In this document: piece by piece, positions 1 to 64,000 of the stretch | How the letters are laid out: each line of letters opens with the position of its first letter | Numbering within the stretch: the first letter of the stretch is position 1 | Source: Nostoc sp. HK-01 | GTDB taxonomy: Bacteria; Cyanobacteriota; Cyanobacteriia; Cyanobacteriales; Nostocaceae | Assembly: GCA_003990705.1 (NCBI GenBank) | Contig: AP018318.1 | Span: forward strand, 186,001 to 250,000 | Length of the DNA: 64,000 bases | Direction: 5' to 3' | Position numbers and translations under genes: made by a program | The notes under the pieces: generated by a model | Database searches by the model: none | What the model saw: the letters and a program-made list of their open reading frames with translations, nothing else | Told to the model about the DNA's origin: nothing

Positions 1-2
1 TG

Positions 3-206
3 TTACCAACGGGCAAGCATCAACTCTTGAGCGATTCATCTCCCACCAATCAAACCTATCTCCTAATTGACGGTTGTACCAATATTGGCAAATCCGCAGC
101 CAATGATTTAACTCTAGCTTCTGGTCAGTGGTTGGAATTGCTTTGTACTGGTAGGTGTATTTCATACTATCATTGTATCGCAATCTGCAATACGTTACAA
201 TCATGA
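3..206 (+). CDS. 3' end of an unrecognised reading frame (partial or remnant)
   Basis: One frame is open from the window edge to a TGA at 204-206 and gives about 67 residues. The first 50 (for example LLIDGCTNIGKS) look like ordinary protein. The last 18 are rich in Cys, Tyr and Ile and look less natural. The stop overlaps the ATG of the next gene (ATGA), which is typical of translational coupling. I do not recognise a family. It may equally be a degraded remnant next to the mobile element. Confidence 0.3.
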   Translation, partial: LPTGKHQLLSDSSPTNQTYLLIDGCTNIGKSAANDLTLASGQWLELLCTGRCISYYHCIAICNTLQS

Positions 207-337
207 CCAGCAAAGAATCTGTGAACATTCGACTCCCAAAACAAGAGAAGGAAATATTAGACCGATATTGCAAAACAGTTGGCAGATCCCAGACGGATGT
301 GATTCGAGAGTTCATTCGTTCATTGCCTGAGAGATAG
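203..337 (+). CDS. Small ribbon-helix-helix (CopG/Arc-like) DNA-binding protein
   Basis: This is a 44-residue protein starting at the ATG of MTSKESVNIRLP. The layout is that of a ribbon-helix-helix repressor: a short beta strand (SVNIRLP), a helix (KQEKEILDRYCKTVG), then RSQTDVIREFIRSL. The frame is open further upstream, but those residues are not family-like and this start overlaps the preceding stop as ATGA. Proteins of this kind dimerise and bind DNA through the paired strands. Many are antitoxins or autoregulators, but no toxin gene is visible beside it. It lies about 190 bases outside the presumed right end of the IS605-like element, so it is probably host sequence or part of another element. 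Confidence 0.6.
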   Translation: MTSKESVNIRLPKQEKEILDRYCKTVGRSQTDVIREFIRSLPER

Positions 338-527
338 TTCGTTTTGTCGTTGCTGCTCTCTCTTGCCTGATTGCATTCGGCATCAGTCAAACAGCACTCC
401 TCAACTCACGCGCATTCCTCTCACACCAAATCAGAGATTATGGTCTGAGGCTCCTGCTGCTCTAGCTGAGTTAGCAGTTAAGAATCAACACTCCTAACTC
501 CTCAACGAAGTGCTAGGTACAAAATTC

Positions 528-558
528 GTCAACCGCCCCACTCACAAGGGGATGGGGC
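528..558 (-). mobile_element. Presumed IS605/ISDra2-type right end (hairpin plus TTGAC)
   Basis: Read on the minus strand, the stop of the PD-(D/E)XK gene is followed at once by a hairpin (GCCCCA at 535-540 paired with TGGGGC at 553-558 in plus-strand terms) and then by GGTTGAC, ending at 528. A GC-rich subterminal hairpin followed by TTGAC is the right-end arrangement of ISDra2-like IS200/IS605 elements. There it is also the 3' end of the omega (guide) RNA, and the guide is the next 16-20 bases outside the element. The assignment rests on resemblance only. Confidence 0.6.
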
Positions 559-564
559 TTGTAA

Positions 565-1272
565 CTAGGAAAAAGAATTTCCTGAAACATACGGGGTATT
601 GACATTAGCTTTCCTCTTACGACACAAGTAAGTGTTTACTGTCCCTCTGTTTATTTCAAGAATTTGAGCCACTTCTCGTTGGCTTATTCCTTCACTAATG
701 AATTTGTCTATTTGAGCCTTGTCATCAACAGTCAATCGTCGTTTATATTTGCGCGTATCAAATCCATCGTCAGTTTGCGCCTGAAAAGGTACGGGAACAA
801 CAACTTTGTAAATATCCCATTTAGGGTAAAACTTAATTGAGCCTACAGAACCATTAGCGAATAGAACTTGTGACGGAACCAAATAACAGCTATCGGGTGT
901 TACTACCCAAAGCGCATCAAAATCATTTGCGCTATATTTATGAACCACTGTTCTTGCTATGTTTGACTCATCCTTTTTGTAGCTACCACATACTTGAAGA
1001 GATACCCTGAAATAACCATCATCGCTAGTACCTGTTGTATATTTGCTTTGAATCCTTTGAAATGATCCATCCTTTTCACTAACCAAGTCATAATGACCTC
1101 TATCTCCAAAAGGCATTAAAACTTGATACCCTTCAGACAGCAAATAGGTAACACACAGGCTAACAGCATAATCGCCAAAAGCCTTGCTCTTTAAGTTAGC
1201 ACCAATCACAACATTCGCCGTAAGTGATACAGCTATTGTATCAGAATAAATAGCGATCGCGTTAGCTTGCAA
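565..1272 (-). CDS. PD-(D/E)XK endonuclease of the group I intron homing type, with C-terminal HTH
   Basis: The protein has up to 235 residues. The N-terminal half follows the pattern of the PD-(D/E)XK homing endonucleases of cyanobacterial group I introns (I-Ssp6803I-like): a helix with KAFGDYAVSLC, then LMPFGDRGHYDLV carrying the metal-binding Asp, then an IQSK strand with the Gln-x-Lys pair. The C-terminal part (about 180-215) is a resolvase-like helix-turn-helix (ISQREVAQILEINRGTVNTY). The only upstream start is a TTG at 1272, inside the end of tnpB and shifted by one frame. A GTG at 1209 is the alternative. It overlaps tnpB by 11 bases and is followed directly by the IS right-end hairpin, so it appears to be cargo within the transposon. 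No intron core was recognised. Confidence 0.7.
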   Translation of the reverse strand: MQANAIAIYSDTIAVSLTANVVIGANLKSKAFGDYAVSLCVTYLLSEGYQVLMPFGDRGHYDLVSEKDGSFQRIQSKYTTGTSDDGYFRVSLQVCGSYKKDESNIARTVVHKYSANDFDALWVVTPDSCYLVPSQVLFANGSVGSIKFYPKWDIYKVVVPVPFQAQTDDGFDTRKYKRRLTVDDKAQIDKFISEGISQREVAQILEINRGTVNTYLCRKRKANVNTPYVSGNSFS

Positions 1273-2371
1273 CTGGTTTTACCGTCGCATTTGGAGTATC
1301 GCCTGACCCCTGCTCCTCTGTCCCTTTGGTAGAGGAGAGAATATAGTCATCCCTGACATTCTTAGCAGCATTGAGATCCGCGTGTGTTCGATGTCCACAG
1401 TTTTTGCAATGGAATCTGGACTTGTGGCGATTTGTTCGTCGAATGTGCTTACAGATGTTGCACTTCTGAGACGTGTAACGAGGATCTTGGTGAACTACTC
1501 GTTTACCCAATGCTTCTGCTTTGTAAGTCAGAAATTGCTCTTGTTGGTAAAAAGCCCAACTACCCAACCATTTATTCATTTTCTTGCCCCGTCGCTGTGT
1601 GCGAATACTGGACAAATCCTCTAGTACAAAAACCGCTATTCCTGGTTGGTTGGCTAACTTTTTACTGACACAATGATTCGTATCCCGCATGAACCGCTTC
1701 TCACGTCCAGACATCGCTTTTAAACAACGTTTGGTACTACGAGTGCCTTTTTGCTGGAGTTGACGACGATTGTATAAGTAACGTCTTTGTACTTTTCTAA
1801 TCTTAGAAGAACTGAAGAATTGACCATCACTGGTAACAGCTTGGTGATATAAGCCTCTGTCAATTCCTTGAATTTGTCCTTCTATTTGTTGCGGATCTTC
1901 TGTCTCAAAAACCAATCTCACCCAGAATTGCTTGGTGTTTTTGGTATAAGTTACAGTTGCCCCACAAAAATCCCAAGTTTCAAAAATCTCTTGGAAATAA
2001 TCAGGAATATCAAGAATTAAATTAACTCGCTTACCAATACAGCTAAGAGTTAATTGTTTCCCTCTTAGTGTCATCGTGCGCTTATCGTACCTTAATCCTG
2101 ATGTTGGTTTTTTCTTGGGAATGCTTTTAAACTTTGTAGCTTTAATTGCCTCAAGTGCGTTATCTCGAACTGTTTGCAACAACGCAGAAGGCACACTTGG
2201 ATGCTGAACCCTTAACAGGTGATACAGTTCCTTATGTGCCTTGTTTTTGTTATAGCTACTGTTAGCAATAGCCCAGTCAACGTGTGCATTAAATATTTCT
2301 GCACACTGGTTCATTAAAGGTAAAAACCTATCCGATGGTAAATCAACTGGGATGCTAACAGTACGTTTCAT
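1262..2371 (-). CDS. tnpB: RNA-guided endonuclease TnpB, IS200/IS605 family
   Basis: The protein has 369 residues, a normal TnpB length. The split RuvC site looks intact: Asp near 171 (GIDRGLY), Glu near 251 (VLEDLSS) and Asp near 332 (HADLNAAKNV). The target-nucleic-acid-binding zinc ribbon has CxxC pairs near 304/307 and 322/325. TnpB cuts DNA next to a transposon-type adjacent motif, guided by omega RNA from the element's right end, and helps the transposon persist at its donor site. The ATG overlaps the stop of the 128-residue gene upstream (TAATG), and the 3' end overlaps the PD-(D/E)XK gene, so all are probably one transcript. Unusually, the right-end hairpin lies after the second nuclease gene instead of just after tnpB. 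Confidence 0.93.
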   Translation of the reverse strand: MKRTVSIPVDLPSDRFLPLMNQCAEIFNAHVDWAIANSSYNKNKAHKELYHLLRVQHPSVPSALLQTVRDNALEAIKATKFKSIPKKKPTSGLRYDKRTMTLRGKQLTLSCIGKRVNLILDIPDYFQEIFETWDFCGATVTYTKNTKQFWVRLVFETEDPQQIEGQIQGIDRGLYHQAVTSDGQFFSSSKIRKVQRRYLYNRRQLQQKGTRSTKRCLKAMSGREKRFMRDTNHCVSKKLANQPGIAVFVLEDLSSIRTQRRGKKMNKWLGSWAFYQQEQFLTYKAEALGKRVVHQDPRYTSQKCNICKHIRRTNRHKSRFHCKNCGHRTHADLNAAKNVRDDYILSSTKGTEEQGSGDTPNATVKPVAS

Positions 2372-2757
2372 TATGCGGTTTGTCTTTGCTCAAACTGCTT
2401 AAATATTGACAGTTTTTGCAACTGAGGAGTTATTACAGAAATAGCATTTACTGGTATGCTTGCTGACTGCAAAACACCTATAGTTTCCAGTAATTCACTG
2501 TATGAATGACATACTTTAGCCAAGTAAACTAGATTAGTCTCTTTTGAATTTTTAGGATCGTTTTCTCCTAGATAATAGTAGTGTGACACCATCCCTACCG
2601 AGTCTAATGACTGTTCCAGATCGGATTGAGGTATTCCGCTTTTTACGTTAATAGTTACCGCTATTTGATTTGGTTCAAGTGTGGGAAGTGGTTCACATAC
2701 CCACCCTTGGTTTTTGTTCCAAATAGAAGTTCCTGGCAATCTATCAGTGATTCTCAT
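2371..2757 (-). CDS. Unrecognised 128-residue protein coupled to tnpB
   Basis: I chose the ATG at 2757 (MRITDRLPGTS) because AGGAG lies seven bases upstream. The frame extends further but would overlap the preceding gene. The protein is soluble-looking, with no membrane segment or signal peptide. Its middle has short hydrophobic strands (IAVTINVKSGI), and the C-terminal half is helical and hydrophobic (LLETIGVLQSASIPVNAISV). Its stop shares bases with the tnpB start codon, implying translational coupling. I recognise no family. It may be element cargo or an accessory factor. Confidence 0.65.
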   Translation of the reverse strand: MRITDRLPGTSIWNKNQGWVCEPLPTLEPNQIAVTINVKSGIPQSDLEQSLDSVGMVSHYYYLGENDPKNSKETNLVYLAKVCHSYSELLETIGVLQSASIPVNAISVITPQLQKLSIFKQFEQRQTA

Positions 2758-2767
2758 CTTGTTACTC

Positions 2768-2950
2768 CTACTGAAAGTGACAATCGTAGTTATTTCCACC
2801 TTGATGAGTCACATCCGTTAATTCGACATTATACTCATCGGCTAATTCTTGACAGGTTTCTTGTGCTGATTGGTCGTCCTCAGCTTCAATGGGTTCTGTC
2901 CAAGGTTCGCTTTCTTCTTCTGGATCATTTAAATATCTCGGATCTGGCAT
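2768..2950 (-). CDS. Small acidic protein at the head of the tnpB operon
   Basis: This 60-residue protein is strongly acidic over its first 35 residues (NDPEEESEPWTEPIEAEDD), with a C-terminal half ending in Asn, Tyr and His residues. An AGGAG lies about 12 bases before the ATG. It is followed after 10 bases by the 128-residue gene, then tnpB, then the PD-(D/E)XK gene, all on the minus strand. The acidic character could suit a DNA mimic or a partner of a basic nuclease, but that is speculation. No family is recognised. Confidence 0.55.
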   Translation of the reverse strand: MPDPRYLNDPEEESEPWTEPIEAEDDQSAQETCQELADEYNVELTDVTHQGGNNYDCHFQ

Positions 2951-2992
2951 AATTAATTTGCTCCTAGTTCGGATTGGTCGGACTCAGGAGTA

Positions 2993-3030
2993 GCCTGTGT
3001 GGTGTGTCAGCACTACGCAGGCATTTTTAT
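2993..3030 (+). terminator. Strong hairpin with T tract upstream of tnpA
   Basis: A 12-base-pair stem (arms 2993-3004 and 3011-3022, two G-T wobbles) closes a 6-base loop and is followed by ATTTTTATTT. It lies between the divergent tnpB operon and tnpA. IS200 is known to carry a terminator-like stem-loop near its 5' end that shields tnpA from outside transcription, and the position here fits that role. Confidence 0.65.
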
Positions 3031-3086
3031 TTCCTGGTAAACTGAGTGTATCACGGAGTTTATATATTTTGGCGATATACACCGAA

Positions 3087-3482
3087 ATGGAAATACTGTC
3101 AAGTTCACACGCTAAACATTGTCTGGGATACCACATTATCTTTTGTCCCCAATACCATCATCAAATCCTTGAAGGTGCAGTAGAAGTGGAGTTAAAACGT
3201 ATCATCGGGGAAACCTGTAAAACCTACGGATGGATACTTCACGCATTGGAAATAATGCCTGATTACGTTCATGTATTCGTACAGGCAGATCACACAACTG
3301 CACCAATAGAAATTGCTAAAACTATGAAATCAATTTCTGCTGTGCATATATTTAATACATTTAAAGAATTTAAAAAACGTCGCTTTTGGGGTTCAGGGAT
3401 GTGGAGTAATAGCACATTTTACTCATCTGTTGGTGGAGTCTCGGAAGAAGCAGTGAAGCAGTACATCGAGACTCAGAAATAG
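3087..3482 (+). CDS. tnpA: IS200/IS605 Y1 transposase TnpA with a mutated HUH motif
   Basis: The protein has 131 residues, the usual TnpA size, starting at MEILSSSHAKHC. Upstream in-frame codons do not look like this family. TnpA cuts and joins single-stranded DNA at the transposon hairpins, using a Tyr nucleophile and a metal held by an HUH pair. The nucleophile is visible in VKQYIETQK near the C-terminus. The metal-binding segment reads PDYVHVF where relatives have PDHVHLF, so the first His is replaced by Tyr at residue 60 (codon TAC at 3264-3266, one C-to-T change from CAC). The enzyme is therefore probably inactive or impaired. It is either divergent from tnpB in one element or a separate IS200-like copy. 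Confidence 0.9.
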   Translation: MEILSSSHAKHCLGYHIIFCPQYHHQILEGAVEVELKRIIGETCKTYGWILHALEIMPDYVHVFVQADHTTAPIEIAKTMKSISAVHIFNTFKEFKKRRFWGSGMWSNSTFYSSVGGVSEEAVKQYIETQK

Positions 3483-3496
3483 CGATGTGACTCGCT
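3481..3496 (+). repeat. Short hairpin after tnpA, possible IS end structure
   Basis: AGCGA (3481-3485) and TCGCT (3492-3496) form a 5-base-pair stem with a 6-base loop, overlapping the tnpA stop. Y1 transposases recognise imperfect subterminal hairpins, so this may be one element end. It is short and may be coincidental. Confidence 0.3.
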
Positions 3497-3622
3497 TACC
3501 CGAAATCATAATGCAACATAAAGACTGCCTCCTGCTTTCCTATACTAGAGTCAGGTAATTGCAAAAATAAACAGCTTGATATTTGCAAATTGCCGACCTG
3601 TCCACAAAAACTTTAAACCCAA

Positions 3623-4006
3623 ATGCAGCGTACAGTCCTTTTGGCAAAAATACACAACTGCACCCTCACGGGGGCAAATATTAATTACGTAGGAAGTATC
3701 AGCATTGATGAAATGTTGTTAGAGAAAGCTGGCATTTTACCCTACGAGCAAGTGCAAGTAGTTAACGTTGCCAATGGTGAGCGCTTTATTACATATACAA
3801 TCACGGCTCCAGCTAATTCGGGAATTATTGAATTAAATGGGGCTGCGGCACGTCTAGGCATTGTAGGCGATCGCTTGATTATAATGGCTTACGGGCAGTT
3901 CTCTTTGGAAGAGTTAAAAAATTACTCTCCTACGGTAGTCATTGTGGACGAAAAAAACCGACTATTAGAAGTGCGGCACTACGATGACCTGCTCAGTAAG
4001 GTCTAA
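3623..4006 (+). CDS. panD: Aspartate 1-decarboxylase precursor
   Basis: PanD makes beta-alanine from L-aspartate for pantothenate and coenzyme A. This 127-residue protein has the usual length and the self-processing Gly-Ser site in NYVGSISID (about residues 23-31), where cleavage generates the pyruvoyl cofactor. Downstream are the conserved [10 protein letters not shown] and LNGAAARLG... segments, followed by [17 protein letters not shown] -10-like hexamer lies at 3541-3546, although no clear -35 is seen. The next gene starts 12 bases after the stop, so the two are probably co-transcribed. Confidence 0.97.
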
Positions 4007-4018
4007 TTTTTCAGAAAA

Positions 4019-4921
4019 ATGTCAAATCTTGCGCCGTCGGATTTCCAAAGTTCCGTAACTGAAACCGCAACTACGTCTCCTATTAGTTCAGCGGGTGAAT
4101 TTTTTGTGCAGTTTTGGGGTGTTAGGGGTTTAATTGCCACTCCTGCTAGTAATGCCAATCGCTATGGTGGCAACACTGCTTGTGTAGAAATACAAGTAGC
4201 AGGTAAACGCTTGATTTTTGATGGTGGAACTGGTATACGCATACTCGGTAAATCTTTGCGACAACTGCAACAGCCCATAGAAGCACATTTATTTTTTACC
4301 AACTCCCAATCGAATCGCATTCAAGGGTTTCCTTTTTTTGCACCAGCTTTTGTCCCAGAAAACCACTTTCATATTTACGGTTCGGCTGCTTCTAATAGTG
4401 CTTCGATTAAACAATGCCTCTGCGACCAAATGCTACAGCCGCACTTTCCTTATCCATTCCAGGTGATGCAGTCGGAATTGCAGTTCTATAATTTGCTCCC
4501 TGGTGGCGAGGTGCAGTTAGATGATGTGGCGATCGCCACGGCATTGATTAATCAAACTCAGCGTTCTGTTGGCTACCGAGTTTCTTGGCAAAACAAAAGT
4601 GTTGCTTATATCAGTGATTTAACCAAAAATGCTGATCCTGTTGATCAAGAGCAGATTTTACAGCTGGTAAAAGGTGTGGATTTGCTGATTGCCAATGCTA
4701 CTTACAGTCCGCCTACAGCTAACAACCATGAATCTTCTGATTTACACTGGCAAGCGGCTGTAGAATTAGCCCAAACTGCCGCAGTAAAGCAGTTAGTTAT
4801 TTCTCATCATCATCCAGACGACGATGATGATTTTCTTGATCAAGTGCAAACCGATGTTAAATCTGTTTTTGCCCAAGGTTTACTAGCCTGTGAAGGTTTA
4901 GTATTATCGGTTGGCAAGTAA
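4019..4921 (+). CDS. Metallo-beta-lactamase-fold protein lacking the metal motif (pseudoenzyme)
   Basis: This 300-residue protein follows the cyanobacterial MBL-fold family related to phosphoribosyl cyclic phosphodiesterases. It opens with VQFWGVRG and RYGGNTACVE, then LIFDGGTGIR, and retains the C-terminal VAYISDLT and ISHHHPDDDD regions. The family's HxHxDH zinc-binding motif should follow LFFT and precede IQGFPFF. Here it reads NSQSNR (4301-4318), so all the usual ligands are lost and hydrolase activity is unlikely. It lies 12 bases after panD. A binding or regulatory role is possible but not shown. It ends one base from the convergent methyltransferase stop. Confidence 0.85.
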   Translation: MSNLAPSDFQSSVTETATTSPISSAGEFFVQFWGVRGLIATPASNANRYGGNTACVEIQVAGKRLIFDGGTGIRILGKSLRQLQQPIEAHLFFTNSQSNRIQGFPFFAPAFVPENHFHIYGSAASNSASIKQCLCDQMLQPHFPYPFQVMQSELQFYNLLPGGEVQLDDVAIATALINQTQRSVGYRVSWQNKSVAYISDLTKNADPVDQEQILQLVKGVDLLIANATYSPPTANNHESSDLHWQAAVELAQTAAVKQLVISHHHPDDDDDFLDQVQTDVKSVFAQGLLACEGLVLSVGK

Positions 4922-4922
4922 T

Positions 4923-5717
4923 TTACTTAACACATTTAATAATTCCATATACTCCGCGAGTTTCTAGCTGTACACAGTCTGGATGAAACCCTGCGGCGAT
5001 CGCCATCTGCGGCAATTCATCTGGAGTGAAAAAGCGAAAAACTATACTAGGTAACGGTTGCAGGAATGTAGTTGCAAACAGCTTACCGCCACTACGCAAT
5101 GCTTGATAAATATTGCGTAGTCCTTGTGTAGCATCAGGCCAGCAGTGCATAGCAGCGCCACTATAAACGGCATCTAGAGAATTTGGTGTAAAGGGTAACG
5201 CTGCGACATCGCCTCGAATGATGGTTATCTGCGATGGTGATATGCCCTCTAGTTGCATTTGTTGTTGTAATTGCCCTAGCATTGCCTCTGAGTAATCCAG
5301 TGCAATAATTTGCTCACACTGCTGCAATAATGCCAAACGGCGGGAAAAAATACCTGTACCACAACTGATATCAGCTACAATTTCCAAGTTTTGACCAAAA
5401 AATTCTCTACACTCCTGAAATTCAATATCAATCCCACCAACATTACGTAACCCCATCGCCCAAATTGGTGGTAGGATGCGCTCGTATAAAAAGGAAATGA
5501 TTGGTAAACGAAATAGCTCTGTGCGGAGAGGTTGTGAATCAACAGCATCATCAATCTCACCCTTGATTCGCTCAGGAGTTAAATCTAGTGAAGCAGAGGG
5601 TAGTTTTGCTAGTTCATTACGAAAGTAATTGTGACACTGGTTGCAATCTTGTGGTGCAGTGGTGAGAGTTTTGTAACAAACAGGACAGGCGATCGCTTCC
5701 TCTAAACTGGACATCAT
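4923..5717 (-). CDS. Class I SAM-dependent methyltransferase with N-terminal zinc ribbon
   Basis: This 264-residue protein starts with a zinc-ribbon-like CPVCYKTL...CNQCHNYF segment (residues 11-31). A Rossmann methyltransferase domain follows, with motif I VADISCGTGIFSRRLA near 115, an acidic residue after strand 2 (IIALDYSEAML) and the post-motif GDVAALPF. The arrangement resembles a cyanobacterial/plastid family related to the ubiquinone/menaquinone C-methyltransferases. The substrate cannot be told from sequence. It converges on the MBL-like gene with one base between stops. The start could be either of two adjacent Met codons. Confidence 0.85.
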   Translation of the reverse strand: MMSSLEEAIACPVCYKTLTTAPQDCNQCHNYFRNELAKLPSASLDLTPERIKGEIDDAVDSQPLRTELFRLPIISFLYERILPPIWAMGLRNVGGIDIEFQECREFFGQNLEIVADISCGTGIFSRRLALLQQCEQIIALDYSEAMLGQLQQQMQLEGISPSQITIIRGDVAALPFTPNSLDAVYSGAAMHCWPDATQGLRNIYQALRSGGKLFATTFLQPLPSIVFRFFTPDELPQMAIAAGFHPDCVQLETRGVYGIIKCVK

Positions 5718-5759
5718 ATAGTTCTAAATTTTGGATTGGGGAATCACCAATGAAAGTAC

Positions 5760-6827
5760 TTAAATATGCTGCAAGGCATTCTGGGAAGCTGAATTAACTA
5801 TTTGACTCAATTCTTGCAATTTAGCAGCGACTACACCATTAGTTAATAGTTCTTCTGTTTTGGCTATACCCGATCGCATATCTGAACAAATACCACTTTG
5901 CCACAGATAAAATCCCCCATTCCATAAGGCTGTTTGCATTAATTCCCCTGGTTTTCCGGCGAGAACATCTTGAATTTGGGTAATTAATTCTTCCGTAGTT
6001 CCTAAAGGTGCATTTTTGGTAGTGAAGTCGTAATCGTGGGGAGATAACAGCAATCTTTCTAAATTGGGAGTTGCTGATAAAGCGATAATTGCAGTGCGAT
6101 CGCGTGGTAAGTCACAACTCCCTTCTAAACCTTTAATTAAGGTATATTTTTTCACTCCCCTGAGTTCTAATGCAGCTTGAAACATCCCTTCTGTCGGTGG
6201 GTGGACAAACCCAGCAATTAAATGAGCATCCCCAGCGTAAGGACACCAAATTAATTCCATTGTGGCAAAGGGCGGACGTTTACCAAGTTGGTCGCGGTAT
6301 TCCCAAAGACTTTGGGTTAAGGGAAAATGATTTGGTGTATAGATAAAGCCAATTTTTGTTTGTTCAAAGACTTGCTGGGTTTGAGGTAACTGTAAAGCAG
6401 TCCAATCTACACCTAAACCCTGCCATATTTCTATTAAAGGTAAACCATATTTTGTGGGCAAGCGATCGCCACCGTGCATCACTACAGGTTGTCCAGCCGC
6501 CGCTAGGAGTAAAGCTGTGACGGGGCTAATGGGTGCAGTACGGGTTCTGCCATCATAGGGTATGCCCAGTACAATAACTGGAGATGCAGATGGAATTGCT
6601 TGGAGTTTTGCCCCTAGTTCATCATAAGCATCTAACATCCCTGCCAATTCTGCGCCCGTTGGTCGTTTGATGCGATGGGCAATTAAAAATGCACCGATTT
6701 GGGCTGGTGTTGCTTCTCCCAGCAACATCATTTTAGTAGCGATCGCAGCTTCAGTACGAGTTAAATTTTCTCCCGTATGATTGCCACTACCTACTTTTTT
6801 TAGTAGTTCCCTGAAGATATTGCTCAT
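5760..6827 (-). CDS. Anthranilate phosphoribosyltransferase-family protein (TrpD2/YbiB-like)
   Basis: This 355-residue protein has the nucleoside phosphorylase/TrpD fold: a helical N-terminal domain (LLKKVGSGNHTGENLTR...GAFLIAHRIKRPTGAE) and an alpha/beta domain. The catalytic motifs of true TrpD are altered. The GTGGD loop reads GIPYDGRTRTAPISP, and the HGNRS region reads HGGDRLPTK. It is therefore unlikely to make phosphoribosyl-anthranilate and is closer to the TrpD2 group. E. coli YbiB of that group binds nucleic acid and does not show the enzyme activity. It lies downstream of the LysR-type gene on the same strand, with a repeat-containing 78-base gap. Confidence 0.85.
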   Translation of the reverse strand: MSNIFRELLKKVGSGNHTGENLTRTEAAIATKMMLLGEATPAQIGAFLIAHRIKRPTGAELAGMLDAYDELGAKLQAIPSASPVIVLGIPYDGRTRTAPISPVTALLLAAAGQPVVMHGGDRLPTKYGLPLIEIWQGLGVDWTALQLPQTQQVFEQTKIGFIYTPNHFPLTQSLWEYRDQLGKRPPFATMELIWCPYAGDAHLIAGFVHPPTEGMFQAALELRGVKKYTLIKGLEGSCDLPRDRTAIIALSATPNLERLLLSPHDYDFTTKNAPLGTTEELITQIQDVLAGKPGELMQTALWNGGFYLWQSGICSDMRSGIAKTEELLTNGVVAAKLQELSQIVNSASQNALQHI

Positions 6828-6844
6828 ATTAGTCGTTGGTCATT

Positions 6845-6881
6845 TGTCAATGGTCATTAGTACAGACTTTTGACCATTGAC
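6845..6881. repeat. Inverted repeat between the LysR and TrpD-like genes
   Basis: GTCAATGGTCA (6846-6856) and TGACCATTGAC (6871-6881) form an 11-base-pair perfect stem with a 14-base loop, within a run of related TGGTCA/TTGAC heptamers. This is the type of short intergenic repeat common in Nostoc genomes. It could also attenuate transcription out of the LysR gene. Confidence 0.6.
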
Positions 6882-6905
6882 TATGGACTGTTGACTCATC
6901 ATACT

Positions 6906-7841
6906 TCAGGAAGCCGATCGCTGTTCTTCTAATTGCAGGGGAATATTTTCTAAGACTAGTTCCCAAAAGTGCTTAATTGGGGGAATATGCAAGCGGTCTT
7001 GAGTTGTTACCATCACTACACGACGAGTCAAGCCAGCATTATCTAACGGACTATTGGCTAAGGGGCGAACTGCTAAGGTTAGATCATGACGGGCTTCGAC
7101 TAAGGCGGAAGTAGGAAGTAAGGCTATTAATTCGCCTTGACGTACAACTCCCCGGAAGGCATCAAGGGTATTAACTTCTAAAGCCGCATGAAGTGTAGCT
7201 TCTAAGCGCTCAAATTTATCTTGGACTAATCGCTGCATTCCATAACCATCTTTAAATACTACTTGGGGATAACGCACCAATTCTGACCAAGGGATACGTT
7301 CATATTGAGCGAGAGGATGATTCGCTGCGGTGAGGACTTCTATTGGTTCATCGTATAAAACTTCCACCACCATTTCTCTACCGGTGGTTAAAAAGCGATT
7401 ATTCATCACGATCGCTAAATCTACTAAACCATCTTTGAGAACTTTTAAGGCGCGATCGCTGCCCAAAGATGTTACCCGCAATTGTACTTCGGGATAATCA
7501 CGACAGAATTTTTGTAATACTGGCGGTAGGTAAGAAGCACATAACGAGTGAATTGAGGCAATGCACAATTCTGGCTGTTTTCCTGCCATTAAATCTGTTA
7601 ACTCTTGTGTAGCAACTTGCCATTCCTGACAAATTTTGCGGACACGGGGTAATAAACGTTCTCCGCCCAAGGTTAATTTAGCATGAGTGTTGCGGTGAAA
7701 CAGTTCCACACCCAAATCTGCTTCTAAGGCTTGAATCTGGCGACTGATAGTTGATTGGGTGACACCACATTGTCTGGCTGCTTGTTGGAAGCTACCACTA
7801 TCGGCGATCGCTAAAAAAGCTTGCAACTGCTCTAGTCGCAT
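6906..7841 (-). CDS. LysR-type transcriptional regulator (possibly PacR-like)
   Basis: This 311-residue protein has the usual LTTR length. Its N-terminal winged HTH is clear (LEQLQAFLAIADSGSFQQAA...VTQSTISRQIQALE), followed by the linker helix and a periplasmic-binding-protein-like effector domain (about 92-300). Such regulators act as tetramers and often control a divergent gene. Here the divergent side is a gene-poor 1.1-kb space. The HTH and general sequence recall the cyanobacterial LTTR PacR, a regulator of photosynthetic carbon assimilation in Anabaena. That assignment is from memory of the family and uncertain. RbcR/CmpR/NdhR are alternatives. Confidence 0.88.
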   Translation of the reverse strand: MRLEQLQAFLAIADSGSFQQAARQCGVTQSTISRQIQALEADLGVELFHRNTHAKLTLGGERLLPRVRKICQEWQVATQELTDLMAGKQPELCIASIHSLCASYLPPVLQKFCRDYPEVQLRVTSLGSDRALKVLKDGLVDLAIVMNNRFLTTGREMVVEVLYDEPIEVLTAANHPLAQYERIPWSELVRYPQVVFKDGYGMQRLVQDKFERLEATLHAALEVNTLDAFRGVVRQGELIALLPTSALVEARHDLTLAVRPLANSPLDNAGLTRRVVMVTTQDRLHIPPIKHFWELVLENIPLQLEEQRSAS

Positions 7842-8953
7842 GTTAATGTAGCCTGAATTACATTTATGGCTGTCATTAAGTTAACGGTTTTCCCTCCAAA
7901 ATTTAGTAGAGTTTGTTACATATGCTAGTAATTGACATATTTTAATAGAAATTTAACTTTTCCTTGTGATCTAAATAAACCTCAGCAGTCAGAAGTCAGT
8001 AGGAATTTCGGTCAAAATTACGGTTTTTTACAATCGCTCAATTACTTGCATTAGGAATTTCCCAGAAATAAATTATCAAACATCCTCTCAGGAGTCAGGA
8101 GCCAGAATTTAGAGTTGAATTCTGTGTGACACTTCGGCCAGATCAGGGCATTGCTGGCGGATAAATAACTGTTTTCAGATCCCCACTAAAGCAAAGATTT
8201 AGCCGTTAAGTGCAAGTTGTAATCGCTGTGCTTCATTCAAGCGAGGAAACTTAGGCGATCATACGAATCAGTTGCAATATCACACTTCAAAAGTTGAAAT
8301 CAAACTTATAGGACTTACGTGCTTTACAAAATAACTATCTTGTGAGTCAACGTAAATACATTGTTTCAGGCTTTTATCAATCGCCTTTAATTGAGTGTCG
8401 CCGCAGACATCGCTAAAATCTCATTGAAAAATCTAGCTAGAAGTTACGCATAGATAAAGTTCGTAATAAATTGACATTACTGCGAACTTTTTTGATGTAA
8501 GTTTTGATTTCTCAAAATCAAATAAACCAAAAATTAAGCTTTCAGCCTTTATTCATATAATTTTATTTTGTCAATTATATGAAAGTATTTTACTTAACTC
8601 AGTATTTATTAAGACATAATTAAAAAGCAAACAGATTAAACTATACATCGTATATAAAGTAACGGGAAAGCACTTGCAAATGACAAGCACAAAAGATAAT
8701 TAAAGTTGTTACTGATTAACTACTTTGATGCTTGTCCAAATTTAATAGTTCCCAGCGACAAACTATACCCTAAAAATTCATAGTTGAAGGATAAAGCTAT
8801 GCTTAGGTAAAAAGATTGGCTTGTATTGTTATACAAGCTTATAGATCATTATGTTTTTACTCAAGGTGATAGATATCTAAAATTAATATTATCTCAACCA
8901 TTTGAGTGCCAAAGATGTCCTGAAAATGCCAATTTTCACATGGTAGAGCTAAA
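7842..8953. other. Gene-poor intergenic region
   Basis: About 1.1 kb separates the LysR gene (minus) from the MIF-like gene (plus). No convincing protein gene is seen; the one short frame overlapping the MIF-like start has no family character. It holds dispersed cyanobacterial repeat pieces (TAGGACTTACG near 8310, GTCAGGAGCCAGAATT near 8095) and a hairpin with T tract at 8456-8493 listed separately. Confidence 0.6.
8456..8493 (+). terminator. Orphan terminator-like hairpin
   Basis: AAAGTTCG-TAAT (8456-8467) pairs with ATTAC-CGAACTTT (8476-8490), with a small bulge (CTG), and is followed by a run of T. It has the form of a rho-independent terminator on the plus strand, yet no plus-strand gene precedes it for 600 bases. 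A small RNA upstream is one explanation. Confidence 0.45.
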
Positions 8954-9385
8954 ATGCCTTTTGTCAGAATTGAGACTAATCATGACTTCAGTCAAGAAGT
9001 TATTCAAAATGTAATAACTCAAGTTACGCAACAAGTTCATCTAATTAAAGGTGATCCCGAAGCCATGATTTTAGTAGTTGTCAACACCAAAGTGAACGTA
9101 GCTTTTGGTGGGGACTATGAAAAGCCTGCGGCCGTTGTGCAACTAATAAATTTGAGACTACCTGTAGAGATTACCACCAAACTAACAGAAAGTATCAGTG
9201 ATATTTTGCTGGCAAAATTCAATGTTCCCGCTAACAGAATGTATATCTTCTTTGAAGAATTTACCAAAATGCATTTGGTTGGCTGGAATCGAACAACTTT
9301 CCAGCACATATTAGGTGCTGATGACTTAGCCGATGTTGAAGCGGCTAGACAAAAAACTGTGGCTGCAAAAAAAACAGCAATTTAG
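8954..9385 (+). CDS. MIF-like tautomerase-superfamily protein
   Basis: This 143-residue protein aligns along its first 115 residues with macrophage migration inhibitory factor. After Met removal the N-terminus is Pro (MPFVRIETN), the catalytic base of the superfamily. A Lys at residue 32, the VAFGGDYEKPA segment and a C-terminal NRMYIFF...VGWNRTTF match the MIF strands. A 25-residue Ala/Lys-rich tail (DVEAARQKTVAAKKTAI) is extra. MIF-like proteins tautomerise phenylpyruvate and related enols in vitro. The lipoxygenase gene starts 22 bases later, so a role in modifying oxidised lipid or keto-acid products is possible. The ATG at 8954 is chosen because it places Pro at position 2. Confidence 0.85.
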   Translation: MPFVRIETNHDFSQEVIQNVITQVTQQVHLIKGDPEAMILVVVNTKVNVAFGGDYEKPAAVVQLINLRLPVEITTKLTESISDILLAKFNVPANRMYIFFEEFTKMHLVGWNRTTFQHILGADDLADVEAARQKTVAAKKTAI

Positions 9386-9407
9386 TGTAATAGGAGTGAA
9401 AACAAAC

Positions 9408-11417
9408 ATGACTAGCTTTCTTCAAAGAATTATTACTGGTGAAGTATCGCTTGAAGAGTATTCTGATACAGAAAAAGAACGTTTACTTTATAAACTTCTG
9501 TCTGATTTACCATCAAGCTCTATCTTAAAAATCAAACAATTTATCAAAGGTTCAAACCACGATACAATTACCAAATCACAACGCGCTTTTGGTAAGATAG
9601 TACATCGTGACTCACTGATACCTATTCCCAATTTAAGTTTAGAGTTATGGGATAGAGATCCGTTCGGAGGAAAAGATTATTTGGGTAGTACGGAAACGGA
9701 TGAATCCGGAAATTTTGAAATTTTGTATGATCCAAAATTAGCCGGGTTTGGTGATCTACCAGATTTACAATTAAAAATATTTGACCCGCCACAAACTGTA
9801 TATATTGATGGCAAAAAGAGTCAAGTTAGAAACTTAATTGAAGTAAAAAATGGCAGTGATAATGTCATAGGTGATTATGATTTTGGAGTTGTGCAGATTT
9901 TATATTATGAGTACGACTCAGAATATAAGCTATTTCCTTACAGCCTACCTGACTCTATTCGCCATGATTTCACACCAGAAGCTGAAGTCATAACAACAAA
10001 ATCTGTAGCCAAGTATGGCCTGGTTATGGATGCTCTCATCCAAAGAAATCGCCGCAATCCTAATGAGCCATCTTACGATGAAATCCAAAAATCATTTCCC
10101 GAAACCTTAACGCTCATTTTAGAAAAAGAACGTCCCGGCTATACCAGAAGTGATGAATTTTTTGGCGAAAAGATGTTAAATGGTTTCAATCCAGTAATTT
10201 TTAAGAAGGATAAAAATAATCCTTCACTATATACCACTGCTTTTAATGGAGATAAATTTACCCTAACAGGCAAAATAGATTTGCCTAATTACAAAGTAAA
10301 ATTTGAGTTAAAAGACGGAAAATTACTACCGATAGAAATCACGTTGCAATTCCGTGAAGATAATTGTTTGCAACCAAATTCACCGTTAAAAGCACCACAA
10401 ACTTACACCCCGGCTGATGGTAAGAAGTGGTTGCAAGCTAAACGAGTTGTTCGCGCTACTCATTTGGGTGTTTTAGGTGAAGTCAAAGGACATTTAGCCC
10501 AGTGTCACTTTAACATGGAACAGTATGCGATCGCGTTCTTCAGAAACATTAGAAAGAATCCGATCCGTGGTTTCCTTTATCCCCACATCAAAGAAGTAGT
10601 TCATATTAATAAATTTGGGCGCAAAATCCTGATGGATCCGAAAGAAGGGTTTTTTGCCAAGCTAGAACCCATGTTGATTAACCCAGATATGTTGCAATGG
10701 GTCAGAACAAGTATGGGAACATATGATTGGACAGATTGGCAACCTAGAAAACCTCTGTCTGAAAATCATACATTTGCCAAACTCGGCAATTTATATTGGG
10801 ATATTCTCACTACTCATGTAGATTCATTTTTCGCAACTCATCAAGAAGAAATTGTCAATAACTGGTCAGAAATACTCAATTTCTCCAATGAATTAGTGCA
10901 AAATAGTGTACCCTATCTTCCTTTAAGTTTGGAACAAGTAGATGATGGTGATCAATGGTATGATTTGAACGAAATTGAACATTCATCAAATCCACGACAA
11001 GAAATTAATGGTGAATTAAAAGCTGTTAGACCGATTACTGCATCAGCACAACCAACTGAGCAAGAAATAGCAAATCTCAAACAAGTTTGTAAGTATGTGA
11101 TTTATCAATGCACCTTCTGGCATAGTTGGATTCACAACGAACATAATCCTGAATTTGGTGAATTGAAGTATGGTGATTTGTTAACTAATGGCTCAATGGG
11201 TGACGAAGATGATGAAAGTGTATTACCTGGTCGTCAGACAGCCAGCATAATTTTGGCTGTGTCTCATATGCTCACCAATTTTAAATACGGCTACATACTC
11301 AAAAACGAAGATGGAGATGTACCGCCAGACTTAATTGAACTCATTCAAAGTAAGAAAGCAGAGTTTGAACAATTAGGATTTGATCTCACAAACTTACGTT
11401 CTAGATTGAATAGCTAA
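9408..11417 (+). CDS. Lipoxygenase-family protein with N-terminal transthyretin-like domain
   Basis: This 669-residue protein starts at MTSFLQRI after TAGGAGTG. Residues about 55-140 form a transthyretin-like/CNA-B-type beta domain (GKIVHRDSLIPIPNLSLEL...TDESGNFEI). The rest is a lipoxygenase domain that would oxygenate polyunsaturated fatty acids. HLAQCHFNMEQYAIAFFR (near 361) matches the His-rich core helix, and WHSWIHNEHNP (near 570) supplies the His-x3-His pair. Aligned through MEQY, the position of the first iron His of plant enzymes is Gly, and the C-terminus is not Ile. Iron binding may therefore be altered. It lies 22 bases after the MIF-like gene and 128 bases before the SRPBCC gene. 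Confidence 0.82.
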   Translation: MTSFLQRIITGEVSLEEYSDTEKERLLYKLLSDLPSSSILKIKQFIKGSNHDTITKSQRAFGKIVHRDSLIPIPNLSLELWDRDPFGGKDYLGSTETDESGNFEILYDPKLAGFGDLPDLQLKIFDPPQTVYIDGKKSQVRNLIEVKNGSDNVIGDYDFGVVQILYYEYDSEYKLFPYSLPDSIRHDFTPEAEVITTKSVAKYGLVMDALIQRNRRNPNEPSYDEIQKSFPETLTLILEKERPGYTRSDEFFGEKMLNGFNPVIFKKDKNNPSLYTTAFNGDKFTLTGKIDLPNYKVKFELKDGKLLPIEITLQFREDNCLQPNSPLKAPQTYTPADGKKWLQAKRVVRATHLGVLGEVKGHLAQCHFNMEQYAIAFFRNIRKNPIRGFLYPHIKEVVHINKFGRKILMDPKEGFFAKLEPMLINPDMLQWVRTSMGTYDWTDWQPRKPLSENHTFAKLGNLYWDILTTHVDSFFATHQEEIVNNWSEILNFSNELVQNSVPYLPLSLEQVDDGDQWYDLNEIEHSSNPRQEINGELKAVRPITASAQPTEQEIANLKQVCKYVIYQCTFWHSWIHNEHNPEFGELKYGDLLTNGSMGDEDDESVLPGRQTASIILAVSHMLTNFKYGYILKNEDGDVPPDLIELIQSKKAEFEQLGFDLTNLRSRLNS

Positions 11418-11545
11418 TATCTGGGATAAGTGGTAAAAGCAATAAGCCTTTTACCACTACTTTTTTGGAGATAAACAACTGAACTAACGCTTGAATACTG
11501 GAATTATTTTAATCCACCTTTCAGCAACTATTATGGAAGATTATC

Positions 11546-12499
11546 ATGGCATTAACCACAGAATTAAAAACCAGAGATGAACTAGATTTTGGTGCATGGA
11601 TATCACTGAACAATGTCCAAATAGTCCCACTAGAAATAAATTATTTTTGGTCAGCATTTGATAATTACCTGGAGTTTCTCACAGGTTTTAGTGGACGGAC
11701 AAACGTTGAATTAGAAACTGATGCGGGAAAACCTACAAATAGTCCCGGTGCTATTGTGAGATTTGATTTTCAAGGCTCGTTAGTACGTGACAGATTGCTC
11801 TACAATGACCGCCAAAATTATGTCTGGAAAATGGATATACCGGAGGCGACTAACCTCTTTACTTTGTATATAGTTACCATCACTGCCCAGAAGATAGACG
11901 ATAATTATACAAAAGTTTCTATTACTGTTGAGTTCGTGTTGCAAAGTCAAAACCGTGAGGAACGCGCCCAAGCTTTGCAAACACTTAAAGCATACCTCCC
12001 CAAACGCATCGGTGAAATTATCAAATTTCTACAACACAGAGATGGTCAGGGATTTAAGTTAGCATCTTTAAGTGAATTAGAAATAAGTCAACTGGCTCAA
12101 GATTTTTACGAAAAACTCGATCAACATGCTCCCCCAGAGGAAATTACGCCTTTTTTATCTCTGGCAGATAATGATTTTAAAATGCAATTTCCTAGCTCCA
12201 CGTTGCACAATCACGAAGAATTTAATCAATGGTATAAAAACGCTGTCAATACATTTTATGATGAGATTCATGCAGTGAAAGAAATGACTGTGAAATGTCA
12301 AGCTGATCGCGCTGATGTTAACGCCATCATTCATTGGGAAGGTAGCACATGGAAAGCACCAAACGCTTACAGCAAAAGAGTTGTAGCCGATGCTCAACAT
12401 AGCTGGGAAGTAGTGCGATCGCCAGATACATTTAAACCCATTTACAAAAGCTATATCGTTCACAAACTGGATTTTGCTCCTGGATCGTCCAAGCCATAA
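11546..12499 (+). CDS. SRPBCC (START/Bet v1-like) and SnoaL/NTF2-like fusion protein
   Basis: This 317-residue protein appears to join two small-molecule-binding folds. Residues 1-165 resemble a polyketide-cyclase/START-type domain (strands such as AIVRFDFQGSLVRDR, then a C-terminal helix REERAQALQTLKAYLP). Residues 175-315 resemble an NTF2/SnoaL-like cone (FYEKLDQHAP...FLSLADNDFKMQFP...HWEGSTWKAP). Both folds often bind hydrophobic ligands or catalyse cyclisation and isomerisation. It lies between the lipoxygenase and a dehydrogenase on the same strand, which fits a ligand-processing role in the same pathway. That function is inferred. Confidence 0.65.
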   Translation: MALTTELKTRDELDFGAWISLNNVQIVPLEINYFWSAFDNYLEFLTGFSGRTNVELETDAGKPTNSPGAIVRFDFQGSLVRDRLLYNDRQNYVWKMDIPEATNLFTLYIVTITAQKIDDNYTKVSITVEFVLQSQNREERAQALQTLKAYLPKRIGEIIKFLQHRDGQGFKLASLSELEISQLAQDFYEKLDQHAPPEEITPFLSLADNDFKMQFPSSTLHNHEEFNQWYKNAVNTFYDEIHAVKEMTVKCQADRADVNAIIHWEGSTWKAPNAYSKRVVADAQHSWEVVRSPDTFKPIYKSYIVHKLDFAPGSSKP

Positions 12500-12631
12500 C
12501 TTCTAATACTGCTATGGTTTTTGAGCCGCAGCGCAACTCCTCGTGCAAAAAGGGAATGTCTGCCAAAACCTTCGCAGTATTGTCATCATTTTCATTTTTT
12601 AAGTTCACAATTGTGGCAAAAAACAGAGTAT

Positions 12632-13375
12632 ATGACAGGTAAATTAAACACAAAAGTAGCTGTAGTCACCGGCGCTTCATCAGGTATAGGTGAGGCTACA
12701 GCCCTAGCATTAACCGCAGAAGGAGCTAGTGTGGCATTAGTAGCACGTCGCGCTGATCGCCTAGCCGCTTTACAACAACGCATTACGGAAAACGGAGGAC
12801 AGGCGATCGCCATTTCTGCTGATATCGCTGACGAAAACCAAGCTTATGATGTTGTGCAGAAAGCTAATGCTGTATTTGGTCGCGTAGATATCCTCATCAA
12901 CAACGCAGGTGTAATGCAACTCGGCTTAATTGACGGTGCAGATACAGAACAATGGCGCAGTATGATCAATATCAATCTTTTAGGCTTAATGTACGCTACC
13001 CATGCAGCTTTACCCATCATGAAAGCTCAGGGTACAGGACATATTGTGAATATTTCCTCTACAGCTGGTCTAGAAGCAAATGCTAACGCCGCCGTTTACT
13101 CTGCTACTAAATTTGGTGTAGGGGCATTTACGGAAGCATTGCGTAAAGAAAATCATATTCATAAAATCCGCGTAACACTGATTGAGCCGGGTGCTGTGGC
13201 TACAGAATTAGGCGATCGCATTACCGATCCTACCGCTAAACAATGGGCCCAATCATGGCTAGAAACCAAAAAACCACTCGCTAGTGATGACATCGCCTCT
13301 GGTATTGTTTATGCAGTTACACAACCACCCCATGTCAATGTTAACGAAATTGTGATTAGACCATTAGATCAGTAA
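12632..13375 (+). CDS. Short-chain dehydrogenase/reductase
   Basis: This 247-residue classical SDR starts at MTGKLNTKV; upstream in-frame residues are not family-like. The cofactor loop TGASSGIG is at residues 14-21, NNAGV near 90, the catalytic Ser in ISSTAG near 142 and Tyr-x3-Lys in VYSATK near 155-159. A basic ARRADR segment after strand 2 suggests NADP(H) preference. It is closest in style to YdfG-type 3-hydroxy acid dehydrogenases. Its position downstream of the lipoxygenase and SRPBCC genes suggests reduction or oxidation of oxylipin-derived alcohols or aldehydes, but the substrate is unknown. Confidence 0.9.
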   Translation: MTGKLNTKVAVVTGASSGIGEATALALTAEGASVALVARRADRLAALQQRITENGGQAIAISADIADENQAYDVVQKANAVFGRVDILINNAGVMQLGLIDGADTEQWRSMININLLGLMYATHAALPIMKAQGTGHIVNISSTAGLEANANAAVYSATKFGVGAFTEALRKENHIHKIRVTLIEPGAVATELGDRITDPTAKQWAQSWLETKKPLASDDIASGIVYAVTQPPHVNVNEIVIRPLDQ

Positions 13376-13801
13376 TAATCACTTACGGCGTTTTGCAAGT
13401 ACATAATTAATCAGGCTGGTTTTTACTCGCTGACATTGCATCAAATTGCGCGAATTCACCACAAATCTAACGCCGTGTGCAACTTTTTCTCAAACCTAAC
13501 CCCCAACCTCTTACGCCAGTGCGTTGCGGGGGGAACCCCCCTTCGGGTTCGCAGTTCCTTCTCCTAATCGGAGACGCTGCGCGAACAAGTCGGGCATTGC
13601 CCGCCCAACGGACTGCTCACCGCAACGCACTGGCTCCCCTACGAGGAAATCTTCGTTGAGGTAGCAGGGGGGCGGAGGAGCAGAGGGGAGAGGAATGGAA
13701 GTGGGGTTTCAAGAATAAGTCGCACATCGCTTCATCTATGATCACAAAGCGAATAACCGCGCACCTGCATTTGTCGCAGAACATTCTAACCAGGACAAAT
13801 A
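13376..13801. repeat. Intergenic region with fold-back repeat
   Basis: A 15-base inverted repeat (GCCAGTGCGTTGCGG at 13515-13529; CCGCAACGCACTGGC at 13620-13634) brackets about 90 bases. These contain smaller palindromes (GGGGGGAACCCCCC, CGGGCATTGCCCG, CTAATCGGAG). A purine-rich GGGGGGCGGAGGAGC stretch follows. This is the dense fold-back repeat type scattered between Nostoc genes. Short open frames across it are not convincing genes. Confidence 0.75.
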
Positions 13802-15520
13802 ATGAAATTTCTCCAGCCTGTACTTCTGTTTGTTCTATGCTTTACCTTAGTAAGCGTGCATTCATTTGGGCAAACCATTATGACCGCAGCGCCGCAACTG
13901 TTGACAGATCCATTTTTGCAACTGCCAACTGCAACCTCAGTCAGAGTAGTATGGTTTACTGAGTTTGTAGGTAAGAAACATACAGTTGCTTACGGTGAAA
14001 ATTTACAGCAAATTGCCAAAGCGACGACGACTAAACTCAGCCGCACACGAGAAGACCAAAAATCACGAGTTGGGAACCAAACCCAAGATGGACAAGTTTA
14101 TCAACAACCGACCAAACGTGATGTTTGGCGACACGAAGCTGAGGTGACAGAATTAACGCCAGGGGTGCGGGTGAATTATCGAGTTACCAGTGAGAGAGAA
14201 GATGGCGCAGCTGTTAGCAGCGATGTTTTTACCCTTGCAGCTAAACCTGAACCTGGTACACCACTAAAAATTCTCTTAACTTCCGACCATCAACTCAAGC
14301 CAATGACCGCTGCAAATCTACAAAAAGTAGTAGAAACCGTGGGGCGAGTAGATGCTGTGTGGTTTGCTGGTGATTTAATTAATGTGAGCGATCGCGCCTC
14401 GGAATGGTTTGATGATAATCGGGGGAATGCGTTATTTCCTGGTTTGCAAGGTCGTGCTAAATATGAAATGCAGCATGATGCCGTGAAAGTTACTTACACT
14501 GGCGGGCAAATTATTCAACATGCACCCATGTATAGTTGCATTGGTAATCATGAAGTCATGGGACGCTTTGCCAGAAAAAACAGTTTAAACAATGAATTTG
14601 ATGATACATTTCCCCGTGCTGTTGCTCAAAAACTTTATAGCGGCAAATCTCTAATAGATAATTCTTTTAATACAACTACCTACGAAGAAATTTTAACCTT
14701 ACCTCAAAGTAAAACAGGCGGAAAAAAATATTATGCAGTGAGTTTTGGTGATGTGCGTTTAATAGTTTTATACATCACAAATATGTGGCGCACTCCCAAG
14801 TTAGACGAAAAATATCCAGGTAGATATCGGGAAGCAGACAAAGATTTAGATAATCCTGAAAATTGGGGTTACGGGCAAATAATTTATGAGCCAATTACCC
14901 AAGGTAGTACACAATACAATTGGTTAGCAGCCGAACTCAACAGCCCGGAATTTCAACAAGCAAAATATAAAGTAGTGATGTTCCATCATCCGCCCCATAC
15001 CCTAGGCGATAATATTGTCCCCGCCTACACTGACCCAGTGCAAATTATCCGCAATCAACAAGATAAAATTACATCTGTGCGTTACGAATATCCTCACAAT
15101 GCCGACTATATTATTCGTGATGTTGTCCCCCTACTAGAAGCTGCTAATGTGCAGTTAGTATTTTATGGTCATTCTCATTTATGGAATCGCTTTATTAGTT
15201 CTGAGGGAATGCACTTTTTAGAAACATCAAATGTTGGTAATACTTATGGTGCAGCTTGGGGTGACAGAAAGCGAGAAGTTCCCACAGGTTATCAAGAGAA
15301 ATATGTTGCCCTGGGCGACCCTAATGATTTAGAACCAGTAGTACCAAGCATTGCACCACTATTAGGTGAAGATGGTAAACCAATGCCTTATCTTGCTAGT
15401 AATAATATTACTGTTTTTAGTATCTTCGATACAGCTACAGGGAAAATTAGCAGTTACCTTTTTGATACGCGCAAACCAGATTCAGAAGTTATGAAATTTG
15501 ATGAATTTCAGTTGAGATAA
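13802..15520 (+). CDS. Exported purple-acid-phosphatase-like metallophosphoesterase
   Basis: This 572-residue protein starts with a signal peptide (hydrophobic residues 5-20). A fibronectin-III-like domain follows (about 35-145), as in purple acid phosphatases, and then a calcineurin-type phosphoesterase domain. Metal-site motifs are visible: SDHQ near 160, AGDLI near 189, GNHE near 248, FHHPPH near 394 and GHSHLW near 455. It would hydrolyse phosphate esters in the periplasm or outside the cell, useful in phosphate scavenging, but no Pho box was identified. SDHQ differs from the common Asp-x-His spacing, so the first metal site may be atypical. Repeats flank the gene on both sides. Confidence 0.88.
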   Translation: MKFLQPVLLFVLCFTLVSVHSFGQTIMTAAPQLLTDPFLQLPTATSVRVVWFTEFVGKKHTVAYGENLQQIAKATTTKLSRTREDQKSRVGNQTQDGQVYQQPTKRDVWRHEAEVTELTPGVRVNYRVTSEREDGAAVSSDVFTLAAKPEPGTPLKILLTSDHQLKPMTAANLQKVVETVGRVDAVWFAGDLINVSDRASEWFDDNRGNALFPGLQGRAKYEMQHDAVKVTYTGGQIIQHAPMYSCIGNHEVMGRFARKNSLNNEFDDTFPRAVAQKLYSGKSLIDNSFNTTTYEEILTLPQSKTGGKKYYAVSFGDVRLIVLYITNMWRTPKLDEKYPGRYREADKDLDNPENWGYGQIIYEPITQGSTQYNWLAAELNSPEFQQAKYKVVMFHHPPHTLGDNIVPAYTDPVQIIRNQQDKITSVRYEYPHNADYIIRDVVPLLEAANVQLVFYGHSHLWNRFISSEGMHFLETSNVGNTYGAAWGDRKREVPTGYQEKYVALGDPNDLEPVVPSIAPLLGEDGKPMPYLASNNITVFSIFDTATGKISSYLFDTRKPDSEVMKFDEFQLR

Positions 15521-15913
15521 ATAGGAATTATAGCTATTCCTAGTTAAGTGAGGCACAGAATTAATGTTTTTTAACGCAGAGGGGCGCAGAGTCAAGCGCA
15601 AAGTTGAGGCAGCGCGATCTTGGGGGTTTCCCCCATGAGCGACTGCCGACGCATAGAGAAGTTGCCAGGAGGGTTTCCCTCCAAGCAAACTTCGGTGGGT
15701 TTGCCTAATTTTATGAGCAATGTATTCAGTACCTCAGCAAATTAGGAAATGCTATATGCACAAAGATTGTCTGAGAAGAGTGTCAGGGCTTTTAACATTT
15801 ATACCCTGACACCCTTAGTTTTCTTGCGTAAGTCCTAATACCAATTCTCTAAAATGAGGCAACACATTCAAACCCCGAAAACCATGCCCTATCTGACTTT
15901 CGTAATGGTATAA
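15521..15913. repeat. Intergenic region with dispersed repeat and hairpin
   Basis: Bases 15565-15690 carry a Nostoc-type dispersed repeat (AACGCAGAGGGGCGCAGAG and GGGTTTCCC palindromes). GTGTCAGGG (15780-15788) and CCCTGACAC (15804-15812) form a perfect 9-base-pair stem with a 15-base loop, extended by further pairs. No gene is seen. Confidence 0.65.
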
Positions 15914-16648
15914 CTAGCTACTCAAAGCCTTGATAAATCGTTGTAAACTCTTAAACATACTGGGTTTTTTCATGGGTGTAGCGTCAGTTGATGTTTGCCC
16001 TTGTCCTTGCATCAGCAGATAATCTATATCATCACCCGATGGTTTTTTGGGTAGTTCGGCAATTTTTTCCCAAGTTTCGCCTTTTTGGACTAAAACTTCC
16101 CATTGTCCGGGATAGCAGCGAAAGACGGCGGTGTTTTCATCTACTGGACGCAAGTAATAACAAGATTCAATGGTATTGAGAAAACGCTCCCGAATTTGTC
16201 TAGCAGCATAACCAATACCCACAGTACCAGAATCTTCTAGGCGTGGGTTCAACATCACCAAAGGGCGATCGCCAATAATTTCACAAACTTTTTCCAGTTG
16301 GGGAATTTCTACAGCACTGGGGGAAACAAATAAGAAAATTTCGTCTTCTGGTTGAATTTTAGATTGAATAGAGGCAGCCCTACCTGTACCAATATCCAGA
16401 ATTTGAAATGCTGCATCTACCCAATCACGACGAGCTAAGGCTGCACCACCAGCATCAGCAAAGAACACTTTCAACCGTGACTCGTATTCAGCAAATAATG
16501 GCAGAAATTGTTCCGCTACAGGCATTTGTTTGAGTTCAGGGAACAGCAAATCAACTTGCACACGGGTGTAACCGTCTGCTAAAGCGGCTTTTGTAGCTTC
16601 ACGAGCTTGAGCGATCGCATCTTCAAGAGTATCAGGAAGTTGAGTCAT
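15914..16648 (-). CDS. DUF1995 family protein
   Basis: This 244-residue protein has the features of the DUF1995 family of cyanobacteria and plastids: an N-terminal amphipathic helix (LEDAIAQAREATKAALADG), VQVDLLFPEL, KVFFADAGGAA, LFVSPSAVEI and the later MLNPRL...GIGYAARQIRERF. The plant relatives include a protein needed for photosystem II accumulation (LPA3), so a thylakoid-related role is plausible. No biochemical function can be read from the sequence. It has no signal peptide. A Gln-rich linker precedes a basic C-terminal helix. The MpaB-like gene lies upstream on the same strand with an 87-base gap. Confidence 0.85.
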   Translation of the reverse strand: MTQLPDTLEDAIAQAREATKAALADGYTRVQVDLLFPELKQMPVAEQFLPLFAEYESRLKVFFADAGGAALARRDWVDAAFQILDIGTGRAASIQSKIQPEDEIFLFVSPSAVEIPQLEKVCEIIGDRPLVMLNPRLEDSGTVGIGYAARQIRERFLNTIESCYYLRPVDENTAVFRCYPGQWEVLVQKGETWEKIAELPKKPSGDDIDYLLMQGQGQTSTDATPMKKPSMFKSLQRFIKALSS

Positions 16649-16735
16649 AGTTGATATCGAGTCTGAGAAATTGCATCACCAATGCTTAATTTTTACAGTT
16701 TTACTGCCCAGCGATCGCTTGTTCAACCATAAACC

Positions 16736-17590
16736 TCACTTACCTTTGTCATCTGGCCCTACATTAGCTATCTCGTAACCATTGGGATAACTGGGGATGG
16801 GAGAATCAATATAAAAATTAGTCTGACTTCGAGGCGGGAGCAAGTGCATTAATCTGGCGCGGAATTTCAGCAGTCGCACTATACTAGAGCGCAACAATGG
16901 TGAAGGGTGTTCAAAACCAAAAGCATCAAGCATTGTCTCATCAAGTAAAGCATAGATAATTGGTTTTAAGGGTTTTTCCATCCATCGAGGAAACCAACTC
17001 AAAAATAAACCTAGAGTTGCTTCTCCAACACGCCGATTTGTGTCGGAATAGCGAAAATTTTCGCGTTCGTAGTCTAGTTTATAGCGTTCAAACTCTGCGT
17101 AGGTTTCAGGAATATTTTGAATCTGCATCTGTTTACCTACTTCCCGCCAAAAATAAAAGCAAGCTAATTTTTCTTGTTCGCACATCAACCGCCAACCAAA
17201 ATTAGCATTCCAGTGGATAGGATCGTAAATAAAGGTCGAAAGTACATATAAAAAATCGGCGTTATCAATCTTAAAACGTCCGTGGATGGCGTTCATCCGT
17301 TGTAATGCTTGTTTACCGCGATCGCTCTCATAACCCCACTTGACAATTTCTACTAGCAAAATCGATGTGTCATCATAGCGTTTTTGCGGACGCTGATAAA
17401 ATTCTTTGGTCTTATCGAGTAATTTAGACATACTGGGAACGCAGTATGTTCGCATTAAGGCTATTTCGAGCGATCGCTGCATTTCCCAAGAAAATTCATA
17501 ACCCGACATCAGGTAATATATCTGGCTATGGTCTTTTACTGGGTCAAGTTGCTGAATCAGATTCAGGTTTTGATAACGGTTGGAAAGCAT
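16736..17590 (-). CDS. MpaB-like oxygenase (DUF2236 family)
   Basis: This 284-residue protein matches the MpaB/latex-clearing-protein-related family, typically heme-binding oxygenases. Visible family segments are YYLMSGYEFSWEMQRSLE, the TKEFYQRPQKRYDDT loop, RMNAIHGRFKI near 98-108 (His is a candidate ligand), STFIYDPIHWNANFGWR, and CFYFWREVGKQM. Fungal MpaB shortens a farnesyl side chain and bacterial Lcp cleaves rubber, so the substrate may be a lipid or isoprenoid. It is divergent from the tetR gene, with 106 bases between starts that contain the operator-like palindrome, so TetR may regulate it as well. Confidence 0.8.
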   Translation of the reverse strand: MLSNRYQNLNLIQQLDPVKDHSQIYYLMSGYEFSWEMQRSLEIALMRTYCVPSMSKLLDKTKEFYQRPQKRYDDTSILLVEIVKWGYESDRGKQALQRMNAIHGRFKIDNADFLYVLSTFIYDPIHWNANFGWRLMCEQEKLACFYFWREVGKQMQIQNIPETYAEFERYKLDYERENFRYSDTNRRVGEATLGLFLSWFPRWMEKPLKPIIYALLDETMLDAFGFEHPSPLLRSSIVRLLKFRARLMHLLPPRSQTNFYIDSPIPSYPNGYEIANVGPDDKGK

Positions 17591-17672
17591 AATTCATAAC
17601 CATGACTGTATTTATTGTTAATTATCTTGGTCAGGATTGATTTCCAACTATTAATTATGTTATTTTTAATCA

Positions 17673-17684
17673 GACCAACTGGTC
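17673..17684. promoter_or_regulatory. Operator-like palindrome, ACC-N4-GGTC
   Basis: GACCAACTGGTC lies 12 bases before the tetR start and within the divergent mpaB-tetR gap. The same ACC-N4-GGTC pattern recurs before the GST gene at 18766-18776, which suggests both are binding sites of this TetR. Confidence 0.6.
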
Positions 17685-17696
17685 GGTAATGCTTTT

Positions 17697-18302
17697 ATGT
17701 CTAAAGGCGAAGAAACAAAGACTAGAATTCTCCAACAAGCGGCGGAACTGTTTAACCAACAGGGATATGCGGGTTCGTCGATCTCGGATATTATGCGTGT
17801 TACCGGATTGCAGAAAGGAGGAATTTACAATCACTTTTCTAGCAAAGATGAATTAGCACTCCAAGCCTTTGATTTTGCGATCGCTCTTGTCAGTCAGCGG
17901 ACAAGAGCCGCAGTCCGCAGTAAACATGATGCAATTGAACGCCTGGAAGCGATTATGGAAGTATTTAGCAGCTTTGTCGAGCATCCACCAATTAAAGGTG
18001 GTTGTCCATTGTTGAATACAGCGATTGAGAGTGATGATGCTCATCCAGCATTGCGCGATCGGGCGCAACAAGCAATGAATTCTTGGCGTAACTTAATTAC
18101 TCAAATTATTACCAAAGGAATTGATAGAAGTGAAATTCGCCCTGAAGTAAATGCTGATGAAGTCGCAACTATTATGATTGCCACTTTAGAAGGAGCGATA
18201 ATGATGAGCAAGTTATACGACGATATAATTCACATACAAAGGGTAATTAATCACTTAAAACAGTATATAAATACTAATCTTAAAAGCTATGGTACAAATT
18301 AA
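17697..18302 (+). CDS. TetR-family transcriptional repressor
   Basis: This 201-residue protein has the typical TetR length. The N-terminal HTH is well formed: TRILQQAAELFNQQGYAGSS then ISDIMRVTGLQKGGIYNHF and SSKDELALQAF. The C-terminal ligand domain includes KGGCPLLNTAIESDD, as in the YxaF/LmrA-type subgroup. It probably represses itself, the overlapping tautomerase gene, the GST gene and perhaps the divergent MpaB-like gene through ACC-N4-GGTC sites, releasing on binding an electrophile or toxic compound. There is no clear ribosome binding site before the ATG. Its last 14 bases overlap the next gene. Confidence 0.92.
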   Translation: MSKGEETKTRILQQAAELFNQQGYAGSSISDIMRVTGLQKGGIYNHFSSKDELALQAFDFAIALVSQRTRAAVRSKHDAIERLEAIMEVFSSFVEHPPIKGGCPLLNTAIESDDAHPALRDRAQQAMNSWRNLITQIITKGIDRSEIRPEVNADEVATIMIATLEGAIMMSKLYDDIIHIQRVINHLKQYINTNLKSYGTN

Positions 18303-18678
18303 AATATATGGTTTGGCAGATAAACTTAATCCCATTAAATCCGATTTATCTAATATTATTCATACCTGCCTGATTGAAATTATCAAAGTTCCCCCTGAAA
18401 AAAGGTTTCAGCGATTTTTTCCCTTAGAATCAGAAAACTTTTACTATCCTAACGACAGGTCAGATAATTATCTAGTCATCGAAATTATCATGTTTGAAGG
18501 ACGTTCGTTAGAAACCAAAAAAGAGCTAATTCGGAAGTTAATTAAAGATATTCATGAAACATTTGGTATTTTTGTTAACGACATTGAAATCACCCTTTTT
18601 GAAACACCAAAATCTAACTGGGGAATTAGAGGTACAACCGGAGATGAATTAAATTTGAATTACAAAGTAGAAGTTTAA
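18289..18678 (+). CDS. Tautomerase-superfamily protein without the N-terminal proline
   Basis: This 129-residue protein resembles the PF14552-type tautomerase family: MVQIKIYGL at the start, EKRFQRFFPLE, a central VIEIIMFEGRS strand-turn, and ETPKSNWGIRG near the C-terminus. The residue after Met is Val, not the Pro that serves as catalytic base in 4-oxalocrotonate tautomerases and MIF, so classical tautomerase chemistry is unlikely. Its start lies within the 3' end of tetR (14-base overlap), implying translational coupling. It probably belongs to the same stress or detoxification response as the GST downstream. Confidence 0.8.
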   Translation: MVQIKIYGLADKLNPIKSDLSNIIHTCLIEIIKVPPEKRFQRFFPLESENFYYPNDRSDNYLVIEIIMFEGRSLETKKELIRKLIKDIHETFGIFVNDIEITLFETPKSNWGIRGTTGDELNLNYKVEV

Positions 18679-18765
18679 ATTTATTTTTAAGTGATAAATC
18701 AAGATTTAATCCCCAAATAATTATCCAATGTAGATAATTATTAAATTTTTTTTGCCTGATTACAA

Positions 18766-18776
18766 ACCGTTCGGTC
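18766..18776. promoter_or_regulatory. Second operator-like palindrome, ACC-N4-GGTC
   Basis: ACCGTTCGGTC lies 25 bases before the GST start. It contains the palindrome ACCG-TT-CGGT and matches the half-site spacing of the palindrome before tetR. An independent, TetR-controlled promoter for the GST gene is inferred. Confidence 0.55.
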
Positions 18777-18800
18777 TTTTATTGCGAGAAATATTGAGTT

Positions 18801-19472
18801 ATGTTGAAGTTTTACTACAATCCTATTTCACCTAATGCGCGGCGTGTATGGCTAACTTTGCTAGAAAAAGAAATTGCTTTTGAGCCGATATTGATGAATT
18901 TAGATGGCGATCAATTACAAGCAGAATTTTTAACCGTTAATCCTTTTCATCATATTCCCGTGCTAGTTGATGATGGTTTCCAAATAGTCGAATCTCTAGC
19001 AATTATGGACTATTTAGAAGCAAAGTATCCGACACCTTCACTGCTACCTAAAGAGTCGCAAGCTTTAGCAAAAGTGCGAATGGTGCAGTATGTGACGGCT
19101 AATGAATTATTTCCCCAAATAGTCTCATTAATTTATGAAAATGCAGACTCACCGCAATTTCTTCAAGCCAAACAGCATATAGATAAAGTGTTGTTATTTT
19201 TGACAGAGGTATTAGATAATTCTCTCTACGTTGGCAGTGAACAGTTAACTTTAGCAGATATTGTTGCTGGTACTGCTGTACCTTCTTTACCAAGTTTAGG
19301 CATTAACTTGAATCATTATCCCAAAATAAATGGATGGACTGAGCGACTGATGCAACGTCCAGTCTGGCAGAAAACAAAATTGAGTGCTGATGACTTTGAA
19401 CAGTTCAAGCGGCGAGTCAGAATTTTGGTAAAGTTGCGTAGGCGCAAGTTAAATCAGGGAAATAAAAAGTAA
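18801..19472 (+). CDS. Glutathione S-transferase
   Basis: This 223-residue protein has a thioredoxin-fold N-terminal domain (MLKFYYNPISPNARRV, with the Ser/Asn active-site region) and the cis-Pro segment NPFHHIPVLVDDG. The glutathione gamma-glutamyl-binding ESLAIMDYLE follows, then a helical C-terminal domain with LTLADIVAGT. It would conjugate glutathione to electrophiles or act as an isomerase or peroxidase. A 20-residue basic tail (KRRVRILVKLRRRKLNQ) is unusual and could bind membrane or nucleic acid. It follows the tetR-tautomerase pair by 122 bases and has its own operator-like site. Confidence 0.92.
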   Translation: MLKFYYNPISPNARRVWLTLLEKEIAFEPILMNLDGDQLQAEFLTVNPFHHIPVLVDDGFQIVESLAIMDYLEAKYPTPSLLPKESQALAKVRMVQYVTANELFPQIVSLIYENADSPQFLQAKQHIDKVLLFLTEVLDNSLYVGSEQLTLADIVAGTAVPSLPSLGINLNHYPKINGWTERLMQRPVWQKTKLSADDFEQFKRRVRILVKLRRRKLNQGNKK

Positions 19473-19580
19473 ATTTTCGCAGATAAATTCTTAAAAAATG
19501 TATTTCTAAGTTTTTTCAACATTGTTGATTACTAAGATTATCGAGTAAAGTGCAAGCATTGTCATTGGGCTAGGATTACA

Positions 19581-20846
19581 ATGCTTGTATTTTTTATTCA
19601 TGGTGTAGCTGAATCAAAGGTTAAATTTGCTGAACCATTAAAATCTTTAATTAAAAATGAGTTTTTAACTAGAGGTAAGTCTTTGCCTTATTTCCATACA
19701 GGTTTCTATGCTGATGTTTTAAACTCTAAAGGAAAAATATGGAATTTTATACAACAAGAGTTAGAAAGTATTCGCCAAGAATATCCCAAAAGTAATACTC
19801 AAGATATTTTTCGTGGTCAAGAATTTAGAGAACAGTTTCTTTCTGATTTTATAGGAGATGCCTTTGCCTATCTTAATCTTGAAAGAGGTGCAAAAATTAG
19901 AGCATCTATTACGGAACACTTAGAAGATTTTATTAATAATCATCCTGAAGAGAAAGAAATACATATAGTTGCTCATTCTATGGGTACTGTAATTTTATGG
20001 GATATGCTATTTTCCAATAAATTTCAGCATGGTGATGCAGTATTTAAATTTCGTTCACTAATTAAAGATAAGGTAGATTTAGTAAGTATCACTACTATGG
20101 GTTCCCCAGTAATTTTATTTAATATGATATTTGATATTAAAGCTGAAACTATTAATGAATTTTTAGTGCAATATCAAAAAGAAAATCTCAAATGGATAAA
20201 TATTATTCATTCTTCAGATATGATTGCTTATCCCATTAGTACGAGTTTAACCTCTGGGAAGAGCTATTTACATGTCGAAAATAAATTTATTACGACAGAA
20301 GCTAATCACATAGAGAAATCTATAAAGAACTTAGGAAAATCTTCACCTGTTGAAGCTGCTAGTCAATTAAATGCAGGTATTAGTCACGCTTTTTCTTTTG
20401 CAACGCTTGCTGCTGGCGCTGGCGACGCTCATATTAATTATTGGAAGTGTCCGCAAACAGCAAAGATGATTGTAGACAATATATTAGATACTAAAGAAAA
20501 AATAATTAATCTAGTAATTGCACATTTAGAATCAGTACCTGGAATGACAACTCATTTTCATGGAGTTACAGATTTTATAGAAAAAACTATACCTAATACT
20601 AAAAATAAATGGGGAGAGTGGTTAGGTGATGTCGATAAACTGACTTATGATTTAAGGTTTGTCGATGGTAGTGGCAGGTTAAGATTACGTCAAAATATAG
20701 CACAGATACCTCATGTTTCTGTGTATGATAGTGATGATAAATGCCAATTTAGAGGTTATGTAGGCTTAATTCATGCTAATGGTCTTCAAAAAGAAGTTGA
20801 AATTATTCAACAAAAATACTGCCTGCTAAATATAACAGCTTTATAG
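19581..20846 (+). CDS. Alpha/beta-hydrolase (lipase-like) protein
   Basis: This 421-residue protein opens with the oxyanion-hole strand LVFFIHGVAES. It has the nucleophile elbow IVAHSMGTVILWDML near residue 130 (G-x-S-x-G variant AHSMG), and a later Asp in IIHSSDMIAYP could be the acid. A possible catalytic His lies in DAHINYWK. The C-terminal third has no recognised domain. There is no signal peptide, so it is probably cytoplasmic. It belongs to the broad esterase/lipase-like group found in cyanobacteria next to stress genes. The substrate is unknown. The gene is AT-rich relative to its neighbours. Confidence 0.75.
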   Translation: MLVFFIHGVAESKVKFAEPLKSLIKNEFLTRGKSLPYFHTGFYADVLNSKGKIWNFIQQELESIRQEYPKSNTQDIFRGQEFREQFLSDFIGDAFAYLNLERGAKIRASITEHLEDFINNHPEEKEIHIVAHSMGTVILWDMLFSNKFQHGDAVFKFRSLIKDKVDLVSITTMGSPVILFNMIFDIKAETINEFLVQYQKENLKWINIIHSSDMIAYPISTSLTSGKSYLHVENKFITTEANHIEKSIKNLGKSSPVEAASQLNAGISHAFSFATLAAGAGDAHINYWKCPQTAKMIVDNILDTKEKIINLVIAHLESVPGMTTHFHGVTDFIEKTIPNTKNKWGEWLGDVDKLTYDLRFVDGSGRLRLRQNIAQIPHVSVYDSDDKCQFRGYVGLIHANGLQKEVEIIQQKYCLLNITAL

Positions 20847-21000
20847 CTTGATATTTAATGTATGTATACTTGAAAAGCTTATATTTACTAATGTGTCTGT
20901 GCTAGATTACCATCAGACAAGATAACCTGCATAAACTCATAACCCCACACCTATTGATTGAGTGAAGGGATGAAACACTCACACCAAAAGGAAAACAGTT

Positions 21001-21642
21001 ATGAAAACACATATTTTATTGAGCCTTGCTTGTTCTCTGTCTTTGTTTGGCGCAGTCATATCACCTGCTCATGCTCAACCAGCCGCGACTGTAGAACCTC
21101 AAGCACAAGCAGTCAGTTCCGAAATCACCATTCCCCAAGATACGGCAATTATCGTTTCTTTTCCTGCTACTGTTACCGTAGATGTGGGAAATAAGAAAGA
21201 TTATCCTCTAACTCTTCCTTTAGCTAGTGCAATTAAAGATGCTCAAGGTAATACTCTCGCTCCTGAAAATACCCCTGTAAGTATAGTTTTGCAACCAAAA
21301 GAAGGGGGAGCAAAAATTGTGGCGCAGTCTCTAGTAATTAATGGACGAATTGTCACAATTAAAGCCGCTAGTCAAGTTATTCCTGGTACTACCATTACTC
21401 ATAAGCGAGCTAATGATAAAGCAGTTGAAAATGGTTCTGTTTGGGGACGAATTGGTGGTAGTACTTTAGGCTTTTTAAGCCAAGGAGATCCTGAGCAATT
21501 TGATCGAGGAGCCATGTTAGGAAGTGCTGTGGGATTACTAACAGGCTTGCGTTCCGCAGAAAATACCCGGATTGTGCAAATTCCTCAAAGCAGTGTTTAT
21601 GTCTTATCCCTTGAGGCTCCTATTAGTTTAACTCCTCGTTAA
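21001..21642 (+). CDS. Exported protein of unknown function
   Basis: This 213-residue protein has a clear signal peptide (MKTHILLSLACSLSLFGAV, cleavage after PAHA). The mature part has beta-rich repeats (EITIPQDTAIIVSFPATVTVDVG; SLVINGRIVTIKA) and a Gly-rich helix near 150-180 (GRIGGSTLGF...GSAVGLLTG). The fold could resemble periplasmic scaffold proteins such as VirB10/TrbI, but that is only an impression. An overlapping longer frame begins at 20958 in another register and is rejected. AAAGGAAAACAGTT provides a ribosome binding site before the ATG. Confidence 0.75.
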   Translation: MKTHILLSLACSLSLFGAVISPAHAQPAATVEPQAQAVSSEITIPQDTAIIVSFPATVTVDVGNKKDYPLTLPLASAIKDAQGNTLAPENTPVSIVLQPKEGGAKIVAQSLVINGRIVTIKAASQVIPGTTITHKRANDKAVENGSVWGRIGGSTLGFLSQGDPEQFDRGAMLGSAVGLLTGLRSAENTRIVQIPQSSVYVLSLEAPISLTPR

Positions 21643-21676
21643 TGTCAGAAAACTACAGCAAAATAACTGGAAAATT

Positions 21677-22645
21677 TTAAACTGATTGCAAGATAGCTAA
21701 ACGAAAATTATGCCGATTTTCAACCATCAAATATTTTTCTTGTAATGGTTGCCACTGATGCCATAATTGGTAACGATTTTCTGCTAATAAATTCGCAAGT
21801 GTGGGCAGATGAGTATTAAATTCTGACTTAAATATATCTGTCAGCCACTCACCCATGACTACACTGTCTTGAATGCTCCCTAAAATGTCTTGTATGCTTT
21901 TGATCTCTGCAAGATAAGTTGCGTAAGATTCAGGATATAAGTCAGCAAATAACTCCATTTGATAACGCATACGTTTTGCTTGTTTGCGTAAGTCATGAAT
22001 GGTATCACCTTTACTAGTTAAATGTTGTTCTATTTTTTCGGCTTTCCAATCACTGCGAATCTGCACTTCCGACTCGACAATTTGAGTTCCCACTAGCCAT
22101 CCTGGATGTAGAAAGAAAATACTAACTTCAGGTAACAGTAAATCTGGTAGTACTTGCTGAATTGGCAGAGATGCTAAAGATTGATAGCTAGGCTTTTCTA
22201 ACCATTCTTCTAAGGTTTGCTTGAAAGATTTATATGGATCATCTTTGAGTGTATTCAACACATCAGCTAATGCAGCTTGTCGCTGTTGTGCTAAAGCATT
22301 AAATACTTTATGGAGAGATTTATTTTCTTTATTTGGTAGTTTTGGTTGGTAGAGATTCTCTAAATTTTCTTTGAGTACATCTAAGTCCCGTAAGCTACCA
22401 AGACGACGAGCAATTTTGCCAATGTTTTTATCACTGGCTGGCTTTGGCAAATTGAGTACTAAATCAAATCTACTAACTGCGGTGCGGAGGCGGCGCATCC
22501 CAACACGCATTTGGTGTAGCGCTTCGGGGTCTTCATCTTTTTTAACAGTTTTTTCGTATTTTAAAGTTTTACTAAAATGCTTTTGAATCGCTTGGTAAGC
22601 GTATTCCCCTAAAGTTTTTACTGTGGGTTTTGTAGCTATTTTCAT
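21677..22645 (-). CDS. CHAD domain protein (polyphosphate-binding)
   Basis: This 322-residue protein starts at MKIATKPTV; the upstream alternative is a TTG. CHAD domains are four-helix bundles rich in conserved His and basic residues that bind polyphosphate. The signature pieces are visible: ALHQMRVGMRRLRTAVSRF near residue 45, IARRLGSLRDLDVL near 80, and a second half with HDLRKQAKRMRYQMELF near 215. It may associate with polyphosphate granules or carry polyphosphate to enzymes. It lies convergent to the exported protein with 34 bases between stops. Confidence 0.93.
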   Translation of the reverse strand: MKIATKPTVKTLGEYAYQAIQKHFSKTLKYEKTVKKDEDPEALHQMRVGMRRLRTAVSRFDLVLNLPKPASDKNIGKIARRLGSLRDLDVLKENLENLYQPKLPNKENKSLHKVFNALAQQRQAALADVLNTLKDDPYKSFKQTLEEWLEKPSYQSLASLPIQQVLPDLLLPEVSIFFLHPGWLVGTQIVESEVQIRSDWKAEKIEQHLTSKGDTIHDLRKQAKRMRYQMELFADLYPESYATYLAEIKSIQDILGSIQDSVVMGEWLTDIFKSEFNTHLPTLANLLAENRYQLWHQWQPLQEKYLMVENRHNFRLAILQSV

Positions 22646-23029
22646 AATTAATAGCAATTAGATACTGAGTTGGATTATTGCATAATAGCATTAGTTAAAA
22701 ATGTATATCTATCTTTTGATATGCTTTTTAAACTTACAGTTATGACAATAGGTGTTTATGTTAACATTAGATATTGATTATTTGTAACAAAATATAATTA
22801 AAACTTGCCTCAAAATTGAAATATTAGCTATTAGGAATAATTTTAACTATATATAGAAATTTATTATTCTGCTGTCAACAACCTCAAGACTTAAATTTGC
22901 AGTTTAATTTACTTAATCAATAAAAATGAATGACACAGCAAGATAACTTGCTATGTCATCAGGAATAAATGACTAAAAATTTTATGAGATATTTAATATG
23001 AGATTTGGGATGATGATATTCTCATTAGC
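22646..23029. other. AT-rich intergenic region
   Basis: About 380 bases upstream of the CHAD gene and downstream of the ferredoxin gene. It is AT-rich and holds no open frame, HIP1 site or convincing hairpin that I can see. Confidence 0.5.
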
Positions 23030-23434
23030 TTAAAGGTTGGTAGAAATCGCTTGTACAGGACAAGTCGGAATACACTGTTCACAGACAATACAGCGCGATC
23101 GCGTGAATGTTAACTTATATGTCTCTGGGTGCAAACTCAGTGCTTCTGTGGGACATACTCCAGTACACAAACCACAGTCAACACATATATCTTCATCAAT
23201 AGCAATTTCTCCTAAACTCGAAGACACACCAATATGGCGCGATCGCATCCATTCAATTGCTGCATCTAACTGATCAATATCTCCCGATAGTTCTACCACC
23301 AGTTTACCAATTTGATTGGGGGCAACTTGGGCGCGGATAATATTGGCAGCTACATTAAAATCTTTTGCCAGTACATAAGTTACAGGCATTTGAATGGCAC
23401 GTTTGGGAAATGTTAGGGTAACTCGTTTTTTCAT
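23030..23434 (-). CDS. NIL-domain 2x[4Fe-4S] ferredoxin
   Basis: This 134-residue protein starts at MKKRVTLTF; the upstream extension is not family-like. Residues 1-75 are a NIL domain, the ferredoxin-like fold also found on methionine ABC transporter ATPases. Residues 78-134 hold two cluster motifs, CVDCGLCTGVCP and CIVCEQCIPTCP. Each would bind one 4Fe-4S cluster. This architecture is common in cyanobacteria, and the related archaeal and bacterial proteins are linked to sulfur transfer and homocysteine formation. It is divergent from txlA with about 108 bases between starts, which suggests shared redox regulation. Confidence 0.93.
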   Translation of the reverse strand: MKKRVTLTFPKRAIQMPVTYVLAKDFNVAANIIRAQVAPNQIGKLVVELSGDIDQLDAAIEWMRSRHIGVSSSLGEIAIDEDICVDCGLCTGVCPTEALSLHPETYKLTFTRSRCIVCEQCIPTCPVQAISTNL

Positions 23435-23542
23435 AGGTTTAACAGAGACTTGTCGAGGTTTAAGCAAGCAGAAGCGGACATACAAAGAGAAAGCGATAAA
23501 CTAGCATAGTGGCAATAGTTAATCAGTATAAATAAATTTGCT

Positions 23543-24130
23543 ATGACGACAGAAACACCCGTTAATTCTCCCGCCAAGCCGGAATCTAAATTTGGGGCGC
23601 GTTTGAGAAACTTCTTAATTGTAATAGTAGCGATCGCCCTTAGCGTTGCCCTCTTCTTAGGGTTAAGAACTGAAAGTAATTCCATTTCCGTTTCAGAGTT
23701 GGGTAAAAACTCTACCCCTCTAGATGTTGCGTTGAGTAACGGTAAACCATCCATAGTTGAGTTTTACGCTGACTGGTGTACTGTCTGCCAAAAAATGGCA
23801 CCAGACATGGCACAACTAGAACAGCAGTATGCCGATCAAGCTAATTTTGTCATGCTGAACGTAGATAATAACAAGTGGTTGCCAGAAATGTTGAAATATC
23901 GTGTAGATGGCATTCCCCATTTTGTCTTCTTAACTAAAGGTGGAGAAAGCATAGCCCAGGCGATCGGTGATATACCCCGTACTATCATGGGCAATAATAT
24001 CGAAGCATTAGTGGCTGGTACACCTTTACCTTATGCCCAGGCAAATGGTAAAACTTCTAAAGTTTCCACACCAATTGCACCAAAAGGCCAAGATGATCCT
24101 CGCAGTCATGGTAGTCAAGTAGTCAACTAG
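23543..24130 (+). CDS. txlA: Membrane-anchored thioredoxin-like protein TxlA (HCF164 type)
   Basis: This 195-residue protein has an N-terminal membrane anchor (residues 22-41, FLIVIVAIALSVALFLGL). A thioredoxin domain follows, with the active site ADWCTVCQKM (Cys78 and Cys81) and the cis-Pro region DGIPHFVF. It corresponds to plastid HCF164, which carries reducing power across the thylakoid membrane and is required for cytochrome b6f assembly. The C-terminal 30 residues (TSKVSTPIAPKGQDDPRSHG) are probably disordered. It is divergent from the NIL-ferredoxin. A terminator-like hairpin lies 165 bases downstream. Confidence 0.9.
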   Translation: MTTETPVNSPAKPESKFGARLRNFLIVIVAIALSVALFLGLRTESNSISVSELGKNSTPLDVALSNGKPSIVEFYADWCTVCQKMAPDMAQLEQQYADQANFVMLNVDNNKWLPEMLKYRVDGIPHFVFLTKGGESIAQAIGDIPRTIMGNNIEALVAGTPLPYAQANGKTSKVSTPIAPKGQDDPRSHGSQVVN

Positions 24131-24545
24131 TTGTGTTCATCTAAATTTTGAAAAATACTGTGAGACTTTTAGCAAATTCAATTTACATAATCATTAAAAT
24201 TTGTTAATAATTTGCTCAACAAAACTCTTCCTGTTTTGTTCGCCTAGATTCTCACCAGCAACAAATCAACATTATTTGAGCATATTTAACTTTTCACTAT
24301 AGAGGTGCTTGTGATTGCAGGCATCTCTATAGTTTTTGCATTGTTATTATCAGCATATTTGCTTGTTTTCATTTCCACCTAGTTTTTAGGTGATTTTAAA
24401 ATTATTTTTTACTTGTTGTATATATCTAGTCTTAAATACAGCAATAGTACTATAATCTTGGCTTAATCAACTAATTGATGTGTTTCCTCACCTTATTTGC
24501 TTGGGTTTAAAAACTTAAATTTTGTCAAAAATACCTTGTAAAAAT
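24131..24545. other. Intergenic region with terminator
   Basis: About 415 AT-rich bases between txlA and the glycosyltransferase. The clear structure is the hairpin at 24297-24337. An AT-rich run near 24380-24460 precedes the next gene, but no promoter is certain. Confidence 0.5.
24297..24337 (+). terminator. Rho-independent terminator
   Basis: CTATAGAGGTGC (24297-24308) pairs with GCATCTCTATAG (24321-24332), with one G-T wobble and a 12-base loop, and is followed by TTTTT. It probably terminates txlA, although it is 165 bases past the stop. Confidence 0.8.
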
Positions 24546-25658
24546 ATGCGATTAGGAATCAAATTTTCTCCTCCAACTAAAATAAAAAGTGGTAGTGCTT
24601 ATACTTTTGCTACTAACTTAATTCCTATTTTGTATAAACAAAATCCTGATCTCAAAATATTTACAGCAAGTCCGCAGGTATTTTCTGAACTAGAAGGCTT
24701 ATTCATTAACTATACAGAAAATCCATTTTGGCAATCATCTCCTACAAAAAAAATAGCTTCTTGGCTATACCAACAAGTAACCTTAGAACATCAACTAATC
24801 CAGGAAAAAGTTGATACTTTATATTGTCCTTTCAATTATGAATCTTTACTCTGGACACGTAAAATACCTCAAGTAATTACTGTTCATGACTTGATTCCTT
24901 TAATGTGGCAAGAAGATTTTAAGGCAACTTCAACTCTTTGGAAATATCTTTATATCCCAGCAATTAAAAATGCCAAAGCTATTATTACAGAATCAGAAAA
25001 TACTAAAAGAGATATTCTAAAATTCTGTAATATTTCACATGAAAAAATCTTTGTCATTCCTATAGGATTTACCTTTAAAGAAATTAAATCAGAAGATTGT
25101 AGCTACAAACAAGAGCCTTATATACTTTATGTTTGTAGCACTCATTATCCTTATAAAAACTTACCCAAATTATTCACAGCTTATCAGGCAATTCATCATA
25201 ATATTCCTCATAAACTGGTCATTGTTGGTAAATCAATAGCACGATTTACTCCACAAATTAAAGCCCAAATTTCCGAACTGGGTTTGTCAGAAAAAATAGT
25301 TTTAAGAGAGAATCTTTCGGATACAGAATTAGCAATAATTTATAAAAATGCTGATTTGTTTGTTTACCCCTCGCTTTATGAAGGTTTCGGTATACCACCT
25401 CTAGAAGCTATGTCTTATGGTGTTCCTGTTATAGCTTCGGGTGTAGCATCCATACCAGAGGTGTGTGGAGATGCTGCTTTCTATATTGAGCCTCATTCTG
25501 TGGAAAGTATAGCGGATGGTATTGTTAAAGGACTAACTGACTCTGATTTAAGACAAAAGCTAAAAATAGCAGGGCAAGAGAGAGTTAAATTATTTAATTG
25601 GGAAACCTCTGCTGAGAAAATATTAGAAGTTTGTCAAATAGTCAGTCAATCAACTTAA
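24546..25658 (+). CDS. Glycosyltransferase family 4
   Basis: This 370-residue protein starts at the ATG of MRLGIKFSPP; an in-frame TTG eight codons earlier is the alternative. The GT-B fold is evident: an N-terminal domain with VITVHDLIPLMW and IITESENTKRDIL, then PYILYVCSTHYPYKNL opening the nucleotide-sugar domain. The retaining-enzyme E-x7-E motif (YEGFGIPPLEAMSYG) lies near 278-287. It is closest to mannosyl- or rhamnosyltransferases for polysaccharide or lipid-linked sugars. No other polysaccharide gene is adjacent, so the acceptor is unknown. Confidence 0.92.
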   Translation: MRLGIKFSPPTKIKSGSAYTFATNLIPILYKQNPDLKIFTASPQVFSELEGLFINYTENPFWQSSPTKKIASWLYQQVTLEHQLIQEKVDTLYCPFNYESLLWTRKIPQVITVHDLIPLMWQEDFKATSTLWKYLYIPAIKNAKAIITESENTKRDILKFCNISHEKIFVIPIGFTFKEIKSEDCSYKQEPYILYVCSTHYPYKNLPKLFTAYQAIHHNIPHKLVIVGKSIARFTPQIKAQISELGLSEKIVLRENLSDTELAIIYKNADLFVYPSLYEGFGIPPLEAMSYGVPVIASGVASIPEVCGDAAFYIEPHSVESIADGIVKGLTDSDLRQKLKIAGQERVKLFNWETSAEKILEVCQIVSQST

Positions 25659-25705
25659 GACTTTGGGAATAGAATTTTCAGTTATCTTCTACACCAATAC
25701 AAATC

Positions 25706-25740
25706 AACCAGTAGAATACCTTCAGGTATTCTACTGGTTT
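25706..25740. terminator. Rho-independent terminator after the glycosyltransferase
   Basis: A perfect 15-base-pair stem (25706-25720 with 25725-25739) closes a TTCA loop. It lies 48 bases after the glycosyltransferase stop and before the convergent ThiS/MoaD-like gene, and may serve both directions. Confidence 0.85.
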
Positions 25741-25834
25741 CAACAAAAGCTTTGGATAAACAAGGAATGATTGAAAATAGTTTTTCGCTATTTTATTAAA
25801 GACATATTATTTGGCAATCCTAGATGTTATTGAC

Positions 25835-26110
25835 TTAACCGCCTGCAACAGCGGGGACAATACTCACTTCGTCACCATCTTTTAATGGTGTCTCTGTTCC
25901 ATCTAAAAAGCGAATATCTTCACTATTTACATACAAATTTAAAAAACGTCGTGGTTGTCCTTGTTCATCACACAAGCGAGATTTGATACCAGGACAGTTT
26001 GTTTCTAGAGAATCGAACAACTCAGAAATATTATTACCACTGCATTCTATGACAGCTTGATTATCTGTGAACTTTTGGAGAGCAGTAGGGACTAAAACAG
26101 TAACAGCCAT
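25835..26110 (-). CDS. ThiS/MoaD-like ubiquitin-fold sulfur carrier
   Basis: This 91-residue protein has the beta-grasp pattern of ThiS/MoaD/CysO proteins ([41 protein letters not shown]). It ends in the Gly-Gly that is adenylated and thiocarboxylated by an E1-like enzyme. It follows threonine synthase on the same strand after a 67-base spacer containing a heptamer repeat. In mycobacteria the related CysO gives sulfur to a PLP-dependent cysteine synthase, so a link with a neighbouring PLP enzyme is suggestive, but no E1-like gene is present here. Confidence 0.88.
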
Positions 26111-26114
26111 ATTT

Positions 26115-26145
26115 GAAGTGTGAAGTGTGAAGTGTGAAGTGTGAA
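26115..26145. repeat. Heptanucleotide tandem repeat (STRR-type)
   Basis: Four copies of GAAGTGT plus a partial copy lie between thrC and the ThiS-like gene. Short tandemly repeated heptamers are typical of filamentous cyanobacteria. Confidence 0.9.
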
Positions 26146-26177
26146 ATCAAGCTTTTCAGCTTTTACCCTTGATAACT

Positions 26178-27482
26178 TTAGACTAGAACTTGTTGCCATT
26201 CTAAGCGGTCAAGGGTGCGAGAACGTTCTAGCGCACGTTCAAAGCTATCGAGTTTGGCATCAATTGTCAACGGTTCGCCAACGTAGCCTTGAACTGCTTC
26301 TTGGGTTTTCAAACCATTCCCAGTGATATAAACCACAGTAGTTTCATCTGGATCAATTTTGCCAGCTTCTACCAATTTTTTCAGCACGGCTACGGTTGTA
26401 CCACCAGCTGTTTCTGTAAATATACCTTCGGTTTCTGCCAACAGCTTGATGCCTTCAATAATTTCTGCATCAGTGACTGATTCTATATTACCGCCTGTCT
26501 TCTTAGCAATTTCGACAGCATATACACCATCTGCTGGATTCCCAATTGCGATCGATTTAGCAATTGTATTTGGTTTCACAGGTTTAATGAAGTCGCGGTC
26601 TTCTCTAAATGCTTGGGCGATGGGAGAACAACCTTCAGCTTGTGCGCCGCTGAAGCGAACATTTTTACCTTCTACCAAACCAACTTCTACAAATTCTTTG
26701 AAGCCTTTATAGATTTTGGTAAACAGCGAACCAGAAGCCAAAGGCGCAACTATATGATCTGGGAGTTCCCAGCCGAGTTGTTCTGCAACTTCAAAGCCAA
26801 GGGTTTTAGAACCTTCAGAATAATAAGGGCGCAGATTGATGTTCACAAAGCCCCAACCATGTGTGTTTGCAACTTCCGAACACAGGCGGTTTACTTGATC
26901 ATAGTTGCCTTTGACAGCCATAAGAGTAGGACTGTAAATCAAGCTGCCTAAGACTTTACCTGCTTCTAAGTCGGAGGGGATGAAAACGCAACAGTCTAAA
27001 CCTGCATGGGCTGCGATCGCAGCTGTAGAATTTGCTAGGTTGCCAGTGCTGGCACAAGATACTGTAGTAAAACCTAACTCTCGTGCGCGAGACAGCGCCA
27101 CAGATACCACCCGATCCTTGAAGCTGAGGGTGGGCATGTTGACGGCATCATTTTTAATGTAAAGCTTGTTGAGACCCAGGCGACGCGCCAAACGTTGGGA
27201 ACGCACCAAAGGAGTCATCCCAGTTCCCACGTCAATTACATTGTCAGTTGCAACAGGTAAAAATTCACGATAGCGCCAAATTGAATTTGGCCCGGCTTGA
27301 ATTTTTTCGCGGCTCACACTCAGGCGGATATTGTCATAGTTATATTTCACTTCCAACGGCCCAAAGCAAAACTCACAAACATGACTGGCTTTGAGTTCGT
27401 ATTCCGCGCCACATTCCTTACACTTCAAAGCTTCTAAGGTGGCTGTGGTTGTTTGGGTGTGTGTGGAGGTTGCCTGAGTCAT
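26178..27482 (-). CDS. thrC: Threonine synthase
   Basis: This 434-residue enzyme converts O-phosphohomoserine to threonine using pyridoxal phosphate. A zinc-ribbon-like N-terminus (Cys 21, 24, 36, 39) is followed by the PLP-binding TLSFKDRVV (Lys near 122) and the Ser/Gly loop CASTGNLANS. The later segments FSGAQAEGCSPIAQAF and EGIFTETAGGTTVAVL complete the fold type II pattern. The length and zinc ribbon match the plant/cyanobacterial-type enzyme. The ThiS/MoaD-like gene follows downstream. Confidence 0.96.
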   Translation of the reverse strand: MTQATSTHTQTTTATLEALKCKECGAEYELKASHVCEFCFGPLEVKYNYDNIRLSVSREKIQAGPNSIWRYREFLPVATDNVIDVGTGMTPLVRSQRLARRLGLNKLYIKNDAVNMPTLSFKDRVVSVALSRARELGFTTVSCASTGNLANSTAAIAAHAGLDCCVFIPSDLEAGKVLGSLIYSPTLMAVKGNYDQVNRLCSEVANTHGWGFVNINLRPYYSEGSKTLGFEVAEQLGWELPDHIVAPLASGSLFTKIYKGFKEFVEVGLVEGKNVRFSGAQAEGCSPIAQAFREDRDFIKPVKPNTIAKSIAIGNPADGVYAVEIAKKTGGNIESVTDAEIIEGIKLLAETEGIFTETAGGTTVAVLKKLVEAGKIDPDETTVVYITGNGLKTQEAVQGYVGEPLTIDAKLDSFERALERSRTLDRLEWQQVLV

Positions 27483-27975
27483 AGCGATCGCTTTCCCTGT
27501 TTGTCCATCAACTGTCGCTTGATAGTATCACGAGTAAAAATACCAGTCAAACATACCCGATAAAAATAGTCGGATATGCTTGAGCCATCTACAAATTTCT
27601 TGAGCAAGCAAAAACTTGTTGATGAACACTCAGTATTACGATATTGCCATATCAACGAAGTATAAAAAATTGGATTTGTCTTAATTATGACTTAGTAAAA
27701 AATACTGGATACCTTTGAGTATGAATTTTTGGTATACCAGTATTTCGACTGTTTTTTAATTCCAGAGGCTTGATTTAAGGTTGTTATTGTTACGCAACAT
27801 TGGTGTAACCAGTAATAGCCAAAGTGTCGGTAAATTAGACGGAATCTAAGTAAAATCTGTAACTCATAACAAATTAGGATTACATCACATTCAGAATTGA
27901 ATAATTCAATTCCAGCATTTATATCGACTCTCACCGAAATTAACCAGATTGCACCGTATTTAGCGACTACACCCA
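27483..27975. other. Intergenic region upstream of surface cluster A
   Basis: About 490 bases between the divergent thrC gene and the first DUF11 gene. A hairpin (AAATACTGGATACC at 27700-27713 with GGTATACCAGTATTT at 27731-27745, one bulged base) is followed by CGACTGTTTTTT. It may end a plus-strand RNA or lie in the leader of the DUF11 operon. No gene is seen. Confidence 0.5.
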
Positions 27976-30525
27976 ATGAAATCTCGTTATCAAATTAAAA
28001 AGCCTAAAAACTGCATATTTCGCAATACTTTAGTGGTAACAGTATTTTTAGCTAACGGGTTTTTTTTGGTCTCCCCAGGGTTAGCTCAAACTACGCCAAC
28101 CGCAGCTGGTTCAACTATTGACAACCAAGCGACAGCCACCTACGAAGACCCTAATAATCCCAATGTACCAATTAACAGTACTTCTAACACCGTAACTGTT
28201 ACCATAGCGGAAGTAGCGGGGATATCTGTTGTTGCTGGTACACCTGAAGATAGCAACGGTGGAAGTGTCCAAACAGGCGATATCATATATTTTCCTTTTA
28301 TAATCACTAATGTTGGTAACGACCCAACTAAGTTCCAAATTCCCACCCAATCTGGTATTACAGGCCCTGGTACACAAGGCACAATACAATATAGTACCGA
28401 CGGTGGCACAACATGGACAAATGTTCCCAATGGTGGCTTCACTACACCTTCCATCCCTGTCAACGGAACTATACAGGTACGAGTACCAGTCACAGTCAAT
28501 TCCGGTGTAACATCAGGTCAAACTATCAAAGTTACTCTAGGGGAAACTAACCCTGCTGACACCGCAACAAACTCGCCTCGTAGCGGCTCAGTTAATGATG
28601 CTAGAGATATTTATACAGTAGATAATGCAAATGGTACACCGGAAGAAGTTCTAGGTACGCCTGCCAACGGTGTAGTAGAAGGCAGTGCATCCGCCAGCAT
28701 TACCATTAATCCGAAAAATTATTCGTTAGCTACCATCTTCAAAACGCGTGGTACTTATGACAATAAAAATACTTTTGGAGATATAACAGACGATACCATC
28801 AACTACAACTTAAGTTTGCAAGTTAGGTCTACTGACAATACAGGACAAAACATCACTCCTTCAGCTTTAGCTGGTTCTGATGTACCTGGTCTTGCGGGTA
28901 AAAATATTTTAGTTTCCGATGCTATTCCGCCTGGGACACAACTAGCAGTTGCGCCAACTGCTCCCAGTGGATGGACTGTCGTTTATTCCACTACTGCTGT
29001 CAGCACATCAGCAAATGCAGCCACTTGGACAACTACAGCACCTACTTTATCTACAGTCACTCGTGTTGGTTTTATTAAACCCACTACAGATGGTAATCCA
29101 GCCACTTACCTTGCTGCGGCTGATGCACAATTAACTTCATTCTCCATTCAGCTAAAAGTTAAAAATGGAGAGACTCCACCTCTCACCATAGCCAACATCG
29201 CCCAAGTATTTGGTAAAACGCCAGAAACAGATGCGCCTGTGTTAGATGAGTCTGGTGATCAAAATCCCAGTAACTTTAATGGAATTTCCGGTAACATGAC
29301 ACCCCCATCAAACACAGACACGAATGGAGATGGTGTACCAGATCAGTTACCACCCACTGTACCTGATGGTTATATCAATAACCAAACTGATTTAGAAACA
29401 ACGGGAACTGATACTGCTGGTAACAATACTGGTGATAGTAATAACACAACCGCCAACTCTGGCGGTGAAGCCAACGTATTCACACTCGATGCTGTTTTAT
29501 TGCTCAATGGGCCTAACGGTTCTCCTGGAGCAGTAGGGCCGAGTAATAACAATGATGACTTCACTAATAAATCTTCTGATGTTCCTGCTAATACAACTCC
29601 AGGTTCGACATTTGATCCAGACCCTGTGACTTTTACTAACACCATTAAGAATACAGGAAATCAACCAGCCAATATTTCTTTATTACCTACACTACCAGCT
29701 AACCCAAATGACTTGCCTAACGATACAGTTGTGACTATATCTGCTAACAATGGTACAACGTCTGCTACTTATAAATACAATAACGGTGTATTTACGTTTA
29801 TAAGCGGCTCTGGTAAGGTAGGAGGAAACTCAGTTAGTGCCACAAATCCTGTACGCATTGATGGCGTAACATCAAATGGAACGGCTAACTATACTGTCAC
29901 TATTGACTTACCTACAGATACTCCACTTTCCACTGATCCTGGTATTGAACACGGTTTTCCTGTACCAATTACAGCATTTATAGACACTGATGGAGATGGT
30001 TTGGCAGTCGATGAGCGAGCGACAAACATCACAATTAATCGCGTCTACACTGGTTTCTTGCAACTCATCAAACAGTCACGAGTTTTAAAAGGAACTGGCC
30101 CAGCCGTTCAAGGTACTGATGGGACTTTGAGTACAACACCAAAAAAACCAGCACCAGGAAACATTATTGAGTACGTGATTCAGTACAAAAATATTTCTGA
30201 ACAACAGCCTGCGAGTGGTAGCAATAATGTCATTTTGAATGCTTCCCAAGTGGTGATTACAGAAGATGGCACTGTAACTCCGAATAATTGGGCAAAAGAT
30301 AATGATGGCAACGCTGCAATTGATACTAGCCATATTTCTGGATCAGCGCAAGATTCTGGCGGAACAATAACATTCTTTAGTGGTAATCCTGCTACTACTT
30401 CTGCTACTAACACAACTAGCGGTACTACTGTGACTACCGATGTCACTAAATATGTAGACACCGTTAATAGTAATGTTCCTCCTGGTACGACAGGAACCTT
30501 TACCTTTCAACGCAAAGTTAACTAA
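27976..30525 (+). CDS. Large exported DUF11-type surface protein, cluster A
   Basis: This 849-residue protein has a basic N-terminus and a signal peptide (cleavage near GLAQT, residue 36). The mature part is rich in Thr, Asn, Gly and Pro with few charges, typical of stacked Ig-like surface domains. It begins with the DUF11-protein N-terminal pattern STIDNQATATYEDP followed by NSTSNTVTVTI. DUF11-like modules recur (GDIIYFPFIITNVG; PDPVTFTNTIKNTGNQPAN; PGNIIEYVIQYKN). It ends in GTFTFQRKVN, loosely like the C-termini of the other large surface proteins here. Asp-rich loops (DTDGDGLAVDE, DTNGDGVPDQ) probably bind calcium. It heads a run of five genes reaching 39785. Confidence 0.82.
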   Translation: MKSRYQIKKPKNCIFRNTLVVTVFLANGFFLVSPGLAQTTPTAAGSTIDNQATATYEDPNNPNVPINSTSNTVTVTIAEVAGISVVAGTPEDSNGGSVQTGDIIYFPFIITNVGNDPTKFQIPTQSGITGPGTQGTIQYSTDGGTTWTNVPNGGFTTPSIPVNGTIQVRVPVTVNSGVTSGQTIKVTLGETNPADTATNSPRSGSVNDARDIYTVDNANGTPEEVLGTPANGVVEGSASASITINPKNYSLATIFKTRGTYDNKNTFGDITDDTINYNLSLQVRSTDNTGQNITPSALAGSDVPGLAGKNILVSDAIPPGTQLAVAPTAPSGWTVVYSTTAVSTSANAATWTTTAPTLSTVTRVGFIKPTTDGNPATYLAAADAQLTSFSIQLKVKNGETPPLTIANIAQVFGKTPETDAPVLDESGDQNPSNFNGISGNMTPPSNTDTNGDGVPDQLPPTVPDGYINNQTDLETTGTDTAGNNTGDSNNTTANSGGEANVFTLDAVLLLNGPNGSPGAVGPSNNNDDFTNKSSDVPANTTPGSTFDPDPVTFTNTIKNTGNQPANISLLPTLPANPNDLPNDTVVTISANNGTTSATYKYNNGVFTFISGSGKVGGNSVSATNPVRIDGVTSNGTANYTVTIDLPTDTPLSTDPGIEHGFPVPITAFIDTDGDGLAVDERATNITINRVYTGFLQLIKQSRVLKGTGPAVQGTDGTLSTTPKKPAPGNIIEYVIQYKNISEQQPASGSNNVILNASQVVITEDGTVTPNNWAKDNDGNAAIDTSHISGSAQDSGGTITFFSGNPATTSATNTTSGTTVTTDVTKYVDTVNSNVPPGTTGTFTFQRKVN

Positions 30526-30549
30526 TAGTAATTGATCAGGGTGACTACA

Positions 30550-31104
30550 ATGAAACAAATTTTAATGACGGGAATAGGGGCAAGTTTATTGTTGACTACA
30601 GCCTCATTTATCAGTAATTTACCAGATGCTTGGCAAACTAACAGAGCAGTTGCCCAAAACCCTACAAAACAACAGGCTTTAAAGTTAGTTTTAACAGCAG
30701 AAAAGCAAGTATTAATTAAGGATGAACAAAGCAAGCCAAAAATAACATGGCAAGCTTTGAATGATAAAGCAACTGTCAAACCAGGAGATATATTACGCTA
30801 TACCTTGACTGGTGAAAATACAAGCGATCGCCCGCTCAAAAATTTAAATCTCAATCAACCTATTGCCAAAGGTATGATTTATGTTTTGAAATCAGCTAAT
30901 TTTACTGGTAATGCCAAAATTAGCTACAGCATTGATGGCGGACGCAGTTTTGTAGAAAACCCCACAATTAAAGTTACTTTGACTAACGGCAATATCACAA
31001 CTCAGCCTGCACCGGCCAAGGCTTATACACATATTCGCTTTTATAGCCCAGTAATTGCAGCCAAAACTACGCTCAAAGTCACCTATCAAACGCAGGTACG
31101 TTAA
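30550..31104 (+). CDS. Small exported DUF11-like protein, cluster A
   Basis: This 184-residue protein starts at the ATG of MKQILMTG, with CAGGGTG upstream; an in-frame TTG six codons earlier is less likely. A signal peptide covers residues 1-37. One DUF11-like domain follows: ATVKPGDILRYTLTGENTSD then LNLNQPIAKGMIYV, KISYSIDGGRSF and a final TTLKVTYQTQV strand. It lies 24 bases after the 849-residue gene and is probably a partner or cap for the larger surface proteins. That role is inferred from context. Confidence 0.75.
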   Translation: MKQILMTGIGASLLLTTASFISNLPDAWQTNRAVAQNPTKQQALKLVLTAEKQVLIKDEQSKPKITWQALNDKATVKPGDILRYTLTGENTSDRPLKNLNLNQPIAKGMIYVLKSANFTGNAKISYSIDGGRSFVENPTIKVTLTNGNITTQPAPAKAYTHIRFYSPVIAAKTTLKVTYQTQVR

Positions 31105-31224
31105 ACAATAAATCAAAAAAAATTAATTTGGATAATTCATCACTTTTTTATTATTTAGCCTTTACAACTCAAATATTAATTTTTAGAATGTAAATCCATC
31201 TACTAAAAATGGCATTTCAAACAA

Positions 31225-32751
31225 ATGAAGTTAGTCAGTATTGCAAAAAAGCAAAAACAGATTATTTTTAGTAGTAAATGGCAACATAAATTGTCTAGCA
31301 TTATTGTGGCAATTAGTTTCTTATCTACCAATTTACCTTTCAAAGCAACGGCACAACAAGCAAGTAATAATATTGTTAACCAAGCTGGTTACACTTATAC
31401 AGATTCAAGTAATAATAAGAAATATCAAGGAATTTCTAGTGAACTGCAACTATTAACTGATATTATTATTTCCAGTAGCAAATCAGGCAGAATTTTAGGT
31501 TGTGCTGGCACAACATTGTCTGACTATACAGGTTTCTCAGTAGGTTTATATGAAGCTGACATTACTGATCCAACAGGTACAGAATTAGGCAAAATAGTAT
31601 CTTTAATTCGCACAGAGTTACCGGATGTTCCAAATAATAATCTGCCTGGTGGACAAACCCCAAATATTGAAAATTCTAATCCTTTTTTCTTGAGAAATAG
31701 TCCAGCAGGTGTTTACAATCTGCTGCTTGATCCAAATAGAGGTCAAACTGAGGTTGGTAAAACTTACATTTTGGTAGTCAATCCACCACAAAATTCCAGT
31801 TACCAACAACGGCGAATTAAAATTCAGATTACTGGTGTTGATAGCACTAATAAAAACAATGTTAAATATGTAGCAGCTTCTTTGGATGGAGAACCTTTGA
31901 ATAGTACAGGTGCAACCAGAGTTGAAGACACATTAGTTATGGTTGCGAATGCAGAAGTTAACCAACGTAGTTTATTAGCTTTGGCATTTACAGCTAATTT
32001 ATGTACAGCACAGCAATTACAGATTATTAAAACAGGCGATCGCGCCACGGCGGAACCAGGGGATACAGTTATTTACCGCATATCTGTGAAAAACTTATCT
32101 GATTCTGGTTTAAATAACTTAGTTGTTACTGATCACTTGCCTTTAGGCTTTCATTTCATTCACAAATCTGTGCGCGGTGAGTTGGATGGTCAAGCAGTTA
32201 ACATTACCACAGAGCGCAATGGTAATACAGTTATCTTCCGCACAGATGTGACGATTCCATCTCAAAAAGTGGTGAATATTGCCTACGCTGCCCAACTCAC
32301 ACCTGATGCAGTGCGGGGGACTGGTCGCAATAGTGCGATCGCGCGTGTACTCAGAACTGACAATAACTTAGCTGCCAAGGATGGCCCAGCAACTCACCAA
32401 TTAGTCATTCGTCCTGGAATTGTGGCTGACTGCGGCACAATTATCGGTCGTGTGTTTGAAGATAAAAACTTTGACGGTGAACAGCAAAATGGTGAACCAG
32501 GAATTCCCAATGCCGTAATTTTCTTAGAAAACGGTAATCGCATCACCACAGATCCCAATGGTTTGTTTTCTGTTGCTAATGTTTTGCCAGGAAGCCATAC
32601 AGGAGTACTCGACCTCAGCAGTATTCCTGACTATACCTTAGCTCCCAACCGCAAATTCCGCGAACGCAATACGCAATCTCGCTGGGTGCGTCTAGAACCT
32701 GGCGGCTTAGTCAGAATGAACTTTGCTGTCACCCCCAGCAGGAGTAAATAA
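31225..32751 (+). CDS. Exported DUF11-SdrD-like protein paired with the barrel gene, cluster A
   Basis: This 508-residue protein has a signal peptide (cleavage near residue 43) and an N-terminal NQAGYTYTDSS pattern like the 849-residue protein. A DUF11 domain lies near 270-385 (ATAEPGDTVIYRISVKNLSD...VVTDHLPLGF...RGTGRNSA). The C-terminal SdrD-B-like domain runs from about 400, with a calcium loop DKNFDGEQQNGEPGIPNAVI, and ends RMNFAVTPSRSK. The last 240 residues are closely matched by the cluster B protein at 50470. Its stop lies three bases before the barrel gene, so translation is probably coupled and the two products likely interact. Confidence 0.85.
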   Translation: MKLVSIAKKQKQIIFSSKWQHKLSSIIVAISFLSTNLPFKATAQQASNNIVNQAGYTYTDSSNNKKYQGISSELQLLTDIIISSSKSGRILGCAGTTLSDYTGFSVGLYEADITDPTGTELGKIVSLIRTELPDVPNNNLPGGQTPNIENSNPFFLRNSPAGVYNLLLDPNRGQTEVGKTYILVVNPPQNSSYQQRRIKIQITGVDSTNKNNVKYVAASLDGEPLNSTGATRVEDTLVMVANAEVNQRSLLALAFTANLCTAQQLQIIKTGDRATAEPGDTVIYRISVKNLSDSGLNNLVVTDHLPLGFHFIHKSVRGELDGQAVNITTERNGNTVIFRTDVTIPSQKVVNIAYAAQLTPDAVRGTGRNSAIARVLRTDNNLAAKDGPATHQLVIRPGIVADCGTIIGRVFEDKNFDGEQQNGEPGIPNAVIFLENGNRITTDPNGLFSVANVLPGSHTGVLDLSSIPDYTLAPNRKFRERNTQSRWVRLEPGGLVRMNFAVTPSRSK

Positions 32752-32754
32752 AGT

Positions 32755-35700
32755 ATGAAACCTCAACTACACGGTGTAACTACCTTTAATCTCAGGCTGA
32801 TGGGTGCTGTAGCAGGTGCAATCAGCGTTGTTTTGTATCCGGCTGTTGTTAAAGCCCAAACATTCATTCCGCAAACAGAAAATAGTGTCCAGAATCAGTT
32901 TCCCTCTACTTCTACCTTAGCCGCAGCAGAGCATCAGACTTCTGTGAATACATTTAGAGAAGTTGATGAACTTTCTCAGCCAAATCCTTTGTTACAAGAC
33001 AATCAGATTGATAGTTCCTTGCCAAATATTAACGAACTGACCGCGGTTGAGCCTACTGTCACAACAACCGGCATACAACCATTTCAACCTGCAACTGATA
33101 TTCAAATTCCTAAAAACTTACGTAAAATTGCGGCATCTGTAGACAATCAAAATACAACCATCAAAATTCTTAACCCATCTACTGATAGTGTTGTGGATAT
33201 TCCTGCGGCTAACGTGAGTGTGCAATTTCCTAGTGGTAGTCAGATAGAATTGCGCGTCAATGGCGTATTGGTAGATTCTTCATTAGTTGGACAAACAGAA
33301 ACTGATAGTCAGACCAATTTAGTCACACAGACATGGTATGGTGTCTCACTCCAAGCCGGAGAAAATATCATCTCTGCACAAGAAGTTGGAAAACCAGAAT
33401 CATCTGTAAAAGTAAGGATAATAGTGCCGAGTGCGCCAAAAAAACTCACACTAGAAACAGTAGAAGCTCGTATTCCTGCTGATGGACGTTCAACTGCAAC
33501 TATCCGTGGTGAATTAATAGATGAAAATGGCAATCGCTCTAACCACGATGCTGTTGTGACTTTGATACCGACGGCGGGAGAATTAATCGGGAAGGACTTC
33601 AAACCTGATGAACCAGGATTTCAGGTAGAAGCGAAAGCTGGGGAGTTTACCGCCACATTGCGTTCTGATTTAAAAGCCCAAACAGTCCGTATTCGCGCCG
33701 CAGCCAATGATTTAGAAGCTTTTACCCAACTGCAATTTGAAACAGCCTTGCGTCCCAGTTTATTAACTGGCGTTATCGATGTCCGTTTAGGTGCGAGAGG
33801 TACAGATTATTACAGTAGTTTTCGAGATTTTGTCCGTCCTGACAAAGATACCAGCACTCAATTAGATTTTCACTCAGCGATATTTGCCACAGGTGCAATA
33901 GGCGAATGGTTATTTACAGGTGCATATAACAGTTCCCGGACTCTCAACGAAGATTGTAACTGCGACAACCGTCTATTTAGAAACTACCAATTTAACGAAC
34001 AAAATTATCCTGTTTATGGTGATAGTTCCCGAACTGATGTTGTTGCACCTTCCATTGATAGTGTATTTTTGCGGTTTGAACGTACTTCTAAAACTCCCAA
34101 TGCTGCTCCTGATTATTTGATGTGGGGTGATTATGACACAGAAGAGTTTGCCCGGACATCACAACAATTTACTTCTATCACTCGTCAATTACATGGGTTT
34201 AAAGCCAACTATAACTTTGGGAATCTCCAATTTACAGGCTTATATGGCAATAATCTAGAAGGCTTTCAAAGAGACACCATTGCACCTGATGGTACGAGTG
34301 GTTATTACTTCCTTTCCAGAAGGTTAGTCATCGCTGGTAGTGAAAATGTCTTTCTAGAATTAGAAGAACTAAATCGTCCTGGTACTGTATTGGAGCGTAA
34401 ACAACTCAGTCGCGGCCCAGACTACGAAATTGATTATGATCGCGGTACATTAATTTTTCGTGAACCGATTCTTCGTACAGATATAGATAGTAATGGACAA
34501 GTCTTAGTCCGACGCATTGTAGTGAGCTATCAATATGAAAGCCAAGACTCTGACAGTAATATTTATGCAGGTCGATTACAATATCATTTTTCCCGCGGCT
34601 TGAACCAAGAAAGTTGGTTAGGTGCAACTTTTGTCCAAGAAAATCAAGGAGTGCGAGACTTTCAACTGTATGGTGCAGATGCGCTGATTTCTTTAGGTAG
34701 TAATAGCAGGCTAATTGCTGAATATGCTCATTCCAGCAATGATTCAGAAGTGATTGGTAAAGTCAGTGGTGCGGCTTACCGCTTAGAAGCTGAGGGACAA
34801 ATTAGCAATGCGATTCAAGGACGTGCTTATTATCGATTTGCTGATACAGGCTTTGCCAATAATGCCACCATTAGCTTTGTACCTGGACAAACTCGCTATG
34901 GTGGACAAGTCACAGCGAGACTCTCGCAAACAACCAATTTTCGGGCGCAATATGACCACGAAGATAACTTTGGAATTGCACCCCAGCCTCTAGATACCTT
35001 TGAACAACTATTTACACCACGTTCGGAAGCTATACCAGGGAGTAAAGTTGATAACTCTTTAACAACAATTTCCGCCGGGATTCAACAACGCTTAGGTAAG
35101 GCTACCGTTGACGTTGATTGGATTCATCGCCATCGAGAAGATAGGATTCCAGTGAATGCGTTAACAAGTGATTCTCATCAGATGCGATCGCGTCTGACTT
35201 TTCCCATCGCCAAAAACCTAACCTTCGCTGCCCAAAATGAACTTACTCTCTCTTCCAGTGCAGATACTGTTTACCCAGACCGTACCATCTTGGGTTTGAA
35301 TTGGGCTGCTATTCCTGGTGTGAATATCAGTCTCGCTCAACAGTTTTACAGTAGCGGTCAACAAAGTGGGAATTCTATCACCAGTTTAAGCATCAATGGT
35401 GAACATAAACTCGGCACAGATACAACTTTGACAGCGCGTTACTCAATTTTAGGAGGTGCTAACCAACTCACAACTCAAGGGGCTATTGGCCTAAATAACC
35501 GTTGGGCGATCGCTCCTGGTTTACGGTTGAATCTGGCTTATGAACATGTATTTGGCAACTTCTTCAACCGCACCGGCGCAGGACAACAATACGCCCAACC
35601 TTTTACAGTCGGTCAAGCTGCTTCATCTATTGGGTTTGAGAGTGGCGATAGTTACAGCGCTGGCTTAGAATACAGTGATAACCCTGAGTTTCAAGCCAGT

Positions 35701-36399
35701 GCGCGTTATGAACATAGGACTTCTGCTAGTGGCTCTAATACAGTAATTTCGGCAGCAGCCACAGGCAAAATTTCGCCAGCACTGACGGCTTTAGCACGTT
35801 ATCAACAGGCAAACTCAGCTAATCAAAAACTTACAGGTTTAGGTGATACGGTGAACCTGAAATTGGGTTTAGCTTACCGTGACCCCAGCAATGATAAATT
35901 TAATGCTTTGCTGCGGTATGAATACCGAGAAAATCCAGCGGTGATTCCTGACACGATTTTGTTAGGTAGTGGTACAGGCTCTCAAGACCATACTTTTGCT
36001 CTAGAAACCATCTATGCACCCAACTGGCAATGGGAATTTTACGGTAAATATGCTTTGCGTAACAGCACATCTTACCTAGCCAACGATTTAGTAGGCACTA
36101 GTACCGTTAACTTGGGGCAATTGAGAGCTACATACCGCTTGGGATACAAGATGGATTTAGTAGGAGAGGCGCGTTGGATAGGGCAAGGTAATTATAGTGA
36201 GACAGGCTTTGTTGTCGAAACTGGTTACTACTTATCACCTAACCTGCGTTTAGCTGCTGGATATGCTTTTGGGAGAGTTGATGACCGAGATTTTTCCGGT
36301 GTGCGTTCTGCTGGTGGCCCTTATTTGGGTTTAACGTTGAAACTCAACGAATTATTTGAAGGTTTTGGACAGCAGAAAATCCCGCCACCACAGCGTTAG
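32755..36399 (+). CDS. Predicted outer-membrane beta-barrel with Ig-like domains, cluster A
   Basis: This 1214-residue protein has a signal peptide (cleavage after VVKA, residue 34) and a long Ser/Pro/Gln linker to about 125. Two Ig-like domains follow: one near 128-225, and one near 235-330 opening ARIPADGRSTATI with the invasin/Big-1 style GEFTATLRSDL. From about 335 the chain is a series of amphipathic strands with aromatic girdles and turns (GKVSGAAYRLEAEGQIS, NLRLAAGYAFGRVDDRDF), as in large outer-membrane barrels. The last strand (PYLGLTLKLNELF) precedes a short Pro-rich tail. I recognise no known barrel family. Its paralogue is at 51392. Confidence 0.8.
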   Translation: MKPQLHGVTTFNLRLMGAVAGAISVVLYPAVVKAQTFIPQTENSVQNQFPSTSTLAAAEHQTSVNTFREVDELSQPNPLLQDNQIDSSLPNINELTAVEPTVTTTGIQPFQPATDIQIPKNLRKIAASVDNQNTTIKILNPSTDSVVDIPAANVSVQFPSGSQIELRVNGVLVDSSLVGQTETDSQTNLVTQTWYGVSLQAGENIISAQEVGKPESSVKVRIIVPSAPKKLTLETVEARIPADGRSTATIRGELIDENGNRSNHDAVVTLIPTAGELIGKDFKPDEPGFQVEAKAGEFTATLRSDLKAQTVRIRAAANDLEAFTQLQFETALRPSLLTGVIDVRLGARGTDYYSSFRDFVRPDKDTSTQLDFHSAIFATGAIGEWLFTGAYNSSRTLNEDCNCDNRLFRNYQFNEQNYPVYGDSSRTDVVAPSIDSVFLRFERTSKTPNAAPDYLMWGDYDTEEFARTSQQFTSITRQLHGFKANYNFGNLQFTGLYGNNLEGFQRDTIAPDGTSGYYFLSRRLVIAGSENVFLELEELNRPGTVLERKQLSRGPDYEIDYDRGTLIFREPILRTDIDSNGQVLVRRIVVSYQYESQDSDSNIYAGRLQYHFSRGLNQESWLGATFVQENQGVRDFQLYGADALISLGSNSRLIAEYAHSSNDSEVIGKVSGAAYRLEAEGQISNAIQGRAYYRFADTGFANNATISFVPGQTRYGGQVTARLSQTTNFRAQYDHEDNFGIAPQPLDTFEQLFTPRSEAIPGSKVDNSLTTISAGIQQRLGKATVDVDWIHRHREDRIPVNALTSDSHQMRSRLTFPIAKNLTFAAQNELTLSSSADTVYPDRTILGLNWAAIPGVNISLAQQFYSSGQQSGNSITSLSINGEHKLGTDTTLTARYSILGGANQLTTQGAIGLNNRWAIAPGLRLNLAYEHVFGNFFNRTGAGQQYAQPFTVGQAASSIGFESGDSYSAGLEYSDNPEFQASARYEHRTSASGSNTVISAAATGKISPALTALARYQQANSANQKLTGLGDTVNLKLGLAYRDPSNDKFNALLRYEYRENPAVIPDTILLGSGTGSQDHTFALETIYAPNWQWEFYGKYALRNSTSYLANDLVGTSTVNLGQLRATYRLGYKMDLVGEARWIGQGNYSETGFVVETGYYLSPNLRLAAGYAFGRVDDRDFSGVRSAGGPYLGLTLKLNELFEGFGQQKIPPPQR

Positions 36400-36581
36400 A
36401 GCCTGGAAATCTAGCTTTTTAACTAATTGGTGGTAGATTTAGCGAGACTTTGGGAAATCTAAAAGCTAAAGACTTGGTAAATGAGTTAGTCATTTTTCGC
36501 CAATAGTATTTCTGAATATACCGGGAATTTAGTGGTGCGATCGCGATCATTCAATCGACATCAGGAGCTAATAACACAGCA
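36400..36581. repeat. Nested inverted repeats between surface genes
   Basis: TAGCTTTT (36412-36419) with AAAAGCTA (36461-36468) encloses TAGATTT (36434-36440) with AAATCTA (36455-36461; one shared base). The structure could separate the barrel transcript from the next gene. It is weak as a terminator because no T tract follows. Confidence 0.35.
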
Positions 36582-39500
36582 ATGTATTTACTGTACAGAC
36601 GAAAATGCTATCAGAGATTATTCAACAGTTTAGGATTATCACTATTAGCCCTGAGTGTTTGCTCGCAAACTGTCCGAGCCGAAGGAAGCCGCACACTTTA
36701 TCCTAGTGGAGCTACTGGTAATCGTGCTAACATTGAATGGCGTAATAGTACTTATGGTAATTTAGTACAGCGTCGTACCTTACTCAAAGTCTATGCACAG
36801 GCTGGTGAATATATTCTCATGGGGTCTTCGGCGGTCAAAGTTAATAGTGGCAATATTCGGGTGTTTAATCCTGGTGCTGTGACCGGTTCAGTTGGTAACG
36901 AAACAATTCCTACTTCCGCAGATTTTAGCTGTGCCGCCCAAACAGGAACAAACACAGGTAAAATTACCAGTCGGATTCTAGAGTTAGCCGGGCCACGTTC
37001 TGCTAATGGTATGGGTAACACCAGTGGCTACATACCTTGTGTTTATCAAGCGCCAACAACTGGCGTTTACACTATCGTTTTTTCTGGCCCATCAGGAGAA
37101 AACTCTAACAACGAAACAGCCTCCACGGGTGACATTGAGTTAACTAGTGCCGACAATTTTAATAGTAAGCAAACTACCAGTGTTGCAGCTTGGGATGTCA
37201 CAGTCCGTAGCAGTGCAAGCTCAACAACAGATATCAACGGCAGGTTATTCACTTACTATTTTGCCTTTTTTACTGGTGATAACGGTCGATATCTCAATTT
37301 TCCCGTTTATCCAGTCACGACAGATGGCTACCAATATGAAATCAAGCTCAGAGGTACAGACCCGAATGGATTCATTCTTTACGGCAACCAAGTAGGATTT
37401 TATGATAGCGATGGTAAGACACCCCTCTATCATGATGTTCTGGCCAAAGATAATACCCTGAGTCCCGTAGAAGCGGGTACTAGCTTATCTCGTCCACAAT
37501 ATGCCACATTTTTGAATCCTTTAGATTCTACAGTACTTTCATCTATTGATCGCTACAGACCAGATGGCACCTTAGATGGCACTGGTGTTCCTCTTAGCCC
37601 TATTCCACCCACTGTCAACAGTTTAAATTTTATAGGTACAGCCAGTGGAAATACAAGTTCTTTAGGTACAGGCGGTAATTTTACTTTTAACACCAACATC
37701 ACAGGTAACTACGAAATCGTTATTAGTAGAGATGGCTCAGATTTTGACCCCACTAACAGCCAAAACCGTGTGCTGAGAGGTGTGATGAACACATCCGGCC
37801 TACAGTCTGTTAGTTGGAATGGTAAAGATAATAGCGGTGATAATTTCCCAGTAGGTACTAATTATCAAGTCCGCGTCAAAGTTCATGCAGGTGAATACCA
37901 CTTTCCTTTACTGGATGCAGAGAATAATTTTTCGGGTGGGCCGACCATTACAATGCTGAACAGCAGTAATCCCTTGGGAAATACCACTGTATTTTATGAT
38001 GACCGCGGATATACAACCATTGGTGGGACAAATGTTGGTGTTCCAGGTAGTGTACTTTGTGGTGTTGGTCAACCAAGCCCAGCTTTTAGCAACCCGATTT
38101 CTGGGTTTAAGAGCAGTGACAATGACCGGAAATTTGGTCAGTTTGGTAATAATGGTAACACCAATGCAAAATGTACTGGTTCTTTTGGAGATAGTAAAGG
38201 ACTGGATTTATGGACTTTTTATCCCAGTAATACGGAAACAACACCATTAAATATTATTAATTTTGGTACAACTATCTCAGGCACTTTATATCAAGATAGC
38301 GATCGCGGAGATGATTTTGATCCTGGTGAACCAACTTTACCTGCTGGAATTAATGTCAAACTAATCAAAGCTAGTGATAACTCTGTTGTGACGGTGACTA
38401 GCACAAAAGCAGATGGTACTTACGGCTTTACTGGTGTGGTAGATGGTAGTTATAAAATTCAAGTTGATACCACCAATAGCAACATTCCTGTGGGGTTTTC
38501 TTTGGGTACACCTTATGAACTAGCAGTTACCGTCTCTGGAAGTGCGATAACCAATCAAAACTTCGGCTTTGATGTTTATAAAGTCTCGCCTCAAGCCGGC
38601 AAAATTATTATTAATGAAGTGCTATATAACGAAACAGGCACAGGGAATATGGCTAGTAATAACGATGAGTTTATCGAACTTTATAATGCTTCTTCCTCGG
38701 CTGTTGACTTGAGTGGTGTAAAATTAGCCGATGGCAATCTGATTGCTAACAGTGTTGAAACGGCAGCAAATAGCTTTAATTACACATTCCCCAATGGGAC
38801 AACTCTACAACCAGGACAATACGCCGTTATTTGGATAGGTTCTACTCAAACCAATAACCAAGCCCCAGACGCAGCTTTTCAAGCTTGGTTAGGATTTTCG
38901 ACTCGACTGACTAACGGTGGTGACGATGTCTGGTTGTACGATAGCCAAAATCAAATTATTGATTATGTTGCTTATGGTTCTGGTAATGCAATCAGCACAC
39001 CTCCGCCTAGTTCTCTCAATATTTGGGACATTACTTATCAATCTTCCTTATCTGGGGCTAATGATGCTCAGTCGATTAGCTTAACCCGAAATGGTAATGA
39101 TACTAACACCAGTGCTTGTTGGGAAGCAACGACTAGTGGTAACGCCAGCAGTAGGTGTCCCAGCTATCTACCAACTAGAGATACGGATAATGTAGGTACT
39201 AGAGTCACCAGCGTGGGTGTTAATAATAATGGTAGTCCCAAGGTACTGCTAGTGAAACGCATTACCCGCATTAATAGTGACGATTTAAACGATAGTGTAG
39301 ATGGTGCTGGTACTGATGATAATGATTCTAAATGGCCGAGTGGTTACTTGCGAGGCAAGATAAATGCTACTGGTGTCAAGCCAGGAGATGAGGTGGAGTA
39401 CACTATTTATTTTCTCTCTAACGGTAATAGTAGTGTTACTAATGTAAAATTCTGTGATTTAGTTCCAAGAAATACTACTTTTATTCCTTCAGCTTTTAAT

Positions 39501-39785
39501 GGTCAAACTCCTAATGATGGTGTTGCAGGTGGAAACCAAGGAATTGCAATGGCTATTGGTTCTACTACACCAACTGTTTATTTTAGTAATGCAGTAGACT
39601 CCGATCGCGGAGCTTTTTACCCCACTAATGATTCATCTACTCCTGCAAGTTGTGGTAGTAATACAAATGGGGCTGTAGCAGTCAATGTGACAAATTCTAG
39701 TCTAACTAGCTTACCTGCGGCGACTGGACAAGGCACACCTACTAATTCTTATGGTTTTATTAGGTTCCGTGTCAAAATAAACTAA
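36582..39785 (+). CDS. Exported surface protein with SdrD-like, lamin-tail and DUF11 modules, cluster A
   Basis: This 1067-residue protein has a signal peptide cleaved after VRA (about residue 33). It contains a FlgD-type Ig motif near 410 (GLQSVSWNGKDNSGDNFPVG) and an SdrD-B-like module near 565-660 (ISGTLYQDSDRGDDFDPGEP). A lamin-tail-like domain runs about 670-860 (IIINEVLYNETG, DEFIELYNASSSAVDLSGVK, GQYAVIW). The C-terminal DUF11-type module follows (GDEVEYTIYFLSNGN...KFCDLVP) and ends YGFIRFRVKIN. That ending recurs in the cluster B protein at 57282, which points to a common sorting or anchoring domain. It lies 182 bases after the barrel gene. Confidence 0.82.
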   Translation: MYLLYRRKCYQRLFNSLGLSLLALSVCSQTVRAEGSRTLYPSGATGNRANIEWRNSTYGNLVQRRTLLKVYAQAGEYILMGSSAVKVNSGNIRVFNPGAVTGSVGNETIPTSADFSCAAQTGTNTGKITSRILELAGPRSANGMGNTSGYIPCVYQAPTTGVYTIVFSGPSGENSNNETASTGDIELTSADNFNSKQTTSVAAWDVTVRSSASSTTDINGRLFTYYFAFFTGDNGRYLNFPVYPVTTDGYQYEIKLRGTDPNGFILYGNQVGFYDSDGKTPLYHDVLAKDNTLSPVEAGTSLSRPQYATFLNPLDSTVLSSIDRYRPDGTLDGTGVPLSPIPPTVNSLNFIGTASGNTSSLGTGGNFTFNTNITGNYEIVISRDGSDFDPTNSQNRVLRGVMNTSGLQSVSWNGKDNSGDNFPVGTNYQVRVKVHAGEYHFPLLDAENNFSGGPTITMLNSSNPLGNTTVFYDDRGYTTIGGTNVGVPGSVLCGVGQPSPAFSNPISGFKSSDNDRKFGQFGNNGNTNAKCTGSFGDSKGLDLWTFYPSNTETTPLNIINFGTTISGTLYQDSDRGDDFDPGEPTLPAGINVKLIKASDNSVVTVTSTKADGTYGFTGVVDGSYKIQVDTTNSNIPVGFSLGTPYELAVTVSGSAITNQNFGFDVYKVSPQAGKIIINEVLYNETGTGNMASNNDEFIELYNASSSAVDLSGVKLADGNLIANSVETAANSFNYTFPNGTTLQPGQYAVIWIGSTQTNNQAPDAAFQAWLGFSTRLTNGGDDVWLYDSQNQIIDYVAYGSGNAISTPPPSSLNIWDITYQSSLSGANDAQSISLTRNGNDTNTSACWEATTSGNASSRCPSYLPTRDTDNVGTRVTSVGVNNNGSPKVLLVKRITRINSDDLNDSVDGAGTDDNDSKWPSGYLRGKINATGVKPGDEVEYTIYFLSNGNSSVTNVKFCDLVPRNTTFIPSAFNGQTPNDGVAGGNQGIAMAIGSTTPTVYFSNAVDSDRGAFYPTNDSSTPASCGSNTNGAVAVNVTNSSLTSLPAATGQGTPTNSYGFIRFRVKIN

Positions 39786-39860
39786 TCAAATTTTGTGCGA
39801 TCGCCATACTTGTATACTCTATTGTGTGTTGTTAGAGTATTGCCGCAGTTTGCACAGGGT

Positions 39861-40757
39861 ATGGCAGAACCAATTCAGATTCTTTTACAAACTACTATTC
39901 CCACTACTGAAGATGACTGGAGCATTTTTCGTTTCTCCATGCTTCAGGAATATTTAGCATCGATTCAAGATGAAGCGGGAAATTGTTTATTTAAAGTTGT
40001 AGCACGCGATCGCTCTGCCGACGCAGAAGGCAATGATCCAATTTTAGGAAGCCTTGACCAATCTGATTTTGATGAACTTTGGCTATTTGCTTTAGATGTT
40101 GGTGATGGTTTAACAGCCAAAGATATTGCCGGAATTAACGCTTTTCGCCGACGCGGTGGCGGTATTTTAACCACTCGCGACCATCAAGATATGGGCTGTT
40201 CTATGTGCGATTTAATTGATATTGGCGATATCCATTATTTCAATACCAAAAATCCCGACCCTGATGAATCTCGCTGGTGTCGAGATGACCCCTATACAAC
40301 TTATATTTCTTGGCCTAACTATCATTCAGGCGCGAATGGTGACTATCAAAAAATTGCTGCTGTTGAACCTGTTCACGAACTATTAAAAAATCCGCATTCA
40401 CCTTCAGGAAAGATTGAAATTTTCCCCGCTCATCCCCACGAAGGTGGCATTGGTATACCTCCTAGCAATTCCAAAGCACAGGTAATTGCTTTAGGAAAAA
40501 GCTTAGTTACAGGTCGTGATTTTAATTTGATTGTAGCGCTCGACCATTACCAAGATGTACAAGGTAATAACTTAGGGCGTACTGTAGCTACTTCCAGTTT
40601 CCATCATTTTGTGGATTACAACTGGGATATTACTAAAGGTTGTCCTACTTTTGTAGATGAACCGCCTGGAGATGGGATGAAAAACGAGCCACGGGCTTTA
40701 GAAGATATTAAAACTTATGTGCGTAATCTTGCCTTGTGGTTGGCAAACAAATGCTGA
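39861..40757 (+). CDS. Unrecognised protein, possibly ThuA/GATase-like
   Basis: This protein has 298 residues when started at MAEPIQILLQTT. The frame is open back to 39795, but that extension contains a HIP1 site and uses GTG. An alpha/beta pattern is visible: ILLQTTIPTTEDDWSI, DELWLFALDVGDGLTAKDI, INAFRRRGGGILTTRDHQDMG, then a His- and Asp-rich middle. The order recalls ThuA-like and class I glutamine-amidotransferase-like folds, in which a glycine-rich strand is followed by a nucleophile-elbow residue, but the usual catalytic triad is not clear. No signal peptide is evident. It follows the surface gene by 75 bases and may be part of the same transcript. Confidence 0.6.
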   Translation: MAEPIQILLQTTIPTTEDDWSIFRFSMLQEYLASIQDEAGNCLFKVVARDRSADAEGNDPILGSLDQSDFDELWLFALDVGDGLTAKDIAGINAFRRRGGGILTTRDHQDMGCSMCDLIDIGDIHYFNTKNPDPDESRWCRDDPYTTYISWPNYHSGANGDYQKIAAVEPVHELLKNPHSPSGKIEIFPAHPHEGGIGIPPSNSKAQVIALGKSLVTGRDFNLIVALDHYQDVQGNNLGRTVATSSFHHFVDYNWDITKGCPTFVDEPPGDGMKNEPRALEDIKTYVRNLALWLANKC

Positions 40758-40842
40758 AGGCTGAATTCTGAAGTCTGAAATGAAGAAACTTGTACAGTCA
40801 GGCTTTTAGCAATTTAGAATGGTTTAGCGTATTGTCAAGATG

Positions 40843-40897
40843 AAGTATGAAGATGAAAGCATGAAATTTCACACCTCATACTTCACACTTCATACTT
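40843..40897. repeat. Heptamer-derived inverted repeat after pgk
   Basis: AAGTATGAAG (40843-40852) and CTTCATACTT (40888-40897) form a 10-base-pair stem, within runs of TGAAG/CTTCA heptamers. It lies at the 3' side of pgk and of the convergent gene and may help termination. Confidence 0.6.
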
Positions 40898-40901
40898 CTA
40901 A

Positions 40902-42110
40902 TTACGCTTCATCTAAAGCAGCAATACCGGGCAGAACTTTGCCTTCGAGTAGTTCTAAGCTGGCGCCGCCACCGGTGGAGATATGGCTCATTTGGTCAGC
41001 TAAACCAACTTTTTCTACAGCCGCAACAGAGTCACCACCACCAATGATGGTAGTTGTACCTGTTTTGCTAATGTCTGCGAGAGTGTGTGCGATCGCTTCT
41101 GTACCAACAGCAAACTTATCAAACTCAAACACACCCATTGGCCCATTCCAAATTACAGTCTTGCAATCAGCCAAAGCTTCTTGGAAGACTTTCACAGAAT
41201 CAGGGCCAATATCCAAGCCCATACCATCAGCAGGGATGTTATCAATGCTGACAGTGGTTGCATTGGCATCAGGTGCAAATTTATCAGCCGATACAATATC
41301 TGTAGGTAGCAAGAAGGTAACACCTTTTTCCTTAGCTTTTGCTTCCAAAGATTTTGCTAGTTCTAGCTTGTCTTCTTCCACCAAAGATTTACCAACATTC
41401 AAACCACGGGCTTTGTAGAAAGTGAAAATCATCCCACCACCAATGATCAGCTTGTCGCACTTCTCTAGCAGAGTTTCGATAACGCCGATTTTGCTAGATA
41501 CTTTGGAACCACCAACAATTGCAGCCAAAGGACGTTGGGGATTTTCAATTGCATTTTGTAGATATTGCAATTCTTTCTCCACCAAATATCCAGCCACAGA
41601 GGGACTCAGGAATTGAGTCACCCCTTCAGTAGAAGCATGGGCGCGGTGTGCAGTACCGAAAGCATCATTTACATAAAAGTCAGCATTAGCTGCTAATTTT
41701 TTCGCAAATTCTGGATCGTTTTTCTCTTCTTCTTTGTAAAAGCGGACATTTTCTAGTAAAAGCACTTGCCCATTTTGCAAAGCGCTAACTGCTTCAGCGA
41801 CCTCATCGCCGATAGAGTCATCCGTCTTGACAACTTCTTGACCCAACAACTCAGACAAACGCTTGGCCACTGGTGTTAAACGCAGTTTCTCGTCCACGCC
41901 CTTGGGACGACCAAAATGGCTTACCAGAATTACCTTAGCACCCTTGTTTGTTAAATCTTGGATGGTTGGCAGCGCAGCGCGGATACGAGTATCATCGGTA
42001 ATGTTACCTTGATCATCAACAGGCACATTAAAGTCAACTCGCACTAAGGCACGTTTACCAGAAATATCAGCCGCCGATAAACTTGCTAAACTTTTTTTGG
42101 ACACAGCCAA
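40902..42110 (-). CDS. pgk: Phosphoglycerate kinase
   Basis: This 402-residue enzyme moves phosphate between 1,3-bisphosphoglycerate and ADP in glycolysis, and works in reverse in the Calvin cycle. The family landmarks are in order: [26 protein letters not shown] near 120, [15 protein letters not shown], the hinge region and the nucleotide-binding segments [10 protein letters not shown] and [13 protein letters not shown]. The length is standard. It is divergent from the universal stress protein gene, with 82 bases between starts. Confidence 0.98.
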
Positions 42111-42192
42111 ACCCTCCTGATTGCCTTTTTGTTATCGTTTTGAAAGTATAACCATCAAGATTTTACCGGAGTCTGGGGTGCGGAGGAGAGAT

Positions 42193-42600
42193 ATGTTTAA
42201 GACAGTGTTATTTCCAATCGATCAAAGTCGGGAAGCACGGGAGGCTGCTGATGTAGTTGCCAATGTCGTGCAGAAGTACGGAAGCCGCTTGGTGTTGCTA
42301 TCTGTGGTTGAGGAAACCTCGGCAGAAGCACCAAGTCCTGATCCGATGGTTTCACCAGAGGTAGTTGCTAAACTGCTAGAAAATGCTCAAGCCTTATTTT
42401 TACAGGAGGGTATTCAGTCTGAAGTTTTGGAACGGCAAGGTAAACCAGCATTTACCATTTGTGATGTTGCTGATGAAATCGGCGCGGATCTAATTGTTAT
42501 GGGCTGTCGCGGACTAGGCTTAACTGATGAGGGTGCAACTGATAGTGTAACGACACGGGTAATTAATCTTTCTCCATGCCCAGTTTTGATAGTGCCTTAA
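42193..42600 (+). CDS. Universal stress protein (UspA family)
   Basis: This 135-residue protein starts at MFKTVLFPID, where GGAGGAGAG supplies the ribosome binding site; the longer frame reaches into the pgk promoter. It has the Usp fold, with VLFPIDQSREARE at the N-terminus and the ATP-binding G-2x-G-9x-G-type loop GCRGLGLTDEGATDSVTTRV near the C-terminus. It probably binds ATP. Universal stress proteins modulate survival under stress, and the partner is unknown. A terminator-like hairpin follows. Confidence 0.93.
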   Translation: MFKTVLFPIDQSREAREAADVVANVVQKYGSRLVLLSVVEETSAEAPSPDPMVSPEVVAKLLENAQALFLQEGIQSEVLERQGKPAFTICDVADEIGADLIVMGCRGLGLTDEGATDSVTTRVINLSPCPVLIVP

Positions 42601-42647
42601 TTGGCTTGGAGACCAAAATCAATGGTTTAGACAGGTGTAGGAATATC

Positions 42648-42683
42648 GGGGTGTAAGTGAGCAAAAACTTTACACCCCATTTT
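42648..42683 (+). terminator. Terminator after the universal stress protein gene
   Basis: GGGGTGTAA (42648-42656) pairs with TTACACCCC (42670-42678), followed by ATTTT. It lies 47 bases after the usp stop and could also serve the convergent gene. Confidence 0.75.
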
Positions 42684-42724
42684 AACAACTCCAGATTTTG
42701 TGTATGCAAATAATCTGTTGCCGT

Positions 42725-44005
42725 TTATTTCTTGACTAAAAAATATGCTGTAGCATACTCTGGTAATTGACTGATATACTGACCAAATTCTTGTCGATTT
42801 TGAAAAATTCCTGCTAAAAAATCGAGTTGATAAAGGTTCGGTAAAAATGCTCCACCTGTATCGGCAATTACGCCCATTCGCAAATTTTTCCGTCCGCCTT
42901 GGTTATTCTCTATTACTACTATTTTACCTACGCCAATATTCAAAACATCTCCAGCAAAAGTCACTCCTGGTTTAATGGAAATTTTGGCATCTATTTTATG
43001 ACCATAACCTTTAATGGCATCTACCTTTTTAAAATACCAATAACGTTTCTGGGCTGTTCCTTTTAAGCCCCGAATATAAGACATACCATTATTTCTATCT
43101 ACATTGAAAAATGCTTGAGAACCATCAGTAAATTTAATTAAGATAGTACCCTGCAAAAGGGCTTCTTCTAAACCATCACGGGTCAGGTAAGCTAAAGGTT
43201 GAACTTTGCCAAATTCTTTACCACCAGGCTCATAAATCCCTGATAAAACATCTTGTTTCGTATATTTAGTATAAAACTTATCTTTATATGAGCTATCTTT
43301 TAAACTATAAATTGGTGTATTAAACTTAGCTGTTTTAGTGGGAGAACCTTGATGAGTAAAAACGGCATATTTGGTGATGCGTAGTTGTTTTTGACTAGTA
43401 TTTTGCTTATTGTAAGCATTCCATTTAATCACACGAAAATTTTTGTTGATAAAATTAGGCTCTTGTAGCCGAGTCGGACGATTATTTGCAATGTCTTCTT
43501 TTAAGACAACAATCATAAAATCTAAAGTTTTGAGAACGTCTTCTACACTAACTCCTTGAGTTCCTAATAAACCTTTGCGTTGAATATCTGGATCATCAGC
43601 AGCGTGGTCTTGGAAATATTGACGGGTATTAACAAGGGTACTTAATAAATCTGATTGATTGAAATTAATTTTACTAGTAGGTAATTTAGCTGTAGATAAA
43701 ATTTGATTACCGTTAATACTAAATTTATAATTTTTCCACTCATCGATAACTGGATAGCCTACAGATACTGAAGCTGCATATTTATCAGACACTTGCTCTA
43801 AGATCGGCTGATTTAAACTAGCCGTTTGCATAGAAGCTAGAGAAATTTGCGGTTGAGAGAGGGTAAAATTATCTTGAATGTTTTCTGGTTGAGCTAGTTC
43901 TGGACTTTTTGCCGGAGAGTAGAAATAGCCATGCGCGAAAATAGCTGTTAATACAGCGGCGGTACCCAAAGAGAGGCTAATTTTTTGACTGAATAAGTTA
44001 CTCAT
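42725..44005 (-). CDS. Exported MltA/3D-domain-like protein
   Basis: This 426-residue protein starts at MSNLFSQK; the upstream extension uses TTG. A hydrophobic segment (residues 9-27) is a signal peptide or anchor. The last 120 residues resemble the double-psi-barrel catalytic part of MltA/3D-domain lytic transglycosylases. A mid-domain GMSYIRGLKGTAQKRYWYF is followed by an AGDVLNIG strand and VIADTGGAFLPNLYQLDFLAG, where Asp residues occupy the family's conserved positions. It may cleave or bind peptidoglycan in the periplasm. The family call is by eye and moderate. It is convergent to usp. Confidence 0.6.
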   Translation of the reverse strand: MSNLFSQKISLSLGTAAVLTAIFAHGYFYSPAKSPELAQPENIQDNFTLSQPQISLASMQTASLNQPILEQVSDKYAASVSVGYPVIDEWKNYKFSINGNQILSTAKLPTSKINFNQSDLLSTLVNTRQYFQDHAADDPDIQRKGLLGTQGVSVEDVLKTLDFMIVVLKEDIANNRPTRLQEPNFINKNFRVIKWNAYNKQNTSQKQLRITKYAVFTHQGSPTKTAKFNTPIYSLKDSSYKDKFYTKYTKQDVLSGIYEPGGKEFGKVQPLAYLTRDGLEEALLQGTILIKFTDGSQAFFNVDRNNGMSYIRGLKGTAQKRYWYFKKVDAIKGYGHKIDAKISIKPGVTFAGDVLNIGVGKIVVIENNQGGRKNLRMGVIADTGGAFLPNLYQLDFLAGIFQNRQEFGQYISQLPEYATAYFLVKK

Positions 44006-44433
44006 AGTTGAAAAAAAATTTCTATAAATCAATAATAATTACACTTGCTTAATATCTGGGTGATATTAATTTGACAATCCAGAAACCCTGATTACAATAG
44101 TGGCATTATAACTGGTTCAAATTGTATTTATATCTGCTCAGACAGGTTAACTCTGTTAATTTTACCAAGTTCATCTTGGTGTAATTAGCGTAGCAAAAAT
44201 CAGTACTTACCATATTCACCCAATACAGATACTCAGTCAGAACATAGCCATGAAACTCTTGTGCTAATTCGTTCGGAGGATTCATGAAAATTTTTCGAGA
44301 TTTATTCAGAAGAAAATAACTCATATTACCGTTTTTCTGTCAATACGTAACATTTATACAAATGGCAGCAAATGATACTGTCAAAAATCTTACATACCTG
44401 TTTAATCATCAGTAATCTAAAAAAATCTCAAAA
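44006..44433. other. Intergenic region upstream of the aminotransferase
   Basis: About 430 bases between divergent genes. TTAATATC (44049-44056) and GATATTAA (44062-44069) form an 8-base palindrome 44 bases before the MltA-like start, a possible operator. A short minus-strand frame (44106-44324) has no family character and is not called. Confidence 0.4.
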
Positions 44434-45744
44434 ATGTTAAGTATATCCATTAATCAACCTTTACCGAGTGTGCCGCGTTTGGTAACAGCTTTACCAGGAA
44501 CTCGCGCTCAAGCAATTGTAGAACGCGATCGCGCTGTAACTTCCCCATCTTATACCCGCGACTATCCTCTAGTGGTAGCACGCGGTCAAGGCTGCATGGT
44601 GGAAGATGTGGACGGCAATGTATTTTTAGATATGACTGCTGGTATTGCTGTCACAGCTACCGGACACGCCCATCCGGAAGTTGTCAAAGCTATTCAAGAC
44701 CAGTCAGCTTGCTTGCTGCACATGTCCGGTACGGATTTTTATTATGAACCGATGGTGGAATTGGCGGAAAAGTTAGCCTTTCGCGCCCCTTTTCCTGGAG
44801 GTGCAAAAATATTTTTTACCAATTCTGGGGCGGAGTCTAATGAAGGGGCGATTAAACTAGCTCGATATTACACCAAGCGATCGCTCATCGTTGCTTTTTT
44901 GGGCGCATTCCACGGACGCACTTACGGCGCAATGTCTCTGACTGCTTCTAAAACAGTGCAAAGGGCTAACTTTGGGGCGTTAGTTCCAGGAGTAACTCAT
45001 ATTCCTTACGGCACTCACGCGAGTTTAGATTATTTAGAAAAACAACTATTTAATACCATACTACCGCCCCAGGAAGTAGCAGCTATATTCGTTGAGCCAA
45101 TTCAAGGAGAAGGCGGTTATATTGTCCCCGAAGATGGATTTTTACAAAGAATTCGAGATATCTGCGATCGCTACGGCATATTAATGGTAGTAGATGAAGT
45201 GCAATCAGGGATGGGACGTACAGGTCGCTTGTTTGCCACTGAACATTGGGGTGTGATGCCTGATATTATCACCACAGCTAAAGGTCTTGCTAGTGGTTTA
45301 CCTCTCGGCGCAATTCTCGCCCGCCCAGAATTAATGACATGGCCGCCTGGTTCCCACGCCACCACCTTTGGCGGAAATCCTGTGGCTTGTGCGGCTGGTT
45401 TGGCAACATTGCGACTGTTAGAAAGTGGCTTGATGACCAACGCTACCCAAATGGGCGAACTATTACAAGCTGGCTTAACTCAATTGCACCAAAGATTTCC
45501 TAAAATGTCTTTACCTAGAGGTAAAGGTTTGATGGTAGCAGTGGATTTAGTTGATGAAGCAGGTAACTATAATAGTAAACTACGCGATCGCATCATCCAA
45601 GAAGCCTTTTTACGTGGGCTGCTATTACTCGGTTGCGGTAAAGCCGCCATTCGTTTTTGTCCACCCTTAATCATTGACAGCAACCAAATACAAACCGCCC
45701 TCGAAATTCTCTCTGACATTCTTAAAAGTGCTGAGGGCTGTTAG
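44434..45744 (+). CDS. Class III PLP-dependent aminotransferase (acetylornithine-aminotransferase family)
   Basis: This 436-residue protein has the class III pattern: GQGCMVEDVDGNVFLDMTAG, the cofactor phosphate loop TNSGAESNEGAIKLAR, FHGRTYGAMSLT, EPIQGEGGYIVP, and VVDEVQSGMGRTG with the pyridine-binding Asp. The PLP Lys lies in ITTAKGLASG and is followed by the GNPVACAAG region. It is longer at the N-terminus than ArgD and reads more like the ornithine/4-aminobutyrate/lysine omega-aminotransferase and racemase-related group. The next gene, 121 bases downstream, is a 2-oxoadipate dioxygenase homologue, so lysine, 2-aminoadipate or ornithine is a reasonable substrate guess. Confidence 0.9.
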   Translation: MLSISINQPLPSVPRLVTALPGTRAQAIVERDRAVTSPSYTRDYPLVVARGQGCMVEDVDGNVFLDMTAGIAVTATGHAHPEVVKAIQDQSACLLHMSGTDFYYEPMVELAEKLAFRAPFPGGAKIFFTNSGAESNEGAIKLARYYTKRSLIVAFLGAFHGRTYGAMSLTASKTVQRANFGALVPGVTHIPYGTHASLDYLEKQLFNTILPPQEVAAIFVEPIQGEGGYIVPEDGFLQRIRDICDRYGILMVVDEVQSGMGRTGRLFATEHWGVMPDIITTAKGLASGLPLGAILARPELMTWPPGSHATTFGGNPVACAAGLATLRLLESGLMTNATQMGELLQAGLTQLHQRFPKMSLPRGKGLMVAVDLVDEAGNYNSKLRDRIIQEAFLRGLLLLGCGKAAIRFCPPLIIDSNQIQTALEILSDILKSAEGC

Positions 45745-45865
45745 CGGTAGCGGGGCGTTTAGCCCGTGCTGAGTGCTGAATAACAATAACAATTATAATT
45801 CTTCCCCTGCTCCCCCTGCTTCACTCTGTCCGCTGTCACCTGTCCTCTGTTCCCTTCTTCTCTAT

Positions 45866-46777
45866 ATGAAACCCGAACTCGCATCTGATCTCTGGGAATC
45901 ACTTTGGCAAGAATATCAAGCCAGAGTCAATTATGCCCAAATCTACCAAAACATGATTAGGGAGGCGGGTGGAACCGTCGCCAACGACCATATTGCTTTT
46001 CGGTCTTTGCGTTTAGTAGTCGATAGTCCTCAAGGTAAAATTAACTTAGGTATCAACCACTTAGCACAAATAGCCGAAGTCTTGGGTTACGAACCTGCGG
46101 GGGAACATACATTTGCAGCCACCCATCTTTACGCGCGTCATTATCGCCATCCTCAGCAAGCAGAATTCGATTTACCCAAACTATTTATTAGTGAATTAAT
46201 TGTTGATGAATTACCGGATACTATTGCGAAATTAATCTATCAAACAGTATCCACAATTTCCGCAGAAGTTCTTCCTGTTTTGACACCTGTTTTACTAGAT
46301 GAGAATAATTTTGCCAGCATCATCCAACAATTAAAGCAAACCTTCACTCGGCCTTGGCAAATTCCTCGACGTTCCGTTTTAGAAGAAGTGAATAAAATTA
46401 CCCAATATGGCGCTTGGGTGTTACTGCATGGTTACGCCGTCAATCACTTCACAGGCTACATTAACCGCCAAAATACTCCTGTATATCCTGATATAGATAC
46501 TACTGCTGAAGCTTTGGCGAATTTGGGTGTACCGATGAAAGCCGAAATTGAAGGTAATGTTACTTGTGGTTTACGCCAAACTGCAACTCAAGCGGTCACA
46601 GAAATGGTAGCTGTGCTAGATGACAGCAGTCATACAGAAATTCAAATTCCCTGGACTTACGCTTATTATGAACTCGCCCAGCGTTACATCATAGAAATTG
46701 AGCCTGGAAAGCCAGCACTTTTTGAGGCTTTTTTAGGTAAAAATGCCCAACAATTATTTGAAATGACTCGACGTTAA
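45866..46777 (+). CDS. 2-oxoadipate dioxygenase/decarboxylase (HglS, DUF1338)
   Basis: This 303-residue protein starts at MKPELASD. An upstream extension encodes a poly-Asn and Pro/Leu stretch derived from an intergenic repeat and is rejected. HglS uses Fe(II) and oxygen to convert 2-oxoadipate to 2-hydroxyglutarate in lysine breakdown. The likely metal ligands are visible: His in ANDHIAFRSL, His in LLHGYAVNHFTGY and Glu in the C-terminal RYIIEIEPG strand. Arg in AFRSL is a candidate for the substrate carboxylate. Adjacency to an aminotransferase supports a short amino-acid degradation route. Confidence 0.88.
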   Translation: MKPELASDLWESLWQEYQARVNYAQIYQNMIREAGGTVANDHIAFRSLRLVVDSPQGKINLGINHLAQIAEVLGYEPAGEHTFAATHLYARHYRHPQQAEFDLPKLFISELIVDELPDTIAKLIYQTVSTISAEVLPVLTPVLLDENNFASIIQQLKQTFTRPWQIPRRSVLEEVNKITQYGAWVLLHGYAVNHFTGYINRQNTPVYPDIDTTAEALANLGVPMKAEIEGNVTCGLRQTATQAVTEMVAVLDDSSHTEIQIPWTYAYYELAQRYIIEIEPGKPALFEAFLGKNAQQLFEMTRR

Positions 46778-46886
46778 TCATTTCCTTTCTCATATCTGGG
46801 AAACATAAGCTCCTGATGGACATTCATGGTAAACGTAAGATTTAATCGAAGTATTTTGAGTAGTCAGGATTTTTTGCAGGAAACGG

Positions 46887-47240
46887 ATGAACAAAATTAT
46901 ACTAAGCTTACTTTCGACCCCTGTGCTGATTAATTCGATTTTGTCTATGACGGCTATGTTTAATCCAGCACAAGCAGCCGAACCAGCGGTAAAAGCCACA
47001 GAAGACCGTCTATCTTGTATCCGCAACAAGCATAAGGTTGGCTTAGTGTGTGCTAGAGTTTCGGTGTTAGCACAAATCCCCACACAGCAGGCTGAGGTGG
47101 AATTTTCACAAGAAGATGTGCCGATGCTAGAGTTTAGTGACCAAGAAAGCGATATGGCAATTAATTTGTTTGGTTGTGACTGTCCAGCCTGCATCAATTC
47201 GTTGCGTCAGATGAGTGGTGCTAGACCTTTAGTTTATTAG
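46887..47240 (+). CDS. Small exported Cys-containing protein
   Basis: This 117-residue protein has a signal peptide cleaved after AQAA (about residue 31). The mature part holds Cys at LSCIRNK and LVCARV and a CDCPACI cluster near the C-terminus. These could form disulfides or bind a metal. I recognise no family. It is convergent with the pentapeptide-repeat gene across a strong bidirectional hairpin. Confidence 0.65.
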   Translation: MNKIILSLLSTPVLINSILSMTAMFNPAQAAEPAVKATEDRLSCIRNKHKVGLVCARVSVLAQIPTQQAEVEFSQEDVPMLEFSDQESDMAINLFGCDCPACINSLRQMSGARPLVY

Positions 47241-47287
47241 AATTTTACGAGCGATCGCTTGAATTTTAGCTGTTATAGACAAAAATT

Positions 47288-47315
47288 TAGGGACACAACA
47301 GCGATTGTGTCCCTA
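47288..47315. terminator. Bidirectional terminator-like hairpin
   Basis: TAGGGACACAA (47288-47298) and TTGTGTCCCTA (47305-47315) form a perfect 11-base-pair stem with a 6-base loop between two convergent genes. Confidence 0.8.
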
Positions 47316-47331
47316 TGAAACCCTATACTCA

Positions 47332-47880
47332 CTAATAACAGCCAGCCCAAGTTACCCATTTATGAGATAAGCCTAAGTGCATTACTTTGCCAGTCATCTC
47401 ATATTCCGTAACAATTGCTTTTGTGAAATCAGCATTGCTAATTTCTGCTTCATTAATATTACTAGCAATCAAATTTGCTTTCTTGAGATTAGCACCAGTC
47501 AAATCTGCACCACTCATTTCTGCTTCGCTGAGGTTTGCTTTTAGCAAGTTTGCTAGTAATAAATTAGCACCCCGCAAATCTGCACGACTGAGATTTGTTC
47601 CTTCGAGGTTAGCCTTAATTAAGTCTGCGCCTATTAAGTTTACTTCACTCAAATTTGCGCCACTCAGATTACCTCCGCTGATATCTGCATCAGTCAGATT
47701 TGCTCGGCTGAAGTTACATCCACTTAAATTAGTCTGGCTTAAATCTGCTCCACTTAAGTCAGCTTCAACAAAGTTTGCGCCTCTCAAATCAGCACCGCAA
47801 AGATTAACTTGATGCAGATTTGCACCCACGAAGTCTCGCTCTCCTGCTGCATATAAATTCAGGAGTTTGTTAGCATCCAT
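47332..47880 (-). CDS. Pentapeptide-repeat protein
   Basis: Nearly all of this 182-residue protein is A(D/N)Lxx repeats, about 25 in tandem from residue 19 to 160 (for example GADLRGANFVEADLSGADLS). Such repeats form a right-handed quadrilateral beta-helix. There is no signal peptide or catalytic domain. The C-terminal 20 residues (HLGLSHKWVTWAGCY) are non-repetitive and probably cap the helix. Pentapeptide proteins are very common in cyanobacteria and their roles are mostly unknown. DNA-gyrase mimicry is known for a few. Confidence 0.95.
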   Translation of the reverse strand: MDANKLLNLYAAGERDFVGANLHQVNLCGADLRGANFVEADLSGADLSQTNLSGCNFSRANLTDADISGGNLSGANLSEVNLIGADLIKANLEGTNLSRADLRGANLLLANLLKANLSEAEMSGADLTGANLKKANLIASNINEAEISNADFTKAIVTEYEMTGKVMHLGLSHKWVTWAGCY

Positions 47881-48273
47881 ATTTTCACCTCAACTTGTCT
47901 ACAGGTACGCAAGTCTGTGCATTAACACTACCCAAACCACACCAAAGACTATTTTTTGAGTTGCTATAGCAATTGGGAATTGTAAGAAAAACTCGTTCTT
48001 TTATTTTCCTATACCTTCCTCGATTTGTAACTATGGCTTCATGGAAATATACTTACAGCATTGTTCTGGTTGAATCTTGATGTAAAAAGACCCGTCTTAC
48101 TCATTCTGAAGGACTTTTATCACTTTTGCTAAAAACTGGGATGGTTCCAACTGTTGTCAATGCTCAACACTAGTAATGTTTTCATAAATCAAACTATATT
48201 TCTTTTGAATATTTTTATACTTTTTTAACTATCATGTTTTCATTCGCATGAACTGAGAATGATTGAGGCAAGT
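47881..48273. other. Intergenic region
   Basis: About 390 bases upstream of the pentapeptide-repeat gene. No open frame, HIP1 site or clear hairpin is seen. Confidence 0.5.
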
Positions 48274-49215
48274 CTAGATAGAAGGAAACAACTGTCGGCG
48301 AATAGCAAAATTTGCTAACCTAGCAGGTACACGAGAACGTTTTAGAACTGGCAATCGGAGAAATTTACCTGTTAACAAACGAGCTATGCCTTTTATCCGT
48401 GCTTGAAGTCTCACCAAGAAAAAATTAAAATAGTCTACACCTGTTTTTGAGGCATACATAGGCATAAAAGCCAGTTGATTATAGAGAACATCTGCTCTAT
48501 GGGTTTTACTTAATCCATGACGAGAATGTTCTAGATTTGGTAAGCCACCATGCTCTCCATAATTTCGGAAAGGGATGTAGTTTTTCAGGTGATGATGGCG
48601 CAGAAAATTATCAAGATAAGTATCCCAAGTAGAATAAGCATTAGGGTCTGATTGTTGTATAAGTTCTTCTGCAAATTTAATTAATTTATCAGCCCCTTGG
48701 GGAGTAACAATGTAAGCAACGGTTGAGACTGAAGAACCTTCAGCATAGCCATCTGCTGAAATACTATATATCTGAGAAGCACAAGTATATAGCCAGCACA
48801 TACCAACATTAGTTTGATAGGGATTAAAAGGTAAAGGTAGTTTGCCCAATCCTACAACTGGGACAAAATCTGCTTCAACAATTAAAGTGGGTTGAGTTTC
48901 TCTTGCAGCTAATTTCCATGCACTTAAGTGATTGAGTAGACAAAGATAACTCGGAGAAAAGTTTTTATACTCTGGTTGGTGCTTTTGTCTCAAAACTTCA
49001 CACTGTAAGCCTTCTTTAATCAATGTCGATTCAAGTAAATTAGTTTGTTCTTTATAGGCAATAATAAAAGCTCGTCCAATCACATCAGCAATTTGTAAAG
49101 AAGTAAAGGTTTTATTTTTTGATCCTCTTCGGGGATATTTGTACTCTTCTAGAACCTTTTCAAGGGTAGCTTGAGAATTAAAATAGTTTTTGTTTTTAAT
49201 GCCTAGCTCTAACAT
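48274..49215 (-). CDS. Glycosyltransferase family 25-like protein
   Basis: This 313-residue protein follows the GT25 (LPS galactosyltransferase-like) order. A basic N-terminal half is followed by SYLCLLNHLSAWKLA, equivalent to the family's GCxxSHxxxW segment. TLIVEADFVPV occupies the position of the metal-binding ExD, and AYIVTPQGADKLI with a later DTYLD follows. The usual EDD reads EAD here. GT25 enzymes add sugars to lipopolysaccharide or proteins in the cytoplasm. It could modify surface polysaccharide or the nearby surface proteins, but no link is shown. Confidence 0.75.
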   Translation of the reverse strand: MLELGIKNKNYFNSQATLEKVLEEYKYPRRGSKNKTFTSLQIADVIGRAFIIAYKEQTNLLESTLIKEGLQCEVLRQKHQPEYKNFSPSYLCLLNHLSAWKLAARETQPTLIVEADFVPVVGLGKLPLPFNPYQTNVGMCWLYTCASQIYSISADGYAEGSSVSTVAYIVTPQGADKLIKFAEELIQQSDPNAYSTWDTYLDNFLRHHHLKNYIPFRNYGEHGGLPNLEHSRHGLSKTHRADVLYNQLAFMPMYASKTGVDYFNFFLVRLQARIKGIARLLTGKFLRLPVLKRSRVPARLANFAIRRQLFPSI

Positions 49216-50469
49216 ATAAATGCCCCTGTTACTGATAATGATATGTTGCTACTTAAAGAATAATATGCAGTACAAAAATATGGAATATACAGGTTGTATG
49301 ATTGATTTTTTACTGGTTAATACTTAATTTCGCTGTTTATATCAAAAATAACTAGGGTGATATTACTGAGAGAATATTTAAACTCTGTAAATTATGTTTG
49401 ATGCTGGAATATAGTAATGTAGCAATAACTTTACTTTCATTGTCCGATGTTGATAGAAACTTCAAACTTTTGGAATAGATAATATGTTTAAATTTACCGA
49501 TATAAGATTTTTAGATTGTCAGTTTTGGCAAAATTGTTAATACTGCTCAATTATTCTTGATTAATAATTTATTTAATACCTTAAATAAGTTATTAATTTC
49601 AGTAGAGGAAATTTTTAAACTTGCTTTTACTGAGAAAACTTGCAGAGATTATAGTTTTATAATCTCTGGTTTCAGTATAATTACATTAATCCTAATAAAA
49701 AATCTAATTTTTGTACCTAAAAATAGTAAATACTACTAAAACTTTAAACTTACAATAAAATATTAGATGTAAAAATTAGTGTTATCCACATTGCCAATCA
49801 CTATCATTATGGTTTTTGAGAAAACGATAATGATTTTTAGATGAATTAATTGCCATTTAACATTACTATAGTTATATTTGTTTCAAGTAAGCCGCTGCAT
49901 CTACCAGAATTATTCGTGCATTTACCTAAAAACTGATCATAATATTAATCGTTGTATTCGGGCGGAGAAGAATTAGATATACAACAGTAAGTACTATCAG
50001 AGTAATTTTAATTTTTAAATTGCTCTGATATTAAGCTACATAATATTTGACTTGGTAGATATTTGAACTAAATCTATCACAATATCTATAAGTCAAGTTT
50101 GGGAATTTTACAAGATTTAACAACATAATGCTGTTGGCACAAATCAGAAATTAAATCAATTTTATTTGTGTGCTTTTAGTGATTCAAAAGCTAAATATAC
50201 GGTCAACATGACTGAGAGTGCAGATGACTTATTTGAACTAATGGAAATTATCAAAAATCTAATTAAAACTAAAAAATATAAATTTTATGTGTTGAATATA
50301 AAACAATCTGGATATAAAAAATGGTTAGACGAATAACATAATATTCAATTTGCATACTTCGTTTGATGTCTAATATATAGTGTTTTAAATAATCATGATT
50401 AATTATTTCCAATAATCACTTCTCATCATTTGTTCTTTTGAATAAAAAATACATTTTTTTAATATAGCT
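49216..50469. other. AT-rich region without a convincing gene
   Basis: About 1.25 kb between the GT25 gene and cluster B, strongly AT-rich and free of HIP1 sites. A 60-codon frame at 49557-49739 encodes a hydrophobic segment (SFIISGFSIITLILIKNLIFV) but has no family features and begins with TTG. A second frame at 50121-50336 looks like a protein tail and is listed separately. The region may be decayed or foreign DNA. Confidence 0.5.
50121..50336 (+). pseudogene. Possible gene remnant
   Basis: A frame open from 50121, after a stop, to TAA at 50336 encodes about 71 residues. These include FYLCAFSDSKAKYTVNM and SADDLFELMEIIKNLIK, which look like real protein. The first ATG is at 50208 and would leave only 42 residues. 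It could be the tail of a decayed gene or a very small gene. No family is recognised. Confidence 0.25.
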
Positions 50470-51390
50470 ATGAAGTTGGTACAAGACTGGAAGCAAAATT
50501 ATCTTTTCTTGCTTCTGTTGCTTCCTGGAATTTTTTCTGTTGGCATTTCAGCCGTAATTGCTGATGAAACTACTAATACAGCCGTGTTGGGAGGCGATAA
50601 TATTCAGCCTGTTACTTCTAATACTGTGTTTTTTACTAGAAGTGCAACTGCATTAGAGATTGTCAAAACGGCCGATCGCATCGCCGTCGAACCAGGTGAT
50701 ACTGTTGTTTATCGGCTGGCTATCCGCAACACTGGTAACTCTCCCGCCAGCAATATTACTCTGACTGATACTCTCCCCCTCGGCTTGAATTTCGAGACGC
50801 GATCGCTGCAAGTCTCTTTAACCAGCAGTAACACTACCACCCCTGTAACTGTATCAAATAGCCAAGATAACCGCACAGTAACCATTAACTACGCTGGTAC
50901 TATCCCTGCACAGGGAACGATGAATGTAGCCTATGCAGTCACAGTCACACCCGATGCAGTACGCGGAACAGGCAAAAACTTAGCCGTCGCCGCCGCAGGT
51001 AATATCCGCAGTAACACAGCCAGTCATTTACTAAAAATTCGTCCTGGTATCATCTCCGATTGTGCAACTTTAATTGGACGAGTCTTTGTTGATAAAAACT
51101 TTGACGGCGAACAACAACCAGGCGAACCAGGCATACCCAACGCCGTAATTTATATGGATGACGGAAATCGTATCCTTACCGATGCCAACGGAATGTTCTC
51201 TCTAGCCAATGTGATTGCTGGTAATCGGACTGGAACTTTAGACTTAACCAGCCTACCCGGATATAGTCTCGCACCCAACCTCTACAACATTGAAAAAAAT
51301 AGCCAATCGCGCCTCGTCCGACTCGCACCCAGAAGTATGGGACGGATGAATTTTGCAGTCACACCAGCATCAGGGGAGGCACGTAAGTAA
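50470..51390 (+). CDS. Exported DUF11-SdrD-like protein paired with the barrel gene, cluster B
   Basis: This 306-residue protein has a signal peptide cleaved near residue 32. It has one DUF11 domain (about 65-190: AVEPGDTVVYRLAIRNTGNS, TLTDTLPLGLNF, TPDAVRGTGKN). The SdrD-B-like domain (about 200-300) has the calcium loop DKNFDGEQQPGEPGIPNAVI and the ending RMNFAVTPAS. It is a shorter paralogue of the protein at 31225, lacking that protein's N-terminal 200 residues. Its stop is one base before the barrel gene start, the same coupling as in cluster A, which supports a two-component unit. Confidence 0.85.
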   Translation: MKLVQDWKQNYLFLLLLLPGIFSVGISAVIADETTNTAVLGGDNIQPVTSNTVFFTRSATALEIVKTADRIAVEPGDTVVYRLAIRNTGNSPASNITLTDTLPLGLNFETRSLQVSLTSSNTTTPVTVSNSQDNRTVTINYAGTIPAQGTMNVAYAVTVTPDAVRGTGKNLAVAAAGNIRSNTASHLLKIRPGIISDCATLIGRVFVDKNFDGEQQPGEPGIPNAVIYMDDGNRILTDANGMFSLANVIAGNRTGTLDLTSLPGYSLAPNLYNIEKNSQSRLVRLAPRSMGRMNFAVTPASGEARK

Positions 51391-51391
51391 G

Positions 51392-54300
51392 ATGACGCAG
51401 ATTAGTGCCAGAAGAACTGTATTAACCGTTTGTAGTGCATTTCCAATTCTCCCGGTTGCGAGTGCTGTTGCACAAACACCCCCGCAAACTCAACAAAAAG
51501 TTGAATCTCCCAATTTACCAGAGTTAATTGCACCTGTAGAAGATGATATCGAAGCTGTTTTCTCCCCACCAAGACCAAGCCAACCTGATAAATTAGTCGC
51601 TTTAGATCAGATTGAATCTTTCACGTCTATAGAGACAGCAGAAAACGAGCAGGTGAAGATTTCCTCAAATCAGATAGACTCTTTCACTTCTGGAGAGAAA
51701 ACCGAAAACAAACAGACACCAGAAAAAGCAGAAGCACCTATTTCCTCCGAAATCCGTATTATCACGCCAGTTGCAGGTGTGACTACTGCCAAAACTACTA
51801 ACTTGGGAGTTCAATATCACCCTAATAACCAAGTAACGGTGACATTGAATGGTAAACCCATTGATGCAGCTATCTCTCAATACTTGCATAAAGACGAAGC
51901 ACAACAGTTAAACACCTTAATTTGGTATAACGTGCCATTAAATAAAGGTGAAAATACAATCATTGCTCAAGATGCTGATGGTAAATCAACCAGTGTGAAA
52001 GTCACGGTTGAAGAGGTGCAGAAAAAAATTGCGATCGCACCCATCCAAGAACCCAGAATCCCCGCCGATGGACGTTCCACCATCACCTTAGAAGGTAAAA
52101 TTACTGACGAAAAAGGCGAAATTATTACCGAAGATATTCCTGTCACCTTAACAGCTAGTGCAGGTCAATTTGTGGGTGCAGACCAAGATAAAGATGCACC
52201 AGGGTTTCAGGTACTTGCGCGTAAAGGTGAGTTTACGGCCACACTGCAAGCAGGTTTAATTGCTCAAAACGTGAAAATTCGGGCGGCTATTAATCAAGAT
52301 GCAGAACTCGAAGCTTATACCAATGTAGAATTTATTACTAACTTGCGCCCTTCCTTAACCACAGGTAGCATCAACGTCAGGATTGGCGCAGGTGGTACGG
52401 ATTATCGAGGTAGTTTCCGCGACTATCTCAACCCTAATAAAATCGGTCGGACTGATGTAGATATAGATGCAGCCGTCTTCGCCACGGGTAAAGTTGGAGA
52501 TTGGCTATTTACAGGCGCATTCAATAGCAAACGTCCACTAAATCAAGACTGCAACGGAGATAATCGCCTGTTTGGTGGTATCCAATCTTGTGAAAAAGAC
52601 TATCCCGTATATGGCGATAGTTCTAGCTTTACTAACACTGCGCCTTCTACAGATAGTGTGTATGCTCGCATTGAACGTACACCAGACATCCCAGGCGCAG
52701 AATCAGACTATTTTATGTGGGGTGACTACAATACTGAAGAGTTTGCTAGATCATCCCAGTTATATACAGCGACTACTAGACAACTGCACGGCTTCAAAGG
52801 TAATTACAACTTTGGTAACCTGCAACTAACAGCCTTATACGCCAACAATATTCAAGGCTTCCAACGCGATACAATTACCCCCAACGGAACCAGTGGTTAC
52901 TACTTCCTCTCCCGCCGCTTAGTTATTCCCGGTAGTGAAAACGTCTTTATTGAAGGTGAAGAAATCAATCGTCCCGGTACAGTCTTGGAACGTAAAGCTT
53001 TATCTCGTGGTTCCGACTATGAAATAGATTACGATCGCGGTACATTATTATTCCGTCGCCCCATTGTCGCCACAGAATTAAACCCCTTTGGTAAAACTTT
53101 AGTACGCCGCATTGTTGTTACCTATCAAAACGACGCGGGAGAAGACAGCAAACTTTACGCCGGACGACTGCAATATAACCTGAGAAATTCCGACACCGTA
53201 AATAGTCCCAACGGACATCCATTTATTGGTGCAAGTTACCTCAAAGAAGACCAAGGACAGCAAGATTTTGAACTATACGGATTTGATTTCTTTGCACCTT
53301 TAGGCAATTCTGGGCAAATTATTGGGGAATATGCCCACTCTCGTCATAATACCCTCGCCTTTGGTAATGTCAATGGTTCTGCGTACCGTTTAGAAGCCAT
53401 TGGTAATCTTGGTAAAAACTTCCAAGGACAAGCTTACTACCGTTCAGTTAGCGAAAACTTTGCTAACAACGCCACTTGGAGTTTTACACCGGGACAAACT
53501 CGCTACGGCGCATCTCTCATTGGGAAATTAGGTCAAACCACTAGCTTTAACTTAGGATACGATCGCGAAGATAATTTCGGTATCGCCCCAGCCGAACGCA
53601 CCCAATTAGTTGACTTATTCAATCCCCAACCGCAACCCGCACCAGGAAGCAAAATTGATAATTCCCTTACCACCTTGCGTGCAGGTATCCAACAAAAAAT
53701 CGGTCAATCTGATTTAAGTCTTGAATACGTCAACCGTTCGCGGGAAGACCGAATTACTAACAAGTTCAACGGTAACGCCAGCCAGTTAGTCTCCCGTCTT
53801 GACGTTCCTTTATCTGAATCACTAACATTTCGCGCTCAAAACGAACTTAATTTAGGTAATAGCGACCAACTCTATCCCAACCGCACGACTTTCGGCTTAG
53901 ATTGGGCATTGTATCCCGGCGTAAGTATGCGACTAGCACACCAATTCTTTGAAGGTGGCTTACTACAAGGTAATAGCATCACCAGCCTAGATACGATTGT
54001 TGAACACAAATTTTCTCAAGATACCACCGTTAGAGGTCGTTACTCAATTTTAGGCGGTGCTGATGGGATGACCGACCAAGGTTCCATAGCACTAAATCAC
54101 GGTATCCACCTCGCACCAGGATTGAAATTAAGTTTGGGTTACGAACACATATTCAAAGATATTTTTGGTGACACAGCCACAGGTATCAAGTTTGCTCAAC
54201 CATATTCAGTCGGACAAAGTGCTTCCTCGTTAGGTTTGTTTGCGGGTGATGTTTACAGCATCGGACTAGATTACACTGATAATCCCAACTTCCAAGCCAA

Positions 54301-55045
54301 CACCAGGTTAGAACATCGTAGTGGCAACGAAGGAAATCATACAGTAATTTCCGCAGCAGCCTCTGGTAGACTTTCCCCAGCTTTAACTGCGGCAGTTCGC
54401 TATCAACAAGCAGGTGGCGCAAATCAACTATTGCAAGGGCTTGGAGATACTGCAAATCTGCGTGTCGGGTTAGCCTACCGTGACCCCAACGACGATAAAT
54501 TCAATGCTTTGTTGGGGTATGAATATCGCCAAAACCCCGCTACTACACCCGATACCTTATTAGCTGGTAGTGGTAACGGTTCCATTGACCATATTTTCTC
54601 TGCCGAAGCTATTTATGCACCCAACTGGCAATGGGAATTGTATGGTAAATACGCCTTCCGCAGCAGTTCTACTTCCCTATCCGAAGATTTTACCAACCAT
54701 AGCAGCGTTCATTTAGCGCAATTACGCACAACTTATCAATTAGGCTACCGCACAGACTTAGCCGTAGAAGGACGTTGGTTAGGTCAACCAGAACAAGGTT
54801 TTAACGAATTTGGTTTAGCTGTTGAAGGTGGGTATCATTTAACACCAGATTTACGAATTGGTGTCGGTTACGCCTTTGGAAGTGCAGATGACCGTGATTT
54901 TAGCGGTTATCGCTCCGCAGGCGGCCCCTATTTAAACATCAGCTTTAAACTCAACGAGCTTTTTGGTGGTTTCGGTAGGCAAAAAGTAGTACCACCACAA
55001 CAGCAAGAGTCAGTAGTTCAACCAGTAGCCTTAGAGCCGAAGTGA
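51392..55045 (+). CDS. Predicted outer-membrane beta-barrel with Ig-like domains, cluster B
   Basis: This protein has 1217 residues from MTQISARRTV; the frame extends 13 codons into the previous gene. It is a paralogue of the 1214-residue protein at 32755 over its whole length. It has a signal peptide (cleavage near AVAQT), a Pro/Gln/Glu linker, an Ig-like domain (QVTVTLNGKPIDAA...NTIIAQDADG), a second Ig-like domain from RIPADGRSTITLEGKI, then TGSINVRIGAGGTDYRGSF opening the barrel. Shared barrel blocks include ITRQLHGFK-type TTRQLHGFKGNYNFGN, GTSGYYFLSRRLV and DYEIDYDRGTL. The last strand (PYLNISFKLNELF) is followed by a Gln/Pro tail. It presumably sits in the outer membrane and anchors or exports its DUF11 partner. 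Confidence 0.8.
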   Translation: MTQISARRTVLTVCSAFPILPVASAVAQTPPQTQQKVESPNLPELIAPVEDDIEAVFSPPRPSQPDKLVALDQIESFTSIETAENEQVKISSNQIDSFTSGEKTENKQTPEKAEAPISSEIRIITPVAGVTTAKTTNLGVQYHPNNQVTVTLNGKPIDAAISQYLHKDEAQQLNTLIWYNVPLNKGENTIIAQDADGKSTSVKVTVEEVQKKIAIAPIQEPRIPADGRSTITLEGKITDEKGEIITEDIPVTLTASAGQFVGADQDKDAPGFQVLARKGEFTATLQAGLIAQNVKIRAAINQDAELEAYTNVEFITNLRPSLTTGSINVRIGAGGTDYRGSFRDYLNPNKIGRTDVDIDAAVFATGKVGDWLFTGAFNSKRPLNQDCNGDNRLFGGIQSCEKDYPVYGDSSSFTNTAPSTDSVYARIERTPDIPGAESDYFMWGDYNTEEFARSSQLYTATTRQLHGFKGNYNFGNLQLTALYANNIQGFQRDTITPNGTSGYYFLSRRLVIPGSENVFIEGEEINRPGTVLERKALSRGSDYEIDYDRGTLLFRRPIVATELNPFGKTLVRRIVVTYQNDAGEDSKLYAGRLQYNLRNSDTVNSPNGHPFIGASYLKEDQGQQDFELYGFDFFAPLGNSGQIIGEYAHSRHNTLAFGNVNGSAYRLEAIGNLGKNFQGQAYYRSVSENFANNATWSFTPGQTRYGASLIGKLGQTTSFNLGYDREDNFGIAPAERTQLVDLFNPQPQPAPGSKIDNSLTTLRAGIQQKIGQSDLSLEYVNRSREDRITNKFNGNASQLVSRLDVPLSESLTFRAQNELNLGNSDQLYPNRTTFGLDWALYPGVSMRLAHQFFEGGLLQGNSITSLDTIVEHKFSQDTTVRGRYSILGGADGMTDQGSIALNHGIHLAPGLKLSLGYEHIFKDIFGDTATGIKFAQPYSVGQSASSLGLFAGDVYSIGLDYTDNPNFQANTRLEHRSGNEGNHTVISAAASGRLSPALTAAVRYQQAGGANQLLQGLGDTANLRVGLAYRDPNDDKFNALLGYEYRQNPATTPDTLLAGSGNGSIDHIFSAEAIYAPNWQWELYGKYAFRSSSTSLSEDFTNHSSVHLAQLRTTYQLGYRTDLAVEGRWLGQPEQGFNEFGLAVEGGYHLTPDLRIGVGYAFGSADDRDFSGYRSAGGPYLNISFKLNELFGGFGRQKVVPPQQQESVVQPVALEPK

Positions 55046-55053
55046 GGAAAATA

Positions 55054-57219
55054 ATGATACCAAAAAATCCCCCTAATTCCTTAAAACCCACGAAAAAACC
55101 CTCTCTTCTTCCTCTTCCTTCGTGTCCTTTGCGGTTCGTTTTTTCTTTACTTGTTTACCTAACAACCCTCCCCCAAATTGCGATCGCTCAATCATCCCCC
55201 GCATCTTTACAAGTCATAGTCAACAGTAACCAAGACGGACAAATACAACCAGACGACAAACTCACCTTACGCGAAGCCATTGCCCTAGTAAACGGTAATC
55301 TCTCCGTAGAAAAACTGAGTAACCAAGAAAAAGCGCAAGTACAACCCAGCAATGACAACGCGCGAATAGAATTTAACTTACCGCCAAATCAAACCACTAT
55401 CCAACTACAACAGGAATTACCACCCCTAGCCACACCAAAATTAATCATAGACGGTACTAGCCAACCGAATTACGATGCTTCCCGTTCTGCAACGGCGGAA
55501 ATTGCCATTCCTCAACCAATAATAGCTATCACCCCCGCCACCAACCAAGAGATATTACGTGGTTTTACGGTAGTTGCTGATAATGTGCAGATTCGCGGTT
55601 TAAGTATCTACGGTTTCCGTTTCCTGAACCAAGGCGCAACCTTAACCACACCGCCAGCCGATATTTTTATTTCCCATCGCTTACCGCCTCCTAATACCAA
55701 ACAGCAACAACCACCAAACAGTAACTTTCCTTTTGGAGACAAAGACATTCCACCCAAAGGCGTGGTAATTGAAAATAACTGGTTAGGCATTACTCCAGAT
55801 GAGAAAATGCCAGAGAGAACCTCAGCTTTTGGTGTCTACCTTTTCAACAGCACCGCGACAAAAATTCGCCGTAACCGTATTTCTTACCATGAAGGTAGTG
55901 CAATTATTACTTCTGTACGTGCTGAAAATACTTTAATAGCAGAAAACATCATTGTTGGAAATGGCATAGCCGGAATGCCTGACGCTGTGAGGTTAGAAGG
56001 TATAATTGCCAATTCCCAACTGCAAGGAAATTTGATTTGCGGTAATGATGGGGCTGGTGTTTATTTATTCAAGCCCACAGGTAACGTCAAAATTCATGAT
56101 AACCGCATCACCTTTAACGGTAGACGTTTGCGCCGCGCCGCAGTTTACTTAATGGGGAACGAAAATCAAGTTACCGATAACGAAATTCGCAACCAAACCG
56201 GCCCGGGAGTAACAGTTACAGCATTTGGTTCTCATGGTAGTGGTTTTGGTAATGCGATCGCTAACATTATCCAAAATAATAAATTTAGCAACTTAGAAGG
56301 TTTAAGTATAGACCTCAACACCCAGCAGCAACTAGATATCAGCGACTTTCAACGAGGAGACGGCCCCAACCCCAAACGCAACAGTCCCAACCGCAGACTC
56401 GAAACAGCAAATGGCGCGGTGAACGCACCAGAATTCGCCAGTTCTCAGTTATTGCTAGTGAACGGTCAAGCCTTAATTAGTGGTCAAGCCGATCCTGGTA
56501 CTCAAGTGCAAATATATCGAGTCCAGGGAGAAGACAAATACGGCCCTTTAAGTGAACCACTCACAACATTAACCGTCGATGAAAAAGGTAACTTTAGCGG
56601 TAGTTTAGCAGGTTTGCGGGCTGGGGATAAGATAAGTGCGATCGCCACCCATCCCAAATACGGTACATCCGAACCAGCCTACAACGCAATCATCACAGAC
56701 CCATCTCAGGGAAATTACTCTCCCTCTCCCGTAAAAAATTCCCCACCGCCCAAATGTGTCAGCGCACCCCAACCTCCTGAACCACACCCACAACCTGAAC
56801 CAAAACCAGAACCCATCCGGCTGAAAGTTCCGCGCATCATTCACTTTGCTTTAGATAAAGACTTCATCAGCCAAGAAAGCACTTTAGTGCTAAATCAAGT
56901 TGCCCAAGTATTACAACAATATCCCTTCATTGTCATTGAAATTGAAGGCCATACCGATATCCGCGCCAGTGATGCCTACAACTTAGATTTAGGCAAACGC
57001 CGCGCCATGTCCGCTAGAAACTACCTACTCAAACAAGGCATTACCGCCGAAAGAATGACCATTCGCACCCTTGGCGAAAAACAACGACGCACTTCTGGTA
57101 ACACCGTCATCGATACAGCCAGAGATAGACGAGTAGAAATAATTTTCAAAGATACCAGAGGACTAGAAATCATCCTTGAAGAACAAGAGAAAGACTTACA
57201 AATAGAACCAACTCCTTAA
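55054..57219 (+). CDS. Exported beta-helix protein fused to an OmpA-like peptidoglycan-binding domain
   Basis: This 721-residue protein starts at the ATG after GTGAGGA; a GTG at 55042 overlapping the previous stop is the alternative. A signal peptide ends near AIAQS. Residues about 55-430 form a right-handed parallel beta-helix (LTLREAIALVNG opener, repeated VIENNWLGI, IRRNRISYHEG, IHDNRITFNG). A Big-type domain follows near 460-545, then a Pro/Glu linker, and an OmpA domain near 590-710 (IHFALDKDFISQES, IEGHTDIRASDAYNLDLGKRRA). The OmpA part would bind diaminopimelate in peptidoglycan. It lies 8 bases after the barrel gene and may tie the surface complex to the cell wall. Confidence 0.85.
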   Translation: MIPKNPPNSLKPTKKPSLLPLPSCPLRFVFSLLVYLTTLPQIAIAQSSPASLQVIVNSNQDGQIQPDDKLTLREAIALVNGNLSVEKLSNQEKAQVQPSNDNARIEFNLPPNQTTIQLQQELPPLATPKLIIDGTSQPNYDASRSATAEIAIPQPIIAITPATNQEILRGFTVVADNVQIRGLSIYGFRFLNQGATLTTPPADIFISHRLPPPNTKQQQPPNSNFPFGDKDIPPKGVVIENNWLGITPDEKMPERTSAFGVYLFNSTATKIRRNRISYHEGSAIITSVRAENTLIAENIIVGNGIAGMPDAVRLEGIIANSQLQGNLICGNDGAGVYLFKPTGNVKIHDNRITFNGRRLRRAAVYLMGNENQVTDNEIRNQTGPGVTVTAFGSHGSGFGNAIANIIQNNKFSNLEGLSIDLNTQQQLDISDFQRGDGPNPKRNSPNRRLETANGAVNAPEFASSQLLLVNGQALISGQADPGTQVQIYRVQGEDKYGPLSEPLTTLTVDEKGNFSGSLAGLRAGDKISAIATHPKYGTSEPAYNAIITDPSQGNYSPSPVKNSPPPKCVSAPQPPEPHPQPEPKPEPIRLKVPRIIHFALDKDFISQESTLVLNQVAQVLQQYPFIVIEIEGHTDIRASDAYNLDLGKRRAMSARNYLLKQGITAERMTIRTLGEKQRRTSGNTVIDTARDRRVEIIFKDTRGLEIILEEQEKDLQIEPTP

Positions 57220-57281
57220 CTCTCATTTCTCTGTGATCTCTGTGCCTCTGTGGTTCGTATTTCTTAGTTTATTTATTCAAA

Positions 57282-59918
57282 ATGCTAAAATCCCAAACCT
57301 CTCAAACCCATCCCCTCAAACTCATCCGTAGTTTAACCCTCATCCTCACTACCCTCAGCTATCAAAGCCTAATATTACTCACCCAAACACCAGCCATAGC
57401 CCAATTTGCACCCCGCTTGTGTGCCACCCCCGGTAAAGACGGCCCCAGCAGCTTAGGTGGCATCATCAATACTTACTACGCTGGTGCGACAAATACAACC
57501 GTTGCCGCAGGCTCAACCTCCATTCCTGTCGGCGCAATTAACCCCAACGGTTCTACCACTCCCATTGCTGCTGGTGACTTATTGTTAATTATCCAAATGC
57601 AAGGCGCAGATATTGATGCCAGCAACACTGATAGTTACGGTAACGGAGTTTCTGGTGGTGGTAACAATAGTAATGTCTCCCTTACTCCCGTAACCACAGG
57701 CGCTAGTGGCAACCTCAACAATGCCAACTTCACAGCAGGTAATTACGAATACGTTGTCGCTACTGGGCCAATAGCTGGTGGTTCCATCCCCATTCAAGGC
57801 ACAAATGGCGGAGGATTAATTAATTCCTACAGTAATACCCCATTTGGTACTCAAGGACAAAGAACCTATCAAGTAATTCGTGTACCGCAATATTCTAGTG
57901 CCACTATGAGTTCTAGCCTCACCGCCGCGCCGTGGAATGGGGCGACAGGAGGAATTTTAATTTATGACGTTGCAGGCAATTTGAATTTAGCCAGCGCCAC
58001 TGTAGATGTGAGTGGTATTGGTTTCCGTGGCGGTGCAGGTCGTCAGTTAACTGGTACTACTGGTCTCCTCCGTACAGATTATGTAACTTCATCCACTAGT
58101 GATGCCAACGGTTCCAAAGGAGAAGGTACTGCTGGCACACCCCGCTATGTACTTAACTCAGCCACCATCTCAGCTACTGATAATGGTGTTGAAGGCTATC
58201 CTGGTGGGAGTTACGGCCGTGGCGCACCTGGTAACGCTGGCGGTGGTAGCACCGATGGTCAACCAATCAACAACAGACACAATTCCGGTGGTGGTGGTGG
58301 TAGTAACGGCGGTACTGGTGGTCTAGGCGGTCGTTCTTGGACATCTGGAGTATATGTTGGTGGTTTTGGTGGTGCTAGTTTTCCTGCTAACAGTAATCGG
58401 GTTGTTTTAGGTGGCGGCGGTGGTGCTGGTACCACAAATCAGGCAACTAGTGCAACTACAGGTGTTCCGACTAATGGTATTGCTAGTAGTGGCGCTAATG
58501 GTGGCGGTATGGTGTTAATTCGCACAGCTAGTGTCAGTGGTAGCGGGACTATCAATGCAAACGGAGCCACTGCTTTTGATGTGCGTCAAGATGGCACTGG
58601 TGGCGGTGGTGCTGGTGGTAGCGTGATGGTGACATCTGCAAATAATAACCTTGCTGGTTTAACTGTGAATGCTAGAGGTGGTAATGGTGGCAACGTTAAA
58701 TACAGCAATGCTGCTGAACCTTTTGGTGGCGCTCATGGCCCTGGCGGTGGCGGCGGTGGCGGGGTTGTTTTTACTAGTGCTGGTGCTAATGTTAACGTTA
58801 CAGGTGGGCAAAGTGGCACAGCGAAAGACCCCATTGATCCTGTAGACCCTTACTTTGGTGCTACCGCAGGTGCAGGTGGTATCAGCCAAGCTGTTGGCGC
58901 TGTCCCTGGGGCAAATTCTGGTGCAGAATGCGTCCCCCAACTGACTATTACTAAAACCACCAGTACACCAGGGCCAATTATCAAGCCAGGTAAGGCAACT
59001 TATACCATCACTGTGGCCAATGCGGCTAACCGAGCAACTGCTACCAATATTGATATTACCGATCCTTTGCCGAGCGGTTTTAGTTTTGATGGCTCTGTTG
59101 CTCCTACTGTGACATTGAATGGCGGTGCAACACGCACTAGTGTGACTAACCCAGCTACTGGCGCAACGACGCTGAATTTTAGCAGCTTCAACATTCCCGG
59201 TGGCGCAAGTGTGCAAATTACCTTTACTACAGATGTTGCTGCGACTGTGCCTGATGGAGTGTACAACAATGGTGCTACTGCAACTTATCTTGACCCTACC
59301 CGAACAATAGCAAATGGTACAACCAGCGTCACTTACGACCCAGCAACAGTAGGAGAGGAAGTAGCTGTAGGTTCTGCTGCACCAACTCCCATTCTCAGGT
59401 TGCGTGGTGTGAAACGAATTACCAATGTTGTGAGAAATGGTTTGCCTTTGAGCGGTGTTAACTTTGGTAGTTTTATTAATGATCCTAATGACCAAAACGA
59501 TAACGCTCCAGGTTGGTCTCAACTTTCCCCAGTAGGCATTATTAATCTGAGTTCGCAATTCACTTTACAAAGTGGCGATGAAGTGGAATATACAATTTAC
59601 TTTCTTGCCGATGGCAACCAGCCAATACAAAACGCTAGATTTTGTGACCCTATCCCTACAGGTACAACATTTATTAGTAACAGCTTTGCTTCCGCTAGTG
59701 GAATTTTAGTAAATTTAGCTAATACCAATACACCCAGAACTAATGCTGCGGATGGCGATAATGGTAGCTTTTTCTCGCCTTTAGCTCCTTTAAGTGCTAA
59801 TAATGTATGTCCTAATCAAACTAATCCCACAGGTGCAGTAGTTGTGAATTTTGGTACTCTCAACTATACATCAGGTAATAATTTCGGGTTTGTACGCTTC
59901 CGTGTCCGTGTAGATTAA
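57282..59918 (+). CDS. Glycine-rich exported DUF11 surface protein, cluster B
   Basis: This 878-residue protein has a long signal peptide (cleavage near AIAQF, residue 41). A beta-rich N-terminal domain leads into a Gly-rich region (about 255-530, runs such as GGGGGSNGGTGGLGG). A DUF11 domain lies near 550-690 (PGKATYTITVANAANRATATNIDITDPLPSGF in pieces). The last 180 residues form a module also found at the end of the 36582 protein: a KRIT start, GDEVEYTIYFLADGN, a RFCDPIPTGTTFI segment and FGFVRFRVRVD at the end. It is the last gene of cluster B and meets the convergent NB-ARC gene with no base between stops. Confidence 0.82.
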   Translation: MLKSQTSQTHPLKLIRSLTLILTTLSYQSLILLTQTPAIAQFAPRLCATPGKDGPSSLGGIINTYYAGATNTTVAAGSTSIPVGAINPNGSTTPIAAGDLLLIIQMQGADIDASNTDSYGNGVSGGGNNSNVSLTPVTTGASGNLNNANFTAGNYEYVVATGPIAGGSIPIQGTNGGGLINSYSNTPFGTQGQRTYQVIRVPQYSSATMSSSLTAAPWNGATGGILIYDVAGNLNLASATVDVSGIGFRGGAGRQLTGTTGLLRTDYVTSSTSDANGSKGEGTAGTPRYVLNSATISATDNGVEGYPGGSYGRGAPGNAGGGSTDGQPINNRHNSGGGGGSNGGTGGLGGRSWTSGVYVGGFGGASFPANSNRVVLGGGGGAGTTNQATSATTGVPTNGIASSGANGGGMVLIRTASVSGSGTINANGATAFDVRQDGTGGGGAGGSVMVTSANNNLAGLTVNARGGNGGNVKYSNAAEPFGGAHGPGGGGGGGVVFTSAGANVNVTGGQSGTAKDPIDPVDPYFGATAGAGGISQAVGAVPGANSGAECVPQLTITKTTSTPGPIIKPGKATYTITVANAANRATATNIDITDPLPSGFSFDGSVAPTVTLNGGATRTSVTNPATGATTLNFSSFNIPGGASVQITFTTDVAATVPDGVYNNGATATYLDPTRTIANGTTSVTYDPATVGEEVAVGSAAPTPILRLRGVKRITNVVRNGLPLSGVNFGSFINDPNDQNDNAPGWSQLSPVGIINLSSQFTLQSGDEVEYTIYFLADGNQPIQNARFCDPIPTGTTFISNSFASASGILVNLANTNTPRTNAADGDNGSFFSPLAPLSANNVCPNQTNPTGAVVVNFGTLNYTSGNNFGFVRFRVRVD

Positions 59919-61385
59919 TCAATAGTAAGATGCGTTTACCCTGTTGACACACTGCAATTGCTTGTGACACTGCGTAAGCCCTGGTTGATGCTCTGGCTCC
60001 AGTAATGCGCTTGGTTGAAATTTAGTAACCTTCTCGTTAGGAATAAAAAGCTTTGCATATTCAACCATCATCGGTTGGAGAGAAAACATACCTGCTTTAG
60101 TATTAATACAGGCTCGTGATTGTAGTATTTCTAAAGTTTCTAAAAGTTCTTGAGATGAAATTGAAGATGGGATCATCGTTCGTAGTTGTGAAAAAGAAAT
60201 TGGTTGATGATGAAGTGCCATGTATTGAATTGTCTCTTTAGATACATCTGAAAGCTGCTCAAATTCTGGATATAATTGGTTAATAATACTCCCGAAAACT
60301 GCGACGTTTTGTTTTAAGAATTCAGTTATACTACCATCAAAGAACTGTTGAATGGTCGTGGCAATGCGGTTGAGAATATGAGGATTTCCTGCGTAGATTT
60401 TAGTTAATTGATTCCAGTCTTCTGCTGTTCCTCTAAAGTTTCCTTTTGTTTGGAAAAGTTCTGGTATGTCTTTTACCTCTAATCCTTGGAGAGAAAATAC
60501 TCGCATAGGCCTTGTGTTTCCTTCCAGTGGGGTGATCTCATAGGATTGGAGGCGACTGGTTAAAATTAAGCAACTTTGATGAATAGTTTCTCCTACCTTT
60601 CTAAATAATTCACAATACTCTCCACTGGTTTTTTGATAGATCCAAATGCAGTCTCGACAAGTAATTTCTGAAACTGCACATTCTTGGAGGAGCCTATCAG
60701 CGCCGTCTAAAATCAGTAAGCAACGATGATTTTGCAAATAATGAATCAATCGGGAAATTCTGTAAGCAAATGATTCTGGTAGATTAGTTTCTTGACCTTC
60801 TGAGAGGATAGTGATCAAGTCTGCGAGAAGTTCGTTAACCGGAGGAGCAGGAAGAAGCGATCGCCAAATCACAAACTCGAACTGATCCTGAAGTTGTTCA
60901 GCCAGCTTCACCGATAGCCAAGTTTTGCCCATACCACTCATACCCAATAGAGTAATCAAACGACAGGGTATGGCTGAATTTTGAGGAGATTCAGCGATAA
61001 TCCAGTGTTTGAGAGTTTCTAATTCTGTTGTGCGTCCACAAAAAAGCGATACATCTGGCGCTGTTCCCAAATCAATTTGAGTCTTTGTATAGCTTTTTTG
61101 TGGGTTGATATCTGGATTAGCAAGCTGGTAATCATCAGGTTCTAGCTGGAGGTTCAAGGCTTTAAAACAGTAACTTAAAGTTTGTCTATCTACCCCGACT
61201 TCACAGTTAAATACCTTTGCTACTGTATCGGGATCTAAACCCATACGAAAGCCTAAAGCTTCACGACTATAACGTTTACCAAAATTTTCAACATTTTCTA
61301 ATTCAGATTTTGCATTTTGGAGTTTCTGTAATCCTTGAAGCGTGAGGATTACACCACGTCTACGATTTCTTTGTTGTAATTTCAT
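59919..61385 (-). CDS. STAND-type NB-ARC NTPase with N-terminal vMAP/HTH-like domain
   Basis: This 488-residue protein has a helical N-terminal domain (1-90, RRRGVILTLQGLQKLQNAK...FGKRYSREALGF...QTLSYCFKALNLQL). It is like that of many cyanobacterial NB-ARC proteins. The NTPase follows: a Walker A loop LLGMSGMGKTWLS near 147, Walker B LLILDGADRLL near 227 and the sensor ILTSR near 277, then helical NB-ARC domains with GLEVKDIPELF and FSLQPMMVEYAKLF. The usual C-terminal WD40 or TPR sensor repeats are absent. STAND proteins oligomerise on sensing a trigger, in signalling or immunity. Without repeats the sensing part is unclear. It is convergent with cluster B. Confidence 0.88.
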   Translation of the reverse strand: MKLQQRNRRRGVILTLQGLQKLQNAKSELENVENFGKRYSREALGFRMGLDPDTVAKVFNCEVGVDRQTLSYCFKALNLQLEPDDYQLANPDINPQKSYTKTQIDLGTAPDVSLFCGRTTELETLKHWIIAESPQNSAIPCRLITLLGMSGMGKTWLSVKLAEQLQDQFEFVIWRSLLPAPPVNELLADLITILSEGQETNLPESFAYRISRLIHYLQNHRCLLILDGADRLLQECAVSEITCRDCIWIYQKTSGEYCELFRKVGETIHQSCLILTSRLQSYEITPLEGNTRPMRVFSLQGLEVKDIPELFQTKGNFRGTAEDWNQLTKIYAGNPHILNRIATTIQQFFDGSITEFLKQNVAVFGSIINQLYPEFEQLSDVSKETIQYMALHHQPISFSQLRTMIPSSISSQELLETLEILQSRACINTKAGMFSLQPMMVEYAKLFIPNEKVTKFQPSALLEPEHQPGLTQCHKQLQCVNRVNASYY

Positions 61386-62399
61386 TGCGGATGTTGCAAG
61401 TGATCAATGAATATCAAATAAACAAGCACGAATGTATGTAGCACATCTTATCGATGCACTAACAAACAGGAGATGACTCAATATTGTTCGGAGAAGCAAA
61501 GATAGGTAAACGCAGCAGGAAAAGATTTATTCACTTCCCTTAAGCTGTGAATCTTCCATCTTTAAAACATGTCTTAATACTTATCCGAACCACATTGAAA
61601 GATATATGACACAGATCAGTCTTCAATAACTTTTGCTAAATTTGCACCTCTTCAAAGATTTTTTCCGAAGTTATCTTAGGGAACACAGGTGTAAAGCAAT
61701 ATTTAACACTAACAGCAGATGAGAATTATAAACACTGAATAAAAGCAAGCTACTCAGCTAATTTGATGTTATTTGCTTTATTATAGCACCTGAGTTCAGT
61801 AATTTTACTGTTAGCATTTAAGTTCGCTATGAAAAGTTACTGATACGTAAAGTAGTATGAAGCGTTGTGTTATTGAGATGTTGAGTGCTTACAGGTTTTG
61901 ATGTAGAGGCGATCGCAAATTCCTAATTTCTAGTTTAGTTTCGTGGTTTAGTCCGGTTTTGGCTTGATGGGTGCGATCGCTTTTATACAAAATATCTGCG
62001 GCTAGTTTTGAAGCTCTGACGTTAGTTATTAAGTTCGTCAACTTCGGTTGTGAAAACTGGATGCAAATGTATTGGCGATCGCATGGTTGAAGCCAAAATA
62101 TGGGGCGATCGCTCTTTCTTTAGATGGTGATCGCACTTTTTTATGTATTATTGAGAGCGATGGATTGTCTACGAATCGTACCTTTCTTTGTTTACTTATA
62201 ATTACCTATTTTTAGAAGGTTTCCAGGGCTGGAAATGCTTGCTCATAATGGCTTCAGCAAATTGATAACAAGAAATCCTTAACTTCGTTTTTATGTTCCT
62301 AAACTTCGGTTGCTGTATGTAAGTCGAACAATCAAACTAGATGCAGAAGGATATTGAAGATTCTACGAAGTTATTAAAAAATGGAGATGCCTTATAGCT
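61386..62399. other. Repeat-rich intergenic region
   Basis: About 1 kb upstream of the NB-ARC gene. It contains four HIP1 octamers within 204 bases (61909-62112) and one copy of a 20-base repeat (62031-62050). A partial relative of that repeat lies near 62290 (AAACTTCGGTTGCTG). No gene is seen. Confidence 0.55.
62031..62050 (+). repeat. 20-base direct repeat, copy 1
   Basis: AAGTTCGTCAACTTCGGTTG occurs here and identically at 63048-63067, bracketing about 1 kb that includes the 62400 gene. It contains a small palindrome, AAGTT-CGTC-AACTT. Confidence 0.85.
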
Positions 62400-62906
62400 A
62401 TGCATACAATATATCGTCCGGGTACAGAAATAAAACATTGGCATGGAGTCGAGGTTTGGCAAAGACAGCAAGGTGAGTTCCAAAATATCACTCTTATTTG
62501 GAGTTGGTCAACAACTGAACATCAACACTACGAAGTAAATAATCTCCCCACAGGTTCTTATTGGATACCTGTGTCCACCAACCCTCCTAGTGCTTGGCAC
62601 CCTGTTAAAGTCCAAGGTACAGTACCTCCAGGGGTTAGACCAGTCAATCCAAATGGAACAGAATATCGACCCGATCAAACGTATATCTGGATTCCTCGGG
62701 AAAGCACTCCGCAGCTAGTAGGTACAACTACAAATCGGGTAGATTGCGACTGTCCACATAATTATCCACCAGTAGCAATAGCCATACACTTATCTTTGCT
62801 GAATAAGGTGGCTAATTTCTTAGCGACAATGAAAATTAAAATTTTTGGCTATCTGAAAAAGAATCCTACAAAGATGTTGCCAGGGAATAGGCCACCCACA
62901 GGATGA
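62400..62906 (+). CDS. Unrecognised 168-residue protein
   Basis: The protein is rich in Trp, Pro and His (IKHWHGVEVWQRQQG, LIWSWSTTEHQHYEV, GSYWIPVSTNPPSAWHP). The first 120 residues may form a small beta-sandwich. RVDCDCPHNYPP follows, then a hydrophobic helix (AIAIHLSLLNKVANFLATM) and a basic tail. No signal peptide is present. It lies within the two 20-base repeats. I recognise no family. Confidence 0.55.
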   Translation: MHTIYRPGTEIKHWHGVEVWQRQQGEFQNITLIWSWSTTEHQHYEVNNLPTGSYWIPVSTNPPSAWHPVKVQGTVPPGVRPVNPNGTEYRPDQTYIWIPRESTPQLVGTTTNRVDCDCPHNYPPVAIAIHLSLLNKVANFLATMKIKIFGYLKKNPTKMLPGNRPPTG

Positions 62907-63220
62907 CTCAGAAATTGATTTTTGCTCTCAGATTCAGCAGAGTTACAAGATGAATTACCATAACCATCTTTATGGCTTTGCATTTCTTGCCTCATTTCCT
63001 GAGCTACTTCCCTCCCCAATAAAGGAGAAGTTTTTAACTTAGTTCGTAAGTTCGTCAACTTCGGTTGCTCAAAACAAGGTGGAGGGGGAAATTGGAATTA
63101 AGACATGAACTCTATCTGTGTTGGTAGCTCTCATTTTTAAAGCTTTGAACTCGTAGCTTGGTTTACAGGATAGACCAGAAAATCAAATCAATTACGTCAA
63201 TATATAAGGAGCATAATCCC
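62907..63220. other. Intergenic region with repeat copy 2
   Basis: About 310 bases. Apart from the repeat at 63048-63067 and a neighbouring TTAACTTAGTTCGTAAG that partly duplicates it, nothing is recognised. Confidence 0.5.
63048..63067 (+). repeat. 20-base direct repeat, copy 2
   Basis: An exact copy of the sequence at 62031-62050. Nine of its bases (TTCGTCAAC) also occur at the IS605-like right end near 525-533. Confidence 0.85.
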
Positions 63221-64000
63221 ATGCCATCATCTATTCCCTATGATCCCTCACTCGCACTAGCTAATGTTGTTCCTCTAGCTAAACTTGCAATTCTTGAAGA
63301 GATTGCGGGTATTCAAGCACCAGTCGATGCAGCGGAAGAAAACTTAAACTCAGCTATCTTAACATTAAGAAGTCTTGATCTAACATCTGTAGAGATGTCA
63401 AACCTTGGCATTTCCACTACGGAAGAGTTCAATAAAGCAAGGCAAGAGGCTGAACAAAAAGTTCTACAAGCAGCAACTACCGTTGTAAAAGGACGTTTAG
63501 AGGCTTATCCAAAGATTGCAGAGCTAAAAGCGAAACTAGCAACAATTAACGAGAGTTTAGAAAGTCCGGTTGATTATAATAAAACCGAAATTAAGAAGAT
63601 GCCGTTATCGGCTGACTCTCTGAAGATGGATGCTCAGTATTTCTCATTTGATGAAGAAAAGGAGTATGCCACAACGACACTCAACAAACTTAATTCATTT
63701 GTTTCAGGAGCCACTAGTTTTTTAGGAACAGAGAGAAGTGCTCAAGTAGCAATCGCAGCCACATTACAAACGTCGCAACAACATCAACTTCATAATACAC
63801 AGGGTACACTTGTTATTACTGTATCCTGTACCCATAAGGATGCAGTGCTGTTAGCTCCATTTGTTCTTGATGTTGATAAAGCAATAAGAGTATGGAACGA
63901 AATGTTTCATGACGATCAGATTCCGAGAGACAAAGTTAGCGATATGCAAAAGATTGCTCAGCAATCGCCAGACCAAAAGCCTAAACAAATGTATATTCTA
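63221..64000 (+). CDS. Unrecognised protein, truncated by the window end
   Basis: An ATG at 63221, preceded by AAGGAGCATAATCCC, opens a frame of 260 codons with no stop before the edge. The N-terminal half is helical and charged (FNKARQEAEQKVLQAATTVV, KIAELKAKLATINESLE) and may form coiled coils. The middle has FDEEKEYATTTLNKLNSFVSG. A later strand, GTLVITVSCTHKDAVLLAPF, is followed by LDVDKAIRVWNEMF. No signal peptide is present. I do not recognise the family. The good ribosome binding site and codon pattern make it a real gene. Confidence 0.8.
   Translation, partial: MPSSIPYDPSLALANVVPLAKLAILEEIAGIQAPVDAAEENLNSAILTLRSLDLTSVEMSNLGISTTEEFNKARQEAEQKVLQAATTVVKGRLEAYPKIAELKAKLATINESLESPVDYNKTEIKKMPLSADSLKMDAQYFSFDEEKEYATTTLNKLNSFVSGATSFLGTERSAQVAIAATLQTSQQHQLHNTQGTLVITVSCTHKDAVLLAPFVLDVDKAIRVWNEMFHDDQIPRDKVSDMQKIAQQSPDQKPKQMYIL

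Follow-up and report, generated by a model that had tools for sequence, protein, structure and literature searches.

A conserved base–barrel gene pair in Nostoc sp. HK-01, part of a cassette with a probable role in anchoring or assembling a surface fibre

Two base–barrel pairs in one window

The window analysed here, a 64,000-nucleotide stretch of the Nostoc sp. HK-01 genome, carries two related clusters, A and B, in each of which a gene for a DUF11-SdrD protein (the base) lies directly before a gene for a large predicted barrel protein. The features of the two clusters are as follows.

27976 to 30525, plus strand: "shaft" subunit, 849 aa; signal peptide, N-terminal donor-like hairpin, DUF7925, DUF11-like C-terminus
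30550 to 31104, plus strand: "small" subunit, 184 aa from ATG 30550; signal peptide and one DUF11-like domain
31225 to 32751, plus strand: base A, the barrel partner, 508 aa, open ORF; DUF11 and SdrD_B
32755 to 36399, plus strand: barrel A, 1214 aa, open ORF; signal peptide, Ig-like domains, predicted barrel
about 33142 to 33744, plus strand: Ig-like domains of barrel A
about 33763 to 36345, plus strand: predicted barrel region of barrel A
34264 to 34485, plus strand: predicted plug-like insert of barrel A, residues about 504-577, from AF2 secondary structure and the cross-phylum alignment
36582 to 39785, plus strand: "large" subunit A, 1067 aa; LTD and SdrD_B domains
50470 to 51390, plus strand: base B, 306 aa; DUF11 and SdrD_B, the latter below cut-off
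51392 to 55045, plus strand: barrel B, 1217 aa counted from ATG 51392
55042 to 57219, plus strand: beta-helix and OmpA-like protein (Pfam OmpA 56.2 bits, Beta_helix 44.8 bits)
57282 to 59918, plus strand: "large" subunit B, 878 aa; one complete DUF11 and a C-terminal region

The original prediction described two tightly spaced paralogous pairs, and both spacings are borne out: 3 bases separate the ORFs of base A and barrel A, and a single base lies between the stop of base B and the ATG of barrel B. We took ATG 51392 as the start of barrel B because the listed TTG at 51353 would overlap the partner gene. The OmpA-like gene in turn overlaps that of barrel B by 4 bp. The two barrels share 53% identity over 1200 columns and the two bases 52% over 249 columns, and the DUF11 matches found in the Nostoc sp. 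HK-01 genome (E ≤ 0.001) number four, all inside these two clusters.

Pfam matched DUF11 in base A at 45.4 bits and in base B at 49.3 bits, against a cut-off of 24.6, while SdrD_B in base A scored 27.5 bits, just under its cut-off of 29.7. Base A runs from a signal peptide through an N-terminal donor-like hairpin (about 31354-31458) and a complete DUF11 domain to SdrD_B at its C-terminal end; the N-terminal hairpin motif of base B was not matched by our pattern. By position, the isopeptide residues are Lys269, Asp303 and Asn369 in base A and Lys66, Asp100 and Asn170 in base B. All three were found in 16 of 76 bases, an ambiguous count that depends on a loose regular-expression pattern.

Conservation of the pair and of its cassette

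Reading from genome contigs, we found the base gene directly upstream of the barrel gene in 74 of 80 loci, with each of the other six having less than 800 bp of upstream DNA, and in 65 of the 74 the two genes overlap by 4 bp (a gap of −4), so this adjacency is not a matter of chance. A phylum-wide draw gave the same arrangement in 29 of 30 loci, and a 200-aa base was found for the thirtieth (L165) in a longer stretch of DNA. Two loci have wide gaps between base and barrel, of 1137 bases (L090) and 369 bases (L023).

The pair extends to Deinococcus, Thermus and the Proteobacteria, where the two genes are adjacent or fused. Adjacent pairs with the 4-bp overlap occur in Paracoccus, Pelagibacterium, Nitratireductor, D. 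ficus and Thermus HB27, the Thermus pair being TT_RS10775/TT_RS10780. Base and barrel form a single protein of 2008 aa in Acinetobacter and of 2032 aa in Pacificitalea. The alphaproteobacterial DUF11 partners are large (Roseivivax, 6107 aa; Nitratireductor, 1859 aa; Pelagibacterium, 1907 aa), and the locus stretches shown for these three genera contain no shaft or small gene. At the Croceibacterium locus (L149), tblastn with the window bases found no match; the gene upstream of the barrel there is annotated as OmpA family, and its start looks DUF11-like by eye. The genome search thus disposes of the concern that the pair might not be conserved elsewhere, and the near-universal adjacency, the 4-bp coupling and the natural fusions in two proteobacteria strongly support the view that base and barrel are obligate partners. 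Their pairing is a result read from the sequence itself.

The original prediction also treated the pair as a two-gene unit. The tight pair is real, but the actual unit is a larger cassette of four to five genes, which comes in two types: type A has the order shaft, small subunit, base, barrel, large subunit, and type B the order base, barrel, OmpA, large subunit. All 72 loci with 6.5 kb of upstream DNA show the order shaft, small, base, barrel, and in 55 of 64 loci a large subunit gene of the same orientation follows 3' of the barrel. In public records, the names seen for these genes are "hypothetical", "DUF11", "SdrD B-like", "OmpA family" and "TonB-dependent receptor". A phage origin was considered and rejected: base A and barrel A have no PHROG family, and barrel A is unmatched in 50,697 phage records.

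Complementary ends of the cassette subunits

As read from the protein sequences, the small subunit ends in a DUF11 (isopeptide-type) domain that is without its last, Asn-bearing hairpin, the shaft and large subunits apparently end likewise, and shafts and bases start with a hairpin of the DUF11 type. In 28 of 75 small-subunit orthologues the DUF11 HMM match extends to the C-terminus, all 28 ending at position 76-77 of 123; the corresponding counts are 1 of 75 for shafts and 0 of 70 for large subunits. Partial DUF11 matches do occur at shaft and large C-termini in other phyla; outside the window, ten small, shaft or large subunits were read, and in nine of them the last DUF11 match ends at position 51-89, the tenth having no match. 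The window shaft (DUF7925, 217 bits in Pfam) has its donor-like hairpin at about 28096-28215 and a C-terminus, ..FTFQRKVN, that Pfam DUF11 does not match and that we read as an incomplete DUF11-like domain. We read the C-terminal regions of large A (about 39312-39782, ending ..FIRFRVKIN) and large B (about 59493-59912, ending ..FVRFRVRVD) as incomplete DUF11 too; in large A the profile covered only 9-56 of 114, below cut-off. Tails such as ..FQRKVN, ..RFRVKIN and ..YQTQVR were also considered as a C-terminal sorting signal, but a more fitting account seems to be that each is the final strand retained by a truncated DUF11 domain.

The AF2 model of the small subunit (pLDDT 92.1, pTM 0.82) matches RrgB D2 at 187-307, the match stopping before Asn318, and among the 50 matches listed it is most identical to CLIPPER 9ifr (22%). 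Matches of the small-subunit profile (A3) to multicystatin (E = 0.0034) and a tRNA synthetase (0.21) in the PDB were read as chance.

The donor motif was found in the first 110 aa of 73 of 75 shafts and 73 of 76 bases, compared with 0 of 75 small subunits, 0 of 84 barrels, 0 of 21 OmpA proteins, 2 of 70 large subunits and, among other ORFs, 5 of 466 (3.64 expected). We then scored chimeras of the joined ends against DUF11 in 57 of 81 loci, those with all genes and both motifs. Adding the shaft N-terminus to the small subunit gave a median gain of 14.5 bits (above 3 bits in 56 of 57) and adding the base N-terminus 6.7 bits (54 of 57), whereas the controls for small exceeded 3 bits in 2, 2, 4 and 8 of 57. 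For the shaft C-terminus, the median gain was 12.1 bits with the shaft N-terminus (above 3 bits in 56 of 57) and 4.7 bits with that of the base (34 of 57), and the gain for the large subunit was weak. The complementarity of these ends is clear for small and shaft and weaker for large. An HMM of hairpins built from internal domains proved too narrow, and profile–profile comparison was uninformative.

Taken with the gene order, these data suggest that the cassette probably serves to anchor or assemble a surface fibre. We somewhat favour the explanation that base and barrel are the cell-bound core of a fibre system whose subunits are joined by hairpin donation, with the base held in a plugged barrel. 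A rival explanation, which we think unlikely, is that the barrel is only an outer-membrane anchor for the base, autotransporter-like or as in a two-partner adhesin, while the other cassette proteins are separate adhesins with another export route and the N-terminal hairpins pack within their own chains. The alphaproteobacterial loci, with a large DUF11 partner and a barrel, would suit such an anchor, as would the neighbouring OmpA-like proteins, but it leaves aside that shaft and small stand in order beside the barrel in all 72 loci and that missing and spare hairpins fall largely into complementary protein sets.

The predicted barrel and the proposed fibre

The N-terminal Ig domains and the barrel of about 850 residues that the original prediction described are both present in the AF2 model of barrel A, in which Ig-like domains are followed by strands to the C-terminus. 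This model is of medium confidence (pTM 0.55), and its predicted barrel has about 39 strand elements, by a hand count of the DSSP list with the plug-like insert excluded. The signature of the predicted plug, GYYFLS..GSENV..DYEIDYDRG, is the clearest conserved stretch across phyla. Residues 229-325 have weak Ig matches (Invasin_D3, Big_1, GH2_C5), all under the Pfam cut-off, and the C-terminal 850 or so residues have zero Pfam matches. Barrel B has a match near its C-terminal end to DUF2490, a Pfam family of unknown function (34.6 bits against a cut-off of 29.8, with no single stretch passing alone), which is not matched in barrel A but is carried by 23 of the 120 homologues listed (hand count). 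Other than to DUF2490, the barrel could be assigned neither to a Pfam or NCBIfam family nor, by sequence, to one with a solved structure, and the PDB sequence search gave no match for barrel A, profile A1, the fused Acinetobacter protein or base A. The PDB matches of profile A2, to OmpA/OprF/TodX-type barrels and a galactosidase Ig domain (E 0.005-0.28), were taken as generic likeness.

The claim that the barrel is unlike TpsB, autotransporter and TonB-receptor layouts agrees with the model scans: the window barrels match no POTRA domain or TpsB barrel, autotransporter, inverse-autotransporter, or TonB receptor barrel or plug model, nor does the autotransporter model match the fused Acinetobacter and Pacificitalea proteins. 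It is nevertheless conceivable, though quite improbable, that the barrel is a TonB-type or porin-like nutrient transporter and the DUF11-SdrD protein its surface ligand-capture partner, as in SusCD-like pairs. Several public records do name the barrel "TonB-dependent receptor", ordinary porins are among its structural matches, and one listed homologue (P0088) carries a porin model, PF13609, beside DUF2490. However, the window barrels match no receptor family, four remote barrel proteins that were scanned likewise gave no TonB receptor or plug match, the partner proteins are Ig stalks of up to 6107 aa, and the recurring same-strand genes are subunit and OmpA genes. Still less probable is an S-layer or porin-like envelope scaffold like Deinococcus SlpA, in which base and OmpA proteins tie layers together: SlpA/SDBC proteins combine an SLH domain with a barrel, whereas SLH is absent from the Pfam matches, identity is 12-13%, and a main-scaffold role would be odd because the barrel was found in only 43 of 386 cyanobacterial genomes.

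Among known systems, chaperone-usher pili are one comparison for the fibre explanation. Best structural matches of the barrel A model include FimD ushers as well as Deinococcus SlpA, its predicted insert at 504-577 may be a plug, and the trait of an incomplete Ig fold with a complementary N-terminal segment finds support in the protein sequences, best for small and shaft. The cassette differs from FimD/PapC and FimA-type pilins in that no usher or PapD family matches the nine window cassette proteins scanned (for both window barrels, no usher model at E ≤ 0.01 by hmmscan), the predicted barrel has about 39 strand elements where ushers have 24, the donated segment would be a hairpin from an isopeptide-type DUF11 domain, and the base would remain attached to its barrel, with which it is fused in some species. 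Type V secretion systems (TpsA/TpsB, classical and inverse autotransporters) likewise have a surface protein adjacent or fused to a C-terminal barrel, and barrel A has a weak Invasin_D3/Big_1 Ig domain, but the cassette barrel is much larger, and the intimin/invasin order, with the barrel N-terminal to Ig, is reversed here. The type 9 translocon SprA is also a very large single-chain barrel; its entries in the Foldseek list (6h3i, 6h3j, 8gl6) are weak fold matches, with query TM-scores of 0.15-0.17 and 7-8% identity, and profiles A1 and A2 gave no sequence match to it.

For the subunits, the work on archaeal threads (Saci_0406) describes donor-strand complementation between subunits and proposes an intermolecular isopeptide bond (PMC9715654); joining by complementation is the likeness we infer for the cassette, while threads are archaeal, without an outer membrane, and their proposed bond runs from an N-terminal Asp to Asn. 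DUF11 has been shown to be an isopeptide domain, and SdrD_B and DUF7925 are predicted to be such, in the available text of the CLIPPER survey of fibrillar adhesins (PMC12617251); the cassette shares all three, the last in its shaft. That text treats whole domains with intramolecular bonds, makes no mention of split terminal domains and does not contain the word "barrel". We found no description of the base–barrel pair in literature titles and abstract beginnings, a search outside which most subscription journals lay.

We propose that Sec would carry the barrel protein to the periplasm, from where it would insert into the outer membrane as a very large barrel with a plug, the Ig-like domains facing the periplasm. 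The base, translated together with it and perhaps exported by that barrel, would remain bound to it through the C-terminal SdrD_B region, covalently in species with fused proteins. The subunits appear to end without the last DUF11 hairpin, and shaft and base start with such a hairpin; therefore one subunit would close the domain of the next, and head-to-tail polymerisation may give the order large or small subunit (tip), shaft or shafts, base, barrel. The OmpA protein of type B cassettes may link the assembly to peptidoglycan. No known secretion family was matched in our searches, and the new surface-anchoring or export system of the original prediction is still a proposal drawn from sequence and a medium-confidence model.

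More tentatively, we hypothesize a new fibre-assembly system in at least three phyla, in which a plugged barrel of some 36-38 strands exports and holds fibres of split DUF11 isopeptide domains joined by hairpin donation, a covalent Lys-Asn lock is possible where Lys and Asp are kept, and the giant single-chain alphaproteobacterial partners are a fused form of the same fibre; such split domains would be a natural version of the SpyTag/SpyCatcher principle. If true, this would be a surface-assembly route without sequence relation to type V, chaperone-usher and type 9 systems, would offer one of the largest single-chain barrels available for study, and would give a role to the orphan DUF11/SdrD proteins of Gram-negative bacteria. 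The cassette is present in the model organisms Thermus thermophilus HB27, Deinococcus radiodurans and Nostoc, and the use of split isopeptide domains in natural fibre building would become testable.

Pairing of base and barrel

The window carries two cassettes, A and B, in each of which a DUF11/SdrD_B protein (the base) precedes a large barrel protein.

Features of the window
26178-27482 (-), PLP-dependent enzyme (PALP), immediately upstream of cassette A
31225-32751, base A
32755-36399, barrel A
44434-46777, between the cassettes, class III aminotransferase, then a gene resembling 2-oxoadipate dioxygenase/decarboxylase (HGLS)
50470-51390, base B
51392-55045, barrel B
50470-59918, type B cassette: base, barrel, OmpA/beta-helix, large subunit
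59919-61385 (-), NACHT/NB-ARC-type STAND ATPase gene, immediately behind cassette B

The original prediction described two tightly spaced pairs, and our ORF check agreed: base A and barrel A lie 3 bases apart at the positions claimed, and in the paralogous pair B one base separates the base stop from the barrel ATG at 51392. When aligned, the barrels share 53% identity over 1200 columns and the bases 52% over 249 columns. These are the only two barrels in the Nostoc sp. HK-01 genome (7.52 Mb, 8 contigs), whose closest barrel relatives belong to Nostoc, Aulosira and Fortiea. At E≤0.001 DUF11 matches the genome just four times, three of them above the cut-off, and every match falls inside the two cassettes.

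In a single pass through GTDB contigs, 353 stretches were confirmed to encode a relative; the 80 loci retained from them all have cyanobacterial titles. The proposal that the two proteins are obligate partners held up, as a DUF11 partner lies upstream of the barrel in 74 of the 80 loci, mostly with a 4-bp overlap; the remaining six have <800 bp of upstream sequence each. Among the 74, 65 have a distance of -4 (stop/start overlap) and eight lie between -23 and +4; a single locus has 1137 bases. In a phylum-wide draw, 43 of 386 cyanobacterial genomes had the barrel, and 29 of the 30 loci given (the window's own genome included) had the partner, 25 of them at the -4 distance; the thirtieth has a 200-aa base farther upstream. 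Loci L001-L030 partly overlap later loci and were kept out of summed counts. Obligate pairing of base and barrel is strongly supported.

Cassettes across phyla

Further, we searched 72,556 plasmid records by tblastn and matched 55, of which 18 were Deinococcus, 12 Thermus and the remainder mostly Proteobacteria. Fifteen non-cyanobacterial loci were read (L141-L147, L149-L155, L157), and the expected conservation of the pair elsewhere was found, with partner and barrel in Deinococcus, Thermus and Proteobacteria. In 14 of the 15 the partner could be identified as DUF11 or SdrD_B from similarity, Pfam or annotation; the Croceibacterium partner was recognised by eye only. Partner and barrel overlap by 4 bp in Paracoccus, Pelagibacterium, Nitratireductor, D. 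ficus and Thermus HB27, and the partner lies upstream by 1 base in D. QL22, 13 in Loktanella, 14 in Croceibacterium, 18 in Roseivivax, 72 in Eleftheria and 301 in Devosia. D. radiodurans has another short annotated ORF between the two. In Vibrio the barrel is preceded, 68 bases away, by the stop of an open frame whose end is SdrD-like, and is followed by an OmpA-like protein (by eye). The HB27 pair (TT_RS10775/TT_RS10780, pTT27) sits near a type I-C CRISPR-Cas cluster.

Partner and barrel are joined in single proteins in Acinetobacter (2008 aa; DUF11 and SdrD_B, then barrel) and Pacificitalea (2032 aa; SdrD_B by Pfam, DUF11 by custom HMM, barrel). The Acinetobacter fused form retrieved 842 proteins at E≤0.001, and all of the 120 matches listed have DUF11 and SdrD_B among their precomputed domains. 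Upstream of the fused gene on the Acinetobacter haemolyticus plasmid (L141, 909-3112), several short ORFs annotated DUF11/NEW3 look like a broken shaft gene. On a Roseivivax plasmid (L156, 3496-21819), the partner ahead of the barrel is 6107 aa long and contains 44 stretches of DUF7507 and 17 of DUF11 (the families overlap); it should be extracellular since it is too long to be folded in the periplasm.

The order shaft (DUF7925), small subunit (one DUF11-like domain), base, barrel was found in 72 of 72 loci having at least 6.5 kb upstream. Among 64 loci having 8 kb downstream, the large subunit follows the barrel on the same strand in 55 and an OmpA protein in 13. A Synechococcus plasmid has the same five genes, and in D. 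ficus the successive genes are interpreted as small, shaft, base, barrel and a beta-helix large protein. Eight type B loci (L165-L172) all contain base, barrel and large subunit, seven contain the OmpA gene, and some show further 4-bp gene overlaps. Large A matches large B only in the C-terminal ~156 residues (42% identity), as if different heads were set on one joining domain. Of the 89 loci searched for the PALP gene (80 cyanobacterial, 9 plasmid), 46 have it, so this chromosomal location is frequently preserved.

Missing and spare hairpins

According to PMC12617251, a DUF11 crystal structure has a Lys-Asn isopeptide bond with Asn close to the domain end, and SdrD_B and DUF7925 are predicted isopeptide families. 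Our custom DUF11 profile (102 instances, 123 positions) has the Asn hairpin in its last third. In 28 of 75 small subunits the match extends to the C-terminus, 27 of them ending at position 77 and the other at 76; it does so in 1 of 75 shafts (position 98), and in 0/70 large subunits and 0/76 bases. Outside the window, ten small, shaft or large subunits were read: nine have a last match that stops between 51 and 89, and one has no DUF11 match. Complete internal domains reach 98-122.

The motif [ILVFM].N.A...[YF] occurs within the first 110 residues of 73/75 shafts and 73/76 bases, and of 5/466 other ORFs versus 3.64 expected; small subunits (0/75), barrels (0/84) and OmpA proteins (0/21) lack it there, and large subunits have it in 2/70. 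Those two, with a donor-type hairpin, are L085 17102-21184 and L049 6932-10783 (locus coordinates); the other 68 are without one by this pattern. A shorter form lies close to the N-terminus in 4/4 other shafts and 6/9 other bases, and is missing near the base N-terminus in Thermus, Pelagibacterium and Nitratireductor.

C-termini were then joined to N-termini of the same locus in the 57 of 81 loci with all genes and both motifs. DUF11 scores gained 14.5 bits for small+shaft (>3 bits in 56/57), 12.1 for shaft+shaft (56/57), 6.7 for small+base (54/57) and 4.7 for shaft+base (34/57). Large+shaft passed in 36 and large+base in 4; small-subunit controls passed in 2 (barrel), 2 (large-subunit), 4 (shuffled) and 8 (internal-shaft). 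With Pfam models, gains for the window and D. ficus small subunits were weaker in the same direction, and shaft C-termini showed none.

A candidate surface fibre

Spare and missing hairpins within one cassette, beside a large barrel that has a predicted plug and is either fused to a spare-hairpin subunit or coupled with it, fit a fibre. We favour, with a little more confidence than doubt, a hairpin-joined surface fibre whose base is held in the barrel as the best explanation. The order would be tip (large or small subunit), shaft(s), base, barrel. Shaft and large subunits mostly lack C-terminal DUF11 matches. In the D. QL22 (L142) and D. ficus (L155) bases, unlike cyanobacterial ones, SdrD_B is followed by a terminal partial DUF11 match, reaching HMM positions 77 and 88 respectively, an ending that the scheme would not lead one to expect. 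For these reasons our confidence in this explanation, and in the new-system reading below, is slightly lowered. Subunits could be locked covalently only if both Lys and Asp are retained: Lys in 75/75 shafts and <85% of large subunits, Asp in 70/70 large subunits, with Asp lost (by eye) from the small subunit of the window family. Archaeal threads are a natural case of donor strands for which an intermolecular bond has been proposed, according to PMC9715654.

If the barrel only anchors a fibrillar adhesin, the claim of a categorically new system would fall away. That claim stems from a barrel fitting no curated system, a cassette recurrent over three phyla, and literature searches in which no paper listed gave a description. 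We tentatively suggest, at rather less than even confidence, that a plugged barrel exporting and holding fibres of split DUF11 domains may constitute a new bacterial fibre-assembly system common to at least three phyla.
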